From assembly GCF_008831285.2 (NCBI RefSeq), contig NC_045150.1:11267868-11331867 (forward strand): a stretch of 64,000 nt of DNA, written 5' to 3'. The notes below the pieces were generated by a model. It was not told the origin of the DNA and did no database searches. It worked only from the letters and a program-made list of their open reading frames with translations. The DNA comes from Nymphaea colorata. Lineage: Eukaryota > Streptophyta > Magnoliopsida > Nymphaeales > Nymphaeaceae. The translations under genes were made by a program, and so were the position numbers. Shown here in pieces: positions 1-64,000 of the stretch (its first letter is position 1; every line of letters starts with the position of its first letter).

Positions 1-50
1 AACATGTTAGCCTGTTAGATGCTTCTACAAGAGGAAAAAAAGATCTCAAC

Positions 51-173
<123 letters not shown>

Positions 174-976
174 GTCTTGTGATATTTGGACAAAAATTTA
201 AAGACTATATGCATGCTAGTAAGACTAAAGAACATACGATTTTTCCTTTTCTTGGTTTATGTATTCTTTTAAGCCAAATTTGGCAATATGGGTACCACTC
301 GTAAGAATTTTTCCAAATGTGTGACCAAAATTTCATGTTTAACTTTGAAGATTTCCTTTTGGTGAGGAAGCCAAGAGGAGACATGGCAAGAAAATTAGGG
401 GAAGAAAACAAAGGTAAGTGGATGGCAAGGAAAAACTTGTGGCCCAAAAACCAGGGGCCGCAAGCAGGAAGGTGTCTCCAATATGGATAGAGCAAAGCTG
501 AGGTCAGACTTTCTTTTCCATATCTAATTGTGGGCAGTTGATCTCAAATGTTGGGAAAGTGGAGTTGCAAAAGAACACCTGGATGTGGGTGGGCCTACTC
601 AAATTTGTGAAGCTTAAAATTTAATTTTAATAGACAGGATAAATAATTTGTACAACTTGTATGATTCAGGTTCCTGCCAGATATTTGGCAGTTTGTGAGA
701 GGCAAAGCCAACCTCTCTTGCCCCCCTGCACTCATGGTCCAAGTTGTTTTGGGATTTGGGTGGTCGTAGGTACACCAATCAATGAGAGTGTCAGTATGCA
801 AACCAAGGACTTATCGTCACACTCATACCAACTGGTTACACTATGCCCTTCAGGCTAGATTTTTGAACAAATCAAAATCTATTTATGAATCAAATTGCTT
901 GGTAAATAGATTAAACGAATTGCACGAATCCATGTTGTGATTGAAAGGTCACATGTGAACTAGAATTTTTTGGATG

Positions 977-1007
<31 letters not shown>

Positions 1008-1530
1008 CATAGTAATTGAACCAAACATATTTATGTAAAATTTTGGAGTTAACTAATATATAAATAAAAAATTATTGGATTATGTGGGCAATTGCCTACA
1101 TGCCCACATGTGGCTCCTGTCCTAGTAAATACCATACTATTTAGGTAAAGAGATAAAAACAAGAATTTGTTATTAAAACGTTTGTTTTACTATCTAACCT
1201 TTTAGATGTAATGTTAAGATCTGTAATGTGGTGAGAAAAATATATTTGATAAGTAAAAAATGAACAACTCTAGTAATATTATTAAATTTTTTGTTTTACT
1301 TCAGTAATATTTTTTTAATAAGTAAAAAATGAACAACTCTTATAATATTAATATATTTGATAATACCAAAATCACATTTTTTTTATAAAAAAACTTCAAT
1401 TAAAGCCTGTTTTTTACTGACTTAGTGTTATAAATGTAGTTTGATGTTCACATGTTGCTTCAAATATAAATTTAAAAAGTTTAGCCTTTGTCTTTTTTTT
1501 ATTTATCAATCTCTCTTACTTTCGTAAAAT
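1008..1530 (+). repeat. (TA)n-flanked dispersed AT-rich element, copy 1
   Basis: Shares AAAAAATGAACAACTCT, CAACATTTT-like and AAAGCCTGTTTTTTA blocks with copies at 34 kb, 35 kb and 42 kb. Bounded by (TA)n at 976-1006 and 1531-1551. An internal stretch near 1250-1350 is duplicated. Confidence 0.55.
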
Positions 1531-1550
1531 TATATATATATATATATATA

Positions 1551-1597
1551 TTACCTAAGCAGTCTTTTTTATTTACCAATCTCTCTCACTTTCGTAA

Positions 1598-1651
<54 letters not shown>

Positions 1652-1698
1652 ACGAAAGTGAAAGAGATTGGTAAATAAAAAAAAGACTGCTTAGGTAA
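1551..1698. repeat. Long near-perfect hairpin across a (TA)n core
   Basis: TTACCTAAGCAGTC...CTTTCGTAAAATT (1551-1602) is mirrored by AATTTTACGAAAGTG...GACTGCTTAGGTAA (1647-1698). A third, direct copy of the CTTTCGTAAAATT end lies at 1500-1531. Confidence 0.85.
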
Positions 1699-2194
1699 CG
1701 GACAAAGTCTAAACCTTTTAAATTTATAAAGAAAAATAATTTCTAATTTTTTGTTTAAAATTAATTAATTTATATATATATATATTTATATATAATCAAA
1801 GAACAGAATTGTTTCATGAGCTTGGGCGGCTTTATCAAGTTGTGGGGGAAAAGGGGACCAACGGCCGCAGAACTGCCGTCGTGGACGTTGACCAGCACGA
1901 GTATCTGGCGGGGCCCACAACCCCTGAAATCAACATCGTCCACGTGTGATCGGGGTCCACCTTCCTTTCTTATCCCTTCCTCACATTTTTCCACCTTCAT
2001 GTTCTTTTTTTTAAGGGATTTCTTTGTTAAGATTGGGGAAATTTGAGCAAACTTGGCATCATTTGTACGTTTAAATATTATATTCAATGAACATTTCTTT
2101 GTTAAGTTTTAATAAACATCTTATATTCAATGTTTACAATATGGTTTGGATTCGGATATTAATTTAGAGATTACATTCACATTAAATTAAGAGT

Positions 2195-2290
2195 ATGACT
2201 TTGGATTTTGGATTCAGATATAATATAAGTTTTTTCTTCATTCAAATTTGGAAATGAATTCAAATCTGAATATATATAAACAAAAAAAAA
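2195..2290 (+). repeat. Fragment of the hAT-like MITE family
   Basis: TTGGATTTTGGATTCAGATAT...TTCAAATCTGAATAT resembles 36425-36490. No terminal repeats. Confidence 0.5.
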
Positions 2291-2323
2291 ATATTGTGAA
2301 GTATATGTTTGATTAGAATCCAA

Positions 2324-2389
2324 TCGCTTGATAAGAGTCATGCTTGGGCCATGCCATCGCTTGATAAGAGTCATGCTTGGGCCATGCCA
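2324..2389 (+). repeat. 33-bp tandem duplication
   Basis: Two identical units beginning TCGCTTGATAAGAGTCATGC. Confidence 0.9.
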
Positions 2390-2459
2390 CAACACGTAAC
2401 TGCAGCCCAAGCTCGGCCTGACACCTAAAACCCATGCTCGGCTTGACACCTAAAACCCG

Positions 2460-2695
2460 GGTTCAGCCCGGTTAAAATAAAAAATATTTTTAAATATAAA
2501 ATAATACATAGATATAATTAATCATAATAAAATATATATCATTATAAAAATAAATATAATATTAAAAAACACATAAAGCCGAATAGGGCTCCGTCGGACC
2601 AACCCAACATAGCTTGATAAGTTGTCCAGCCAGCTCGGTACACTTTTTTTGAGCCTGAACCCATACCCAATCGGGCCCGTACCAATGCGGCAAGT
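2460..2695 (+). repeat. Dispersed repeat, copy A
   Basis: Collinear with 42720-42985: CCGGTTAAAATAAAAAATAT, an AT-rich centre, TATTAAAAAACA, GAGCCGAAT-type sequence and a GAGCCTGAACCCA/CAATCGGGCCCGTA end. Confidence 0.6.
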
Positions 2696-2714
2696 GTCTC
2701 TTTAAATACCAATG

Positions 2715-3110
2715 CCCAGCGTTACTTGAAATCACTAGTGAACAATTCTTGGATCTGTCTCCGGCAAGTGTCCTCTTCTTTGAAAAACAACCTCACCGGA
2801 GCATTGCCGGAGTTCGGGGGCGAGCACTGCAGTATCTCTGATCTCTGGGTCGATGAGGACATTCTTTCTGGCTCTTTGCCTCTTGGCATGAGAAAATACC
2901 GTCCTCTTCCGAACTTTTTATGTCTGACAACCGATTCATCGGAAATCTCCACGAGTTTTTGAGTCTTGAGGTCATCGATCTCAGCAACAGACTAGCAGGT
3001 GCCACACAAGACAACCTTAGAGAATCTGCAGAACTTGGGCGAGTAAATACTTTCTGAGAACAATCTTAGTGGGAGAATACCGAGGGAGCTAGGTAACTAG
3101 AGTCAATTGA
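2715..3110 (+). pseudogene. Leucine-rich-repeat receptor kinase fragment, broken
   Basis: Peptides across shifting frames fit LRR repeats: NNLTGALPEFGG, LSGSLPLG, DNRFIGNLHEFLSLEVIDLSN, LSENNLSGRIPRELGN, then SQLTAASVWGNKV. At least two frameshifts and stops. No kinase domain in the window. Confidence 0.65.
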
Positions 3111-3554
3111 CCGCTGCTTCAGTCTGGGGAAATAAGGTCTCTGTAATTTTTTTCTTGTTTCAAACTGAACCTAGAAATCCAACTGCTTTAAAACACGAAT
3201 ATATATGCAGATCATGTTGAATCTTCATCAGATTTTAGTTAGACACTAGAACGGAACACGTGATATTGTCAGTTTTTAGTTGGATACAAGAACGGAACTG
3301 CACATCGTATTTATGAGATCTACTTAAACGAATTTCGGATCAACAATCTGATCCATTTACATTCCTAATTTTCTTTACTAAGACTATTGCACAATAAGTG
3401 TAAAGTTGAAACATCAGGGATCTAGGCCATCCCCAGGCTTTTCTTGTCAAAGATTTATAAGGAACGCGGTGAAATTTGCTTTCCAGAATATTGAATACAC
3501 AGTGAAATTGTTTCGATTGACAAGTTTAGATTGTCCAATGAAAGATGTTAATTT

Positions 3555-3653
3555 AATGACAATTGTGGGTTTAATACATCTGGTATAAATGACAATTGTG
3601 GGTTTAATACTTCTCGTATAAATGACAATTATGGGTTCAGTACAACTGGTATT
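3555..3653 (+). repeat. 33-bp tandem triplication
   Basis: Three units beginning AATGACAATTGTGGGTTTAA at 3555, 3588 and 3621; the third is diverged. Confidence 0.9.
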
Positions 3654-4283
3654 AAGTGTTTATAATGCATCGATTTGAGATCTGATGGATTCCAAATTTA
3701 CACTGAGCATTCATTCGCTGCAATGTCAAAAATTATGTGTAGATACAGTTGATCAACAGGAGGGAGCATTCAAGGGCTTTACCAAATGAAGGGTTCATAA
3801 TATAGACAGTTGGTCACACCGGTGATGGGCACTGGAGGCGTGAATTTCCTTGGCCTATTTAAAGTAGCTATTTCATCTCGCAATCTTTTAAACTGTCTAG
3901 TATAATATGTTACAGCACAACATACAAATAATTCATGCATTATTCCAAACTTTTCCACCATTCATATGAACTTCCTCTAGTATATTTAACTCATTGTAGC
4001 ACAGATCTCTACTAGTTCAAGAAAGTATATGCAACTCAGCTCTACTAGTTCCACAAAGTCAAAGCAACTCGTTTTACCATCCATCAGGAATCATCAACTC
4101 CGTGATTGCATTCCACGAATGCTAGCCAAAGAAAATTGAAAGACAACGGCCCGAGCTTGCTTGCATCTCCAGTTCTAGTCCAAATGAAGTCATGATCCAC
4201 ACTTTCCTGAAGATAAGAGTTAATGTACCATCCTAATCCAAGTTAAGCAAGCATTTACCCAACTAGACATGCACGAATGAGTT

Positions 4284-4391
4284 TCACATTGCTCCAGCGC
4301 CTCCACCATTTGAAGCAGTAAGTTTCTTGCTGATAAGGTCCCTCAACTCAATTTCACCAGGAAACCTCTGTGAAGTTAGTTTGGAGAATAC
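4284..4391 (-). CDS. SelT-like exon 4 (C-terminal exon, 13.4 kb from exon 3)
   Basis: 108 nt including TGA. The acceptor is excellent: a long pyrimidine run, then GTTGTAG|GTATTC. The encoded VFSKL...QRFPGEIELRDLISKKL is the expected continuation after VYCNGEL in plant SelT proteins, and phase 0 matches the exon 3 donor. This match ties the exon to the gene despite the distance. The tail after KKL (Gly/Ala-rich) is not conserved. Confidence 0.9.
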   Translation of the reverse strand, partial: VFSKLTSQRFPGEIELRDLISKKLTASNGGGAGAM

Positions 4392-7300
4392 CTACAACAA
4401 AAAAAAAAAAAGGAAAGAAACAGTACCAGGATCATGTTAGATACTACATAAAACGTACTCTATTTGTGAGAACAAAACCTAATTAATTTCCAAACAAACA
4501 TCTGAAGGATTCTTTTTTTACAAATATTGAAATCGATGAAGCTAACCAAGTGCATAAATGACATGAAAAGGCATGTCTGGTCAAAAGGCAACATGAGATC
4601 AGACAGAGGGCATCATAACTTTAACAAGACAATTCAGCAATAACTTTAAACATGCAAAGGAAAAGTCCATATTTTCTGAAAGTCAAAATCATATGTACCA
4701 AGAAACCAAAACTGCATCTATATGAAATAAGCATGCATATGAACAGGAAAGCCCATCAGAACAAACTCGCAGGAATACAAATATTGATTGCCAGGTTAGT
4801 TTGGGGTCACATTGATCGAGGCAAGGCTTAGTGACACCAGCATACGAATGCAAAGAATATCACAAGTTTTCAGAGATTTATACACCGAGAATCAATCCAT
4901 ATGAAGAGTGAACATACATGGCCAAACAACAGTCTCCTTGATAAAACTTGAGAAGGTTTTGGGCTTTGCACACAGTTCATAAATCAAGGCAGTAGCCTTC
5001 CCAGGAATTTCCATTCAAAAACCTCGCTAATAAAGGGCAGAGGGTTTCGGTGGGTCGAATATGTTCACAGGACTTTGGGGCTATGAATCACCAATTTCAA
5101 CTGCATTTCAGATGGTGGACAACAGGACTGTGCTAGAAGAGGGGCTACTGATAGACAAAAAAGATGGAATGGAGGTTCTACATCAAATTGCAAAAATGAT
5201 AAAAAAGTAAACTATATCATGACTGGCAAAGGGAAAAATGTGATTGATCCCCCCCCCCCCCCCCCCCCAACCCATAGAACCAACTACATACACCTTCATG
5301 GAGTTCAAAAGTTAAGAGTTCACGAAGATGATTTATTTGCTGCAGGAGCTGATTATTTGAAAAGCAGAAAGCAAGAACTTCTGAAGAATTATTGGACCAG
5401 ATGTCGTTTGATAAACTGATGGCATATGGTATTCGTATTCTGACCCCTTCTATTGAAAATGGCTCTCAATCCTTCCACGAAGCATGCCAGAAAAATGAAG
5501 AGTAAAACTCAAGAGTTGGGGCTAGATGACTACCAAACAGATTCTTTTGAGGCTTTATAGGATGCCTGAAAATCTTAAATCTTAAAATGTTTCAAGAATT
5601 TCAACAAATTAGGAGGATTCCTGAAGATACTGGAAATTACATTTCCAAAACACAGTACAAACTAATGTTGACCAGATTAGATTCATTATTTTTTTAAAGC
5701 AAACATCCTTAAATTAATGATTGAAGGTCTCGCCCAGAGAAACAAGCCCACAAATCCACTCTATTAGTCTTTCCAGAACATGTCTTTAGCCACAGAAGAC
5801 AAATCCATGTGTCAGATAACTGAGAACGAGGTTATTGACCCTACTGAAAAAATACATCGAGGCTTTCACCTTGAATTTTGCCACATGAAAAGTCTTTAAC
5901 TTCACAAAAAGAGTTCTCTAAGTTTGAGGCTTCAGCTTTAAACTTCAACAATTGTAAAGCCCTTGACTGCACCATTAGGTGTTTCCTGTTTACAGGCCTA
6001 ATTGTTATCAGTAATGGAGAGCAATAACTTTGATGAGTTTTGCTTCTATTGAGCTGTTAGGGGGCCCATGCCTAATAAAATGCCACTGGAGGTTGACATT
6101 AGCACAAGATATTGTGCTGAGTCAAAGAACTCCAATCTTTCAACCAATCAACATGACAGCAAAAAATGGATTTGCTAAAACTCAAGCAGTTTCCTGAAAA
6201 ATAGAATCTAATATGACACTATTAAACTTCAGAGATATCCTGGTTATTCCCAATAAGATTGCTCAGGAACAAAAAATGTCTTCTAAAGCATAATCTGCTT
6301 GCAAGAATCCAATTAGATTAAATTCATCTGGTCTGTATCCTTTCCAAACTTAGAAGAGATGGTGCAAAGTATTGGAAGAATTCAAAAGCAGATCAACCTT
6401 AAAATGTTAGACAACTAAGTCTTATTTCTAGCTGGTGCCTTGGTGCCACTGAGAAACCGTGGATTGAATGCATGCCAAATTTGCTGGATTCATAGTTTAT
6501 GAGAGCAACACAGTGACCAGTCATATTCTGGGCACTTGATGAACACAGAATCCAAGAACACAACATTTAAGATCCAAAAAGTAATAAAATAAAATAAATA
6601 TTATTATGAGTCAATGTTTAACACCCAGTGAGTCAGGACTCCACTCATCCACATCAAGTCAGTGACTCATGACTTGGTGAGTCAACTTGGTGACTCAAGA
6701 CAGGTTATGTAAACTATTAATTTTGAAAAGACACTTGGCCCCATCGGGTCAACCCAGTAACTCGATTCCAAGACTCGTTGTGGCTTCGTCAAAACGCACA
6801 TGACTCCATCAGGTCATGAGTTACAAGTCAGCCGAGCTTTTATTGACTAGATAACTCTAGACCAACGTCACACGGGTACGTGGGTTTTGCCCATGTACCC
6901 ATACCAGTATGGTGGTAAGCCTTGGTACGGTTCAGATCGGTTCTGAGTCAGAACCAATCCAAACCACTTTAAATGAACTCATTTTCGCCAGACACCTCTT
7001 CCTCCTTTGTCCTTAACTTCATACAACATATCTCTGGCAATGGACTCAATGGAGAGCTTTGCTGGCCCGCGGTGACTGGCGATGAACGTCGGCCAGCGGC
7101 AATCAGCGACAGACGTCGGCCAGCAAGGTAAGTGTTTTTTTTCATTCTCTTTTTAGGGCTCTTTAGATTTTTCCCCCTTTGTTGTTTGCTCCCCTATTTT
7201 TTGTGTTTCTTCTGTCATTGTTAGAGAGTTGGATAAACCTTTGTCTAGATTTTTGGCTTGCTCCACAGGCGAACGTGTTCTACTACACCTACAAGTCATC

Positions 7301-8181
7301 TGTTTCCGTGCTCTTTGATTTGAAATTAATCTCACGCCGTGCCATCTGTTTCTTATATTTATGTTACCTTTTTTGTTGATTTCATGTATATAATTAATAT
7401 ATATAACTATCGCCATACTGCTGTACTAGGATTGGTGAAAATGTCGTACCCGTACCTGCTTCCCCGTACCCATACCTATGTGACATAGCTCTAGACAAGA
7501 CACAAATATGCAATGACATCTCTTTAAAATGTAAACAGATTTCTTGATCTAAAAATAAAGAAAATCCACAGGAGTTTTCCGTGCTCTGAGTTGAAATTAA
7601 TCTCACGCTGTGGCATCTGTTTTGTGTCATCTGTTTCTTTATGTTACCTTTTTTGTTGATTTCATGTATATAATTAATATATATAACTATCACCGTACCG
7701 CCGTACCAGGACTGGCGAAAATGTTGTACCCGTACCTGCTTCCCCGTACCCATACCTATGTGACATTGCTCTAGACAAGACACAAATATCCAATGACATC
7801 TCTTTAAAATGTAAACAGATTTCTTAATCTAAAAATAAAGAAAATCCACAGAAGTTTTCCCACCCTTTCATCCCTGTCTAGTTTCCAGAACTGCATTATT
7901 CACCACCCAGCATCATTACTTCCACCAGCAACCATTTTCTGGTGTTTGATTGGTGTGAAAAGTTCCTCTGGTAATGGAAGAACACGTTTACCATATGTTT
8001 TTGCTGTTTATTTTGACGGTTTGGTTGCTGATCTCCATTTTTGCCAATTCTTCCTGCCAGTTTCCCCACAACTTCGAATCCCGTGGACTTGTTACAAAGG
8101 CAGAGAGTGGTCCTACTCAGCTACTAGTCAGACAGAATAGTTGCTGGTTTGACATCAGACATCATAGGCATACTAACGATG

Positions 8182-8240
<59 letters not shown>

Positions 8241-8944
8241 TTGGTAAGTACTAGATAGGTAAGGAACAATCTCAACCATTGATTTTTTTTTTCAAAAGGG
8301 TGGTTGAGAGAAAAAACAAGGAGAAAGGTTATGGGGCACTTTTGTCATCTAATATTAGATCATACTTTTTTCTTATTGTTTTTCTCTCAATTGTGTGTAA
8401 AAGATCAAGGGTTAAGATTGTTCTTTATCCGTCTAGCAACTACCGATTTCTCTCTCTTTATACCTAAGTCACATGGGTACTTTAGTAAGGTCCACGTACC
8501 CGTACCCAAAATGGGTACTTTGACACTTGGGAACCTATAGATCCAAACTACTTAATTTTACTTTGATTTAATTTTTTCTACCTTACTTTTTATTATATTC
8601 TTTAGATGTGAAAATTCGATTGATGTTCATATTTGACTAGGGGGCTGCTTGATTGTCCATATGTTTAAATTTTTTTATAGGTTTCTTAAACACACTGTTG
8701 CAAGAGCCGTTCATATATATTTTTTTATATTATTTATTTGTTTATGTTGATGTATATTTTTTATTTTGATACATATTTTCTAAGTATTTCTTATTGTTTA
8801 TATATATATACGGCCGTACCCCCGCACCCAAGTTTTTTGAAAATGATCAGTATTCGTACCCGCACCGGTACCCGCACCGACACCCATACCCATGATAGAA
8901 ATGTAGCACCAATATCTGTAACCCGAAAACAGCACTCACGCAGG

Positions 8945-8996
<52 letters not shown>

Positions 8997-11900
8997 ACAA
9001 GAAGAAACTGAGGAGAAGAAGCCGTAGCCAAAATGGTTTGCACGGCCTCTATTTATAATCTCATTTTCAGAATTCTAAGAGTCTCCAATCGTAGAATCCT
9101 AGGAGATTTCACAAGCTCCAAGGACATTAATTACATCATAGAAACCTAAGAGACTTCACATATTACAAGGATATTAACTACAACATAGAATCCTAGGAGA
9201 CTTCCCATATAACAAGGATATTAACTATAATATAGAACCCTAGGAGACTCTTCACATGTTACAAGGACATTAAATATTTTAACACATTCTACAAGGAGGT
9301 GGAATCCTAAGAGACTCCTCTTCAACGTGCTGGTGAAGGATTTATATTTTAACACCCTCCCTCAAGTTGTGCATGGTTTTACACCATGTACAACTTGCCT
9401 TTTAGAAACCAGAATCGTTCCTTTGTTAATCCTTTTGTAAATAAGTCTGCAACTTGTTCATCTGTACGAACATAAATAGGCTGAATTTCCTTGTCTTCCA
9501 CCTTTTGTCTAACAAAGTGTTGATCAATCTCAATGTGCTTTATTCGACCATGTTGTACGGGATTAAAGGCAATGTTAATAGCGCTTTGATTATCGCACAT
9601 TAACATTGATGTTTTAATCTTTTCTCCAATGTCTTCTAGCAAATGTCTAACCCATGTAACTTCAGCAGTACCTGCAGCCATGCATCTGTATTCAGCTTCA
9701 GTGCTGGATCTTGCTACTGCCTTTTGCTTTCGACAACTCCAAGACACAAGATTACGTCCAATGAAAATACAAAAACCAGAAATGGACTTTCTTTGATCGG
9801 GATCTCCAGCCCAATCTGCATCTGTGAATGTCATAAGTTGATGTCCAGTAGTTATATTTTCACTCTTACCATAAACTAAGCCATCTCCTGCTGTCCCTTT
9901 AAGATATCTTAATATTCTTTTGACAGCATCCATGTGAGTATCTCTAGGTGCATGCATAAATTGGGATACTTGATTCACAGCATATATAATATCTGGTCTA
10001 GTAAATGTAAGATATTGAAGTGCCCCAACAATACTTCGATATTGCGTAGGATCTTCATATAACTCCCCATCTTGAGCACTTAGTCTTTGATTTAGAACAC
10101 TAGGAGTTCCAACAGGCTTACAATCAGACATACCTGACTTTTTCAACAAATCCAACGTGTATTTCTGTTGTGTCAATGTGAGGCGATTATTGTGCCTATC
10201 AATCTCCACTCCAAGAAAGAATCGTAAATCACCAAGCTCTTTCATTTTGAAGTTTTGCATCATCAAAACTTTAGCTTCTTCTATGTGTTTTTCTGAATTG
10301 CCTGTGATAACAATATCATCAACATATATAAGAAGTAAAGTAAATATGTTTTCCTTTCGATAAATGAAAAGAGAGTGATCTAGAGGACATCTCCGAAAAC
10401 CACATTCTTGAATCTTGCAAGAGAAACTGTCAAACCACGAACGTGAGACCTGTTTAAGTCCATAAATAGATTTTCTTAGTTTGCAAACCCATGCATGAGA
10501 GTCTCCTTTCGTGTATCCTGGAGGTTGTTCCATATATACTTCCTCCCTTAAATCACCATGAAGAAAAGCATTCTTCACGTCCATTTGATGTAGTCTCCAT
10601 CCATATTCAACTGCCAATGATATAATCACGCGAATTGTTCCCATTTTGATCACAGGGCTGAATGTCTCATCATAATCTTCTCCATATTGTTGTGTAAACC
10701 CTTTTGCTACTAACCTTGCTTTGTGTCTTTCTATGCTGCCGTCAGGTTTGTATTTAATTTTGTATACCCATTTGGAGCCCACTACGTTCTTTTCGTGTGG
10801 CCTCGGAACGATCTCCCATGTTCCACATTCATGCAAGGCATCCATTTCTTCTTTCATAGCCTTTCTCCAATGATGTGATTTTGATGCTTGATCAAATGAA
10901 GTAGGTTCTTCCTCCTTGCCAACTTTTGCCATGAATAACTGAAAATCAAGTGATAAAGAATCATAGCTAACCCACCTGTGAATGGGATGACGAATGCGTT
11001 GGGATCTTCTAAGGTGGGGCATGTTGTCTTCTTCACTGTGAGCATCTCTGTCCCTTAGTCGTCGACTGTAGATAAGACCTGAATACCGATGTGCATCGTT
11101 GCTCTGTTCATTATTGTTTTCGTGATGACTTGATGACTGTGTTGGATCTTCTTGATTTTCACTTTGAGTCATATCCGACGGTTGTATTGCTCTCTCTGAA
11201 TCTTCACTTTGAGGCACATCATTTTCTATAACAGGATCTGCATTGAATAACTGTGTACTGGTCCAGGGATCATAAGATTCAATGGTCATAGGCATTTCAT
11301 TTGTATTATCAAAACTATGTTCATCAAAAATGACATTTCTTGAAGTTTTGATACGTTTAGTTGTTGGATCATAGCATCGAAAACCTTTATATTCATCAGC
11401 ATATCCAACGAATCTACATTGAATAGCTTTGTCTTGAAACTTGTTCCTCAAGGCAGCATCAACGTGAACATAGCATACACAACCAAAAACCTTCAAGTTC
11501 TTGTAATCAGGTTGTTTGCCTAAGAGTGTAAAATATGGCGATTTAGACATCAAGAGTGTCATAGGCAAACAATTTATTATGTATACAGCAGTATGGAAGG
11601 CTTCAGTCCACAAGGAAATGGGCACATTAGTATCATGCATCATGCTCATGGCGCTTTCAACTATATGTCGATGTTTCCGCTCAACTACACCATTTTGTTG
11701 TGGTGTGTAAGGGCAGGAAATTTGTCTAGTTATCCCTTTTTCACGTAGAAATTCAATAAAATCAAACGAGGAATATTCTCCCCCTCCATCACATTGAAAA
11801 TGCACCACATTGGATGAAAATTTAGTTTGAATCATGGCATAGAAGTTTCGAAATATGTGAGGTACTTCTGATTTGTGTTTCATGAAGTAAATCCAGGTGA

Positions 11901-13937
11901 AACGTGAGTAAGAGTCAATGAATAAGACATAATATCTTGACCCAGACATGGAATCAATAGGGGCTGGCCCCCATACATCAGAAAAAATAGTTTCAAAAGG
12001 TTTGGAAGCCCTTTGATTTATATTATGGAAAGGTAAAACATGACTCTTACAAAGTCCACAACTTGAACATTTTTTTACACTTGAAGTAAGAGGTAAACTT
12101 GATCTTGGAATGAGACTATCTGTGACAAGTTTTTCAATGAAATGTCGACCACAGTGTCCTAGCCGACTATGCCACAAATCAGACTCCAAAAATTGGTTAG
12201 GGCCCCTTACTTTTGATTGAAAATGGCAAGAACTTGGCACTGATGACGCATTATGAGAAAGAGAAAATGTCTTCAATCCTATATCAAAAGTGGATGAATC
12301 CTTGGGTAGACATTCCTTGAGGACGTACATATTCCCTTGACGCTCCCCTCTAGCGAACATTTTCTTCGTTTGGAGGTCCTTGACATAGACAGAAGAAGGT
12401 GTGAATTCAACAGAAGAGCTTGTATCATCAATGAGTTTAGAAATGGATATGATGTTCTTTTTGATATTGGGAGCAAGAACAACATTAGACAGTGATAGAG
12501 ACGAGGATGACAATGGAATATGTGCATTTCCAATATGTGTAATAGGATGAGATTTTCCATCACCTGTTATAATGCAACTTCTACCGTAATGAGGGGATAA
12601 GTTAGTCAATTTACCTGCATTTCCTGTCACATGGGTAGCTGCACCTGAATCCAAGAACCATTCTCCCTGCTCATTTTGCTTTATAGTCATCTTTGAGAAT
12701 GCGGCCATCAATAGCTGTTGCATATCTTCAGCGGTGGATTTAGAACTTTGTCCTCCTTGTTTATAATCATGTCTTACCCCTTTGTTTTTATTTTGAGGAT
12801 TAAACCAACATTGTGCCTTCATGTGTCCTTTCTTGTTGCACTGAAAACAAATTGGTATTTTTCTTGAAGTATCCAAAGGAGACATACCTTGGTTATGTGG
12901 TGTTGGTAGAATGCCACGACCACCATGGTTGGAGTTCCCATGGCTCTTACCAAACTTTACATTCATAGCCAACACATTTTGGGAGTTCCCTTGATCAGTC
13001 CTTTCAATGACTCTTTTCATATTCATTTCATGTTGGAGAAGTTTACCTTGTAGTTCGTTGAAGGAAGGCAGAACAGGAAGGACCTCAAGAGCTGTAATAA
13101 AAGCATGATAATCATGCCCAAGTCCATTCAAGGTTTGCTGCACCTTTTCCTTATCAGAAATGTTATTCCCTGAAGCAGCAAGTTGGTCTGCGATGGCCTT
13201 AATACGCCCCAAATAATCCATGATAGACGTTGAACCTTTGCTCAAATTCTGAAATTCTTTCTTTAAGTACATAATTCGAGCTTCTGATATTTGGGAAAAG
13301 GTATCAGCAAGGGTTTCCCATAATTCTTCTGCAGTACAATCATCAGAAACTGAAAGTAACACTTGTTGAGATAAAGTGGACAAAATATACGCAACCAGAC
13401 TTTGATCACGTCTCATCCACATAGCATGTTCAGGATTGTTGTCTTCATGAACAGCAATAACTTCTCCTGCCTCATTTTTTATTTCCTGTAAGACGGATAT
13501 TGGTGGAGCCTTTGTTGAACCATCGAGATGTCCAAAGAGGCCTTGACTTCTTATGAAAGGCATGATTTGCCTTTTCCAGATCAGATAATTCTCATGGTTG
13601 AGTTTTTCGGTAATAAGGTGAGGAAGAAAACTTGAGGACATGCCAGAATGCGAAAGGTTTTCCATGACAGCAGAAAGGAATGGTATATAGGTAGAAGATG
13701 AGAGGGAAAGAAGACACGATATAACAAGATGTGTCCTTGGTAAGCAAGAAGAAAAAGGAACAAGAATTACGCAAGAGAAAAGTAAATTCAGGATAGAGAC
13801 AAGATGAGAAAAGAGTTCTAACCAGATCAGACCTGTTTGGGCATTTCGTTTGGTAGAGATAACGTAACCTGGCGCTCTGATACCATGATAGAAATGTAGC
13901 ACCAATATCTGTAACCCGAAAACAGCACTCACGCAAG

Positions 13938-13981
<44 letters not shown>

Positions 13982-14402
13982 ACAAGAAGAAACTGAGGAG
14001 AAGAAGCCGTAGCCAAAATGGTTTGCACGGCCTCTATTTATAATCTCATTTTCAGAATTCTAAGAGTCTCCAATCGTAGAATCCTAGGAGATTTCACAAG
14101 CTCCAAGGACATTAATTACATCATAGAAACCTAAGAGACTTCACATATTACAAGGATATTAACTACAACATAGAATCCTAGGAGACTTCCCATATAACAA
14201 GGATATTAACTATAACATAGAATCCTAGGAGACTCTTCACATGTTACAAGGACATTAAATATTTTAACACATTCTACAAGGAGGTGGAATCCTAAGAGAC
14301 TCCTCTTCAACGTGCTGGTGAAGGATTTATATTTTAACAACCCATACCTATGTGACATAGCTTTATACATACATACATATATACACACATGTGTGTATGT
14401 AC

Positions 14403-14447
<45 letters not shown>

Positions 14448-14560
14448 TCCCCATACCCATACCAAGTCTTTTGAAAGTCTTCCACACCCATGCCCATACC
14501 AACACCCATACCGGGACTTGTACCCATATGACATAGATGCACAGATACACACAACAACAT

Positions 14561-14600
<40 letters not shown>

Positions 14601-17600
14601 CCAATAAAAGTTATAAAACAATAAATGTTTGATCAACAACATGACCTGATTTTTCAATATATATTCATATTTATCTACATCTGAAGCATGAAAACACTAA
14701 CAGAAAACTTGATAAAAATCCCATAAAAACAACAGATAATGAGACTTCAATTAAGACTTAAGAGTATAAGTGCCAACTGCCAAATCAATTCATAGCTTTA
14801 TCTTCATATGAAGAAACAATGGTAACAGATAAACACAATCAAAATCTGAGAAAAACAAGCGATTAACAGACTCAAAAATAAGATTATAAGTGCCAAATCA
14901 GGTCATATTCATATAATAAAAGCACTAACGGACTCAATAAAGATAAAAAATAAAAGAAAGTCCTAAATGTTGGACAATTTTGGACTGGATCAAAATCTGA
15001 CGAAGTTCGAAATTGGACAGATTCAGCCTTGTGTGCATTGACCGCATCTGACAAGGTCAGAGCCGCACACAATCTGCATCCATAACCAGACCCGACCCAT
15101 CCCAGTGACAGGTTGTGTCGTCAATGATACTTATCCCCTTTGGAAGTGTGTATGTTACCTTGCTGTGCATATATATACGTACATATTGGGTGAATACGTG
15201 ATCTATGTGATATTTTGTATCTTTCTTACTTTTGGCTCTTTTGACAACTTAGAGAGAGAGAGAGAGATGGCAAAAAAGAGAAAGGGGGCTTCAGTTCTTT
15301 TATATTTTGTTTACAAGAAAATTTTAAAATTCTACTTTCAGTCCCCACATGCATAGTCATGTCTTAGTGCGCACTAGATGAGGCCCTAGGTGAGTCTGTT
15401 ATTCTTGTCATATGAGAACATAAGCCTAGGCAACCGAACTAGCATGGCTCACCAAGAGTGCTTCAACGAGCTCTTAGGCTACCTAGACTGGAGAACCTAT
15501 GTACGATAGCAACATTGAATCCTTCAATAACAATCCTAACTTGGACACAAGAAAGCTGGAGTAATTGCATTGTCGAGTCATACAATCTTAGATAATGGTG
15601 TAATGTTGACTTGACAGCCCATTAGCATGGCAGTATGAGATGATGTGGACACCAATAATGCCATTTTTTGAATGAACAAAAAAGTTAACATACAATTTGT
15701 ATGGTAACCTAATAGATGCAAAAGCAGAAAACGGCTGCTGAAATGAAGCTCACAAGCTATTAAAGAGGTTTTGAAATGCCACTTGCAAGCTAACCTGAAC
15801 AGCGAGCAATATTGGATGGCCAACAAATATGTGCAAGCACTAATCAATATAAAAGGCCAGGTGCCTTGGTAATGTTGAAGAAGCATAGATGCACAACTTA
15901 CTAGAAAAAGATAGTAGCTAAAATGATAAAGAAGACATGCTGAAGTAACAGAGTAGAGAAAACATTTTCACAAATCATGACAAACAGAGGGTGCTAAATA
16001 GTTTTTGTACATATCATTTTCCATCCATATCACATTTTGTTAGGTCATTCATAGCATAATGAGCAAAATAAAATTTATCAGTCAATAGCAGACCTACATG
16101 CATCAGCACATCAGTGAGACATCAACTTTGGAGGAAGTGTTCCAATGGCCACAAACTTGTAAATCAGGCCCAAAGAGACAAATACTTCAAGCAAATCAGC
16201 CTTGAAGCTTCCACCAACAAGTCAAACTCACAAGCCCTCAAACAAGAGGTGAAGAAGAACTTCAATTAATCACAATAAGGGATACATAAAGTAGGCTAAA
16301 AAGCCATAACCTTACACTAGAGAACCTACACTATTTATAAGGAAGAAGACAAAAGAGAGGAGAGAGCTAGCCGTTGGGACTAGTCTCCCCTTGGGTCCCC
16401 TTTGGATAAAATAAAAAAGGGGCAGGGGTAAAACAGGAAAAATACAGAAAATAAAAAGACAAAAAGAAGGTAAAAAGTTACATAAATATCCTAAGTACCC
16501 AAACCTATAAAATACATATATATGTATATATGACACATATTAGATGACTAATATATGTAATGTATATACATATATGTATGTATAGAAGGGATACATACAT
16601 TCTAACAAGACTCACACTACAAGAGCACTCAATGTTGGTCTGCACAAAGTATACTGTCCGAATGTACATAATAATTGCCTCAGTTTTGTGGACAATCAAA
16701 AGATTCTAGCATAAGTGCCACCATTCTAAGGAATTTTCATGGGAAGAAAACACTTTTGGTATGAAAAAAGAATATTTTCAGTGAGAACAAGCATGGGAAA
16801 TCGCAATATGGTAACTAATCACTCATGGCTGTAACTCATAGCAAGAAGTTTTGACTGTCCTCCCATGCAAAATGTTTTTCCACATATGGATCATCCAGTG
16901 CTTATCATCTCTTACCTGGGTCTTGTTTTTCTTTATTCTTTCCTTCTTTTTTTTATTCTTACCAATTTTAGGTTACCATTTTCCATGTAACCCTTGTCCT
17001 CAGTGTTTTTCTATTTGTGAAACAAACAGAACGTAAAGTCCTCGGTGTTTTCCTATTTGTGAAACAAACAGAACGTAAAGTTTTCAATACAAGCATTTTT
17101 TTCCCATGTCTGTTTCTAAAGGAAAGATATTCTCCAGCAGAGAGAAGTAGACACAAACCAAACATACCCCAATTGCAAAAAAGAAATCACTGATATTCTC
17201 AGACAAGAAATAATTCAAACTTTGGCTTTGATGGAGCTATACAATGCCAAAAAAAGCGGGTAAACAGTGACATGATTAAAGAGGTTGGATTTGCCTTAAA
17301 AACTACAATGGAGAAACCATACACTACCAGATTGGTTGTACTAGGCAACTTCCTAAGGTATATTGCTGCATTGCCATATCATCATTTTAGAAGACAAAAA
17401 AGGTTCAAGCTTTTGAAAATTATTCTCTGTCAATGCCATCACACCAATAAATCACTTCTTCTAAAAGTCGCCACATTCTGGAAAAGAAAAACTTGACAGG
17501 GGAACTTTTAGGAGAAAATGGTGCATACATTGCTCATCCATGATTCCATTCCTGTCCATGTATAGAAGCAGTGTGCACAAAATGAAAGGACTCTAAATTT

Positions 17601-20399
17601 TGGGTTCGTTCTTGAATAATTAGAAAAGGCATGAGCACAAGTTCAAGTTACAAGGTAATGCAAAACCTGGTAGCTAAGAATTACATGGTTGCCCCAAAAG
17701 GACAAATGATTGTGACCTAGACTCCACACAGTGCCAAGTGTGTGTCCTTTTCTGTGTATTTTTGAGGAAATGAAGGTCATAATCAGTGTCAAAGTATCTA
17801 TGAAGCACATGAAAGGAATTCTGCTTACCAACTCTCCGTTACAATAAACTTCAAATGCTCCAGAGCTTTGAAGAAATGATTGCACCATATTTCCAAGAAG
17901 CCACGTTGATGCAATACTTCCAAATTTATTAGCACGCAAGGAGTAAAACCAGGGTGGTGGCACCATATATCCCAGTCTTGGGAATATTTGCTCTCCTGCC
18001 ACGATAACTGCTATAACTCCCATCTGCATAGCTGGCACTACTTTGCTAAGAAGGCGCTTTGGAAGAGTGGGAGGATGATTTGAAAGAACAATATTTAATC
18101 CAGGAAAGGAAGTTTCCAGCATCTTCTTCATTGTTACTGCAGTTCCCCTATGGAAAAGGGAAAAAAGCATGGAATTGAGTACTGAAAGCAGACGGCATCT
18201 AAAACAAAAGAACAAACTTCAAAGATGTTTTTTTTTTTTTTTAAAAAAAGCAGGTTTTTGTTCAGATAGTAACAATAGTTTCCTTCAGTAGAAGGTGAGC
18301 ATTTAAGTGGAGGGCCAAACAGGCAGAATAGTGGAGATATCATTCATGGAACGTGTATAGACCCATCCAATTGGTTTTCCCCAAAATTTTTAAGAAATAT
18401 GAAGATCAGGTAAACATGAAGAACATTTCCAAGGAAAATTATCATGATTTATGAACTTGAAACAATTAAGGTAAACAAAACATCTTGACAAAGCAGACCA
18501 CAAACAAATACGACAGGAGAAGAAAAAGGGAATGATGATGTTAATCAAAAAGACACTCCCAAGAAGGCCAAATATTAGTTTACTCATGGTAGCTTAAACA
18601 TATTGACATCTGGACAACAACACTCTTAAGCCAATGCTTCCAAGTCCCGTATTCAATTTGAAACAAAAATGAGGTTGTTATCAAACTTAAAGGCAACTTC
18701 CACAAACAGCAATTGTATCTCTCTGCTGTCATTTTTTCCCTCAACTTTGGATTTTGATCCATCTCAACAACTCTGCATCCTGTAGTTGCAACTTATTTTC
18801 GCCATTTTCTTTGCATGACATTGTAGAGAAAGATTTCAAATACATTTCAAGAGAACTCCAGACATATTCCCCCTCTCACTTCCTGCAACTTCTCTCACTC
18901 TGGTTCCTAACTTGACAAATCTAATCTAGACTAAAGGATGTGGGCCACATAATGATCCAGCAAATATGCCACACAATCAAACATGGAAAGATACAAAGTA
19001 AAGATTTCAAACTCCAGATAAGTCTAGATTGACCCCAACAGCTCATGAACATCTATAGGTTCATCCCTTGAGTACCTGACTGATCCACTCATTTCATGCT
19101 TTTAAGTATCGAAACTCAAGGAAGGACCAGCATAGCATACAAAATACACATCTAAGGACAGACCCGGCATCTAATGTCTTTAATGACTGACACTCAAGTA
19201 AAGTGCACAATTTAGATATGTATAGTGTTTAGGTTGAGAACTATAAATAGTGGATACAGAAATATGTAAAATATAACAGTTTTCTGGCACTGCTGCATCA
19301 TTGTAAAAATTCTCAAATAGATGGTTATGAAACCCACCATCGCCCTACCAACTTTTCACTAAGAAATTACATGGTAAGGTTTTGCAGATAATAAAAAAGC
19401 AGAAAGGTTTTCAGATAATAAAAAAACAGAAAGCCCGTATGCAAGCCAACAGATCACGACGATACAGTTCCCACGTAGAAACAAACAAAAACGAATGGGC
19501 TACATTTGGCAACAAGTGAACTTCTAGCCGTTACTTTACAACTAGGAAGACATTAGTCTCATCATCATTTTGAATGTGTTACCATGAAATATTGTTGCTG
19601 TCGAGTTAGGGCCTCCCATCACCCCCTCACTCATAGAGGAAGAAAATTGCTTTCAATTTCAAAATATCACAATAAAGAGGAAAAAGCAATCATGTCTCTT
19701 GCCAGTTCGTACCGACTCCATAAGGGAGGGAACCAACAAAACCAATTAAGGAGGACGCAACAGCATGCAGATGCAAGAAGATTATCATGGTCATGAACAC
19801 AAGCAATGAGGACAGCCAGTAGCTTCCACATAATCTATTGTAACGGCATGACGAAGTCAATCAACACAAGGAAACGACGTATTCTTTGCAGCAGATCAAC
19901 AAGAAATAGAAACCATCAAAGTCAACCCAAACCAAAAGATCTCTTCCCACAAAAACAGAAACAAGAGAAAGAAAATCACTTTGATTCAAGAGGCAACATG
20001 AGAAGGAGGGGAAAGGAACAATTAGGGTTGGATATGCAATGAGAGAGAAAATAAAAACCTGTAGGAGCAAGAGGCACAAAAGTCAATGTGAACGCTCGAT
20101 CCGACGCCGAGTCCGAGGCCTGCATACTGAGATTCCTGCTTCACAAATAAACGCAACCAATAAGAGAAACAACTCCAAGAGCGTGAACGAGAAGGGGAAA
20201 GAGAGAGAGAGAGTACTGGTGAGGTGGGGAACTCGAGAGGGGCGTCGATGACAGGAGGAGGAGGCACATGTCGTTTCAATGGCGGTTGGTGGTGGTGCCG
20301 AGGTGGGGGAGGAGGGCGGCTGAAGAGGTGGATTACGTCGGAAGCAAACAGGAAGAGAGGCAAGCCCACCAGAAGCAGCTGCACGCGATCCATCATCAC
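4284..20399 (-). CDS. SelT-like protein (plant selenoprotein T homologue, Cys form), four exons
   Basis: Joined minus-strand exons are 20399-20217, 20135-20059, 18147-17829 and 4391-4284, giving 687 nt and 228 residues, the usual size for plant SelT-like proteins. All junctions are GT-AG and keep the frame (phases 0, 2, 0). The N-terminus (MDRVQLLLVGLPLFLF) is a signal or anchor segment, followed by a Pro/His-rich linker. The redox motif is FCASC (Cys81, Cys84), where animals carry selenocysteine at the second position. The core then shows GTAVTMKKMLE, FPKR-like PKRLLSKVVP, AGEQIFP, PPPWFYSLRANKFGS and LQSSGAFEVYCNGEL, and the end shows VFSKL, RFPGEIELRDLI. SelT proteins are thioredoxin-fold membrane proteins of the endoplasmic reticulum; a redox role is family knowledge. 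The first of three consecutive ATGs is taken as the start, so the true start may be up to two codons later. The last intron is exceptionally long because of transposon insertions. I see no stop or frameshift. Confidence 0.9.
5250..5268 (+). repeat. Poly-C run
   Basis: About 19 consecutive C bases; likely length-variable. Confidence 0.9.
6590..6960 (+). repeat. GACTCA/TGAGTC-rich dispersed repeat
   Basis: Dense GAGTCA and TGACTC motifs from 6608 to 6850, followed by a GTACCCATACCAGTATGGTG stretch and GGTTCAGATCGGTTCTG. Noncoding, within SelT-like intron 3. Confidence 0.45.
7303..7855 (+). repeat. Tandem duplication, unit about 275 bp
   Basis: Unit 1 (7303-7575) and unit 2 (7576-7855) share nearly all sequence, including GTACCCGTACCTGCTTCCCC and CCCATACCTATGTGACAT. 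Inside SelT-like intron 3. Confidence 0.88.
8184..8239. repeat. (AT)n(GA)n compound microsatellite
   Basis: (AT)n to 8218, then (GA)n running into the fold-back MITE. Confidence 0.95.
8219..8466. mobile_element. Fold-back MITE in SelT-like intron 3
   Basis: Terminal inverted repeats of about 55 bp: GAAATTGGTAAGTACTAGAT... at 8237 and its imperfect complement ending ...CTACCGATTTC at 8450. Inner segments (TTGAGAGAAAAAACAA near 8302 and TTGTTTTTCTCTCAA near 8378) also pair, so most of the 250 bp can form one hairpin. It lies next to a (TA)n(GA)n tract. Confidence 0.7.
8455..8892 (+). repeat. GTACCC-type low-complexity repeat, split by the copia element
   Basis: Clusters of CGTACCCGTACCC at 8497-8512 and CCCGCACCGGTACCCGCACC at 8859-8880 belong to the same repeat as 7440-7490. 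The right half continues at 14340-14530. Confidence 0.65.
8893..9354 (-). repeat. 3' LTR of the copia element
   Basis: 462 bp, TGATAGAA... to ...TTTTAACA on the plus strand. It contains a (GA)n tract at about 8948-8991 that is longer than in the partner LTR. Confidence 0.95.
9355..9372 (-). promoter_or_regulatory. Polypurine tract of the copia element
   Basis: The minus strand reads ACTTGAGGGAGGG immediately before the 3' LTR, the expected position of the plus-strand primer. Confidence 0.8.
9379..13665 (-). CDS. Ty1/copia Gag-Pol polyprotein, intact
   Basis: 1428 residues from the ATG at 13665 (MENLSHSG). The open frame extends upstream to 14028, but that part lies in the LTR and primer-site region. 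Order and approximate residues: Gag with IWKRQIMPFIRSQGL near 30; zinc knuckle CFQCNKKGHMKAQC near 272; aspartic protease FLDSGAATHVTG near 335; GAG-pre-integrase LWHSRLGHCG near 496; integrase core with SDVWGPAPI near 560, QCDGGGEY near 627 and ERKHRHIVE near 663; reverse transcriptase WVYKIKYKPDG near 963 and YVDDIVITG near 1113; RNase H TDADWAGDPDQRKS near 1278 and STEAEYRCMA. The order PR-INT-RT-RH is diagnostic of copia. No stop or frameshift is visible, so the element may be autonomous. Confidence 0.96.
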   Translation of the reverse strand: MENLSHSGMSSSFLPHLITEKLNHENYLIWKRQIMPFIRSQGLFGHLDGSTKAPPISVLQEIKNEAGEVIAVHEDNNPEHAMWMRRDQSLVAYILSTLSQQVLLSVSDDCTAEELWETLADTFSQISEARIMYLKKEFQNLSKGSTSIMDYLGRIKAIADQLAASGNNISDKEKVQQTLNGLGHDYHAFITALEVLPVLPSFNELQGKLLQHEMNMKRVIERTDQGNSQNVLAMNVKFGKSHGNSNHGGRGILPTPHNQGMSPLDTSRKIPICFQCNKKGHMKAQCWFNPQNKNKGVRHDYKQGGQSSKSTAEDMQQLLMAAFSKMTIKQNEQGEWFLDSGAATHVTGNAGKLTNLSPHYGRSCIITGDGKSHPITHIGNAHIPLSSSSLSLSNVVLAPNIKKNIISISKLIDDTSSSVEFTPSSVYVKDLQTKKMFARGERQGNMYVLKECLPKDSSTFDIGLKTFSLSHNASSVPSSCHFQSKVRGPNQFLESDLWHSRLGHCGRHFIEKLVTDSLIPRSSLPLTSSVKKCSSCGLCKSHVLPFHNINQRASKPFETIFSDVWGPAPIDSMSGSRYYVLFIDSYSRFTWIYFMKHKSEVPHIFRNFYAMIQTKFSSNVVHFQCDGGGEYSSFDFIEFLREKGITRQISCPYTPQQNGVVERKHRHIVESAMSMMHDTNVPISLWTEAFHTAVYIINCLPMTLLMSKSPYFTLLGKQPDYKNLKVFGCVCYVHVDAALRNKFQDKAIQCRFVGYADEYKGFRCYDPTTKRIKTSRNVIFDEHSFDNTNEMPMTIESYDPWTSTQLFNADPVIENDVPQSEDSERAIQPSDMTQSENQEDPTQSSSHHENNNEQSNDAHRYSGLIYSRRLRDRDAHSEEDNMPHLRRSQRIRHPIHRWVSYDSLSLDFQLFMAKVGKEEEPTSFDQASKSHHWRKAMKEEMDALHECGTWEIVPRPHEKNVVGSKWVYKIKYKPDGSIERHKARLVAKGFTQQYGEDYDETFSPVIKMGTIRVIISLAVEYGWRLHQMDVKNAFLHGDLREEVYMEQPPGYTKGDSHAWVCKLRKSIYGLKQVSRSWFDSFSCKIQECGFRRCPLDHSLFIYRKENIFTLLLIYVDDIVITGNSEKHIEEAKVLMMQNFKMKELGDLRFFLGVEIDRHNNRLTLTQQKYTLDLLKKSGMSDCKPVGTPSVLNQRLSAQDGELYEDPTQYRSIVGALQYLTFTRPDIIYAVNQVSQFMHAPRDTHMDAVKRILRYLKGTAGDGLVYGKSENITTGHQLMTFTDADWAGDPDQRKSISGFCIFIGRNLVSWSCRKQKAVARSSTEAEYRCMAAGTAEVTWVRHLLEDIGEKIKTSMLMCDNQSAINIAFNPVQHGRIKHIEIDQHFVRQKVEDKEIQPIYVRTDEQVADLFTKGLTKERFWFLKGKLYMV
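13871..13885 (-). promoter_or_regulatory. Primer binding site (initiator tRNA-Met)
   Basis: The minus strand reads TGGTATCAGAGCGCC directly inside the 5' LTR, the standard plant copia primer site. Confidence 0.9.
13886..14339 (-). repeat. 5' LTR of the copia element
   Basis: 454 bp with the same ends as the other LTR. Differences seen by eye are A for G in the CACGCAAGAAG stretch, and two near 14215-14225 (C for T, T for C), plus a shorter (GA)n tract. The promoter should drive transcription leftward, the same direction as the host gene. Confidence 0.95.
14340..14600 (+). repeat. Right half of the GTACCC-type repeat with (TG)n and (CA)n tracts
   Basis: CCCATACCTATGTGACATAG directly after the 5' LTR matches 7467 and 7747. 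(GT)n at 14414-14444 and (CA)n at 14561-14585 follow. Confidence 0.75.
16998..17081 (+). repeat. 42-bp tandem duplication in SelT-like intron 3
   Basis: Two units (16998-17039, 17040-17081) with two differences, ending AACAAACAGAACGTAAAGT. Confidence 0.9.
17829..18147 (-). CDS. SelT-like exon 3 (core domain)
   Basis: 319 nt, acceptor CCATAG|GGGAAC, donor GAGTTG|GTAAGC. It encodes residues 87-193, from GTAVTMKKMLE to VYCNGEL, the best conserved part of the family, including the internal hydrophobic segment around MQMGVIAVIVAGEQIF. Confidence 0.93.
20059..20135 (-). CDS. SelT-like exon 2 (CxxC redox motif)
   Basis: 77 nt. The acceptor reads GAAGCAG|GAA and the donor TACAG|GTTTTT, splitting an Arg codon after two bases. 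It encodes the conserved GLGVGSSVHIDFCASCSY segment with the CxxC pair. A second acceptor nine bases downstream (TCTCAG|TAT) would remove three residues without changing frame. Confidence 0.85.
20217..20399 (-). CDS. SelT-like exon 1
   Basis: Encodes residues 1-61: the hydrophobic N-terminal segment and a proline/histidine-rich linker. It ends in PTSP at a donor reading CCA|GTACTC, phase 0. The reading frame stays open through the following 81-nt intron, so this donor is chosen because the intronic Ser/Leu/Arg-rich stretch from (GA)n does not look like SelT protein. Confidence 0.8.
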
Positions 20400-20840
20400 C
20401 TCCCTGTCTCTCTCTCGCCCTCTCTCTTCGTCTTTGGGTGCCGCTTCTACGGATCAGTATCGTCAACTCTCCGACGCCGTCAGGGTAAGCTGTAAATGGA
20501 TCGAGCATGTCCGATCACCAATCCGAATCCAAATGCATTTAATCAGATCCGGTAATGAAATTGAGTTCTGATTCATAATCCGATGGAGATTCAATGTGCA
20601 GTTCCATTGCTGAATTTGCAATACCGGATTGAGATTCGATAAAGGTCCAAGTCGATTATATTATGATGTCACACCTTATGTTAGCCAAATCCAAAATTTC
20701 ATTAGAAACTAAGGTTTGGATCCTGAGTTCAAAACCGAATCTGATTATATGATGTCCAATTAACTCAAATTTAAGACCACCCACATGTTTTAGTAGCAAA
20801 AATGAAAATGAATTTGAATGTGCTCAGCAGGTAGTAGCCC

Positions 20841-21105
20841 CTATGGCTGAATAAATTGGATTTGAATGTGCTCCTTCTTGACATGGTTTCTCAAAAATGC
20901 AAATTTATCCCTAACATGTTTGGTTCGAGCATAGAAAATTGGATTAGATGCAATGCATGAGGCACCTACATTGTCACACCATAGACCCGATGCATCATTC
21001 ATGAAAAAACCTGACTCCTTGAACATGACTGTGGCTACAATACTTCAACTATAGTACCAGCAAATAGCTTATACTCCGCTTCAGTACTTGAACATGTTAA
21101 TTCCA
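20841..21105 (-). pseudogene. Ty1/copia RNase H fragment
   Basis: Minus-strand peptides CSSTEAEYKLFAGTIVEVL, then in another frame LWCDNVGASCIASNPIFYARTKHV and HIQIQFIQP, match the end of copia RNase H. One frameshift; no LTR seen. Confidence 0.85.
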
Positions 21106-21936
21106 ATACACAGCAGAAGAAAGCAGAAATACAATGAATTAGAGACTGCAGAATGCTCGTCTCTATTGTTATTCGGTTAAATCTTCGAATGAGTAATACA
21201 CAGCTAGATATGCATCTCAGGGATACATAACAGATCAAGAATATGGTGAAACTAAAATTGGTTAAGTAGATGCACTGGTCAACAAACTAAAATCTGCTTG
21301 TGATTGTGAGAACAGGCACTTCCAAGGGGCTGAGATGGTTGGAGGACATGAGATTGAAGGATATTGCAGTAGTTGCAGCTATGATCTATGCAGCTGCAAG
21401 TGATTCAAGGAGACATGATGACGGAGGGTGGGTATGTTTAGCTATAAAATGATGATGTATATAGTAATGTGAATTTGTAACAAAAATGATTGGGCCATAT
21501 GGTTGTATTAGTCTAGGGCCTGGCACCAAGCATATGGCTCGGTGTGCTCTTTGGACCCATCTTCTGAATGTTATTTTGTGATTGGTTGATCTCATGTATG
21601 GCTAAGTGTGGAGTGAAATACTAGTTCTCTCTTATGTTGTCAAGTATTTTATGTTGGGATAAGAATGATGATGTCAGTGCATAAAAGCTCGTGTTCTAAG
21701 ATGTTTCTCAATGAAAAACTGCTGTGCGAGATTCCTTTATGGGATAAGGTATGATGATTGTATAACTATTTCATCTCTGCTGATAAGGAAAAGATCCTTG
21801 TCAGGACAACTTTGTTGCGAGATACGATATGGTAGTTCTTGCAGTCTCTCATATTTGATACTCTCTCTCTCTCTCTCTCTCTCTCCCTCTCTCCCTTGAC
21901 AAGGAAAGTTACTTGTAAAGATACGAGATATGGCTT
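21106..21936. other. Intergenic, no recognisable gene
   Basis: Only a (CT)n tract stands out. Confidence 0.5.
21861..21895. repeat. (CT)n microsatellite
   Basis: CT units with one CCCT interruption. Confidence 0.95.
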
Positions 21937-23255
21937 ATGGTGGTTTTCTTGAACTGTCATGTTGAAACCCTTCTACTGAAAACACATGCAACTCATTATC
22001 TTGTTAGATCTTCTCATTATGCAGCCAAGTTTGGTGTTGTCACAGGTCTGCACAACTTAATTCTTTGTAAACCTCTAAATAATAAATGTCTTTTTGCATT
22101 ATTATTATTATGTTATAAAGAAGTCTTATTTCTCCATCTTTGTCGGAGTCATCTAGCAGAGCACCGTAGAGCTGAGTATCCAAGGACACCAAATTTTGTA
22201 CTGTTTGCGGAAATTGATATGGTAATAAGGTATGTGATATTCCCGAAGGTCATTATTTTTACCTCTTTAAGGACAGATGAGTTTAATATAAAAGAATTAT
22301 ACTCTTCTATAATAAATATAAAAGAATTACAATTGTAATTCATGGCTTCAGGATCATGGATTTCCTGTCCTGTCAGATGCTTTGCTGTTATGTCCAGTAC
22401 TAAGCTTTGGATCTGGACAGTCAATGGATGTCTTTCTAGATATTGTTGGGTTTATTGAAAACATACTTCTTTTCTTTCTTTCCTCTTGATCAGGTTATTT
22501 TTGGAGAAACTTCATGCCTTTACCTTTTCCAATTATGGCAAATTTTCTCTCATTTGTCAGATTATCACAGAACATGCAAGGCAAGGAGTGTCCTTTGCGA
22601 GGCAGTTGAAAGGCATCATGCGATTATGACATTATGTTAACTATGGGCAGCCATGTATATGGAGCAATCAAAAGGTAAGTGAAACCAAAGGCAGACTTCA
22701 TGTAGAACTTGTCTCTAAGATGTTTTTTTAGGTTGAATGCATCAGATAATTCGATAAATAACATTGTCCTGCCCACTGTCAAAAGAACAGGGCTACTTCA
22801 GAAAATTCAACCACATGAAACCTGCCATTGAGATTCCAAGATGTAGGTAGGAAAATTTTTACCAACCAGATGCTATACCATCTGTTTGTTGAGAGGCTAC
22901 CTGCTTACTTCTCATGGCTGTTGTGATTGCACAATTGGTATGAGCTTTTGTGTGTGTGTGTGTGTAGCCATTACATTATTTTTTGTTGAGAACTCTCACC
23001 AGAGGACATCTGTGAAGACATAGTGCTTAAATATGTATATTTCAATAAAATGTTATGTTGGATACAGGGGTGTTATTTACTGGTTATCCTAAACAGTACT
23101 TCTTACAAGGTGGCTACTGCCATTCAGGTCTTCGCACACCAAGGCTTTTCAAGGATGGGGCGAGGATGTACAGTGTTGTCTTTTATGTTCCTCTTGAATG
23201 GGTCAGAATCAAACTCTTTGTATGCATCAGTTGTGTCTCAGTTATGTCCTTATAA
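21937..23255 (+). pseudogene. Unidentified exon-like islands
   Basis: Separate plus-strand stretches look protein-like: about 21955-22046 (LLLKTHATHYLVRSSHYAAK), 22145-22225 (AEHRRAEYPRTPNFVLFAEI), 22345-22440 (DHGFPVLSDALLLCPVLSFG), 22497-22625 (LHAFTFSNYGKFSLICQIIT) and 23070-23200 (GGYCHSGLRTPRLFKDGARM). Some end at GT-like donors. I do not recognise the family, I cannot join the islands into one gene, and no start is convincing. Either a decayed gene or an unrecognised split gene. Confidence 0.3.
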
Positions 23256-26200
23256 ATTATTCTTAGTTAAAAAGTATATGCGGTTAGATAGTTATTTTTA
23301 GTATTTTTTACTTTCATGTCTTTTTTATTGTGACAAGTGGTCATTAAAAACACTTATTGCGGCTTTTGACTGACCACTTGTACGTTCTTGGGGGAAGGAG
23401 TAGGACAAGACGTTTCTGCTAAGCTGAGCAACTCTGAATGTTTGATGGTTACTTGCTAGATGAAGTCAATACAGAGTATAAGTTCCCATGTTTCTCGGTG
23501 CTGCAGTAATCACTTGACCTTATAAGATGACAAGCATGGGCCTGTTGATAATGTAGATGAGCATGTTCAAAGACTTTCTTGGAGGTGGATTTCAGACTTA
23601 TTTGCTGGCAAGTCTCCTTTGCCTTTGTTATTCTCCTTTTTCATTTATTCCCTATTTGGTAGTAAATGATGAATACATAAAGTAACCAAAAAAAAAATTT
23701 TTTTTTTTTTTTTTGGCTGGAAAATACTTTTCTGCATGATGTTTTTTGCTTGAGTCCAAAACGAAGCAAGAAACAAGTACTGTCAACAAAGAAGAAGGTA
23801 AAAATTCTCGTGTAATTATGTACTTGTATGACATAAAGAAGCTTGTTGAAGTTCTTTAGATATGGCAGTTTCCATCTCAGTCCTTTTGGACGTATTTACT
23901 GTTGATGCAGACATCTGCTTGCCACCAAATTCGGTTGTAAACGATGCTAGAAGTCAAGAGTCGAACAAGCAAATGTTTCAAGATTTTTAGGATGTTCTAT
24001 TCCTTAACCAATGGAGTTTTCTATTCTAAAACACAAGTTTCGTCACCATCATCTGTATTTTTTAATATGCACTTGGCATAGATAGACATAATGGAGTTTA
24101 TGGTGGTGGTGCTTACTTTATACCTTGGTTTTTGCATACAGAACCTTGTTCTCATCTGCTTGAAGCTTACGTTGACATACATAGCCGTGTTGTCACCATT
24201 ATTTGGTTCATTTTCTTTCAATGTTTATGAATTTTTAATAGTTAGCTAATTCATGAATGAGTTTAGGACTTGACTAATGAATTTTTTTTTTTTTTAGGTA
24301 GATCTGGCATAGGTTAGTTTACCCTCTGATAATAGCATTCTGTAGTTAAACATACTTGCGTGTTTTGTTTTCAGTTTAATGAAATTGTTGGAAACATGCA
24401 ACTTTTATCACTTTTGATTTGTATCTTTTTTGAAAGAGAAATGAATGGATACTGTATAAGTGGGATAACTGCTAGAGTTGGTTCATGAACATGATGCTGA
24501 TCAGAATATAATTCTAACCCCATCAAAACGCTCCATTCGGCTAGCTGCAGTGTTTGTTCGGCATTTGGCAGCATTCTTTATTCTTCCACAAACACTTTCT
24601 TTCCGCAATCCCAAATTCGAATGATCAATTGTTGCTCCTAAGAGAGACCAACCAGCAAGGTGAGGGACGTGAAAGGCTGCATCTTCAGCCCTTGACCACC
24701 GCAATACTGGCGTTCGCGGCATTCTTTTCCTCCTTTAGAATAGGAAATAGGAACCTGTAGAGCAGATTTTATGTTTTATGCATAAGTTTGATTCGTTTTA
24801 TGACTTATTTTGTTTTGTTTCAATAAAATCATGACCTACGCCGTCCTTGGGAGGCTCTTCACGTGAGGGGAACAAGCAAAATCATGATTCCCTTGAGGCA
24901 TTATTAACATTGAAGCTTTGGGTGTGAAGTTATTGAAATACGGTAGAAATAGCCAAGGATAATATGTATTTTATAATTTCTTCCTAAAATATGCTTTGGT
25001 CATTGATTTCAAAGTGTTGCAAATGCGCAACATTGGGTAAAGACACCCATATACCATGTCATGCACTAGGAATGCATTTTGTGCCATGCATTGGTATGTG
25101 CATTCAATTTCATGAATGTCTCCGAGCTACATAATGTTCGCCAATATGTCCCAAGATGCGTTCATTCATACACGAGTCATGGTATATGTTAAATGCTTGG
25201 AAAACATGCATAGAATTAGTAAATGATCCACATCGCGTTATATATAGTTCATTGGTAGAGTGCATCTTTTTTTAATTTTTTCATGGAATGGAGTGCTCAA
25301 TGGTGGACGAGTTTCTGATTATTCTTGGCCTTATGGCATGATTGGTAGGAATTGCATTTGACCATGAGAAGTCAAATAAGGTCTTGTTGACATAATTTGC
25401 ATTATAATATCATTTTTCATGCATTAACAAAACATGACATATATTCCTAATCACGAATTTAGGAGGTCCCCCGCTTAATGCATGTGATTTTGGAATCAAC
25501 CTTGAACTCTAAGGGCAAGGGAAGAAGGAGGGGCTTCGGCCTCTTCGAATATCATATCACTCCGTGGACTAATTGCAGGTCACTTTGGAATCATTCCACG
25601 CATTTTAGCTGTATCCACATGCGCCATTAGATGGCTATATGGAGGGCATTTTACGCATTTATCTTGTTTCCTAAGTAAATTTATTTTGTGGGACCTATTT
25701 AACTCGAGCTTTATGATGCCAAATCCTTCCAAGAGTCTAGCAAGATGAAGTACTTAAGAAATAGCTTGATATTTTTTTATGATTTTCAACTATATTTTGC
25801 CTTAGTAGTCAAATATCTTAACTAACACGGCAATTTCAGAGATAATCTCTACGTCTCAAATTTTGCATGTTTTCCAAGGACTGTAGCAGCCTTAGGATGC
25901 ATTATAATGGTTCCTTTAGATGCATTTACATTTTGTAAATTTATTTTGCATTTTTTTATCATTTAGTGATTATTTTAGGAAATATCTTGTTTCATTTTCT
26001 AGTGGTAATTAAGAGGGCCTCACATGGTGGAGTTTTTCAAGGCAAACCCATTAAGACCATATTGTAGAGTCTTCTAGGAATACCATAGGTTAATAGTGAA
26101 TTTTAATGAGACAATGGATGAACTTCTGAGGCATCAAAAGCAGACTTGATGCCTTATAAAGATGGGAGAAGGATAAGGGATTCAATTCTCAATGGGGACA

Positions 26201-28392
26201 TAAGACAAAATACTCCCCCAACTCGTGTAGAATTACACTAGTTGGGTCAGAGAGAAAAAAAAAATAAATAATAATCAAATGAATAAGGGGCCTCATTTTT
26301 TCTCTTTTCTCATTTTCTTTTATTTCCCGAGGTTGTGTTTGATAACCTCAAACCTAAAATCCAAAGCTGCTTGAAATGTGTGTGATCTTCAGTCAATAGC
26401 ATGGATTTTAAATCCATGCCACATACGTCAAATTGGGGTCAAGATTCTAAATAGAAGTGGAGGGGCTTGCCAGGATGACTTGGTTGGGCGGAGCTCTAGC
26501 CGGACTTTGCTATGGTCTGAATGAATGAATCAGCGAGTGACGTTAGGTGCCAAATGCAATAGCGAAAAATGAGGTACCGCCCGCCCCATGAAAGCAGCGA
26601 GTCATCATCCTAGCTTTTCCTTTCACACACCATACCATACCATACCATAGGCAGCAGTACAGTAGTAAGCTATCCTTTCCTAGAATGACCGTGAGGGGTG
26701 TGGTTCTGACCATGGATCTCAACGTGTTTCAATGAAACAAATGCAACCTCATCGACCATGCCTCTTCATCTTGGGATAACTTTTGATTGGACATCTCCAC
26801 CGATCATTTGATTAGGATAGATTTTTCCTTTTTTTTTTTTTTTTTTCAGAAGCAACCTAGCATCCACCACTCATCCTTCATCTTTCTCTTTCACCTTTTC
26901 CCCCCCTTTTTTTTAGTACTTCTTCTCGGAACCAAAGGAAAAAGGGTAAGGGCTTGGGCATATTTTCGATCTTTTTTTTTATAAAGTAATGCCTATTTTA
27001 AACCTTTTAACTTTTCATAACATTTTCTTACCTTTTTAAAATGTTTCCTTTTTACTGTAAACTGCAGTATTTTGGTCATTATTACACCTACAACTTTTCG
27101 TGTACATGATGAAAGTAGCACCAACCTATCAAAAATGTTACTGGAAAAAAGGAAAATTACACAATTTGATGATTTAAAAATTACACAAAACACCCACCTC
27201 TCAACCAAAATATTCTGCCACTGAATCCTCCTGGTGCATCTTTCTTCCAATATATGACCCATAAGACTTCTTTTCTCCTCATCAAGGGCGTGATTCTAGG
27301 TTGGTTCACTGTTTTTATATATATATATATATTTTTTCCTTCAACGTGTTGACTAAATCATGGTAAGTAGGAAATGATTAAACATGCATGAGATTAGGTG
27401 CTGCCCCTTTCTCTTGCTTTTCTTCTTTTCTGGTCCCAATGAACAAGGAAGAATCTAAGTGACGTCATCTTGATGCATGCATGTTGTTAGTTCGGCATTG
27501 TTAGAATCGGAGAATCGCATAATTCAGAAATATTATTATTTCTTATTTTTGCTTCTAAGCTTGCTCCTTTTTTTTTTATGCATCTTAAAGTCATGCTTAG
27601 TGTCACGTTCTATTCCTCATTTATTTTGTATTTCATACTTTAATTTTTAATGAGCTCAGTTGTTAACCAAATATATTGAGATATTTGTTTTAGTTAGAGT
27701 TCATGTCCCAATTCTGGATTTTATTTGAGAGTTTTGGTTTTAGTGAGTTCAATATACATGTATATTAAATTGGCATTTTCTTTTTCTTTTTTTTTGGGTA
27801 CTCATTGTGGGTCTTTTTTTTTTTTTTTTTTTTTTCCGATTAAGGTGGATCGTGCTCCTTGATAGTAGCCTGAGAAAAACTGAATCGGAGTTTGACACCA
27901 ACAAAGTCTCATAAAGATCCAGCCTGATTACAGTACAAAATTGGGATCTTATACTAGTGGGTTCTAAATTCAGTCTTGAAAAGCCGGGCTTTGAATCCAA
28001 GCTAGAACCAAACATTGATTATACAATATCACTTTAATCCGTGATCCATGTATCAAACATACAGCAACAGATGCATATTTTTCAGTACATACTTGGGAGC
28101 CATTTGGAGCTAGTAAGCTTAAAATTTGAGTACCTTCAACATATACATGTGTGTGTGTGCGTAGCAAACACAGAAAGGACTAAAACTAAGGATCTATAAA
28201 TGTCATTTTAGTGACAATTCTTTTACTAATAGATAGTACACAAATGAGCATAACACAATTGCACAAGCCTAAATTGACGCATCCCCATGAATGGGACAAA
28301 AGAATTTCCAACTCATTACCAATATCGATATTTTACTGCTACTGCTCTCTCTCCTTTTTCTCCAACATACAGACATAAAAGCAGAGATAGAG
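23256..28392. other. Intergenic, AT-rich, no recognisable gene
   Basis: Poly-A/T runs near 23690, 26830 and 27810 and a short CATAC repeat near 26628. No frame longer than about 90 codons resembles a known protein. It includes the region downstream of the pectinesterase stop. Confidence 0.5.
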
Positions 28393-29078
28393 CTAAGAAT
28401 CTGCTGCTGCCCATTCGCTTCCCTGTATGAAGCCCTCAACAGAATACATGTAGACATTTTGGGACGGAATCTGGCTGCTCCACGGCACCCTGCCAGTGAT
28501 GTTGGCGCCAGGCCCGGTGTTCTGGAACTCACCGTAGTACAGCGTGCTCAGTGCGAAATCACCATCCCACGGCGCCCATCCTTCAGGCCGGATAATCCTT
28601 TCCAAGTACGAGTTCAGGAACACGGTCCGGGAGAACTGCTTCCACGGCCGGCCAAGGTAGCTTTTTTGAACCTTCGGATTCGTATCGTAGTAGCGCAGGT
28701 AGTCGTCGGTGCCAGTGATCACGCAGTTGTCGAAGACCAGCCCGGAGGCCTGCGCCGGATCGGTCCGGCCGTGGGCGGTGACGGTGTTGGTGGCGCCCTT
28801 TTCCGGCGAGAGCTGGCGGGGGGCGACCAGGATGGTGCAGTTGTGGAAGACGGAGGCGGAATTGCCGAAGATGAAATCGACGGTGCCCTGGATGCGGCAG
28901 GACTTGTAGAACTGGCGGAGCGTGTGGACGTACAACGTGTCTTGGTGGCCGAGGAATTCGCAGTTCTCGATGAGGGAGAAGTCGCTGTCCGACCGGAACG
29001 CCACCGCCTGGTGGCTGTCCGGCCCGGCAGTGTTCTGGAATGTTATTCCGCTGGCCATGAAGCCATCGCCGTTCACTC
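28393..29078 (-). CDS. Pectinesterase exon 2 (catalytic core)
   Basis: 686 nt from acceptor TTGGCAG|GAGTGAAC to TAG. Joining to exon 1 gives [24 protein letters not shown], the standard PME sequence. It carries every catalytic motif except GVYDE. Confidence 0.95.
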
Positions 29079-31067
29079 CTGCCAACCAACAAAACGAAGC
29101 GGCATGTGAAGCGGATGTCCTACTAAAACCAGGATGTAAAATGAACCAGACATGCCTGGTTATGGATCTAACTTTGCACCTCAGTGCAGCTCTATTTAGT
29201 GAAGAAACCATGATGAATTTAAGGCCCAATTTTGAGAGGAGAAAAGAATGTCCGATCTTAAATCCCCGGTCTCAGATCACCGGTAATTTCAGACCAACGG
29301 TGAAACAAAGGGGACTGTCCGTCCCATATCACCGTCGAGATCATCAAAGTCTAACAAAAAACCAAATTATTTTTCAAAATCTCCATCAAGGACCCCACAC
29401 TCCCAAACTTCTCCCTTCTAATATCGAATGCATGCCTTGAATAGACCAATCTCTCGAAGTGACAGAAGCACCCCACAAATGGGTGAGCTTCAATACTTGG
29501 GCATTTTCCGACCTCCAGATTCCGATGAATAAGGCGAGAGACTGGCCACTCAATCGTCAGTCAGTCAATTTCAAGGTTTCGGCATTTTTTAGCTCCGGAT
29601 TGCGACGTATACGGCAAGAGATTGGACGCGGGACTAGGGTTGACCGGCGGCCGGCTATAAAGTGCAGGCTTCACTAGCGTTTTACGGGTGAGAATTGGCA
29701 TTTGAATAAATGTCTGCGAAACTTTAAAAACAAGTTATTTTGAAGATCACATTCGCATCATAAAGCATAAATTTACAAAATTTCAGTACTTAACTGCCGT
29801 TAACATAGAAAGGGAACGAGGCTGGCGTGTTCATAATTCATAACAAGCTATTTTGAAGACGTCGACACGAACGCTTAAAGATATCGTGCTTTTAGCGCGA
29901 TAAGAAGGTTGGTTTTTGAATATATCGTTAGAAACTGCGAGCACGGAAGGACGGCCACTGGAGATCTTTCCAGTCCTTGGCCAACGGATTAAGGTCAATT
30001 TGGTAAAATAGACTGGCAAAATTTGAGAGGGGAGGGGACTTACCAACTGTAGCGGTATTGTAAGTGGAGACGCCGATCATCTGGGCGTTGAGATTGCCTG
30101 TAATGACGGTTTTGCCCATGCCATCTCCTAAAAAGACGACGTTGGTCTTGTCGTAGGGCACCCGGACGATCTCGTCGTAGACCCCTTCCTTTATCTTGAT
30201 GACGAACAAGGCCGAGCCGTGACTCGGAGCCGAGTCGACGGCCGCCTGAATCGTCCCGAGACAGCCGTTCGAGCCGTCCTTGCAGACCACCACGTCCGGC
30301 GAGAGGGAGTCGAAGCCGCGCTGGAGGCGGGAGGGGAGCGTCGGGCTCTCCTTCGATGGAGCGCCGGTGGCGGGGACGAAGCCGTCCCTCTCCGTCTGCG
30401 GCGGCCCCCACGAGGCGGTGTCCGTGCCGAACCGATCGAGGGCGAAGACCATGCTGAGGGCGTTGCTGGTGACGTTGAGAAGGTCCGCCAGGAAGGCCAT
30501 GGCGGAGTCCACCTGCTTCGTGGTGTTGACATACTTGAGAGCGCTCCAGCAGTCGTACTGGTAGGTCAACCCGGCGCTCAACCACGCGCGGGCGTCCTTG
30601 ACGTGGGACTCGAGGACCCCCGGTGCGGTGACGACGCCGAGACGGCGGGCGGAGTAGCCGAGGAGCTCGATGCAGTTGCGGGCGGCGTTGGTGCGGTTCT
30701 TGTCCGAGCCGGAGGACGCGAGGATCGCGTCGGCCGTCGATCGGGCTGTCTGGAGCGAAGCGGCGGAGGCGAGGATCGCGGACCTGGTCAAGTCGATGGC
30801 GCCGTGGCCCGCCGCAGATTGGGACAGGGTTATGGCGCAGGTGTCAGGGTAGCGTGTGGCGGAGCACGCCTGGCTGATGGCGGAGGAGGGGGCGGACGCT
30901 GGGGCGGGGGAGGGACCCCTGAGGCTGGACGAGGGATGGGAAGAGTGGTGGTGGATGTGGGAGTGGTGATGGTGGTGGTGGAACGACGACGGTGGCGGAG
31001 CGGAGGCAGAGGCGGAGGCCCAGAGGAACAAGAGGAAAAGGAGGAAGGGGAGACGGAGAGGAGCCAT
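28393..31067 (-). CDS. Pectinesterase/pectinesterase inhibitor (type I PME), two exons
   Basis: Joined exons 31067-30044 and 29078-28393 encode 569 residues. The enzyme removes methyl esters from cell-wall homogalacturonan. Residues 1-22 are a signal peptide ([21 protein letters not shown]), followed by a His-rich stretch (11 His in residues 30-44). The inhibitor-like domain has its four cysteines in the contexts [19 protein letters not shown] and YDCWSAL. The catalytic domain starts at about 257 (DVVVCKDG) and carries GVYDE, QAVAFR (Gln365), QDTLY (Gln387, Asp388), DFIFG (Asp409) and LGRPW (Arg485, Trp487), so all catalytic residues are present. An upstream in-frame ATG at 31160 is rejected because it would bury the signal peptide. 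I see no clear RRLL/RKLL processing motif between the domains; only RLQR near 245. Exon 1 is very GC-rich compared with its surroundings. The exact family member is not assigned. Confidence 0.95.
29079..30043 (-). other. Pectinesterase intron, 965 bp
   Basis: GTAAGT...TTGGCAG. No internal gene or transposon recognised. Confidence 0.9.
30044..31067 (-). CDS. Pectinesterase exon 1 (signal peptide, inhibitor domain, start of catalytic domain)
   Basis: 1024 nt ending in STYNTATVG at donor GTTG|GTAAGT, phase 1. Splitting after TATVG is the position commonly seen in plant PME genes. High GC gives long shadow frames on the opposite strand. Confidence 0.93.
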
Positions 31068-31103
31068 GGCGTCAGGTGAAGAGAAGGGAGGTGGCATTCG
31101 GGT

Positions 31104-31115
31104 CCCTTTTAAAAG
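31104..31115 (-). promoter_or_regulatory. Possible TATA box of the pectinesterase gene
   Basis: Palindromic TTTTAAAA about 40 bp upstream of the ATG. If used, the 5' leader would be very short, so this is a weak call. Confidence 0.25.
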
Positions 31116-31974
31116 CATCAACGGAAGACAAGCCAGATCCGGCTGGGACATGGATGGCATTTTTTGAATTATCTAGGGGTATTTTTCGGATTTCGGAGAT
31201 TCACGGGCGAAACGACCCTGCCGAAGAAGGCATTTTTGGTTTTTTCCGTTTGCCTCGAATGTCCTTTTTGCCCTTAGACATTTCAGAATTGACTCCGCCT
31301 ATGTGGTGCCTCTGACATCATCAGCTGCCTTGTCGGTTCTACCTAACCTAACTCCCCCTCCCGTCCCGTGTGAGTCGGGTCGGCCAAGATCTGTGTCTGA
31401 AATTTGACTTTTTTTTTTGAAACCGGATTGAGTTTGACTCCGAAAGTATTTAAGTTCTAAGGTATGATTTTTGCCGCATTAAAGATTGTGAGTTTGATTT
31501 TCATAAGCGTTTAATTGTGAGTTTGATTTTCATAAGCGTTACTATCTCTCTTTTTCTATGAACTTTTATTTGATCATTTTGCTAAAACTGAAGCACTTAT
31601 CAAGGAAGTAAAAGAAGGTAAAGTTTTTTTTGGGAGTCATGAGTAAAAGGTAGTGCCAAAAATGATTTTTTTTTTCTTCTAAATATGAAAGTGTATATAA
31701 ATAGCGTGTTTACTAATTAATTGGCGTCCCAAATTCAGCTTCAAAGGAACGGTTGGGAGGATTCAATGTGAAAAACAAAAACAGTAAAAGCGCAACAAAC
31801 ATGAACGTGCGACCAGAGAAGCTAATGTTAGGATGCAGAATTATTAGAAAGCGAGAGGTTGAAGATGAAATTCTGTTAGGATGGGCGCCGAACGACGAAC
31901 ACCCAACAGCATGTTCGGTCCCTCACCAGCCTCTTGCAGGGAGTATGCTATGGTTATATTATATGGATAATTAA

Positions 31975-32475
31975 GGGTGAACACAAGCCAAGTCGAACTC
32001 GACTTCGGTCAGCTCGAGCTCCACTAATGAAACCTCGAGCTCGAGAATAGCTCAACGGAAGTACCTTGAGCTCGACTTGGTAGTAGCGTGTTGAACTCGA
32101 GATCGATTAAGGCTTGACAAACTCGTTCGAATAGAATTGATATTCATCTTTACATGTTGAACTCGAGCTCGACTCGATTAAGACTTGACAAACTCGTAAA
32201 CTCGTTTGAATATATCACTTGATTAAAGCTCGACAAAGTCGATTAAAGCTCGAGTTTGACTTGACAGTTAAGTGTTGAGCTCAAACTGAACTCGATTATT
32301 TGAACGAGTCGACTCATGAACTCGAGCTCGAATTGATTAAGATTCTCGACAAACTCATAAACTCGTTTGAATATATCGACTTGATTAAGGCTCGAGCTCG
32401 ACTCAACGGTAACATATTGAGCTCGAACTCTATTCGATTATTTGAACGAATCGAACTTTGAACTTTGAAAGTTAA
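31975..32475 (+). repeat. Degenerate CTCGAGCTCGA-rich repeat
   Basis: Irregular repetition of AACTCGAGCTCGACTCGATT, GACAAACTCGTAAACTCG and TTTGAATATATC motifs, partly palindromic. A common type of plant low-complexity repeat; no coding content. Confidence 0.75.
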
Positions 32476-32684
32476 ATATTTATAAGTCTTGCTAAGAGCA
32501 CCATAAAAGAAAAAAACGTTGTTAAGAACGCCATAAAAGTGGCTCTAGTAGCATCTTGCTTTGAAAGATAGTTTTGAAAAGATTTGTCATGTGGCAACAT
32601 CATATTCACCTTTAAAAAATATCTTGTAAAGATATGTTGTGAGGGGTTAAAAGATTTCTTCGTTTAAACTTAAACAAAGAAATT

Positions 32685-32687
<3 letters not shown>

Positions 32688-32721
<34 letters not shown>
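32688..32721. repeat. (TA)n microsatellite
   Basis: About 17 TA units. Confidence 0.95.
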
Positions 32722-32724
<3 letters not shown>

Positions 32725-33117
32725 GGTGGAGTCAAAATTGACGTACGTAGATTCAAACCAATCCGCAAAAGGGTCAACGGATAACCGAGTAGAACACAAA
32801 AGATTAAGAAATTAAAATCGACATGGACTTGTCATTTATTAATCCAAAAATGTTATAAATTACCATGTTAAGGATTATTTATTGGGTTTATCATATGATA
32901 AGATATGTTAAGATCTATCCTACGCTTCTATACAATACAATTATTAGTTAAAGCAAAAAAAAAAAAAAGTGAAAGGAGCTCTGAGAGGTACAGTTTTTTT
33001 CGGGTCACGTGTTGAGAAGGATCACGGGTTTTGTACCAAAAAATTGTTGCTCCTGCTCTTGTGACCAACAATTACGGAGTCCTCAACTTTCCTACTTGGA
33101 ATTATCGAAAATCGACA

Positions 33118-33119
<2 letters not shown>

Positions 33120-33158
<39 letters not shown>
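33120..33158. repeat. (CT)n microsatellite
   Basis: About 19 CT units. Confidence 0.95.
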
Positions 33159-33161
<3 letters not shown>

Positions 33162-33360
33162 TGTCTCCAAAACTATCAAACAGTTTTGATGATATATATA
33201 TATATTAGTTATTTATTTTGTGTTGCTAAAAACCATCACAAAAATACATTACATTGCTAAAAAATGAGTAAAGCAAGTGTTGTCGCTAATGCATCTTTTG
33301 TGACTGTTTTTAGCGACACAAAACAAAAAAAGTTTTATGTAGCCTGTTGTTTTTAATTCA

Positions 33361-33362
<2 letters not shown>

Positions 33363-33442
<80 letters not shown>
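33363..33442. repeat. (TA)n microsatellite, about 80 bp
   Basis: About 40 uninterrupted TA units. Confidence 0.97.
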
Positions 33443-33443
<1 letters not shown>

Positions 33444-33478
33444 CATAATGTAAACCATATTATTATTGCTTGTCAAGA

Positions 33479-33998
33479 TTAGGAATCTTTGGAGCGCTCC
33501 AATTTAACGGCATCTGCACCCCAACAGGTGGTACCATCACCATCCCCACACGACGGGAGACATTGAACCGAACCGTATCTCGGTACTAATTGTCTCGGAC
33601 TTTCAATGTCACATGTAGCAGTTTTGCATCCGAATTGTTCACAGGTTCCGGCTATCATGAACAATGTGGGAGATTCTGGTGGTGTTTGTGCATCGATGCC
33701 ATGTAAGGCACAAGTTGCTCGACACATGTTAAAATTTGGAAGGCCGGACTTCAAATCTGAGGACATGAAATCCCCGGCGACTAGTGATCGCCACCCAGAC
33801 ACTGGACGGCTCACATGGGGGAGCATGTTGGAACTTTTACTCGGCTTTGACCGCCCTTTGAATTGGGCAAACGAAAAGGCGCCCGCATGCCAACGAGCGC
33901 ATGTGACGATCCTCATAATCAACGGAGTTGCTCATCCGATTTTCAAACTGAAAAGGACGACAAGACTTCGCACTCTTGGCAACACACATATGTCATAA
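33479..33998 (+). other. Uncharacterised coding-like island, open on both strands
   Basis: A GC-richer patch, open for 130 codons on plus (33606-33998) and 147 on minus (33922-33479). Neither product is recognised. The minus product is Cys-rich in its second half. Possibly a fragment of a mobile element. Confidence 0.2.
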
Positions 33999-34059
33999 AT
34001 TTATAATTAAGTTGATCAATATATATATATATATATAGGAAGAGAGAGAGAGAGAGAAA

Positions 34060-34345
34060 AAAAATGATAGAAAACAGATGGGTGAAAATTAGAAACATTG
34101 CTTTTTTATTTATAATCTAACTTTATTGATATAAACTTATGAACAGAAAAATGTATTAAGTTGATCATTTACTAAATTTTAATAGTGTTTTTATAATAAG
34201 AAAAAATGAAGAACCCTCATAGCATCAACATTTTTTATAAATTAAAAAAAATCATATTTTTTATAAAAACCAATTTAAATCAAAGCATGTTTTATATCAA
34301 AATAGGTTTTATAAATACATTAAGATAATAATCACCTAGAACATT
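34060..34345 (+). repeat. (TA)n-flanked dispersed AT-rich element, copy 2
   Basis: Contains TTAAGTTGATCATTTACTAA, AAAAAATGAAGAACCCTCAT and AAAGCATGTTTTATATCAAA. A (TA)n tract lies to its left at about 34020. Confidence 0.6.
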
Positions 34346-35015
34346 TAGTTGGCTTATATATTTTATGTATATATAACATATTCATATAAATAAATACATA
34401 GATAGATATGCGTGTGTGTGAGAGAGAGAGAGAAAGAGGGACTTTTTTTGCCAATGCTAAGCATACGTGTCTTAGAAGAGACTTTTCGGTGTAAAAGAGC
34501 AGATCCCTTTGAAGAAACGCATACATGATTATAGCTAGGTCGATCGAAAGGCGATGATGGCTGAAGGGGTCAACTACTTGTGATGTGGTGGTCGCACCAA
34601 GACCAGTTGTAGCCCTAAATAAGCGCGTTAAGATCGATCAAACTTCACTGCGGACAAAGTTGCGGCCGCTTGACCGGACCCAGCCAACGTGATCATACAG
34701 GAAACATAAGGTCCCAAGGAGTTAGCAAATTTGACAACCATGGTCCATCAGCTTGGTTGGAATGGGAGCAAGGCTTTGGCTGCATGTGCTATGTGGGGCA
34801 AGCTGGGTTGCCGACAATCGCCGGCGGCTTTACCCGGACTCAGTTTGTCCGAGCCCATGCCAGCCGCGGTGGTCCACCAATCCATGGTGGAGTGGCGTGT
34901 CCACTAAGTGCACCATCCCATGCCTACTGCCAAAAAAACATTTCAAATTGGTTCACCTTTTGGCGCATGCTCACTAAAGTACGCCCCCTAACTTGAAAAA
35001 GGCTTTTCTTGCTCT

Positions 35016-35525
<510 letters not shown>

Positions 35526-36125
35526 AATAGCTGCTCTAGAAAGTACCTACATGAAGTTAGAAGTGTATTATTGTCTTATCCTTCAAAGTGGGGTTCTAGG
35601 AAAAGAAGCATGTGGCATGACATGTGACTCCCACTCAATGGTGGGGAGCTGAAAAGCCTGTAGGTTTTATATCTGGTGGATTCATTTGTGGTTTTTCTCT
35701 TTCACTTACTTGATTCGGGTCCGATCCGTTTAGTATATTTGGAGATTCAGTTTCAACGTATGCAGATGATGATGGGACGCATACCATATGTTTGTATTAT
35801 CTCCTAAGAAGATAAGCCAATGTTGCGACCATTCAACTTTGGTGATCGCAATATTTAGTTTGGCTCTATGCAGACCTTGCGAATGTTCAAAATTGGTGGC
35901 TTCATGAACTATTTTTTATTTAAAAAATGATATATAATGTATTATAAATAATTAAGAAAAATAAAGCATATCTAAAAATAGTTAATGGTTGACATATTTC
36001 TTTTTGAATCGGTCATAAAATCGAATATGTCTACGGTCAATTCAATTTAAATGGGCCAATTCCATTTCTATTAGCATTGGAGATGCATAGAATCTCGGGC
36101 TCGGGTTGGTAGCGTGCGTCAAGAG

Positions 36126-36549
36126 TAGGGTTCTCAATATATCCGACTTGAATCAGACATTCGACCGATCTGATATGAAAAAATCGAATGTGAAAAAAAA
36201 TTTAATATCTTATTAAGAAATCAGATCGATTTGGATTTAATAAATGGCATCCCATCAGATTCGGATATACATAAATATCCAATCGGAATCAGATTCAGAT
36301 CAGATTTATTTTTAGACAAACATCTTGTATCCAATGCTATTAAATTTTGAAAAATGGCAAAATCGGGTTCAAAATCATGATTTGGGTTCATATATAAATA
36401 TAAAAATTAGATTCAGATCGTAAAATTGGATTTTGGATTTAGATATGAATTTTTTTATTCAAATTTGAATCTGAATACGTGAATATAAAAAAAAAAACAG
36501 ATATGATTAAGGAGATATCTGATCCGAATCCGATCCGTTGACATCCCTA
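36126..36549 (+). mobile_element. hAT-like MITE, copy 1
   Basis: Ends TAGGGTTCTCAA and TTGACATCCCTA, flanked by GTCAAGAG and GTCAAGGA, an 8-bp duplication with two mismatches. Interior rich in GATTCGGAT/ATCCGAATC motifs. Confidence 0.75.
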
Positions 36550-37148
36550 GTCAAGGAATGAGAGAGGAGGATACTCCGAAGAGGCTGGAGCTTCTCATCT
36601 CTTCTCCTTGCCCTGAACGTCCCATGTTGCTTCGGGACCTAAGTGAAAAGCAGTACATCTATGAAATAGAGTGTCATGTATCCATTATCTAATGTCTCGT
36701 TGCAAACCCAGGCTGAGAAATAGTTAATGCTTATTTTGGCAAATCAGTTAGCTTAAGTGGATTTGGTTGTTTGTCTCTTGGCCTTGAACTCACAACTGAG
36801 TGCAAACCAAGTCCAGGTCTGGTCAGTGAACAGAATAGCGATTAAACAGTTTAATTGGATTCAGGTTGGATCCAAACCTTTATCAAGTTCGCACAATCTT
36901 TCTGTACGTAATTTGATTCGTGTTTGGACTTAAGTTCCGATCTTATTTCTTTAAACCCGATTCGGATTTGACTAGCATTATATCCCACATTTATATGTAG
37001 CGCATTCAGATCATCCCATTCGATGGGTTCGAATTCGATTATACAACTTTATACGTTACTAAATATTGACTAATTATTCAACATATGCGACTTGTTGAGG
37101 AGATGTGCTAATACAAAAAGCACCAGTTTTTGAAAAAATCTCTTGAAC

Positions 37149-37149
<1 letters not shown>

Positions 37150-37190
<41 letters not shown>
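37150..37190. repeat. (TA)n microsatellite
   Basis: About 20 TA units. Confidence 0.95.
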
Positions 37191-37192
<2 letters not shown>

Positions 37193-37452
37193 CATGAGCT
37201 ATTAATCAAGATAATTGTCCCTGTTTTTTGCACTAGAGTTTGTTGCATAAATGATGATTGCCTCTTCCCTTTGAACGATTTTTCTCCACAATAATTTTCC
37301 ATTGACAAAACAATTGCTACCACATGTAACAAAAAGGGGCTTCTCTATGCTTCAAGTTTGACTAACTCATATGGAAATGTTCAGCCAAATACGTCACTCA
37401 ATCTATTTTTTGTCAATATAAAATTTTTAGTGTTTCCCAAGGTAGGTATGAG

Positions 37453-37842
37453 TAACGATGTCAACAGATCAGATTCATATCGGTTATATCCTTAATCATA
37501 TCCGCCTTTTCAGATATTCACATATTCATATTCGAGTTTGGATTCAAAATCGAGTAAAGAAAATTCATATCTGAATCCGAATTTTGAATTAGATTTTGCC
37601 AATTTTCAAAATTTAATAGCATTAGATGCAAGATATTTGTCTAAAAATGAATCCGATCTGAATCCATATCCGAATTTGATCGGATATTTATGTATATCTG
37701 AATCCGAATCCGATCGGATGCCATTTATTAAATCTGAATATGATCCGATTTCTTAATTGGATATTAATTTTTTTTTCATATCCGATTTTTTCGAAACAAA
37801 ATGGTCGGAATCCGATTCAAATCGAATATATTGACATCCCTA
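37453..37842 (-). mobile_element. hAT-like MITE, copy 2, inverted relative to copy 1
   Basis: Ends TAACGATGTCAA and TTGACATCCCTA. The interior is the reverse complement of copy 1, for example the AATAGCATTAGATGCAAGAT stretch. Flanks GGTATGAG and AGTATTCG are a decayed 8-bp duplication. Confidence 0.7.
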
Positions 37843-38491
37843 AGTATTCGAGGTCAAGGGCTGCTTCATGACCTTAATAGGAAGTGAGACACTTGTCCAT
37901 TATCTCGAGTATAGAGGAATAACTCTTATAGAAATCTTATTGATGACCAGACTTTTACCAGCCTGCCAATCTGATCGAGTACACTACGGCTACCCCTTCG
38001 GGTAAATTTTATCATTTCTCAAAACACGACACTAGTAGGGATTGTTTTGTTGAAGGCAAATGTTCTAAGAAAAGGAAAGCTGCAGGACTCTCTCATTTTA
38101 CCTAAAACAACAAAAACCATGGCTAAGCTTTTGAGCATGCAGCAAAACTTGTGCATTAGTAGTATCATTTTTCCCTTTATGAATTGAAAAATAAAAACTT
38201 TTATTTAAATTTTCAATTCAGCGAAGATTTTTTTTTTCCATTTTAATGGGAAAAAAGTTGTTTATTATGGTAGGTAAGAAAAAGAAACCAGTGTATTACC
38301 AAAGTGTTGTATTTGTTAGTATTGGGTACGAAATATATCATTTTTTGTGTTGGATGAGCAAGAAGAATATTTCATCTTACTGCCCAACAAGAGGCCCCTG
38401 TTCTCTGATTGTGACTTTGGGTGCCTTTCATGAGATACACCCAAGATGCTTCAACTTGTACACTAAAAAGACCAAGTTATTTACCTAAGCT

Positions 38492-38663
38492 CAGGGGCAG
38501 AGGGAGGGGGGGCTTGCCTGGGCCATGGCCCAGGTGAGTGCAGGATTTTTTTTTTTATATTGAAAAAATCATTTTTTTTAGTTTGGCTCGACCCATCGCT
38601 CCTCTTGGCCTGACCTATCGCTCCTTTTGGTTCGACCCGTGAACCATTTGGACTCTACCCCTG
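38492..38663. mobile_element. Small hAT-like MITE with 8-bp target duplication
   Basis: 172 bp with inverted ends CAGGGGCAGAG and CTCTACCCCTG. Flanks are CCTAAGCT (38484) and CCTAAGTT (38664), an 8-bp duplication with one mismatch. Confidence 0.78.
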
Positions 38664-39529
38664 CCTAAGTTTTTTACAAAAAAAAAAGAAAAAAAGAAAA
38701 AAAAACCACGTGAGCCTCGAGCCATAACAAAGGTTTATTACTTTTTCTCTTTCATTAATTATTGTTTTTTTCTTTTGTGCCTTCCAGCTTTTTCCTTGTC
38801 TTTATTTATACAAATTAATGTATTGTAGACACATGCTTAAGTGACAAGTTAAGATTTTAAGTTAAATTGTTAGTAATTATTTGGACTGAATGTCTGAATT
38901 ATAGAATTATCATCCAACGTGAGATTTACTTTTGAATGACAGCAGTTATCGTTTTTATCCTTTTTTCTAGTTTTGAATTAGTAAAGTGTTACATTAATTT
39001 TTTTGCTTTTTCTTACTTTCTATGTTTTTTTGACTTTTTTTTTTAAAATTTTGTTTATTTTTAACTAAAATATATTTTTAACTAATCCGCATTCATAAAC
39101 GATTCCGATTCTGATTTGATTCACTGAGTGGTTGGATCTTTTGGTTATCCAGCTCGATTCAAAAACCAAATTTGATAACATTAGTACTTAAATTTAATAC
39201 CTACTGGACAGACATTGGCTGACTGCTATGGACGAAAATGCAATATTATTTATGAATTTCCAAAACTACCCTTGGTTTATGCTGAAACGGACATCCAAGG
39301 CAGGTTCTTAAAAACAGAAGTTTGGAAGGGCAAGCAGGGGGGCGGCTGTAAGCGTCTGCTTCATGGAGCATGCACCCCGCAATCCATGAGACCCATTCTA
39401 AAACCATGTTTTTAATTATTAGATCTGAATAGATTTGGATTTAACTATATAGATCATCCCCACGAGACTTGGGTCAAGGCCAATCGAGAATTCGTTACTC
39501 ATATATTTAATACTCCATAGACAAAAATG

Positions 39530-41535
39530 TCTGGCTCCAGCCCTAAGGGCAACTCGTGTCCAAATTTCATGAAACATATACCATTACGTATAGAAAGCTC
39601 TTCTTATGTCACACCATCACTCACCGGTGCACATCATTTCTTTACCATTGTTGATGTCTATTCACAATGCACATAGATTCGTTTGATGAAATTCATATGA
39701 AACTTATTATTTTCTCGTCAAATTTTGTAACCTTCTTAAAAATCAGTTTCAAGCCACTGGTAAGAAAGTTTGCATGGATAATGGAAGTGAATTTCTCTCT
39801 AACGCCATGTAACAAAACTTTCATGATTGTGGGATAGAGCACCAACACACTTGTGAACTTCAAGGGGTGGTAGCGTACTGGACGGCAAGGTAGTCCGGTT
39901 TTTGTAAGGACTCTTGTTCGAATCTTGAAATGGTCACTGTCACGTTCTAGTGCGCTCTATCTCTGGCCCTTAAAAGGGCCCAAAACATGCTTTGTAAAAT
40001 CCCAGGGAGGTGGGCACAGGGGGAGCCAATGGCCTCTCTTAAGGGTAGGGTGGTGGAATGAACCATCACCCTATAAAAAAAAAAATGAGGCACTTGTGTG
40101 GGGGAAGGGTTGAGTATAAACACAACCATCTCCTCCTAGAACTTGCTGGAGCATTGCATTTCCAAGCCAATCTACCCATCACTTTATGGGAAAAATGTAT
40201 TCTCACTGCTGTTCACCTTATCAATGGAATGCCAACCTCACTCCTTGATGATAGAGTCCTTATGAGATGCTTTTCAACTACATACCAAGATATGAACATC
40301 TTAGAAGTTTCGGTTATCTTTGTTATGTTTGTTGGTTATCCTTATGGTCAGCATGAATATAAAGTCTATTATGTCGACACTAAGGAAACTTTCACTAACA
40401 GAGATGTCAGGTTTCATGAAAATATTTTTCCATCTCAAAGTAATACTATGCCTACCACAACACCTCCACCAGTATTACTACAATCCATGATTGGCGAGGC
40501 TACTCTACTACATAGTTGTCCAATTACTAGTACTAAATGTACCCAACAACCATGAGTCCATAGAAGAAACACCACCAAATAGTCATGACACCTCCTTCCA
40601 CTACACCCAAAACAACACTACTGTGCCCAAGCCCACACCGCTTCGTCACTCCACCAGACCTCACCATCGCCTTAATTACCTCTTGGATTTTGTGTGCAAT
40701 GTTTCTAGCACTCAACCCACATCTGATGGTACTGCTCTATATGAATATCTTCCCCTTTCTAAGTTTTCTCACTCTCACTGTGCTTTTCTTAGTTCCCTAT
40801 TATGCGAAAAGGAACCTACAAGTTTCAATGATGCCTCCATAAATCCACATTGGCAAGTGACCATGGCTGAAGAATTCGGGCCTTAGAAGACAATGGCACT
40901 TAGAAGATCATTAATTTGCCTCCCAACAAATGTGCCATTGGTTGCAAATGGGTCTATAAAACCAAAAGACATCTTGACGGTTCCATCAATTGCTACAAAT
41001 TTCAGCTCATCGCTAAAGAATACACCCAAATCAAGGGTTTGTATTATCATGATACATTTGCCCCTTTTGCCAACCAAGGCCAACTATACTTTGTTTACTT
41101 ATCGCACCAAGTCAATTAGTACAATTGTGTTAGTATGTGTTGATGATTTGTTGTTGCAGGTAATAATGGTACCCATATACCATCTTCAAAACAATTTTTA
41201 GGAATTCAGTTCTACATCAAAGATTTGGGCTACTTAAAACATTTTCTTGGAATTGAAGTCGTAAGGTCGCCCCAAGGGACATTTCTAAACCAAAGAAATG
41301 ATGCATTAGATATTCTCACAGATGCAGGTCTTCTTGGAGCTAGCCTATGTGAATTTCTAATGGACCAAAAACTTAGCTTGACTAGGGATGAAGGCAAACC
41401 TCTTAAAGATCCCTCAAAATAGTGAAGATTAGTAGGGTGTCTCCTATATTTAACCGTTACTCATCCTGACATAGTATATTCTATAAACATTTTGAGTCAA
41501 TTCATGCATACACCACAGAAATCTCATTATGGTGC
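39530..41535 (+). pseudogene. Decayed Ty1/copia element (integrase to RNase H), interrupted by a SINE
   Basis: Recognisable in several frames: integrase HHFFTIVDVYSQCT, a DNGSEFLS box near 39780, ALHFQANLPITLWEKCILTAVHLINGMPT, FVGYPYGQHEYKVYYVDTKETF, reverse transcriptase CKWVYKTKRHLDGSINCYK, VDDLLL, DLGYLKHFLGIEVV, and HPDIVYSINILSQFMHTP. Many stops and shifts; no LTR found by eye. A different copia lineage from the intact element at 9-14 kb. Confidence 0.85.
39862..40090 (+). mobile_element. tRNA-derived SINE nested in the copia remnant
   Basis: Starts GGGGTGGTAGCGTACTGG with an A-box-like TAGCGTACTGG at 39871 and a B box GTTCGAATC at 39916, the spacing of a Pol III internal promoter. It ends in an A-rich run of about 11 A near 40075. 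The host sequence CACTTGTG...GGG appears on both sides (from 39848 and from 40091) as an imperfect target duplication of about 20 bp. It splits copia codons just before VE(R/Y)KHNHLL. Confidence 0.72.
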
Positions 41536-42114
41536 TAATGAACATCAATGGTTTGATGTGTCACAGATCGCACCATCAGAAACATTGCCTGCAGCAATTT
41601 AATATATATCCTTAATTTTTTTTTTTCAACATACTCATCCAATCTGATAAGTTCCTCATGGCTTTGGTAGAGAAGAATCTAGGAAGAGGAAAAATGAGTT
41701 TGTGATTTGGATGATCCTCAATACAGCCCATGCAATTTTATGTTCGTACCAAAATTCTTTAAGAAAAGTCATTTCTTTGTAATATGCATACAATTTTTAA
41801 TAAACCATGCAGTGATTCTGACATGCATAATAAATTCTCTGCATGTCCAGCTGACCTCAAACATGCCGCTGCTGCTGCAATTACTGGTAGAATGGTCAAA
41901 TTCAATGGCCGAACCACAAATTCTGGGCTGAAGGGAACTAATTCAAAACATTTTAGATGTGGGCTGATGGGTACTAATTCAAAACATTTTAGATTTTTAA
42001 GGGCAATAATATATACAAAAGAGCAAATTGTTGAAGTATCAACATGTATTTTCTTAGAAGAGCCCAAGTGTGGCTCCACCACTAATCAAATTTAATTAGC
42101 CCTATATATATATA

Positions 42115-42475
42115 CCAATAGGTTAGGCACAAAAACCGAAAACCAAACCCTTTAAATATGATATTTAAAGTGTTGTTGTTTTTAATTTGACTTTACCAAT
42201 ATAATCTTAATGATAGGTTGATGCAAAATATAAATAAAGTTGATATTTTTTTTGAGTTTTGATCGGGGTTTTATAATGAGCAAAAAAAATGAATAGCTCT
42301 GGTAGCATCAACATTTTGATAATAGGAAAGTCAACATTTTTCATAAAAACAATCAAAGCATGTTTTATATCAAAATAATTTTTATAAACATATTAGGATG
42401 TTTATGTTTTATTTAAAAATAAGTTCTTAGCCAAAAGTTAAAGAGTTTTACCTAATTGTCTATTTTTTACCAATT
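42115..42475 (+). repeat. (TA)n-flanked dispersed AT-rich element, copy 4
   Basis: CCAAACCCTTTAAATATG, AAAAAATGAATAGCTCTGGT and TTTTACCTAATTGTC match copy 3 end to end. TATATATATA precedes it and TTTATATATAC follows. Confidence 0.65.
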
Positions 42476-42719
42476 TATATATACGAGAAATCGGTAGGTA
42501 CCAAGCTCTAATGTGCCAGAACTGGTGGAGATCTTTGTATCCGTAGATCATAAAAGGATCTAGCCGTGGAAATTTTATTACAAAAACAAAGAAAAACACT
42601 GCATTTTGAATAAACTAAACTGCCCTTATGCCCACACCCCTCCATGGCACGCCCGAGTCCCCGACGCATTTTTTTTTTCATCTTTTTTTTTTGTTTTATT
42701 AATAGGGCATTCGAAACTT

Positions 42720-42985
42720 GAGCTCAGGCACAATTCAACCATATTAAAATAAAAAATATATACATTTAAATATAAAATATTACGGTAAAAATAATTGATG
42801 ATAATAAAATAAATATCATATTATCATTATAAAAATAATATTAAAAAACATTTCGAGCCGAATCAGGCCTTATCAAACAAACTCAGGCAGACTCAATAAG
42901 TTATCGAACTGGCCTGGCCTTCTTTTTTCAGGTCTAAACCTAGGTCCAATCGAGCCAGGTATCCAGTTGATACTGGCCCGTTGCC
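42720..42985 (+). repeat. Dispersed repeat, copy B
   Basis: Collinear with copy A over about 250 bp (ATATTAAAATAAAAAATATA, ATATTAAAAAACATTTCGAG, TAGGTCCAATCGAGCC). Family not named. Confidence 0.6.
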
Positions 42986-44050
42986 CCGTTGCCTGAGAGG
43001 GGGAGGGGGAGGGAGAGCGCTACTCACGTGGGGTAGAAGGCGTTCAGTGTGAAGAATGAACAAATGAGTAAGCATAAAACACAGGGCTAATGCAGCAGAA
43101 ATTCTTATGTTTCATCAGAGACAAAATGGCATACCTATGTCAGGCCAGGAGATTGTTCCAACCGATGTTAATTTTTTTATTAGCTCAAATAGTAACTTTT
43201 CATGGGCAAGACATAAATAAGTAACTGGCCATGAATAAGCAATTTGTGTGGGGTCCGTGCAGGCAATTGCCCACACAATGCCATATATAACTCATCCCAG
43301 CCAAGAATATGATGTTTCGAGGACAAGGTTATCTTGTGCTTTAGTTTTGTGCGATAATGTGTAATCGAAAGTAGCTCTTGTTCATAACAGCTACTTTTTG
43401 GAAGAAGAGAACGGATTTTCTATGTTTTCTTTGGAGTTCTATCATTGTGAAAGACCTATGCGCTGTCAAGTGGTCACCATCCTCAAAGGGGCTGCTACTT
43501 ATTGCAAAGGCAACTCGAGGAATGGTCGAGTCTTCACGTTTATTGGTGGAGATTTTACCAACTTGAATGTATTTTCTTTTTTCATATATATATATATATC
43601 CCACAGGTTGCAATTCTATAGACAAGATGCTGAACTTCAAACAAGAAGAACCATCCTTTATAACAACTAAATGTCAATTTGCTATCGAGTGATCATGTGT
43701 GAAACTTAAAGGCTCTATCAGTGTATAGTGCATGTTATACATGCATAGAAGCTAATAGAACACAATCAACCCTGAAGGCAGGGGAATTTGGGTGGAGGGG
43801 GGCACCTTCATGCTTCTTTTTCAATTGGTGGATTGTTAACCTCTTGTTCATCCAAGATAAAACACAATTAACCTTATAATGCAGTGAGAGTAGATATAAT
43901 GCTATCGCTAATTGTCACCGCAACAAAAAATGGACAAAGTACTTTGGCTGCATTCTTGTGTCTTCCGTGTCTAGTTCTCTAATGGTGGGATTTTTGGGGA
44001 TGCTCTGCTTCTAAGTTTAATAATAGATTATGTACTAATTGCAACACTTA

Positions 44051-44392
44051 TGGGTCGTTTGGTAAAATGGACATTTTGTAAGCATCTCATAAATCTACAT
44101 CAAAGATTGAGGCAGGTTCATGGAACAATAGTTTTAGTGTTCCATGAACCTAAAATACTTTTTAAAGTGTTCAATAAGTCTATCCTACTTTTAGGTTAGA
44201 TGCATGGGGACAGCAACATTGTTATTGTTCCCGAACAGCCGTAACATGAACATTTTGTTATTGTTTCATGTATTTTATCTAAAAATTGAGGTAAATTCAT
44301 TAAATAATTTAAATATTGTTATGTAAATATGCCCTAATTTTTGGGTGACATACATAAAACACTAACAAAGTGTTCATTTTGCCAAAGAGCCC
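44051..44392. mobile_element. PIF/Harbinger (Tourist)-like MITE
   Basis: Ends GGGTCGTTTGGTAAAATG and CATTTTGCCAAAGAGCCC are inverted repeats; TTA lies beside both ends (one base off on the left), the usual Harbinger target. Confidence 0.65.
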
Positions 44393-45362
44393 TTAAATGA
44401 TGTCATGATTTTGTTTGAATTAATATTGTTTTATATTCTGGTTTCACATAATATACAGGTTTCTTTCTAACAAAAATAAAATGAGTCATGTTTAAAAAAA
44501 AAAAAATTCGGATTTCTTTGTCTTCAAATTTTGAGTTTTGATCTTCAAAATTTGGCCTTCGTTATTGCTATTTGGCTCATTCCTCATGTCTATGCTGGTT
44601 CTTAATTTTATAAATGGAAAACTAATTTTGGTAGATATGGGGTTCGGGCCTTCTGGATCAAAGGCAGTCTTAGCTGTGTGAATTTGGAGCATTTCAGATT
44701 TAAAATCCAATGATGGCATTTGGATCTGAATCCCGCCCAACTCCAATTTTGTCATAAAAGGTCTGATTTGGTAAGGAATTAGATCCGACCCATTTTCCAA
44801 AGAAGCTTTCTGCCAATGGTGAGGAGTACTGACGAAAAGGGCGAAGGTTAAAATGGGAATTAATGCTTTCCAAACAGTTACTCTTGACACAAGGTGCCAT
44901 TCTCGTGACTATGATAGAATCGGACATCGCATGTGATCAAGCTCCTAGTCCATAACTTGAAACATTTTTCTATTTTGTTCAATAATTTATTTTCAAATAA
45001 AATCTCTCTCTCTCTCTCTCTTTCTTTCTCTCTTCAAATATATTTTCTATATGTTTGTACAAACAAATGAGGTTTAATTTTCAAGATAGCACAAAGACAT
45101 TTCTAAAATTCTGTACGGTAAATTTAAAAAAGTTATATAATATTTTTAAAACTACTATGGTTAAGCTAAAATTACAATTTCTTTATTTTTTTCTATGTTT
45201 TACTTACAATGGCCGAATGGGCAGCTCAATAATTCATGTGATTTAGGTTTATGTGCTTGGCAGACAACCCATGTGCAAGATACTAATTGCCGGTTGTATT
45301 TGATCAAATATGTTTCTCAATGTTGGAAAAACTTGTCTGTCTTGGCTTGTTGATGATCTTTC

Positions 45363-45366
<4 letters not shown>

Positions 45367-45406
<40 letters not shown>

Positions 45407-45578
45407 TGTGTGTGTAAAGGTGAATAGTGACTCTAGCTTCTAGATTTACTCAGTCATTTAATTGCACCATGCAATCCAACATGATAGACAACAGTTAAGA
45501 GAAACATATTTTTGTTAAATAATATTAGCTTATACTTTTTTCTTTTTATTTTTCTTGGCAACCATCTATCCACTCATA

Positions 45579-45618
<40 letters not shown>
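45367..45618. repeat. Two (TA)n tracts enclosing a 180-bp insert, then (TTAG)n
   Basis: (TA)n at 45367-45403 and 45580-45597, then five TTAG units. The insert between shows no similarity I can place. Confidence 0.8.
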
Positions 45619-45619
<1 letters not shown>

Positions 45620-46879
45620 AAGAAAATATAAAGAAAAAGATGATGGCATTTTACATTTTTTTTTCATTACCTTTTTTTTTTTTGTTGTTTGTCAATCATC
45701 CATTTGTTTTGGATGGACAGATTTAGTTAGATGAATGAGTGACTCTTGATAAGAGTGCAAAGAGAAAGTTGAAAGAAAAACAACTAAAAAAAAGGTGTGG
45801 ACTTGTACTATAATGATTGTAGGAAGGGGGAGCGCACCCTTGGCATACAACCAAAATTGAGGATCTATTGACCTCGCAAGTGTGGTCTGTCATTCTAAAC
45901 TCTTTGATCATCCTTCCAACTTGACAGAGAATAGGGTCTTCGGAGACAAAAACCCAGTTGATCCATGAGTTTAAGTGTTGCCATTTGTTTTTCCATTGTT
46001 GTCTTCCGTGTACCTTTGAGCCGCTTTTTTCATCCACGGCTGCCCGCCGCTTTCCTTTTTGGTGTACTCTTCTTGAGTCAAACCCTAACGCCTCAGCCCT
46101 CCATCGCGCCACTTGTCACGATCTCATCCACCCCGCGCCCAGTCACCTGCCAGCGTGTCTGCCATCTGTCCCACCTGGTCCCACTTGGAGCCTCGCCCTG
46201 TCCACGCGGCTGCCAGCTCAGCAATCCGCGTGAAACCCCCTCCAATTCTTTTGGAAACTCCCTAGCCACACTCCCTCATTTCTCGCTATCTCGCCTATCT
46301 CTTTTCCTCTCGTGCCTAACCCTAACCCGCGTCCCATCCTCACCGTCCTTACCTCCACGTGTCACCCATCGACCAAGAGAGAGAGAACTCGAGATCCCTC
46401 GGGTGCCACCTCGCCCCTTGCCGAAATCCTTTGGCAATCCCCTCCGATCTTCTTCCTACCTTCTAGGAAAGTGATCGCCACCTTCCTCTTTCTCGCTAGC
46501 CTTTCCCATAGCGAGCTACTCTTGACCGTTGATCTTGCCACGTGGCAAGACCCGACGCACTCTCTTGGCTAGACCGCCAAGTCCGAACCCACCTAGCTAG
46601 GTTAGCCTCTTGCGTCGCCTATCCTAGGAGCTCACTACCCACACTTGATCCGAACCCACTTGACCTTAGGACTTAGTCAACCCCCCGACTTCTAGACTTA
46701 GCCCATTAGGTCAACCCTCAAGCTTGACCTAACCCTAGTCTTCTCGAGCCTACCTCGAGATTGCCCGAACCTACTTCACCCGGACCCATCACTTGGTCCA
46801 GTAGTCAACCTACCCTCTAGAACCCACTACCGCACTCGGTCTCACGTGACCAACTCATCCGAGCTTAGGCTCAACCCTA

Positions 46880-48002
46880 GCCAACCCGCATTGGCCTACC
46901 CTCTTAGTTAGAAACCCTAACACCTCTCCCAAACCTCATCTTTCCCTCGGCCTACCTCAACCTTAACCTCTCTTGACCAAACCGACCTACCCATCTAGAG
47001 CCCAGCCGTAACCAAGCCCAGCCGTGCCTTAGTTAGGATTAGGTGTAGCTGTTCCGTCGGCCGCCCCCGTGGTCGACCCTCCTTCCGTCGGCTCCCTGCC
47101 GGCGTCCGTGGCCGAGCCACACCTGAAGTAAGGAAGGTAGGCTCTGCCGATCTCGGCACTCGCCCCCCTCGTCACTCTGCCGGAGTACGCGCGACCGCAG
47201 CAGCATCGGTACACTCGGACGCGCTCTCCACGCCGTCCTATCGCTCGCTCTGTCGGCACCCGTCGCGCGGCCAGCATCGGCCGAGTCATCCCGGCCGACT
47301 CTTCCCTTACGCCAGCATCGTCGGCATCCAGCGACAGTCAGGCCGTGCGCTTCCCGCCGGTCTCCTAGCCCTTGCAGCAAGCTCCAAGGAGGCTCGCCTC
47401 AAGCGGACTTCTGTGATCGGTAGCTGCAATATCCGAGGCACGGTCTTAGCCTCGGATCCCTCTCGGTACAGCCAAGGATCTGCCTTGGCCGGTACGTTCT
47501 TGTAATCCCCCTTGTAGTTTCGGGTGGGAACTTTGTTTTTGCTTAGGGACTTGTTAGTTTGCTTATTTGCTGCTTTAGCCCGGGCTTAGACCCATCGTCC
47601 GTCACGTGGTACCTCGGAGGCCGCAGGCCGAAGACACGACCACCGTGGGCCTAGCCAACCCATTTGGGGAAAGGGCGTGGTTTGTTCGTTAGTCGTGGTT
47701 TGCTTGTGGTTTGTGAGTGAGTTGCGAGTGATTCTTTGTATCGAACGCGCTTGTAAAGCCTCGCATCCTATTTTAGTTTATTTGTAGTAGGATAAGCCTT
47801 AGTTAGTTTTTTGGGTAAAGGGTTAACCCACTCTTGTATTCCATCACCGTGGGAATTTTGCGCCGGGGTCTTGTCCGGTCGGGTAGACCTTTGTGTTTAA
47901 TTTGCTAGGATTTTTGGTTTTTAGATTACCTCAAGGAGACTTGGGAACTAGGACTCGTGCTTGGTTCGCGCTTTCTAGCCGCAACCGGGTGAGTGCCTAA
48001 CA
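46880..48002 (+). repeat. LTR of the plus-strand gypsy copy (5' edge uncertain)
   Basis: Ends CCTAACA directly before the primer site. Shared landmarks with 53892-55135 include TCTTAGTTAG, GAGCCCAGCCG, GCGGACTTCT, CCTTGGCCGGTAC and the CCCCCTTGTAG stretch. Confidence 0.65.
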
Positions 48003-48003
48003 A

Positions 48004-48017
48004 TTGGTATCAGAGCT
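48004..48017 (+). promoter_or_regulatory. Primer binding site (tRNA-Met) of the plus-strand gypsy copy
   Basis: ATTGGTATCAGAGC follows the LTR end; the minus copy has the same arrangement. Confidence 0.85.
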
Positions 48018-48563
48018 ACCTTGGGGTATAATCCGTTGTTTGAGCACCCGAAGACTGAAGAATCGGCTTCACCAAAGGCAGCTTGTTCGGTTTTCTTGTC
48101 AGAGTGCAGATTAGGCAGTGGTTTTCTTTTGGTATTTCGGTTTTCAGTCAGTAGTCAGATTCGGTCTTCTAAGTGTTCACAGTTCCCGTATAATAGTGTA
48201 GTTCAAGGCTTCGCTTGCTCTCTTTTAGCAAGTGTAGGGCTGTACGCCTTGTACACCTGAGGGTAGCCAAGCTTGAGGTGCGTCGCCGAGACACCAGGAG
48301 GGTGTGGCGATTTAGGCTCCTTGAGCCCGGCCGAGAGCGAAGCGGGACTGCCGAGGCGCTAAGGCGTAGCGCGGCAGTAGACGGGCCAACCCGTCTCCCT
48401 TGCCTTAGAACGCACGCGGCATCAGCGGCAGCGTGCAGAGGGCAGATTCAATCTAGTTAGGCCAGCGTAGTCTAAGAGTGGCAGTTTTACAGTTTTTGGA
48501 TTCTTAGGCCAGCGTAGTTTAGGAGTAGATACAGTGTTGCCTTGGCGGTTTCAAGCCATCCAA

Positions 48564-50860
48564 ATGGCCAAATCAAAGAAGAACCTCAACGTTGAGGAAG
48601 GCACCGCCGATGAGGGCCAAACCGAGGCACCTCATCACTCCGAATCCGTAGAGATTCAAGAACCCCTTGCCGGTCGCATACTACAGCTAGAGCGGGATTT
48701 TAACCGCTGGAAACGAGAGATGCAAAACATGGACCAGCAACGTAGAAACGAGGCCGTCCGTAGAGAGGAGGAACAACAAAGGGAAACCAATGAGATGAAG
48801 GGCATGCTTAAAGCAATTACAGCCCATCTCAACATTGGTACAGATCGACCAACCTCGGATCCCTCCACGTCAGGCCGAGACAAAGGCAAGGGCAGATACG
48901 TTGAAGCGGACACCCATGACGCTTCACATTTTGGCACCCCGAGAGAAGGTGTCGGAAAAGGAAAGATGCACCCCCCGCCGGACCGCACTCAGCAAGAGAT
49001 GCGTAATTCCTTCCAACATCAACGCTTTGGTAACCCAAGCCAAAGCCGAAGCTATTATGGCTCGGAAGGAGAGGAGGGTGAATCTCCTCAAAGAGAACGA
49101 AGAAGAACCAACTCTCGGCAAGACGAGAGAAGAACCCCCACGTTAGATATGAATTTCCCAAATTCAATGGGGAAGGACTACGAGAGTGGGTCTTCATGGC
49201 AGAGCGTTACTTCGTTTGCCACCGCATTCCGGAGGAAGAATGGATAGAAATCGCGGCCGCTAACACCACGGGCGAAGCTACGACCCAATATCTCTAGTTT
49301 GATCACAAAACTAGAGAACCAACTTGGGAGAAGTTCAAAGCAAGCTTCCAACTCCGTTTCGGTGAATCCACCTACTTGGACTATGATGAAGATTTGAAGA
49401 AGTTAGTCCAAAGAACGATCGTGCCAGCCTACCACAAGGAATTCATCCGTCTGGCTAGCCGAGTCCAATGGACCGAGAAGGCACTTATCGGAGCCTTCAA
49501 AGGTGGATTGAAGCAGGAGGTTGTCTTAGAAATGAAAGTCCAGAACTATGACACCCTCGAGGAATGCTTTGCCAGGGCGTGAATATGTGAAGAGCGCCTA
49601 GAGGAGAAGCGAGCCTTGAAGAGGACTCGCAAGTTTGACAAGCAGAAGAAGAAACCAGCGTTCTCTTCTAGCTCACGGCCTAGGGGCAACGACGCTACTC
49701 CCTACCCACCACGAAGGGAGTACAAGGCCGATACAAGATCCGGTAGGAGCCCCCCTACCCGCTACTTCACACCGAAGCAAATTGAAGAATATCGAAGAAA
49801 AGGCTTATGCTATCGTTGTGAAGGAAAATGGGACAAAAACCATCAATGTAAATCGTTCTTCCATGTGATGGTGGTTAGTGATCCCGAATTCAGTAGCAGC
49901 TCGGATAGTGACTCATCCTCGAGTTCACCTTCCAGCTCTAGTTCCTCTTCTGAGGAAGAGGTGAGAACGAAGAGAAAGGCCAAGAGGCCGGAAAAGACAG
50001 AAACGAAGAAAGAGGAGACTCCAAAAGCCGAAGGCAAACCCGAGGAGGGTGAGTCTCTTCATACAATGCAAGACCCCCACAAGCCCAACGCCATGCGAGT
50101 TTTCGGGCGTATAAACGGGCAAAAAGTTTTGATTTTTCTTGATTGTGGAGCAACAAACAACTTCCTCACCGAGGAAGCAGCCCGGAGATGTAACGTGCCT
50201 CTACAACCAAGTAAACCCCAAACTATTGTCGTGGGAGGGGGCCACCGGCTGAAGTGCATGCACGAGGTTAAGGACATGGAGGTCACCATAAAAAAACGCA
50301 CCTTCAAAGTTGACTCGTTGGTCATACCCTTGGATGGAGTCGACTTAGTCCTAGGCATGTCTTGGTTCTTATCGTGGAAGGATATCCACTGGGACGTCAA
50401 GAATTTCTCTATGACGTTCATTCCAGAACTTGATGGGGAACCCATCACGTTGCAAGGACTAGCCAGCACAACAAGTCCTAAGGCCGCCCTGCGTTGCCTC
50501 GACCAGGAGCAGCCCGCTTGTTGGGTCCTTACGCTAGCTACAGATGTTCCGGGATCGGATGAGACAACTGAAGAACCGATCCCTCCCTCAATTCAGAATG
50601 TATTGAACGAGTTCCCGAAGATATTTGCGGAACCGAAAGGCCTACCTCCTCAAAGGGCCTAGGACCACCGCATAGTACTCACGCAAGGAGCTGAGCCTGT
50701 AAACGTCAGGCCTTATCGGTATGGGCATAGTCAGAAGGCGGAAATAGAACGCCTCGTAAAAGAAATGCTCCAAGACGGTATAATCCGCCCAAGCTGTAGT
50801 CTGTTCTCCTCTTCAGTACTCCTGGTTAAGAAAAAGGACAACACATGGAGGTTTTGTATT
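48564..50860 (+). pseudogene. Ty3/gypsy Gag-Pol, decayed
   Basis: Start MAKSKKNLNVEEG matches the minus copy. A one-base shift near 49130 moves the frame before FPKFNGEGLREWVF. In-frame stops lie at 49295 (TAG in place of Trp), 49580 (TGA) and 50660 (TAG where the minus copy has Tyr before DHRI). Recognisable parts are gag (ALIGAFKGGL), the zinc knuckle CYRCEGKWDKNHQC, an acidic Ser-rich spacer, the protease FLDCGATNNFL with DLVLGMSW, and the reverse transcriptase start [21 protein letters not shown]. The rest of pol is missing. Confidence 0.88.
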
Positions 50861-50862
50861 TG

Positions 50863-52113
50863 ATGATAGCCGGCGCGAAGGTCTATCTTTGAAAAGATTG
50901 TGGCGCCGGCGAGCTCATCCAACAACTCATCTATGACCGGAGAAGAAAAAGGACTGCTGCTTGGCTGAACTATGCCACTCTCTAACATTTCTTTAACCAG
51001 ACGCTCTATCTCAGCCTTCTGGTTATACCCATATCTGTAGGGCCGTACGTTGACTGGTTCGGCCCCTTGGGTCAATATAATTCGATGGTCGTAAGAACGA
51101 GGAGGAGGTAGTCCTTTTGGCTCCTCGAACAAATCCACATATCGGTCCAACACCGACTGTATCCGTGGAGGCACAACCTCTTCGTGCTCTTCTTTTGATG
51201 GCACATCTGTTGCTAGTGCCATCACCCAACACGCTGGTTGATCTGCCTCTATAGCTCGTAAGGCAGCCTTCGGACGTGTGGTGCTCGTGATGCTTTGTAG
51301 GGTCATCGGCTCATCTTCCCCATCGGGCGTGAAGGTCATACTGAAGTTCTTCACGTCCCACGATATGATACCCAAAGTGAAAAACCAGGGCATACCGAGA
51401 ATCAAGTCTACTCCATCGAGTGGAATAACCAAGAAATCAATTTTGAAGGGCTTTTTCTTAATGACGACTTCCATGTTCTTCCCTTCGTTAAGGCATTTCA
51501 GCCTTAGACCCCCTCCCACGACTATTGTTTGGGGTGAGCTGGATTCGAGGGGCACCTTACACTTTTTGGCGGCTTCCTCAGTTAGGAAGTTTCGTGTGGC
51601 CCCGTTGTCCAACAAAATGAGGATCTTCTTGCCGTTGATCCTCCCAAACACACGGAATGAGTTGGGCTTGTTCGGGTCTTGCATTGAGTGAAGAGACTCG
51701 GCCTCTGTGGGTTTTTCCTCTTTAATGGGAGTCTCTTCCTTGGCTGTTTCTTTCTTTTTCTCGGTCTTTTTACTTCTGCACTTTTGAATTACTTCCTCCT
51801 CTGAAGAGGACGAGCTGGACTCGTAGGAAGCGCTGGAGGATGAGTCACTATCAGTACACGAGCTGAAATCTATATCACTTATCACTTGTACCCGGAAGTA
51901 GGCTGGGCACTTGTCATACTTATCCCATTTACCCTCACACCTATAACACAGACCCTTGCGTCTGTATTCCTCAATTTGTTGAGGCGTGAGGTAGCGTAGG
52001 GACGGTTTCTTGCCCTGCCCTTGATTAGAGTTCTGGTAGGGCCGTGGTTCGTTCCCCCTTTTGAAGGGAACTATCTCCTTTCTAGGATTGCGAGAACCAG
52101 AGGTGTAGGAGCT
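50863..52113 (-). pseudogene. Ty3/gypsy Pol part: zinc knuckle, protease, start of reverse transcriptase
   Basis: The frame continues from Gag after one TGA. It holds a knuckle-like CYRCEGKWDKYDKC (the His of the plus copy is Asp here), an acidic spacer, protease LLDNGATRNFL with DLILGMPWF, and reverse transcriptase up to AGYHQIQ. The apparent open frame beyond 50863 is antisense reading of the other copy. The catalytic YxDD box, RNase H and integrase are absent. Confidence 0.85.
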
Positions 52114-53319
52114 TCATTTCCTCTGCTTATCAAATTTATGAGCCTTTTTCTCGGCTCTTCTTTCCTCGATTCTTTCTTCATAAAGACGGGCCATGGCGAT
52201 GCATTCTTCCAACTTTTCAAAGCGATGAATCCTCATTTCTCGCTTTATGTCGTTTCTAAGGCCTCCCTTAAAAGCTCCGATGAGGGCTTTTTCAGGCCAT
52301 CTGACCATGCTAGCTAGGCGCTCGAACTGCCTTTTGTAGGCTGGCACGGTAGTGGTCTGGACTAGATTTTTTAAGTCCTCATCGTAGTCAATGAATGTGG
52401 AATCTCCAAATTGGAGTTGGAGACTGGCCTTGTATGTGGAATCTCCAAATTGGAGTTGGAGACTGGCCTTGTATTTTTCCCACGTTTGTTCTTCGTTATT
52501 GTGGTTAAACCACAAATAATGCGTTGTAGCTTCCCCGGTCATGTTTGCCGTAGCTATCTCAATCCATTCTGCCTCGGGAACGTGGTGACAAAGGAAGTAC
52601 CGCTCTGCCATGAAGAGCCATTCACGCAAGTGTTCCCCATTGAACTTAGGGAACTCATATCGGACTGAGGGTGTCCGTCGCTCTTCTTGCCTTTGGTGGA
52701 ATCGAGACCCTCTTCTTTGACGAGCTGGAGACTCGTCTTGCTCCCCTTCGGAAGTGAGCTCCACTCGGTTTTGACTATGGTGTCCAAAACGTGGTGCTCG
52801 GGGAGTCCTATCATCGTAGGCATCCTGTTGATGCCTGCCTTGAGGAGGCGCCATGGTATTGCGCCGACCTCCTTCTGTACTTGTCCCAATATGAGAGATG
52901 TTATTGGGATCGACCTCAGTGTCAGTTTGGTAGTTTGGTGCAACTAACAAACCCTTACCCTTGTCTGGGCGTGTATTCGGGCCCTGAGTAGCCCTCTCTG
53001 TACCTTGCTGCTGGTTCGAGGTTAGAACCCTAAACATTGCTCGTACTTCATCCATTTCGTTCTGTTGGTTCCTCCTCATTTCGGCTAAGTCTTTGTGGAG
53101 TTCGCCGAATTGTCTCTCTATATCCCTCCGTCTATGGTTTTCGGCCTTATCCATGTCTCGACAGTACTGGCCGAATTCACGCTCAAGGTTGCCAAGACGG
53201 TTGATAGTATGCTCGGACATCTCCATGTTGGAAGCCCTATGAGCGACTTCTTGAGGGTCCGAAGTGGTTTCCTCAAGCACGGGCTCGTCGGGGTTCAAGT
53301 TTTTCTTCGACTTGGCCAT
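52114..53319 (-). pseudogene. Ty3/gypsy Gag, ends at an in-frame TGA
   Basis: MAKSKKNLNPDEP start, a coiled-coil-like charged region, then VRYEFPKFNGEHLREWLF and the capsid region with EKALIGAFKGGL. It contains a 13-residue in-frame duplication of YKASLQLQFGDST. The TGA at 52116-52114 comes after KFDKQRK; the frame stays open beyond it into the zinc knuckle, so this looks like one nonsense mutation in a continuous Gag-Pol. Confidence 0.85.
52397..52474 (-). repeat. 39-bp in-frame tandem duplication inside gypsy gag
   Basis: Two identical 39-bp units (52397-52435, 52436-52474), adding 13 residues. The plus copy has one unit. Confidence 0.9.
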
Positions 53320-53891
53320 TTGTAAAATCTGGTTTGACCAGCGCCAAGGATGCACTATGCTAAGGAAATCCTAACTACGAAAATCCAAAAACTGCCTAGA
53401 CTGCCACTCTTAAGACTGAAATCCAAATAAAGGACGACTGCCACTCTCAAATCTGCCCACGTTGCCGCTGCTCAAACTGCCGCGCGTGAGACCTAAGGCG
53501 AGGGAGACGGGTTGGCCCGCCTAATGCCGCACTTCGCCTAAGTGCCTCGGCAATCACACTTCGCTCTCGGCCGGGCTCAAAGAGCCTAAATCACCGCACT
53601 CTCCTAGTGCGTCGGTGACGCACCTCGAGCTTGGCTGCCCTCGGGTGTACAAGGCGTACAACCCTACACTTGCCAAGAGTGAACAAGCGAAGCCTAGATC
53701 TACGCAACTAAAGAAACCGTGGCTGGACTCTGACGACTGTTCTAACTACCGAAGACCCAAGATGACTAGAAGACCACTGAAATAACCAGAAAACCAAGAG
53801 AAATCCGCTGGCACTACCCGTTGATGTCGACGATGCGAAGGTCCAAGTGCTCAAACTACGGATATTCCTCAAGAGGCGCTCTGATACCAAT

Positions 53892-55135
53892 TGTTAGGAC
53901 CGCACCGGTGGGTCTAAGAAAATCCGACCAATGCAATCCTAATCTTCCCAGGACCTTCTTGAGGCCTATTCTAAAAACCAAAATCCTAAACAATTAAATA
54001 CAGAAAGCTACCCGGCCGAACAGGACCCCGGCTCAAACCCAGTTAAGTAGAGTAATACAAGTCACGGTTACCCATCCCAAAACCTAACTACGGATAGCCT
54101 ACTACAAGAACACTAGCAGGGTCGGCGAGGCCTTACAAACGTGAGCGATACAAATATGAAATCTCTCGCAACTCACTCACAAACCACGCAAACCACTTCT
54201 AACGGCCAAACCACACCCAACAAAAGCAAATAGGTGGTCTCGCTCCTTGTGGTCGTGTCTCGGGCACAGTGCCCTCGAGGTACCTCACAGGGAGCAGGGC
54301 CGGAGCCAAGGCTAAAACAAAAGAGAAAGCAAACTAAGATACTGCCCTTAACAAACAAAATAAAAACCCGCCCGTGCTACAAGGGGGATCAAGAGTGTAC
54401 CGGCCAAGGAAAGTCCTTGGCGTAGCCGGATAGTCACCCGGGGTGAGAACCAATCCCCGGGTATTGCAGCTTGCTGTTCTAGAAGTCCGCTTGCGGAGAG
54501 ACTCCTCGGATGCCTGCTGCACTCGTCAGTCCGCTGGCCGAAGGATGCTGGGCGATGAGCTCGCCGCTGAAATCCTAGCCGATGCGCCTGAGAAGGTAGC
54601 CGCTCGCCGTTGGCCGAGAGCTCGCGCTGTCGCGGGATGCGCGTCTACCGGGTTGGAACTGACCGACGGGCCGCCTGGAAGAAACCGCGCGTCGGACTGC
54701 CTACGGATGCCGGCTGGGGAGACGCGCGGATGACTGGCGATGCGGGTAGCGCTTGGCGCTGAAGGAGACGCGGCTGGATGCCGATGTTCGTGACGGTGGC
54801 CACTGCCGGAGAGGACGACGCTGTCGTGGCCGGAAGGGCCGCCTGTGTGCCGAGGGGGGCTGCTGCCGGAAGGGCAGCGCCTACCTACCTGCCGTCGGGT
54901 GTGGCTCGGCCACGCTCGTCGCTGGATGCCGACGGTGAAGGTCGCGGCCGAGGCAAGGGGCCGGAGGGAGCCGGCGTAGCCTAGTCCTAACTAAGGCTGG
55001 GGTTGGCTCGGTTCGGCTGGGCTCTACTAGGTAGGTTGGTCTAGTCAAGATGGGCTCGGGTTGGGGTAGGCCAGGCAGAGTGTGACGTAGGTGCGAGTGG
55101 GTAACCTAACTAAGAGAGGCTTTGATTTTCAGATT
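53892..55135 (-). repeat. LTR of the minus-strand gypsy copy, probably truncated
   Basis: Minus-strand sequence ends CCTAACA before the primer site, as in the other copy. GC-rich and diverged from 46880-48002 but collinear with it. Confidence 0.65.
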
Positions 55136-55840
55136 AGTGTAACCCTTTCTAAAAAACTGCATCCCCATTCAAACATCTGAAATTCTGTCTCATCCGGACC
55201 TGCTGCAGCCTCTACCTCATTACAGGAAGTGGCATTGGTCTCTCGACTGATTTCTGCTGCTTCCAAGCACGCCCAGTGACCTTCTCCTCTAGAAACGCAA
55301 GGTCACGGCGACTTCTCCGGTGGATCCCCAAGTGGTCACTGTCCCTGCAAAACATCTCAGCAGCGACATCCTCCTCCAAGCTCTAATCGAAAAGAGCCTC
55401 CCACTCCCTTCTATGTTGTCGGTCGTCCCCATCTTTCTTCCGCTTTTTTTACGTTGTCTTCAGTGCTTTCTCCTTCTCCTTCATCATCTGCCTCACTACT
55501 TTTGCATCTTTCCACTTCTCTGCCTGTGCATAACTATTAGCCGTAAGGATGTAAGTTCCCTCGTTCTCTGGCTCCGATTCAAACAATCGACTGGCAGCAA
55601 GAGAGGCTATGCTCGGAGTATCATTGCTTGGTTCATCCCTCTAATTGGAAGCAGCGAGGGAGGTGGTACTTTCTTGTGAAGATGATGGAGGTTTATTGCT
55701 TGGAATTGTCATTAGCAATTATTTTACAAACTAAACATCAATTTTATAATTATGACCAAACAGAAAATAACGTTTAGGTTGTTGACAGCTTTTAATATCT
55801 TTATAACTATCAATGGACGGTAGTTATTAAGAAATTAATA
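55136..55840. other. No recognisable gene
   Basis: A 119-codon plus frame (55320-55679) is CT-rich and matches nothing I know. Confidence 0.4.
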
Positions 55841-55841
55841 G

Positions 55842-55842
55842 T

Positions 55843-55907
<65 letters not shown>
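55842..55907. repeat. (TA)n(GA)n compound microsatellite
   Basis: Forms the 3' limit of the LINE fragment. Confidence 0.95.
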
Positions 55908-55911
<4 letters not shown>

Positions 55912-56221
55912 ATGACGTTGTCTACTGTGAAGATCCTCGACCAAGCTCCAGCACAACCTGCATCAGACATGATATGATAGTTGGGAATTCTAGGTTGTAG
56001 CCGAATGACATTGTCTGCTGTGAGTTTGTGATCCAAAATGATCGCAATGGAGGGCTTTTCCTTGCTAGGAACTGTAGCAGATCCCTTTGCTTAGCCCCAT
56101 TCGCCGTCCCTCTAACATTCCAACTCACTATCTTCATGGCAGGGATGAGCCTCGTCTCCCTTCCCCTTGTTCTCTTTTCCCTCCAAGTCCCCACCTTGTT
56201 CATTAGTAGACATGTCTTCAT
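55912..56221 (-). pseudogene. LINE (non-LTR) fragment: start of ORF2 endonuclease
   Basis: The minus frame contains MKIVSWNVRGTANGAKQRDLLQFL, the typical start of the AP-endonuclease domain in plant L1-type LINEs. The following catalytic motifs are gone: a stop and a microsatellite follow. A Lys/Glu-rich frame upstream (about 56150-56270) that overlaps this start could be the end of ORF1. Confidence 0.75.
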
Positions 56222-56559
56222 CCTTGTCCTTAGACTCCATCATCAATTTCCCATGAATCACAACTACTTTTCTTCTTAGTAGCTTTACCTCCCGAGTTGC
56301 CGTTGATAGACTTCTTCGTGGAGGCTGCTACCCCAAGGCGTCCACTAGCGATGGGAGCATGGCCCTCCTGCGCTTGAACTGGCTTATCTCCTTGTGATTG
56401 AGGTTCCGGTTGACCATAATATCGATCACCCGCTGGTCTCTCTTAATCCAATTAGAGAGATTCAAATCTTCATGTTAATATATGTTTTTATCCAAATCTC
56501 CAAGTTTGATCCATGGTCCATTTGTCTCATTGCACAAGATTGTGCCAAGCGTCTTCTTG

Positions 56560-59500
56560 TCAGATCTAAACCCTAGATCTCAAGGTTTCATTGTTTTTCT
56601 TAAATATCATTAAGAGAACCCCTAGGGTTGTTGCCCAACCTTCTCCCTCTTTTTTGATAATTAAAAAAAAAAACCCTATTTCATTCGAAAAACCACTTAT
56701 ACTTTCCTAAAACGTGGCTCAATTTCAACTTTAAAACGAGGCTGGGGAGGAGGGGATCTAAGAAGCACCCCAAAGTTGGTGTGGAAATCAAAGAGTACTC
56801 CAAACCAGTCGGCCAAGAGGAGGAATGAAAAAGAAAAGAAGAATAGGAAGAAGAAAGGAAGAAGGAAAGAAGGAGAAGAAAAAAAAAAGCACGTCCTCTC
56901 TTTTCCTCTAATTCTCTCCCTCTCTACGTCCGCTCTCTTTCTTTCCCTCTCTCTACGACACTTCCTGTTTCTACCCCTCTTTCTCTTTCTAGTTGATCCC
57001 CCTATTTTTGCTCTTCTATGGCCTTGGGCCTATCCAATCATCGCATTATGTAATAACTCTCATTATTATTGCATTCCACTTTACACGGATCAAGTTATGA
57101 GTAGAAATGACATTCGCCACCATGGACGTGTCATCCTCTTAAAAATATTTGATTCCATCTCACCATGCATATGCATCATATTTACTTTTATGCATTCGTA
57201 TTCATGTCATTTACTCAAGCCCTATGTCGAGTAAGGAAGTAGTGAGCCTCCTTTGGAAGCTAACTTTGCATTCATTCATGCATACTCCAAAGTTGATTCA
57301 AGTATGAGAGGTGATTGGCTACCTTTGGAGGTATCATTTGCTTGAAAGTTTCAATGGAAGAGTTGGCTTCATGACATATTCTAATTGTGGAAAAGAGTAG
57401 AAGATTGGTTTAACCATCTTCTTCAAACACCTACAATTAGAAGCTAACTTTGCATACACATATTCACTTTAAATTGCATTCATACAACTTATACCGTTTT
57501 TGCTTTGTGTGTGTATAAAGTATTTTGAATGTTGGTAGAACCAATGTGTTGTAAGGGTTACCTTGCTAATAACTAATCCACAATATTCAATTATGCGGGA
57601 TGCATGTGTACCTATTGTATTGGAGATAAACAACATGTGTTGTATGGGTTACCTTGGTCCCATTTAGTCCTATTCAATCAATGGGGGGTTTGATTGGATT
57701 GTTTGATTATATTTCACGTTAGAATATTTCGTATTAGAATGATTGTTATATTTACTTTCATAGGTCATTTTGCATAATTCATCATATTTGTTATCATGAA
57801 TGGTTTGATCATGTTTAGAATGATAAAACATTAGATGTGAAGTCTTTAGGATACGTTTTTAGATGCTATTTCTAAATTTAACGTCTTGACTAGTTGAGTT
57901 CATGCTAAAATCGAAATGATGAAAAGGTCAAATTTTTACCCAGCTTCAACGAACATTGATGAATGGTAAAAGCCTGCGTGTAGTCCTATGTACCTAGCAT
58001 CTACACACCAAGTTTTAACTAATTCTAAGTTTTATTGGTTCCCCCATTTGGTCCAATTTTAGAAACTGGGTTACCTACAAATCTGAGACTGCAGAAATTG
58101 GTCATGTAATTAAAACATGTCCTTAACTACATATTTCCTAATCCGTAGGTGTTTTGTGAGTTTCATAAAATGATAAAAGTTTACCCTGTATGTCTAGTTT
58201 CTCCCTATAAAAATTTCAGAACAATCAGAGTTTGTTTGTCCTATCTGCCATCCAAACTACAAAAGCCTATTTTATGTCAAAAATTGTGTCAAACAGTTTA
58301 AAAATACAAGTTGTTACATATTGTCAAATTGGAAAATCCCCAAAAGAGTATCATGGTTTAGAGTTTGAGCATGTCCAAGTAGTCAACTAAAGTGATTCAA
58401 TGCATTTGGGTTAGCAATTTAACCAATTTGAGAGAAAACCCTCTTCTTGGACCTTTAGATTTCATACATATTCATGCATTTGAATATAAAATTCACTTTG
58501 TTTTAGAGGCCAAAACTTGTTTTCTCCAAAAGAGTAATTCATGTTTTGCGTTGAGCACGACTAAATAATCATTGGAAGGTATTCATGTAGTTTTAGAGGC
58601 TATTAGAACCCAAATCCTTAGAATCATCATCTATTCCCTTAATTTCATATGCATTTATGTTAAGAAAAGGCTAACAAGAGTTCAACCCAATTTAGACGTT
58701 AGAACCTAATTTGTTAAATTCTCCTTTATTTTCTACTTTTTTTAGTGTCTAAAGAACCAATTTAGTAAATCAAACTTGATTTTTGTCTAGTAGGAATCAG
58801 ATTTCTACCTTTGAACATTTTCATTTAGGTATTTAAGAAGATGCCACGTGATTCTAAAAGTCTTTCAAGTAAGTTTTGTCAAAATCATTATTTAGAACCT
58901 ATATTGTTATGTGTTTTAACACTTTAAAAAGTCCAATTAGAAAGCCAAATCCAATTTTCTTCATCTAGGAACCCCATATTTTTCATTAGAAATATTTCAT
59001 TAGTCATTTAAAACAATTCTACATAGTTTTAAGTCCTATTAGAGTTGAATTTATCCTAGTTGCTTTTAGAACCTAAGTTTTATATGCTTTAATATGTAAA
59101 AAACCCCCCAAATATGTTAAATTTGGATTTTCCTAATTTGGCATCTCATTTTTTATAATAGACAACTGCAATTAAGTCATTTGGGTCGTGTTCATGCAGC
59201 TCTACAAATTGTTGGAACCTATTCTGCTAGAAACTCACTTTGGAACCCATGTAGTTATACTTAGTTATGTGTTTTAAAATCCAATCAATGAACCAGTTTT
59301 GATTTTCCCTTAATAGGTACCTTGTTTTTTATTCTAATACCTTTAATTGATCAAGCCGACTGTGTTCATATAACTTTCCAAGTTGTTTGATTATATTTTG
59401 TTAAAATCATACCCATAAACCATGTAGTTTGCATGTAGTTATGAATTTTACTAGTTTAGAAACCCACTTCGCACCCGAAATAGCTAACAAATAGCATTTT

Positions 59501-61460
59501 CTTGAGCTTCTTGTATTGGTAACTTTCATTTAGTATGAACAAAGTTGCTTCAAGTGATATAACTTGAATTGAATGCCTAGAAGTTGAGCTGACCCCTTTT
59601 CCCAAGTATGCTTATGCAAAAGTGCAGTTTGCACAATTTTTCACTACGCCTATTTTGCACATTTATAACTTTTCACCCAACATAGATTTTTCCATTCTAC
59701 AAAAAAAAAAATATTAGTTCATTTAATAGAGAGTCTACCTATCAAATCCAATCTAAAATCAAGATCATTTGCACTAATTTATACCGCCTCAAACTTTCAG
59801 AAAAACCAGTTTCGTAAAAAAATTACAGTAAGATACAAGTGTTTATTCCCCCAAGTGTGTATAGTTTTACCTAAATAAACTTTTTTCAATCTTGTTTGTA
59901 TCATAACTTCTCATTTATGACAGGTAATTGATATTTGCTACTTGAATTTTTTTTCACATGTTTAAAGAAGGTTCATGCTAAATTTCATCAAAATCCAAGA
60001 TCATTTGATATACTTTATAGCTTGCGTTACATTTTACCAAATCTTGTAGTTTAAAATGTTGTTTTTGATGAAAATTAAGCCACCTAGGTATCCATTTTCA
60101 TTGTTTGACATTGTTTTTCACATGCACGCATTTGAGTAGCTTCAATTTGTCTATTTGGGTGATGTTAGTCATTTTTCATAGGATTTCCAAGCTTTTCATA
60201 TGTCAAACTTCCTTATTCACATTGTCTAATTACAACTATTTACTATAGATTTCAAGTAGCTAGTTCTTCATCCAATGCCAATTCTAACCTTTGTTTTAAA
60301 TTCAAATAAGTTTGTCTAAGTCAACCCTACGTCACCCATAGTGGTATAACTTGATTTTTTTATGATTCATGATTCTAACATATTGAGTTGAGTTTCATCC
60401 ATTTCAGTTTTCATCAATATTCATTATCTTCTTCTTCCATATCATATTTTCACGTCATACACTTATGTGACCCTTGATGGCCACTCTATGTCATTAAGCT
60501 ACCCTGAAAAGGGTAAAGTCATGTTATTTGCTTTCATATGCATCTAATATAGCTTGCTTTTATATGCATCTCATATAGTTTGCTTTTATGTTTGCATGCA
60601 TGGAATGATTTATCATGCATAGCATGTAACTCAAATTTCTATCATTTTACATGTTGGTCAACACGAATACTTTGGCACACTCACAATCCTCTTAAAAACC
60701 AATGTGGATTTGGCACGGTTCGTTTAGTTGGATAAATCCTCCTAAACAGTGAAGGTCAAATGCCTCGGCATTTTTTAGGATACACTTTCAAAATTGCATC
60801 ATGATTTCCAACTTTTATTTCCAAGTATTTTCAACCTTGTTTCACCAAACACTTCATTTTATCAATGAATTTCAACTTGTTTAGCTAAAATGATCTTCCA
60901 AAACCCATTTCCTAACCAAGATCCATGTCATTTAGGAATAAAATATCAAGACCAACCTCTCATTTTAAATTTCTCTATTACATGTCAACCCTGAGATACC
61001 CAATTTGATAAGAACTTCAATTTTCAAAACCTCATACACCATGTAGCTAGGTTACATCCATAACCCAATGATCAAGGGACATGATTGAATCATATACCTC
61101 TTGTTTCAAGATCAACATCCTGAGGGTATCTTTAGCTTTTAAAATCAGTTTTATTTTTAAAACTAGGTTAATATGCATATGCATATATTGTTCATTAGGC
61201 TTGAAGTATAACATTTATTGTATACAATCAATAAGTGAAGAAGGTTTTACACTTTGGATAGATTAACCTTGCTAAAGATAACAAGAATAGTTGATCCTCA
61301 TATTGATAGGATGAGCCCCATCTTATTTTAATGGAATGAAACTACTTTAAAACCCTATGAAGTTAAAAAAACATAAACATAGAATGAAACCAAAGAACTT
61401 TAAACTATATTCTACAGAAAACTGAATATGTGTTTATACATAAGAACAAACAAAATACAA
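56560..61460. other. About 5 kb of AT-rich sequence without recognisable genes
   Basis: Apart from the CT-rich 56880-57000 patch and the 26-bp repeat near 60.5 kb, the sequence is uniform, with no frame above about 60 codons after 57.2 kb. Its evenness could mean one long noncoding part of a mobile element. Confidence 0.4.
60528..60600 (+). repeat. 26-bp imperfect tandem repeat
   Basis: TTGCTTTCATATGCATCTAA and TTGCTTTTATATGCATCTCA, then a partial third unit. Confidence 0.65.
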
Positions 61461-61467
61461 ACTCCTA

Positions 61468-61812
61468 CTAAACCAGCACATCATCCAAAGGTAAAACCCC
61501 CATACGAACAACATGTTTGTGAAAGACCTTAAGAGTTAAACCTGGATCCACAATCATAGAGTTTGTCACAATATGCTCTAAAGACACCTGACCATTCTAT
61601 ATCCTCTCTTTAACAGTAAAAAACTTAATGTCGATGTGCTTCGACTTTGACAAACTGCGGCTGTTATTAGAGTACATGACTGCTGAATTATTGTCATACA
61701 ATAACTTTAGTAGTATTTCTACACCATTCACAATGTGCAGCCCCGTGACAAAATTCCACAACCACAAAACATGATTGGATGTCTCGTAACATGCTATGAA
61801 TTCTGCTGCCAA
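61468..61812 (-). pseudogene. Ty1/copia RNase H and C-terminal fragment
   Basis: Minus-strand AAEFIACYETSNHVLWLWNFVTGL, DNNSAVMYSNNSRS, SKHIDIKF, then an in-frame TAG after KERI, and the normal copia tail NGQVSLEHIVTNSMIVDP to the stop at 61468. Confidence 0.88.
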
Positions 61813-62336
61813 TCATTTTCATTCTCGTTCATAGCTGGGAATGATGTCCAGCTAAGGAGAGCTACGATCAAATGTACATGTTAACACATGAATCAATTTT
61901 TCTAAAAAGAGAACCCATGAATCAAGTTTTGAAAGGGGCACCAAGAACATTTCCCTTTCCAAAACAACTAGCCTAAACTATTTTTAACTCCCCACCATGA
62001 GGGAATCCCATGGTGAGAGAGTGATTTGCTACAATATATATAATTTCAATGTCTAGTAGGGTGATCCATATACTTTCATGAATGTGATCCACCATTGCAT
62101 GACGAAATTATGGGCAAACAAGCTTGAGCATTCTCTTGTTTTTCTTCTATTTTTAATCATTTTGATTCTTACATTCTTGATTTAGTTGATCAAGGGTGGT
62201 AGAGGAGATTAAAAACTAGTTTTCAATCTTCTTACGTAAAAGAGTCCAGTTATGAATCATCATAGTTCATAAGCTGAGTGGTCCCTTGTTAACATCCCAT
62301 GTTGAGAGGTAAGATGCGAGTATATCTATATCTATC

Positions 62337-62362
62337 TATATATATATATATATATATATATA
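62337..62362. repeat. (TA)n microsatellite
   Basis: Thirteen TA units immediately before TGTAACGCTC. Confidence 0.95.
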
Positions 62363-62363
62363 A

Positions 62364-64000
62364 TGTAACGCTCGTCTCGTGCAGGTGGGTTGGATCGGGT
62401 CTAGACTCGCACCCAAATCCATCCGCGTGGGAGCCCGACTCCTCTTCTCCCTCGCCTTCCTCAACGTCTCCTTCTCCTTCGTCTCTTGCTGGTTCGCACG
62501 ACAGAGAGAAACGGGAGGCAGAAGGTGGCTGCGGCGACGCTCTGGTAAGCCCTCTCGACCTCTGCCTCTTCCCCTCCTTTCTCTCTTCTTCTTCCCTTTT
62601 CTCCTCCTCCCTCTCTTGTTGTTTATGCAGTCTCCCCCTTCTCAACCGCACAACCTCCCTCCTACACAACCCTCTCTCTCTCGTGCTATTCCCCTCTTCC
62701 GCCACTCTCATGCTCCCTTGCCCTCTTTGCCTGCACTCTCCCCTCTCCGTCAGTGCCCTCACTCTGGCCGTCTCTCGCTTTTTCTCTGCATTCTCTCTCT
62801 CTCTCTCTTCTTCCCTCTTGCCCTCTTGTCTATCTCTCCCCTCTGTTTGAACCCTCTTTGCCTGTTCCCCCTCTCTACCTGCAACCTCACCCAACCATGC
62901 GATCCTCTCCCATCTCTCTCTGTCGGCTCCCTCTCCCTAACCGTGTGAGTCTCCCTTAACCGAACCTTCCCTCTTAGCTGAGCTTCTCTTTTTGCCTTGC
63001 CGACTACCTCCTTCTCATGACAGACCCTCCTCTTGTATTCTTTCACTGATTTTTCACCCTTTGGTGGTTGTTTGATCGGTTGGCAGCTTGGGGACGCATC
63101 TTTTCCCTCATATGAGTGAATTGAAGGCATTGGTGGTGAAGGCAGTGAGCAATCTTTGACGTTGGCGCTCAATTGAACATTTGAGGTGGTTGCCAGGAAC
63201 ATTGCAGCAGTTTGGACACTAAGATTGGGGTGAGCGACGCCTAACCGAGCCTAAATCGACTAATATTATCTATTAGAGCATGTATAGTTATTATTTGAGC
63301 ATGCTAGACTTATGATTTGATGATTTGGAATGCATATTAGCAATGTTGCAATTTTGAAAAAAATTAAGGATTTTTTTAGAAAAATGAGAATCCAGTGCGT
63401 ATCTATCTCTTTAGGATGATGTATTCATTTTTGAAGCTATTTGGAAACATGGTAGAGATTTGATGTGGGTGAGAAGATTTAGAATCGTTTTAGTGAGCAC
63501 ATGGTGCATGCTTTTATCAATGGGTGTATTGCATTGTTGGTTAGGAAAAAACATGTAAGTTGGGTGTATTATTGAGAAGACGCTTCAAATGAAGAAAACA
63601 AATGAGAAATGTGTTAGTGATAGATTGATCGAAGCTTTGAGTTTAGATGTTTGGTCACAACCTTAAGGAGTTGAGAAGTGGCCTATTGAAGGACTTTGTG
63701 GGTTGACACTACCCGTCGACACCTTCTTGAGGTGATGACATGCCTCAATGTTTTTGTTTCATATTTGTATAAATTGTAAAGCGAAGTAAGTTAAAATCTT
63801 ATTGCTTGATTATGCTTTCAGGTACACCGGGCACATCCAGTAGACCTTGAGCAACAAGACGTGAAACTCGAGGCATTTTGAAGTGTTTTGTGGATGCGCG
63901 ACAGGTATTGCAGCATTCCAGGTAAATCTTTGCCTGTGCCAACCTATGAATGTGTGTTTTCGAGATCATGAGATCTTACAAATGTGATGTGATTGAACGA
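62364..64000 (+). mobile_element. Possible start of an LTR or other retroelement, runs off the window
   Basis: Begins TGTAACGCTCGTCTCG, similar to the TGTAAC-type starts of some plant gypsy LTRs, and continues as long CT-rich sequence to about 62950, then ordinary noncoding sequence. The second end is outside the window, so this cannot be confirmed. Long open frames here come from CT-rich composition. Confidence 0.25.

Follow-up and report, generated by a model that had tools for sequence, protein, structure and literature searches.

A SelT-like gene with a 13.4-kb last intron that contains a full-length, sense-oriented copia retrotransposon

When a plant intron holds a transposable element, the outcome depends on the chromatin of that element (Le et al.). 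The loci of Le et al. include the Arabidopsis genes RPP7 and AT1G11270, the latter with a full-length ONSEN, and PMC4417168 and PMC7529245 place elements of about 5 kb inside introns of both genes. According to PMC4417168 and PMC12112155, the AT1G11270 element is the copia element ONSEN (COPIA78) with an intact ORF. PMC7529245 describes RPP7 transcripts that, on loss of EDM2, terminate within the COPIA-R7 5' LTR, and PMC12112155 describes ONSEN-terminated transcripts as well as full-length ONSEN copies that are cleanly spliced. In grape, PMC3058033 reports that EST mapping identified 2,697 introns of 3 to 100 kb, that about 80% of the expanded intron space consists of transposable elements, and that large introns led to annotation errors, split genes among them; in many genes, an end exon was either superfluous or absent. 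In rice, PMC7145194, which concerns OsIBM2, states that more than 10% of genes have intronic heterochromatin, most of it associated with transposons or repeats.

We analyzed a 64,000-nucleotide stretch of Nymphaea colorata DNA (the window), in which a first-pass annotation had described a SelT-like gene with a distant, short terminal exon and a transposon-loaded last intron. Like AT1G11270, this gene had a full-length copia element with an intact ORF inside one of its introns, and like RPP7, it had an intronic copia of about 5 kb, with a 5' LTR in which a host transcript could end. In contrast to AT1G11270, both the gene and the element were different ones, and the intron was the last one and lay between coding exons; the RPP7 copia, by comparison, is in the first intron. 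Unlike both Arabidopsis cases, the present one is known from the sequence alone. The intron fell within the 3- to 100-kb class of grape and was enlarged by a transposon, as are the grape introns, but the recognized element made up 41% of it (5,447 of 13,437 bases) rather than the roughly 80% given there for transposable elements. The heterochromatic introns of rice are enriched in promoter-proximal positions, whereas the intron studied here was the last.

The coordinates of the gene and of the features in its last intron are listed in Table 1. The gene model was on the minus strand and had four coding exons, which together formed a coding sequence of 684 nt whose spliced translation was 227 amino acids long. 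All three introns had GT...AG ends, with phases 0, 2, and 0, and the junction between exons 3 and 4 fell between residues 192 and 193. The 36-codon terminal exon of the first-pass annotation was recovered as 35 codons plus a TGA, and the 13.4 kb given for its distance from exon 3 agreed with the measured intron length. The gene edge had been put at 20399, and this required a small adjustment, as the first ATG began three bases inside it.

Table 1. Features of the SelT-like gene and its last intron (window coordinates)
Feature	Position	Strand	Remarks
Exon 1	20217..20396	-	180 nt; ATG at 20396-20394; end phase 0
Intron 1	20136..20216	-	81 nt; GT-AG
Exon 2	20059..20135	-	77 nt; holds the C-A-S-C redox motif
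Intron 2	18148..20058	-	1911 nt; GT-AG
Exon 3	17829..18147	-	319 nt; main part of the SelT domain
Intron 3	4392..17828	-	13,437 nt; GT-AG; phase 0
Exon 4 (terminal)	4284..4391	-	108 nt; 35 codons + TGA; C-terminal end of SelT/W/H domain
Ty1/copia LTR retrotransposon, full-length	8893..14339	-	5447 bp; LTRs and target duplication; in the gene's orientation
5' LTR	13886..14339	-	454 nt; TATA-like TATAAATA at 14042
Primer-binding site TGGTATCAGAGC	13874..13885	-	directly after the 5' LTR
gag-pol frame, single, open	9379..14037	-	1552 codons, stop to stop
3' LTR	8893..9354	-	462 nt
Tandem duplication	7303..7860		about 280 nt per copy; in intron 3
Imperfect inverted repeat	8230..8457		arms of 59 nt with 81% complementarity; resembles a MITE only in form; in intron 3

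The model was least certain at the junction between exons 1 and 2 because the intron 1 donor, CA|GTACTC, matched the consensus at only three of eight positions. In addition, intron 1 has a length that is a multiple of three and contains no in-frame stop, and if retained it would lengthen the protein by 27 in-frame residues. The N-terminal 60 residues were therefore the least secure part of the protein. This junction also lay outside the reach of the family profiles, which start at residue 75. A second copy of an exon was considered as well and rejected, since no self-match of the window at E values up to 1e-8 covered one.

The spliced protein matched Pfam Rdx (PF10262) with 67.2 bits (cut-off, 22.6) and NCBIfam TIGR02174, the SelT/SelW/SelH model, with 84.9 bits (cut-off, 34.2), and these matches upheld the SelT-like label that the gene had been given. 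The matches covered positions 2 to 73 of 74 in Rdx and 1 to 73 of 74 in TIGR02174. A third model, NF041051, gave 47.5 bits, far under its cut-off of 88, as expected for a model named for Campylobacter. The protein resembled the SelT/SelW/SelH (Rdx) family in this near-complete profile coverage and in carrying a CxxC motif early in the domain. It differed from the family in the redox motif C80-A-S-C83 (codons TGT GCC TCT TGC), which has a cysteine where selenocysteine stands, and no other peculiarity was noted.

SelT is set apart from SelW and SelH by a long hydrophobic stretch inserted between the halves of the domain; SelT proteins are further characterized by residence in the ER and by an oxidoreductase function. 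Residues 75 to 213 of the protein aligned to 73 positions of TIGR02174, which left about 66 extra residues inside the match, and the best 19-residue Kyte-Doolittle mean in this extra stretch was 1.9, from residue 118. We assigned the protein to the SelT subgroup because of these extra residues and their hydrophobic stretch. The nearest solved structure by sequence was 2ljk ("Protein C17orf37"; E = 3.3e-7), which aligned in two pieces, namely, a weak one at residues 70 to 105 (9.5 bits) and the best one at residues 174 to 221, which spanned the exon 3/exon 4 junction. The Selenoprotein W structure 2npb gave an E value of 0.7. Searches for relatives of the spliced protein returned 3 pattern matches in viral contigs and 39 in genome contigs, and tblastn confirmed none of them. 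No paper on plant SelT gene structure was among the literature matches listed, judging by their titles and the opening lines of their abstracts.

The Rdx score was 67.2 bits with exon 4 and 42.4 bits without it, and the TIGR02174 score was 84.9 and 57.8 bits, respectively; thus, exon 4 contributed 24.8 bits in Pfam and 27.1 bits in NCBIfam. Without exon 4, the TIGR02174 match ended at position 52, and exon 4 resumed the profile at position 53 and carried it to position 73 of 74. We also considered whether exons 1 to 3 read through into intron 3 as a family-like tail. This idea was rejected, as the read-through product scored 43.8 bits in Pfam against 67.2 bits for the spliced protein (the TIGR02174 comparison was between the forms with and without exon 4). 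Exon 4 by itself matched TIGR02174 with 13.9 bits (E = 0.05), at exactly the missing positions 53 to 73, and had no Pfam match at E values up to 1. Because exon 4 alone matched weakly, the case for it rests on the join and on a control set.

The control set consisted of every AG in intron 3, from 60 nt into the intron onward, that led in phase 0 into an open frame of 20 or more codons closed by a stop. There were 282 such stretches, which shared 120 distinct stops. The longest stretch for each stop was scanned in 119 of the 120 cases, and the long frame of the transposon was scanned separately in pieces. A family match was found in just one of the 119 candidate terminal exons, which was exon 4; the two other matches listed were to unrelated families, with E values of 0.11 and 0.13, in a scan in which the HMMER filters drop most matches above an E value of 0.1. 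The fit of the family sequence to exon 4, which the first-pass annotation had put forward, was borne out by this result, and the same scan spoke against the terminal exon nearer exon 3 that it had named as a refutation.

The splice signals and phase fit, as had been proposed. The exon 4 acceptor ranked first among the 742 AG sites that lie beyond the first 60 nt of intron 3 by its pyrimidine-plus-T count (first of 750 when the AGs of exon 4 were counted), with a score of 32 compared to 31 for the runner-up at 14932. The donor consensus is AG|GTAAGT, and the intron 3 donor, TG|GTAAGC, matched it at six of eight positions; 39 of 794 GT sites, this donor included, fit the consensus as well or better. 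A branch-point-like CTAAC began 49 nt upstream of exon 4.

As shown in Table 1, a single element occupied much of intron 3. Its LTRs had TG...CA ends, and the 5-bp target duplication TGGGT (minus strand) was present on both sides. The sequence directly after the 5' LTR, TGGTATCAGAGC, is presumably a primer-binding site that matches initiator tRNA-Met, and a second copy of the TATA-like TATAAATA was located at 9057. The gag-pol frame began inside the 5' LTR and encoded 1428 amino acids from its first Met at 13665. When the frame was scanned in pieces, the Pfam matches came in the order Retrotran_gag_2, Pol_BBD, gag_pre-integrs, rve, SH3_retrovirus, and RVT_2, which is the copia order; the gag_pre-integrs match, at 26.6 bits, was under its cut-off of 28.4. 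A pattern match identified SSTEAEY, which we take to be a copia motif, in the frame, and RNase H had no Pfam match in the last frame piece at E values up to 0.001.

The two LTRs differed by three substitutions in 454 aligned positions and by one 8-nt gap in an AG microsatellite, and the K2P distance was 0.0067. At a substitution rate of 1.3e-8 per site per year, the insertion would be roughly 0.26 million years old, or 0.51 million years old at half that rate, with a wide error on both ages since the dating relies on three changes only. The insertion site, at 8881-8892 and 14340-14352 of the window, was within a short GGTATGGGT repeat, and the flanks were alike beyond the 5-bp target duplication.

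Without the copia element and one copy of the target duplication, intron 3 would measure 7,985 nt. This remainder included the tandem duplication and the inverted repeat listed in Table 1, and microsatellites also occurred within the intron. Four intron 3 frames (15581-15964 and 7397-7825 on the minus strand, and 5090-5416 and 17197-17493 on the plus strand) had no Pfam match, and neither an Rfam scan of the window at the gathering threshold nor a tRNA scan gave a hit. More elements may lie in this part of the intron. The description of the intron as transposon-loaded held for the one full-length sense copia and its 41% share; the four frames scanned in the remaining 8 kb or so gave no Pfam match.

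Several other features were observed in the window. At 28393-31172 on the minus strand, upstream of the SelT-like gene and on the same strand, was a pectin methylesterase gene of at least two coding pieces that includes a PMEI domain of the plant type; like the family and the copia element, this neighbor points to a plant genome. A copia-type pol fragment with an SH3_retrovirus match was found at 40049-40555 on the plus strand. The region at 46945-55075 contained two related retrotransposon regions that were inverted relative to each other, with 72 to 86% identity over pieces; aspartyl-protease matches occurred on either strand, those to gag and the Ty3 capsid occurred on the minus strand only, and the frames were in several pieces. 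An AT-rich palindrome, which contained a TA microsatellite and was 78 to 95% identical to its own reverse complement, was present at 1490-1698.

What can be read from the DNA itself, namely, the exon structure and its phases, the splice dinucleotides, the match to the family, and the anatomy of the element, supports a functional-looking SelT-like gene, of the Cys form of this thioredoxin-like family. In this gene, intron 3, with its young sense copia, is very probably spliced from 17829 to 4391 to give the 227-amino-acid protein. A different outcome, in which most transcripts end inside intron 3, either ahead of the 5' LTR (about 14.3 kb) or within it, would make a truncated protein the usual product and leave exon 4 rarely or never used since the insertion. 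The copia is full-length and in the sense orientation, as this would require, and there are precedents in two papers, namely, the RPP7 transcripts that end in an intronic copia 5' LTR in edm2 mutants (PMC7529245) and the ONSEN-terminated transcripts from genes near or around ONSEN copies (PMC12112155). Moreover, reading through from exon 3 would add 61 codons before a stop. However, a scan for 11 hexamer-type patterns gave no AATAAA in the LTR; apart from the TATA box, it gave only AATATA and TATAAA at the 5' edge, which are no more than weak hints of a poly(A) site. The loss of profile positions 53 to 73 would also remove part of the conserved domain. In addition, exon 4 has an open frame and has retained its acceptor, its branch-point-like motif, and its family residues, although this intactness argues weakly against early ending because an insertion as young as the K2P distance suggests leaves little time for decay. 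Overall, we consider it rather improbable that most transcripts end early.

Two other explanations concern the distance itself. It seems extremely improbable that another terminal exon nearer exon 3 provides the C-terminus and that 4391-4284 is a decoy: the great length of the intron, the large number of in-phase stretches behind an AG (the 282 stretches and 120 stops of the control set), and the nearly equal score of the acceptor at 14932 leave room for such an exon, but the only TIGR02174 match among the 119 scanned stretches of at least 20 residues was in exon 4. Repeats are the usual sites of misassembly, so the copia or other pieces of the intron might have been wrongly joined to create a false distance. 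Yet the element is bounded by a pair of LTRs, carries a primer-binding site, and is flanked on each side by one and the same 5-bp target duplication, as a real insertion would be, and an assembly artifact is very improbable.

If the full-length, spliced gene is the correct reading, RNA polymerase would transcribe about 16 kb through the whole gene, and the 13.4-kb last intron would be removed by ordinary splicing that joins 17829 to 4391. The copia would be kept silent by methylation and H3K9me2, which would allow elongation to pass the element, and a part of the transcripts may terminate prematurely at the 5' LTR, as has been reported for RPP7 and AT1G11270. We infer the use of this splice, the silencing of the element, and the occurrence of some early ends. 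It is also conceivable, although we think it unlikely, that the copia acts as a switch: the full 227-amino-acid SelT would be made when the element is silenced, and transcripts would stop at the 5' LTR when silencing weakens, as under stress or in tissue culture. If so, the last 35 residues of the protein would be replaced by a 61-residue tail encoded by the intron.

The gene is an ordinary case of a transposon-enlarged plant intron, a phenomenon that is in general well documented for plants. By analogy with the annotation errors reported for large introns, it is plausible that annotation pipelines would miss exon 4. The analysis yields a gene model that runs the full length of a SelT-like gene with an easily lost last exon. 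It also supplies one more case of a copia element that is full-length, apparently young, and in the sense orientation within a conserved gene.
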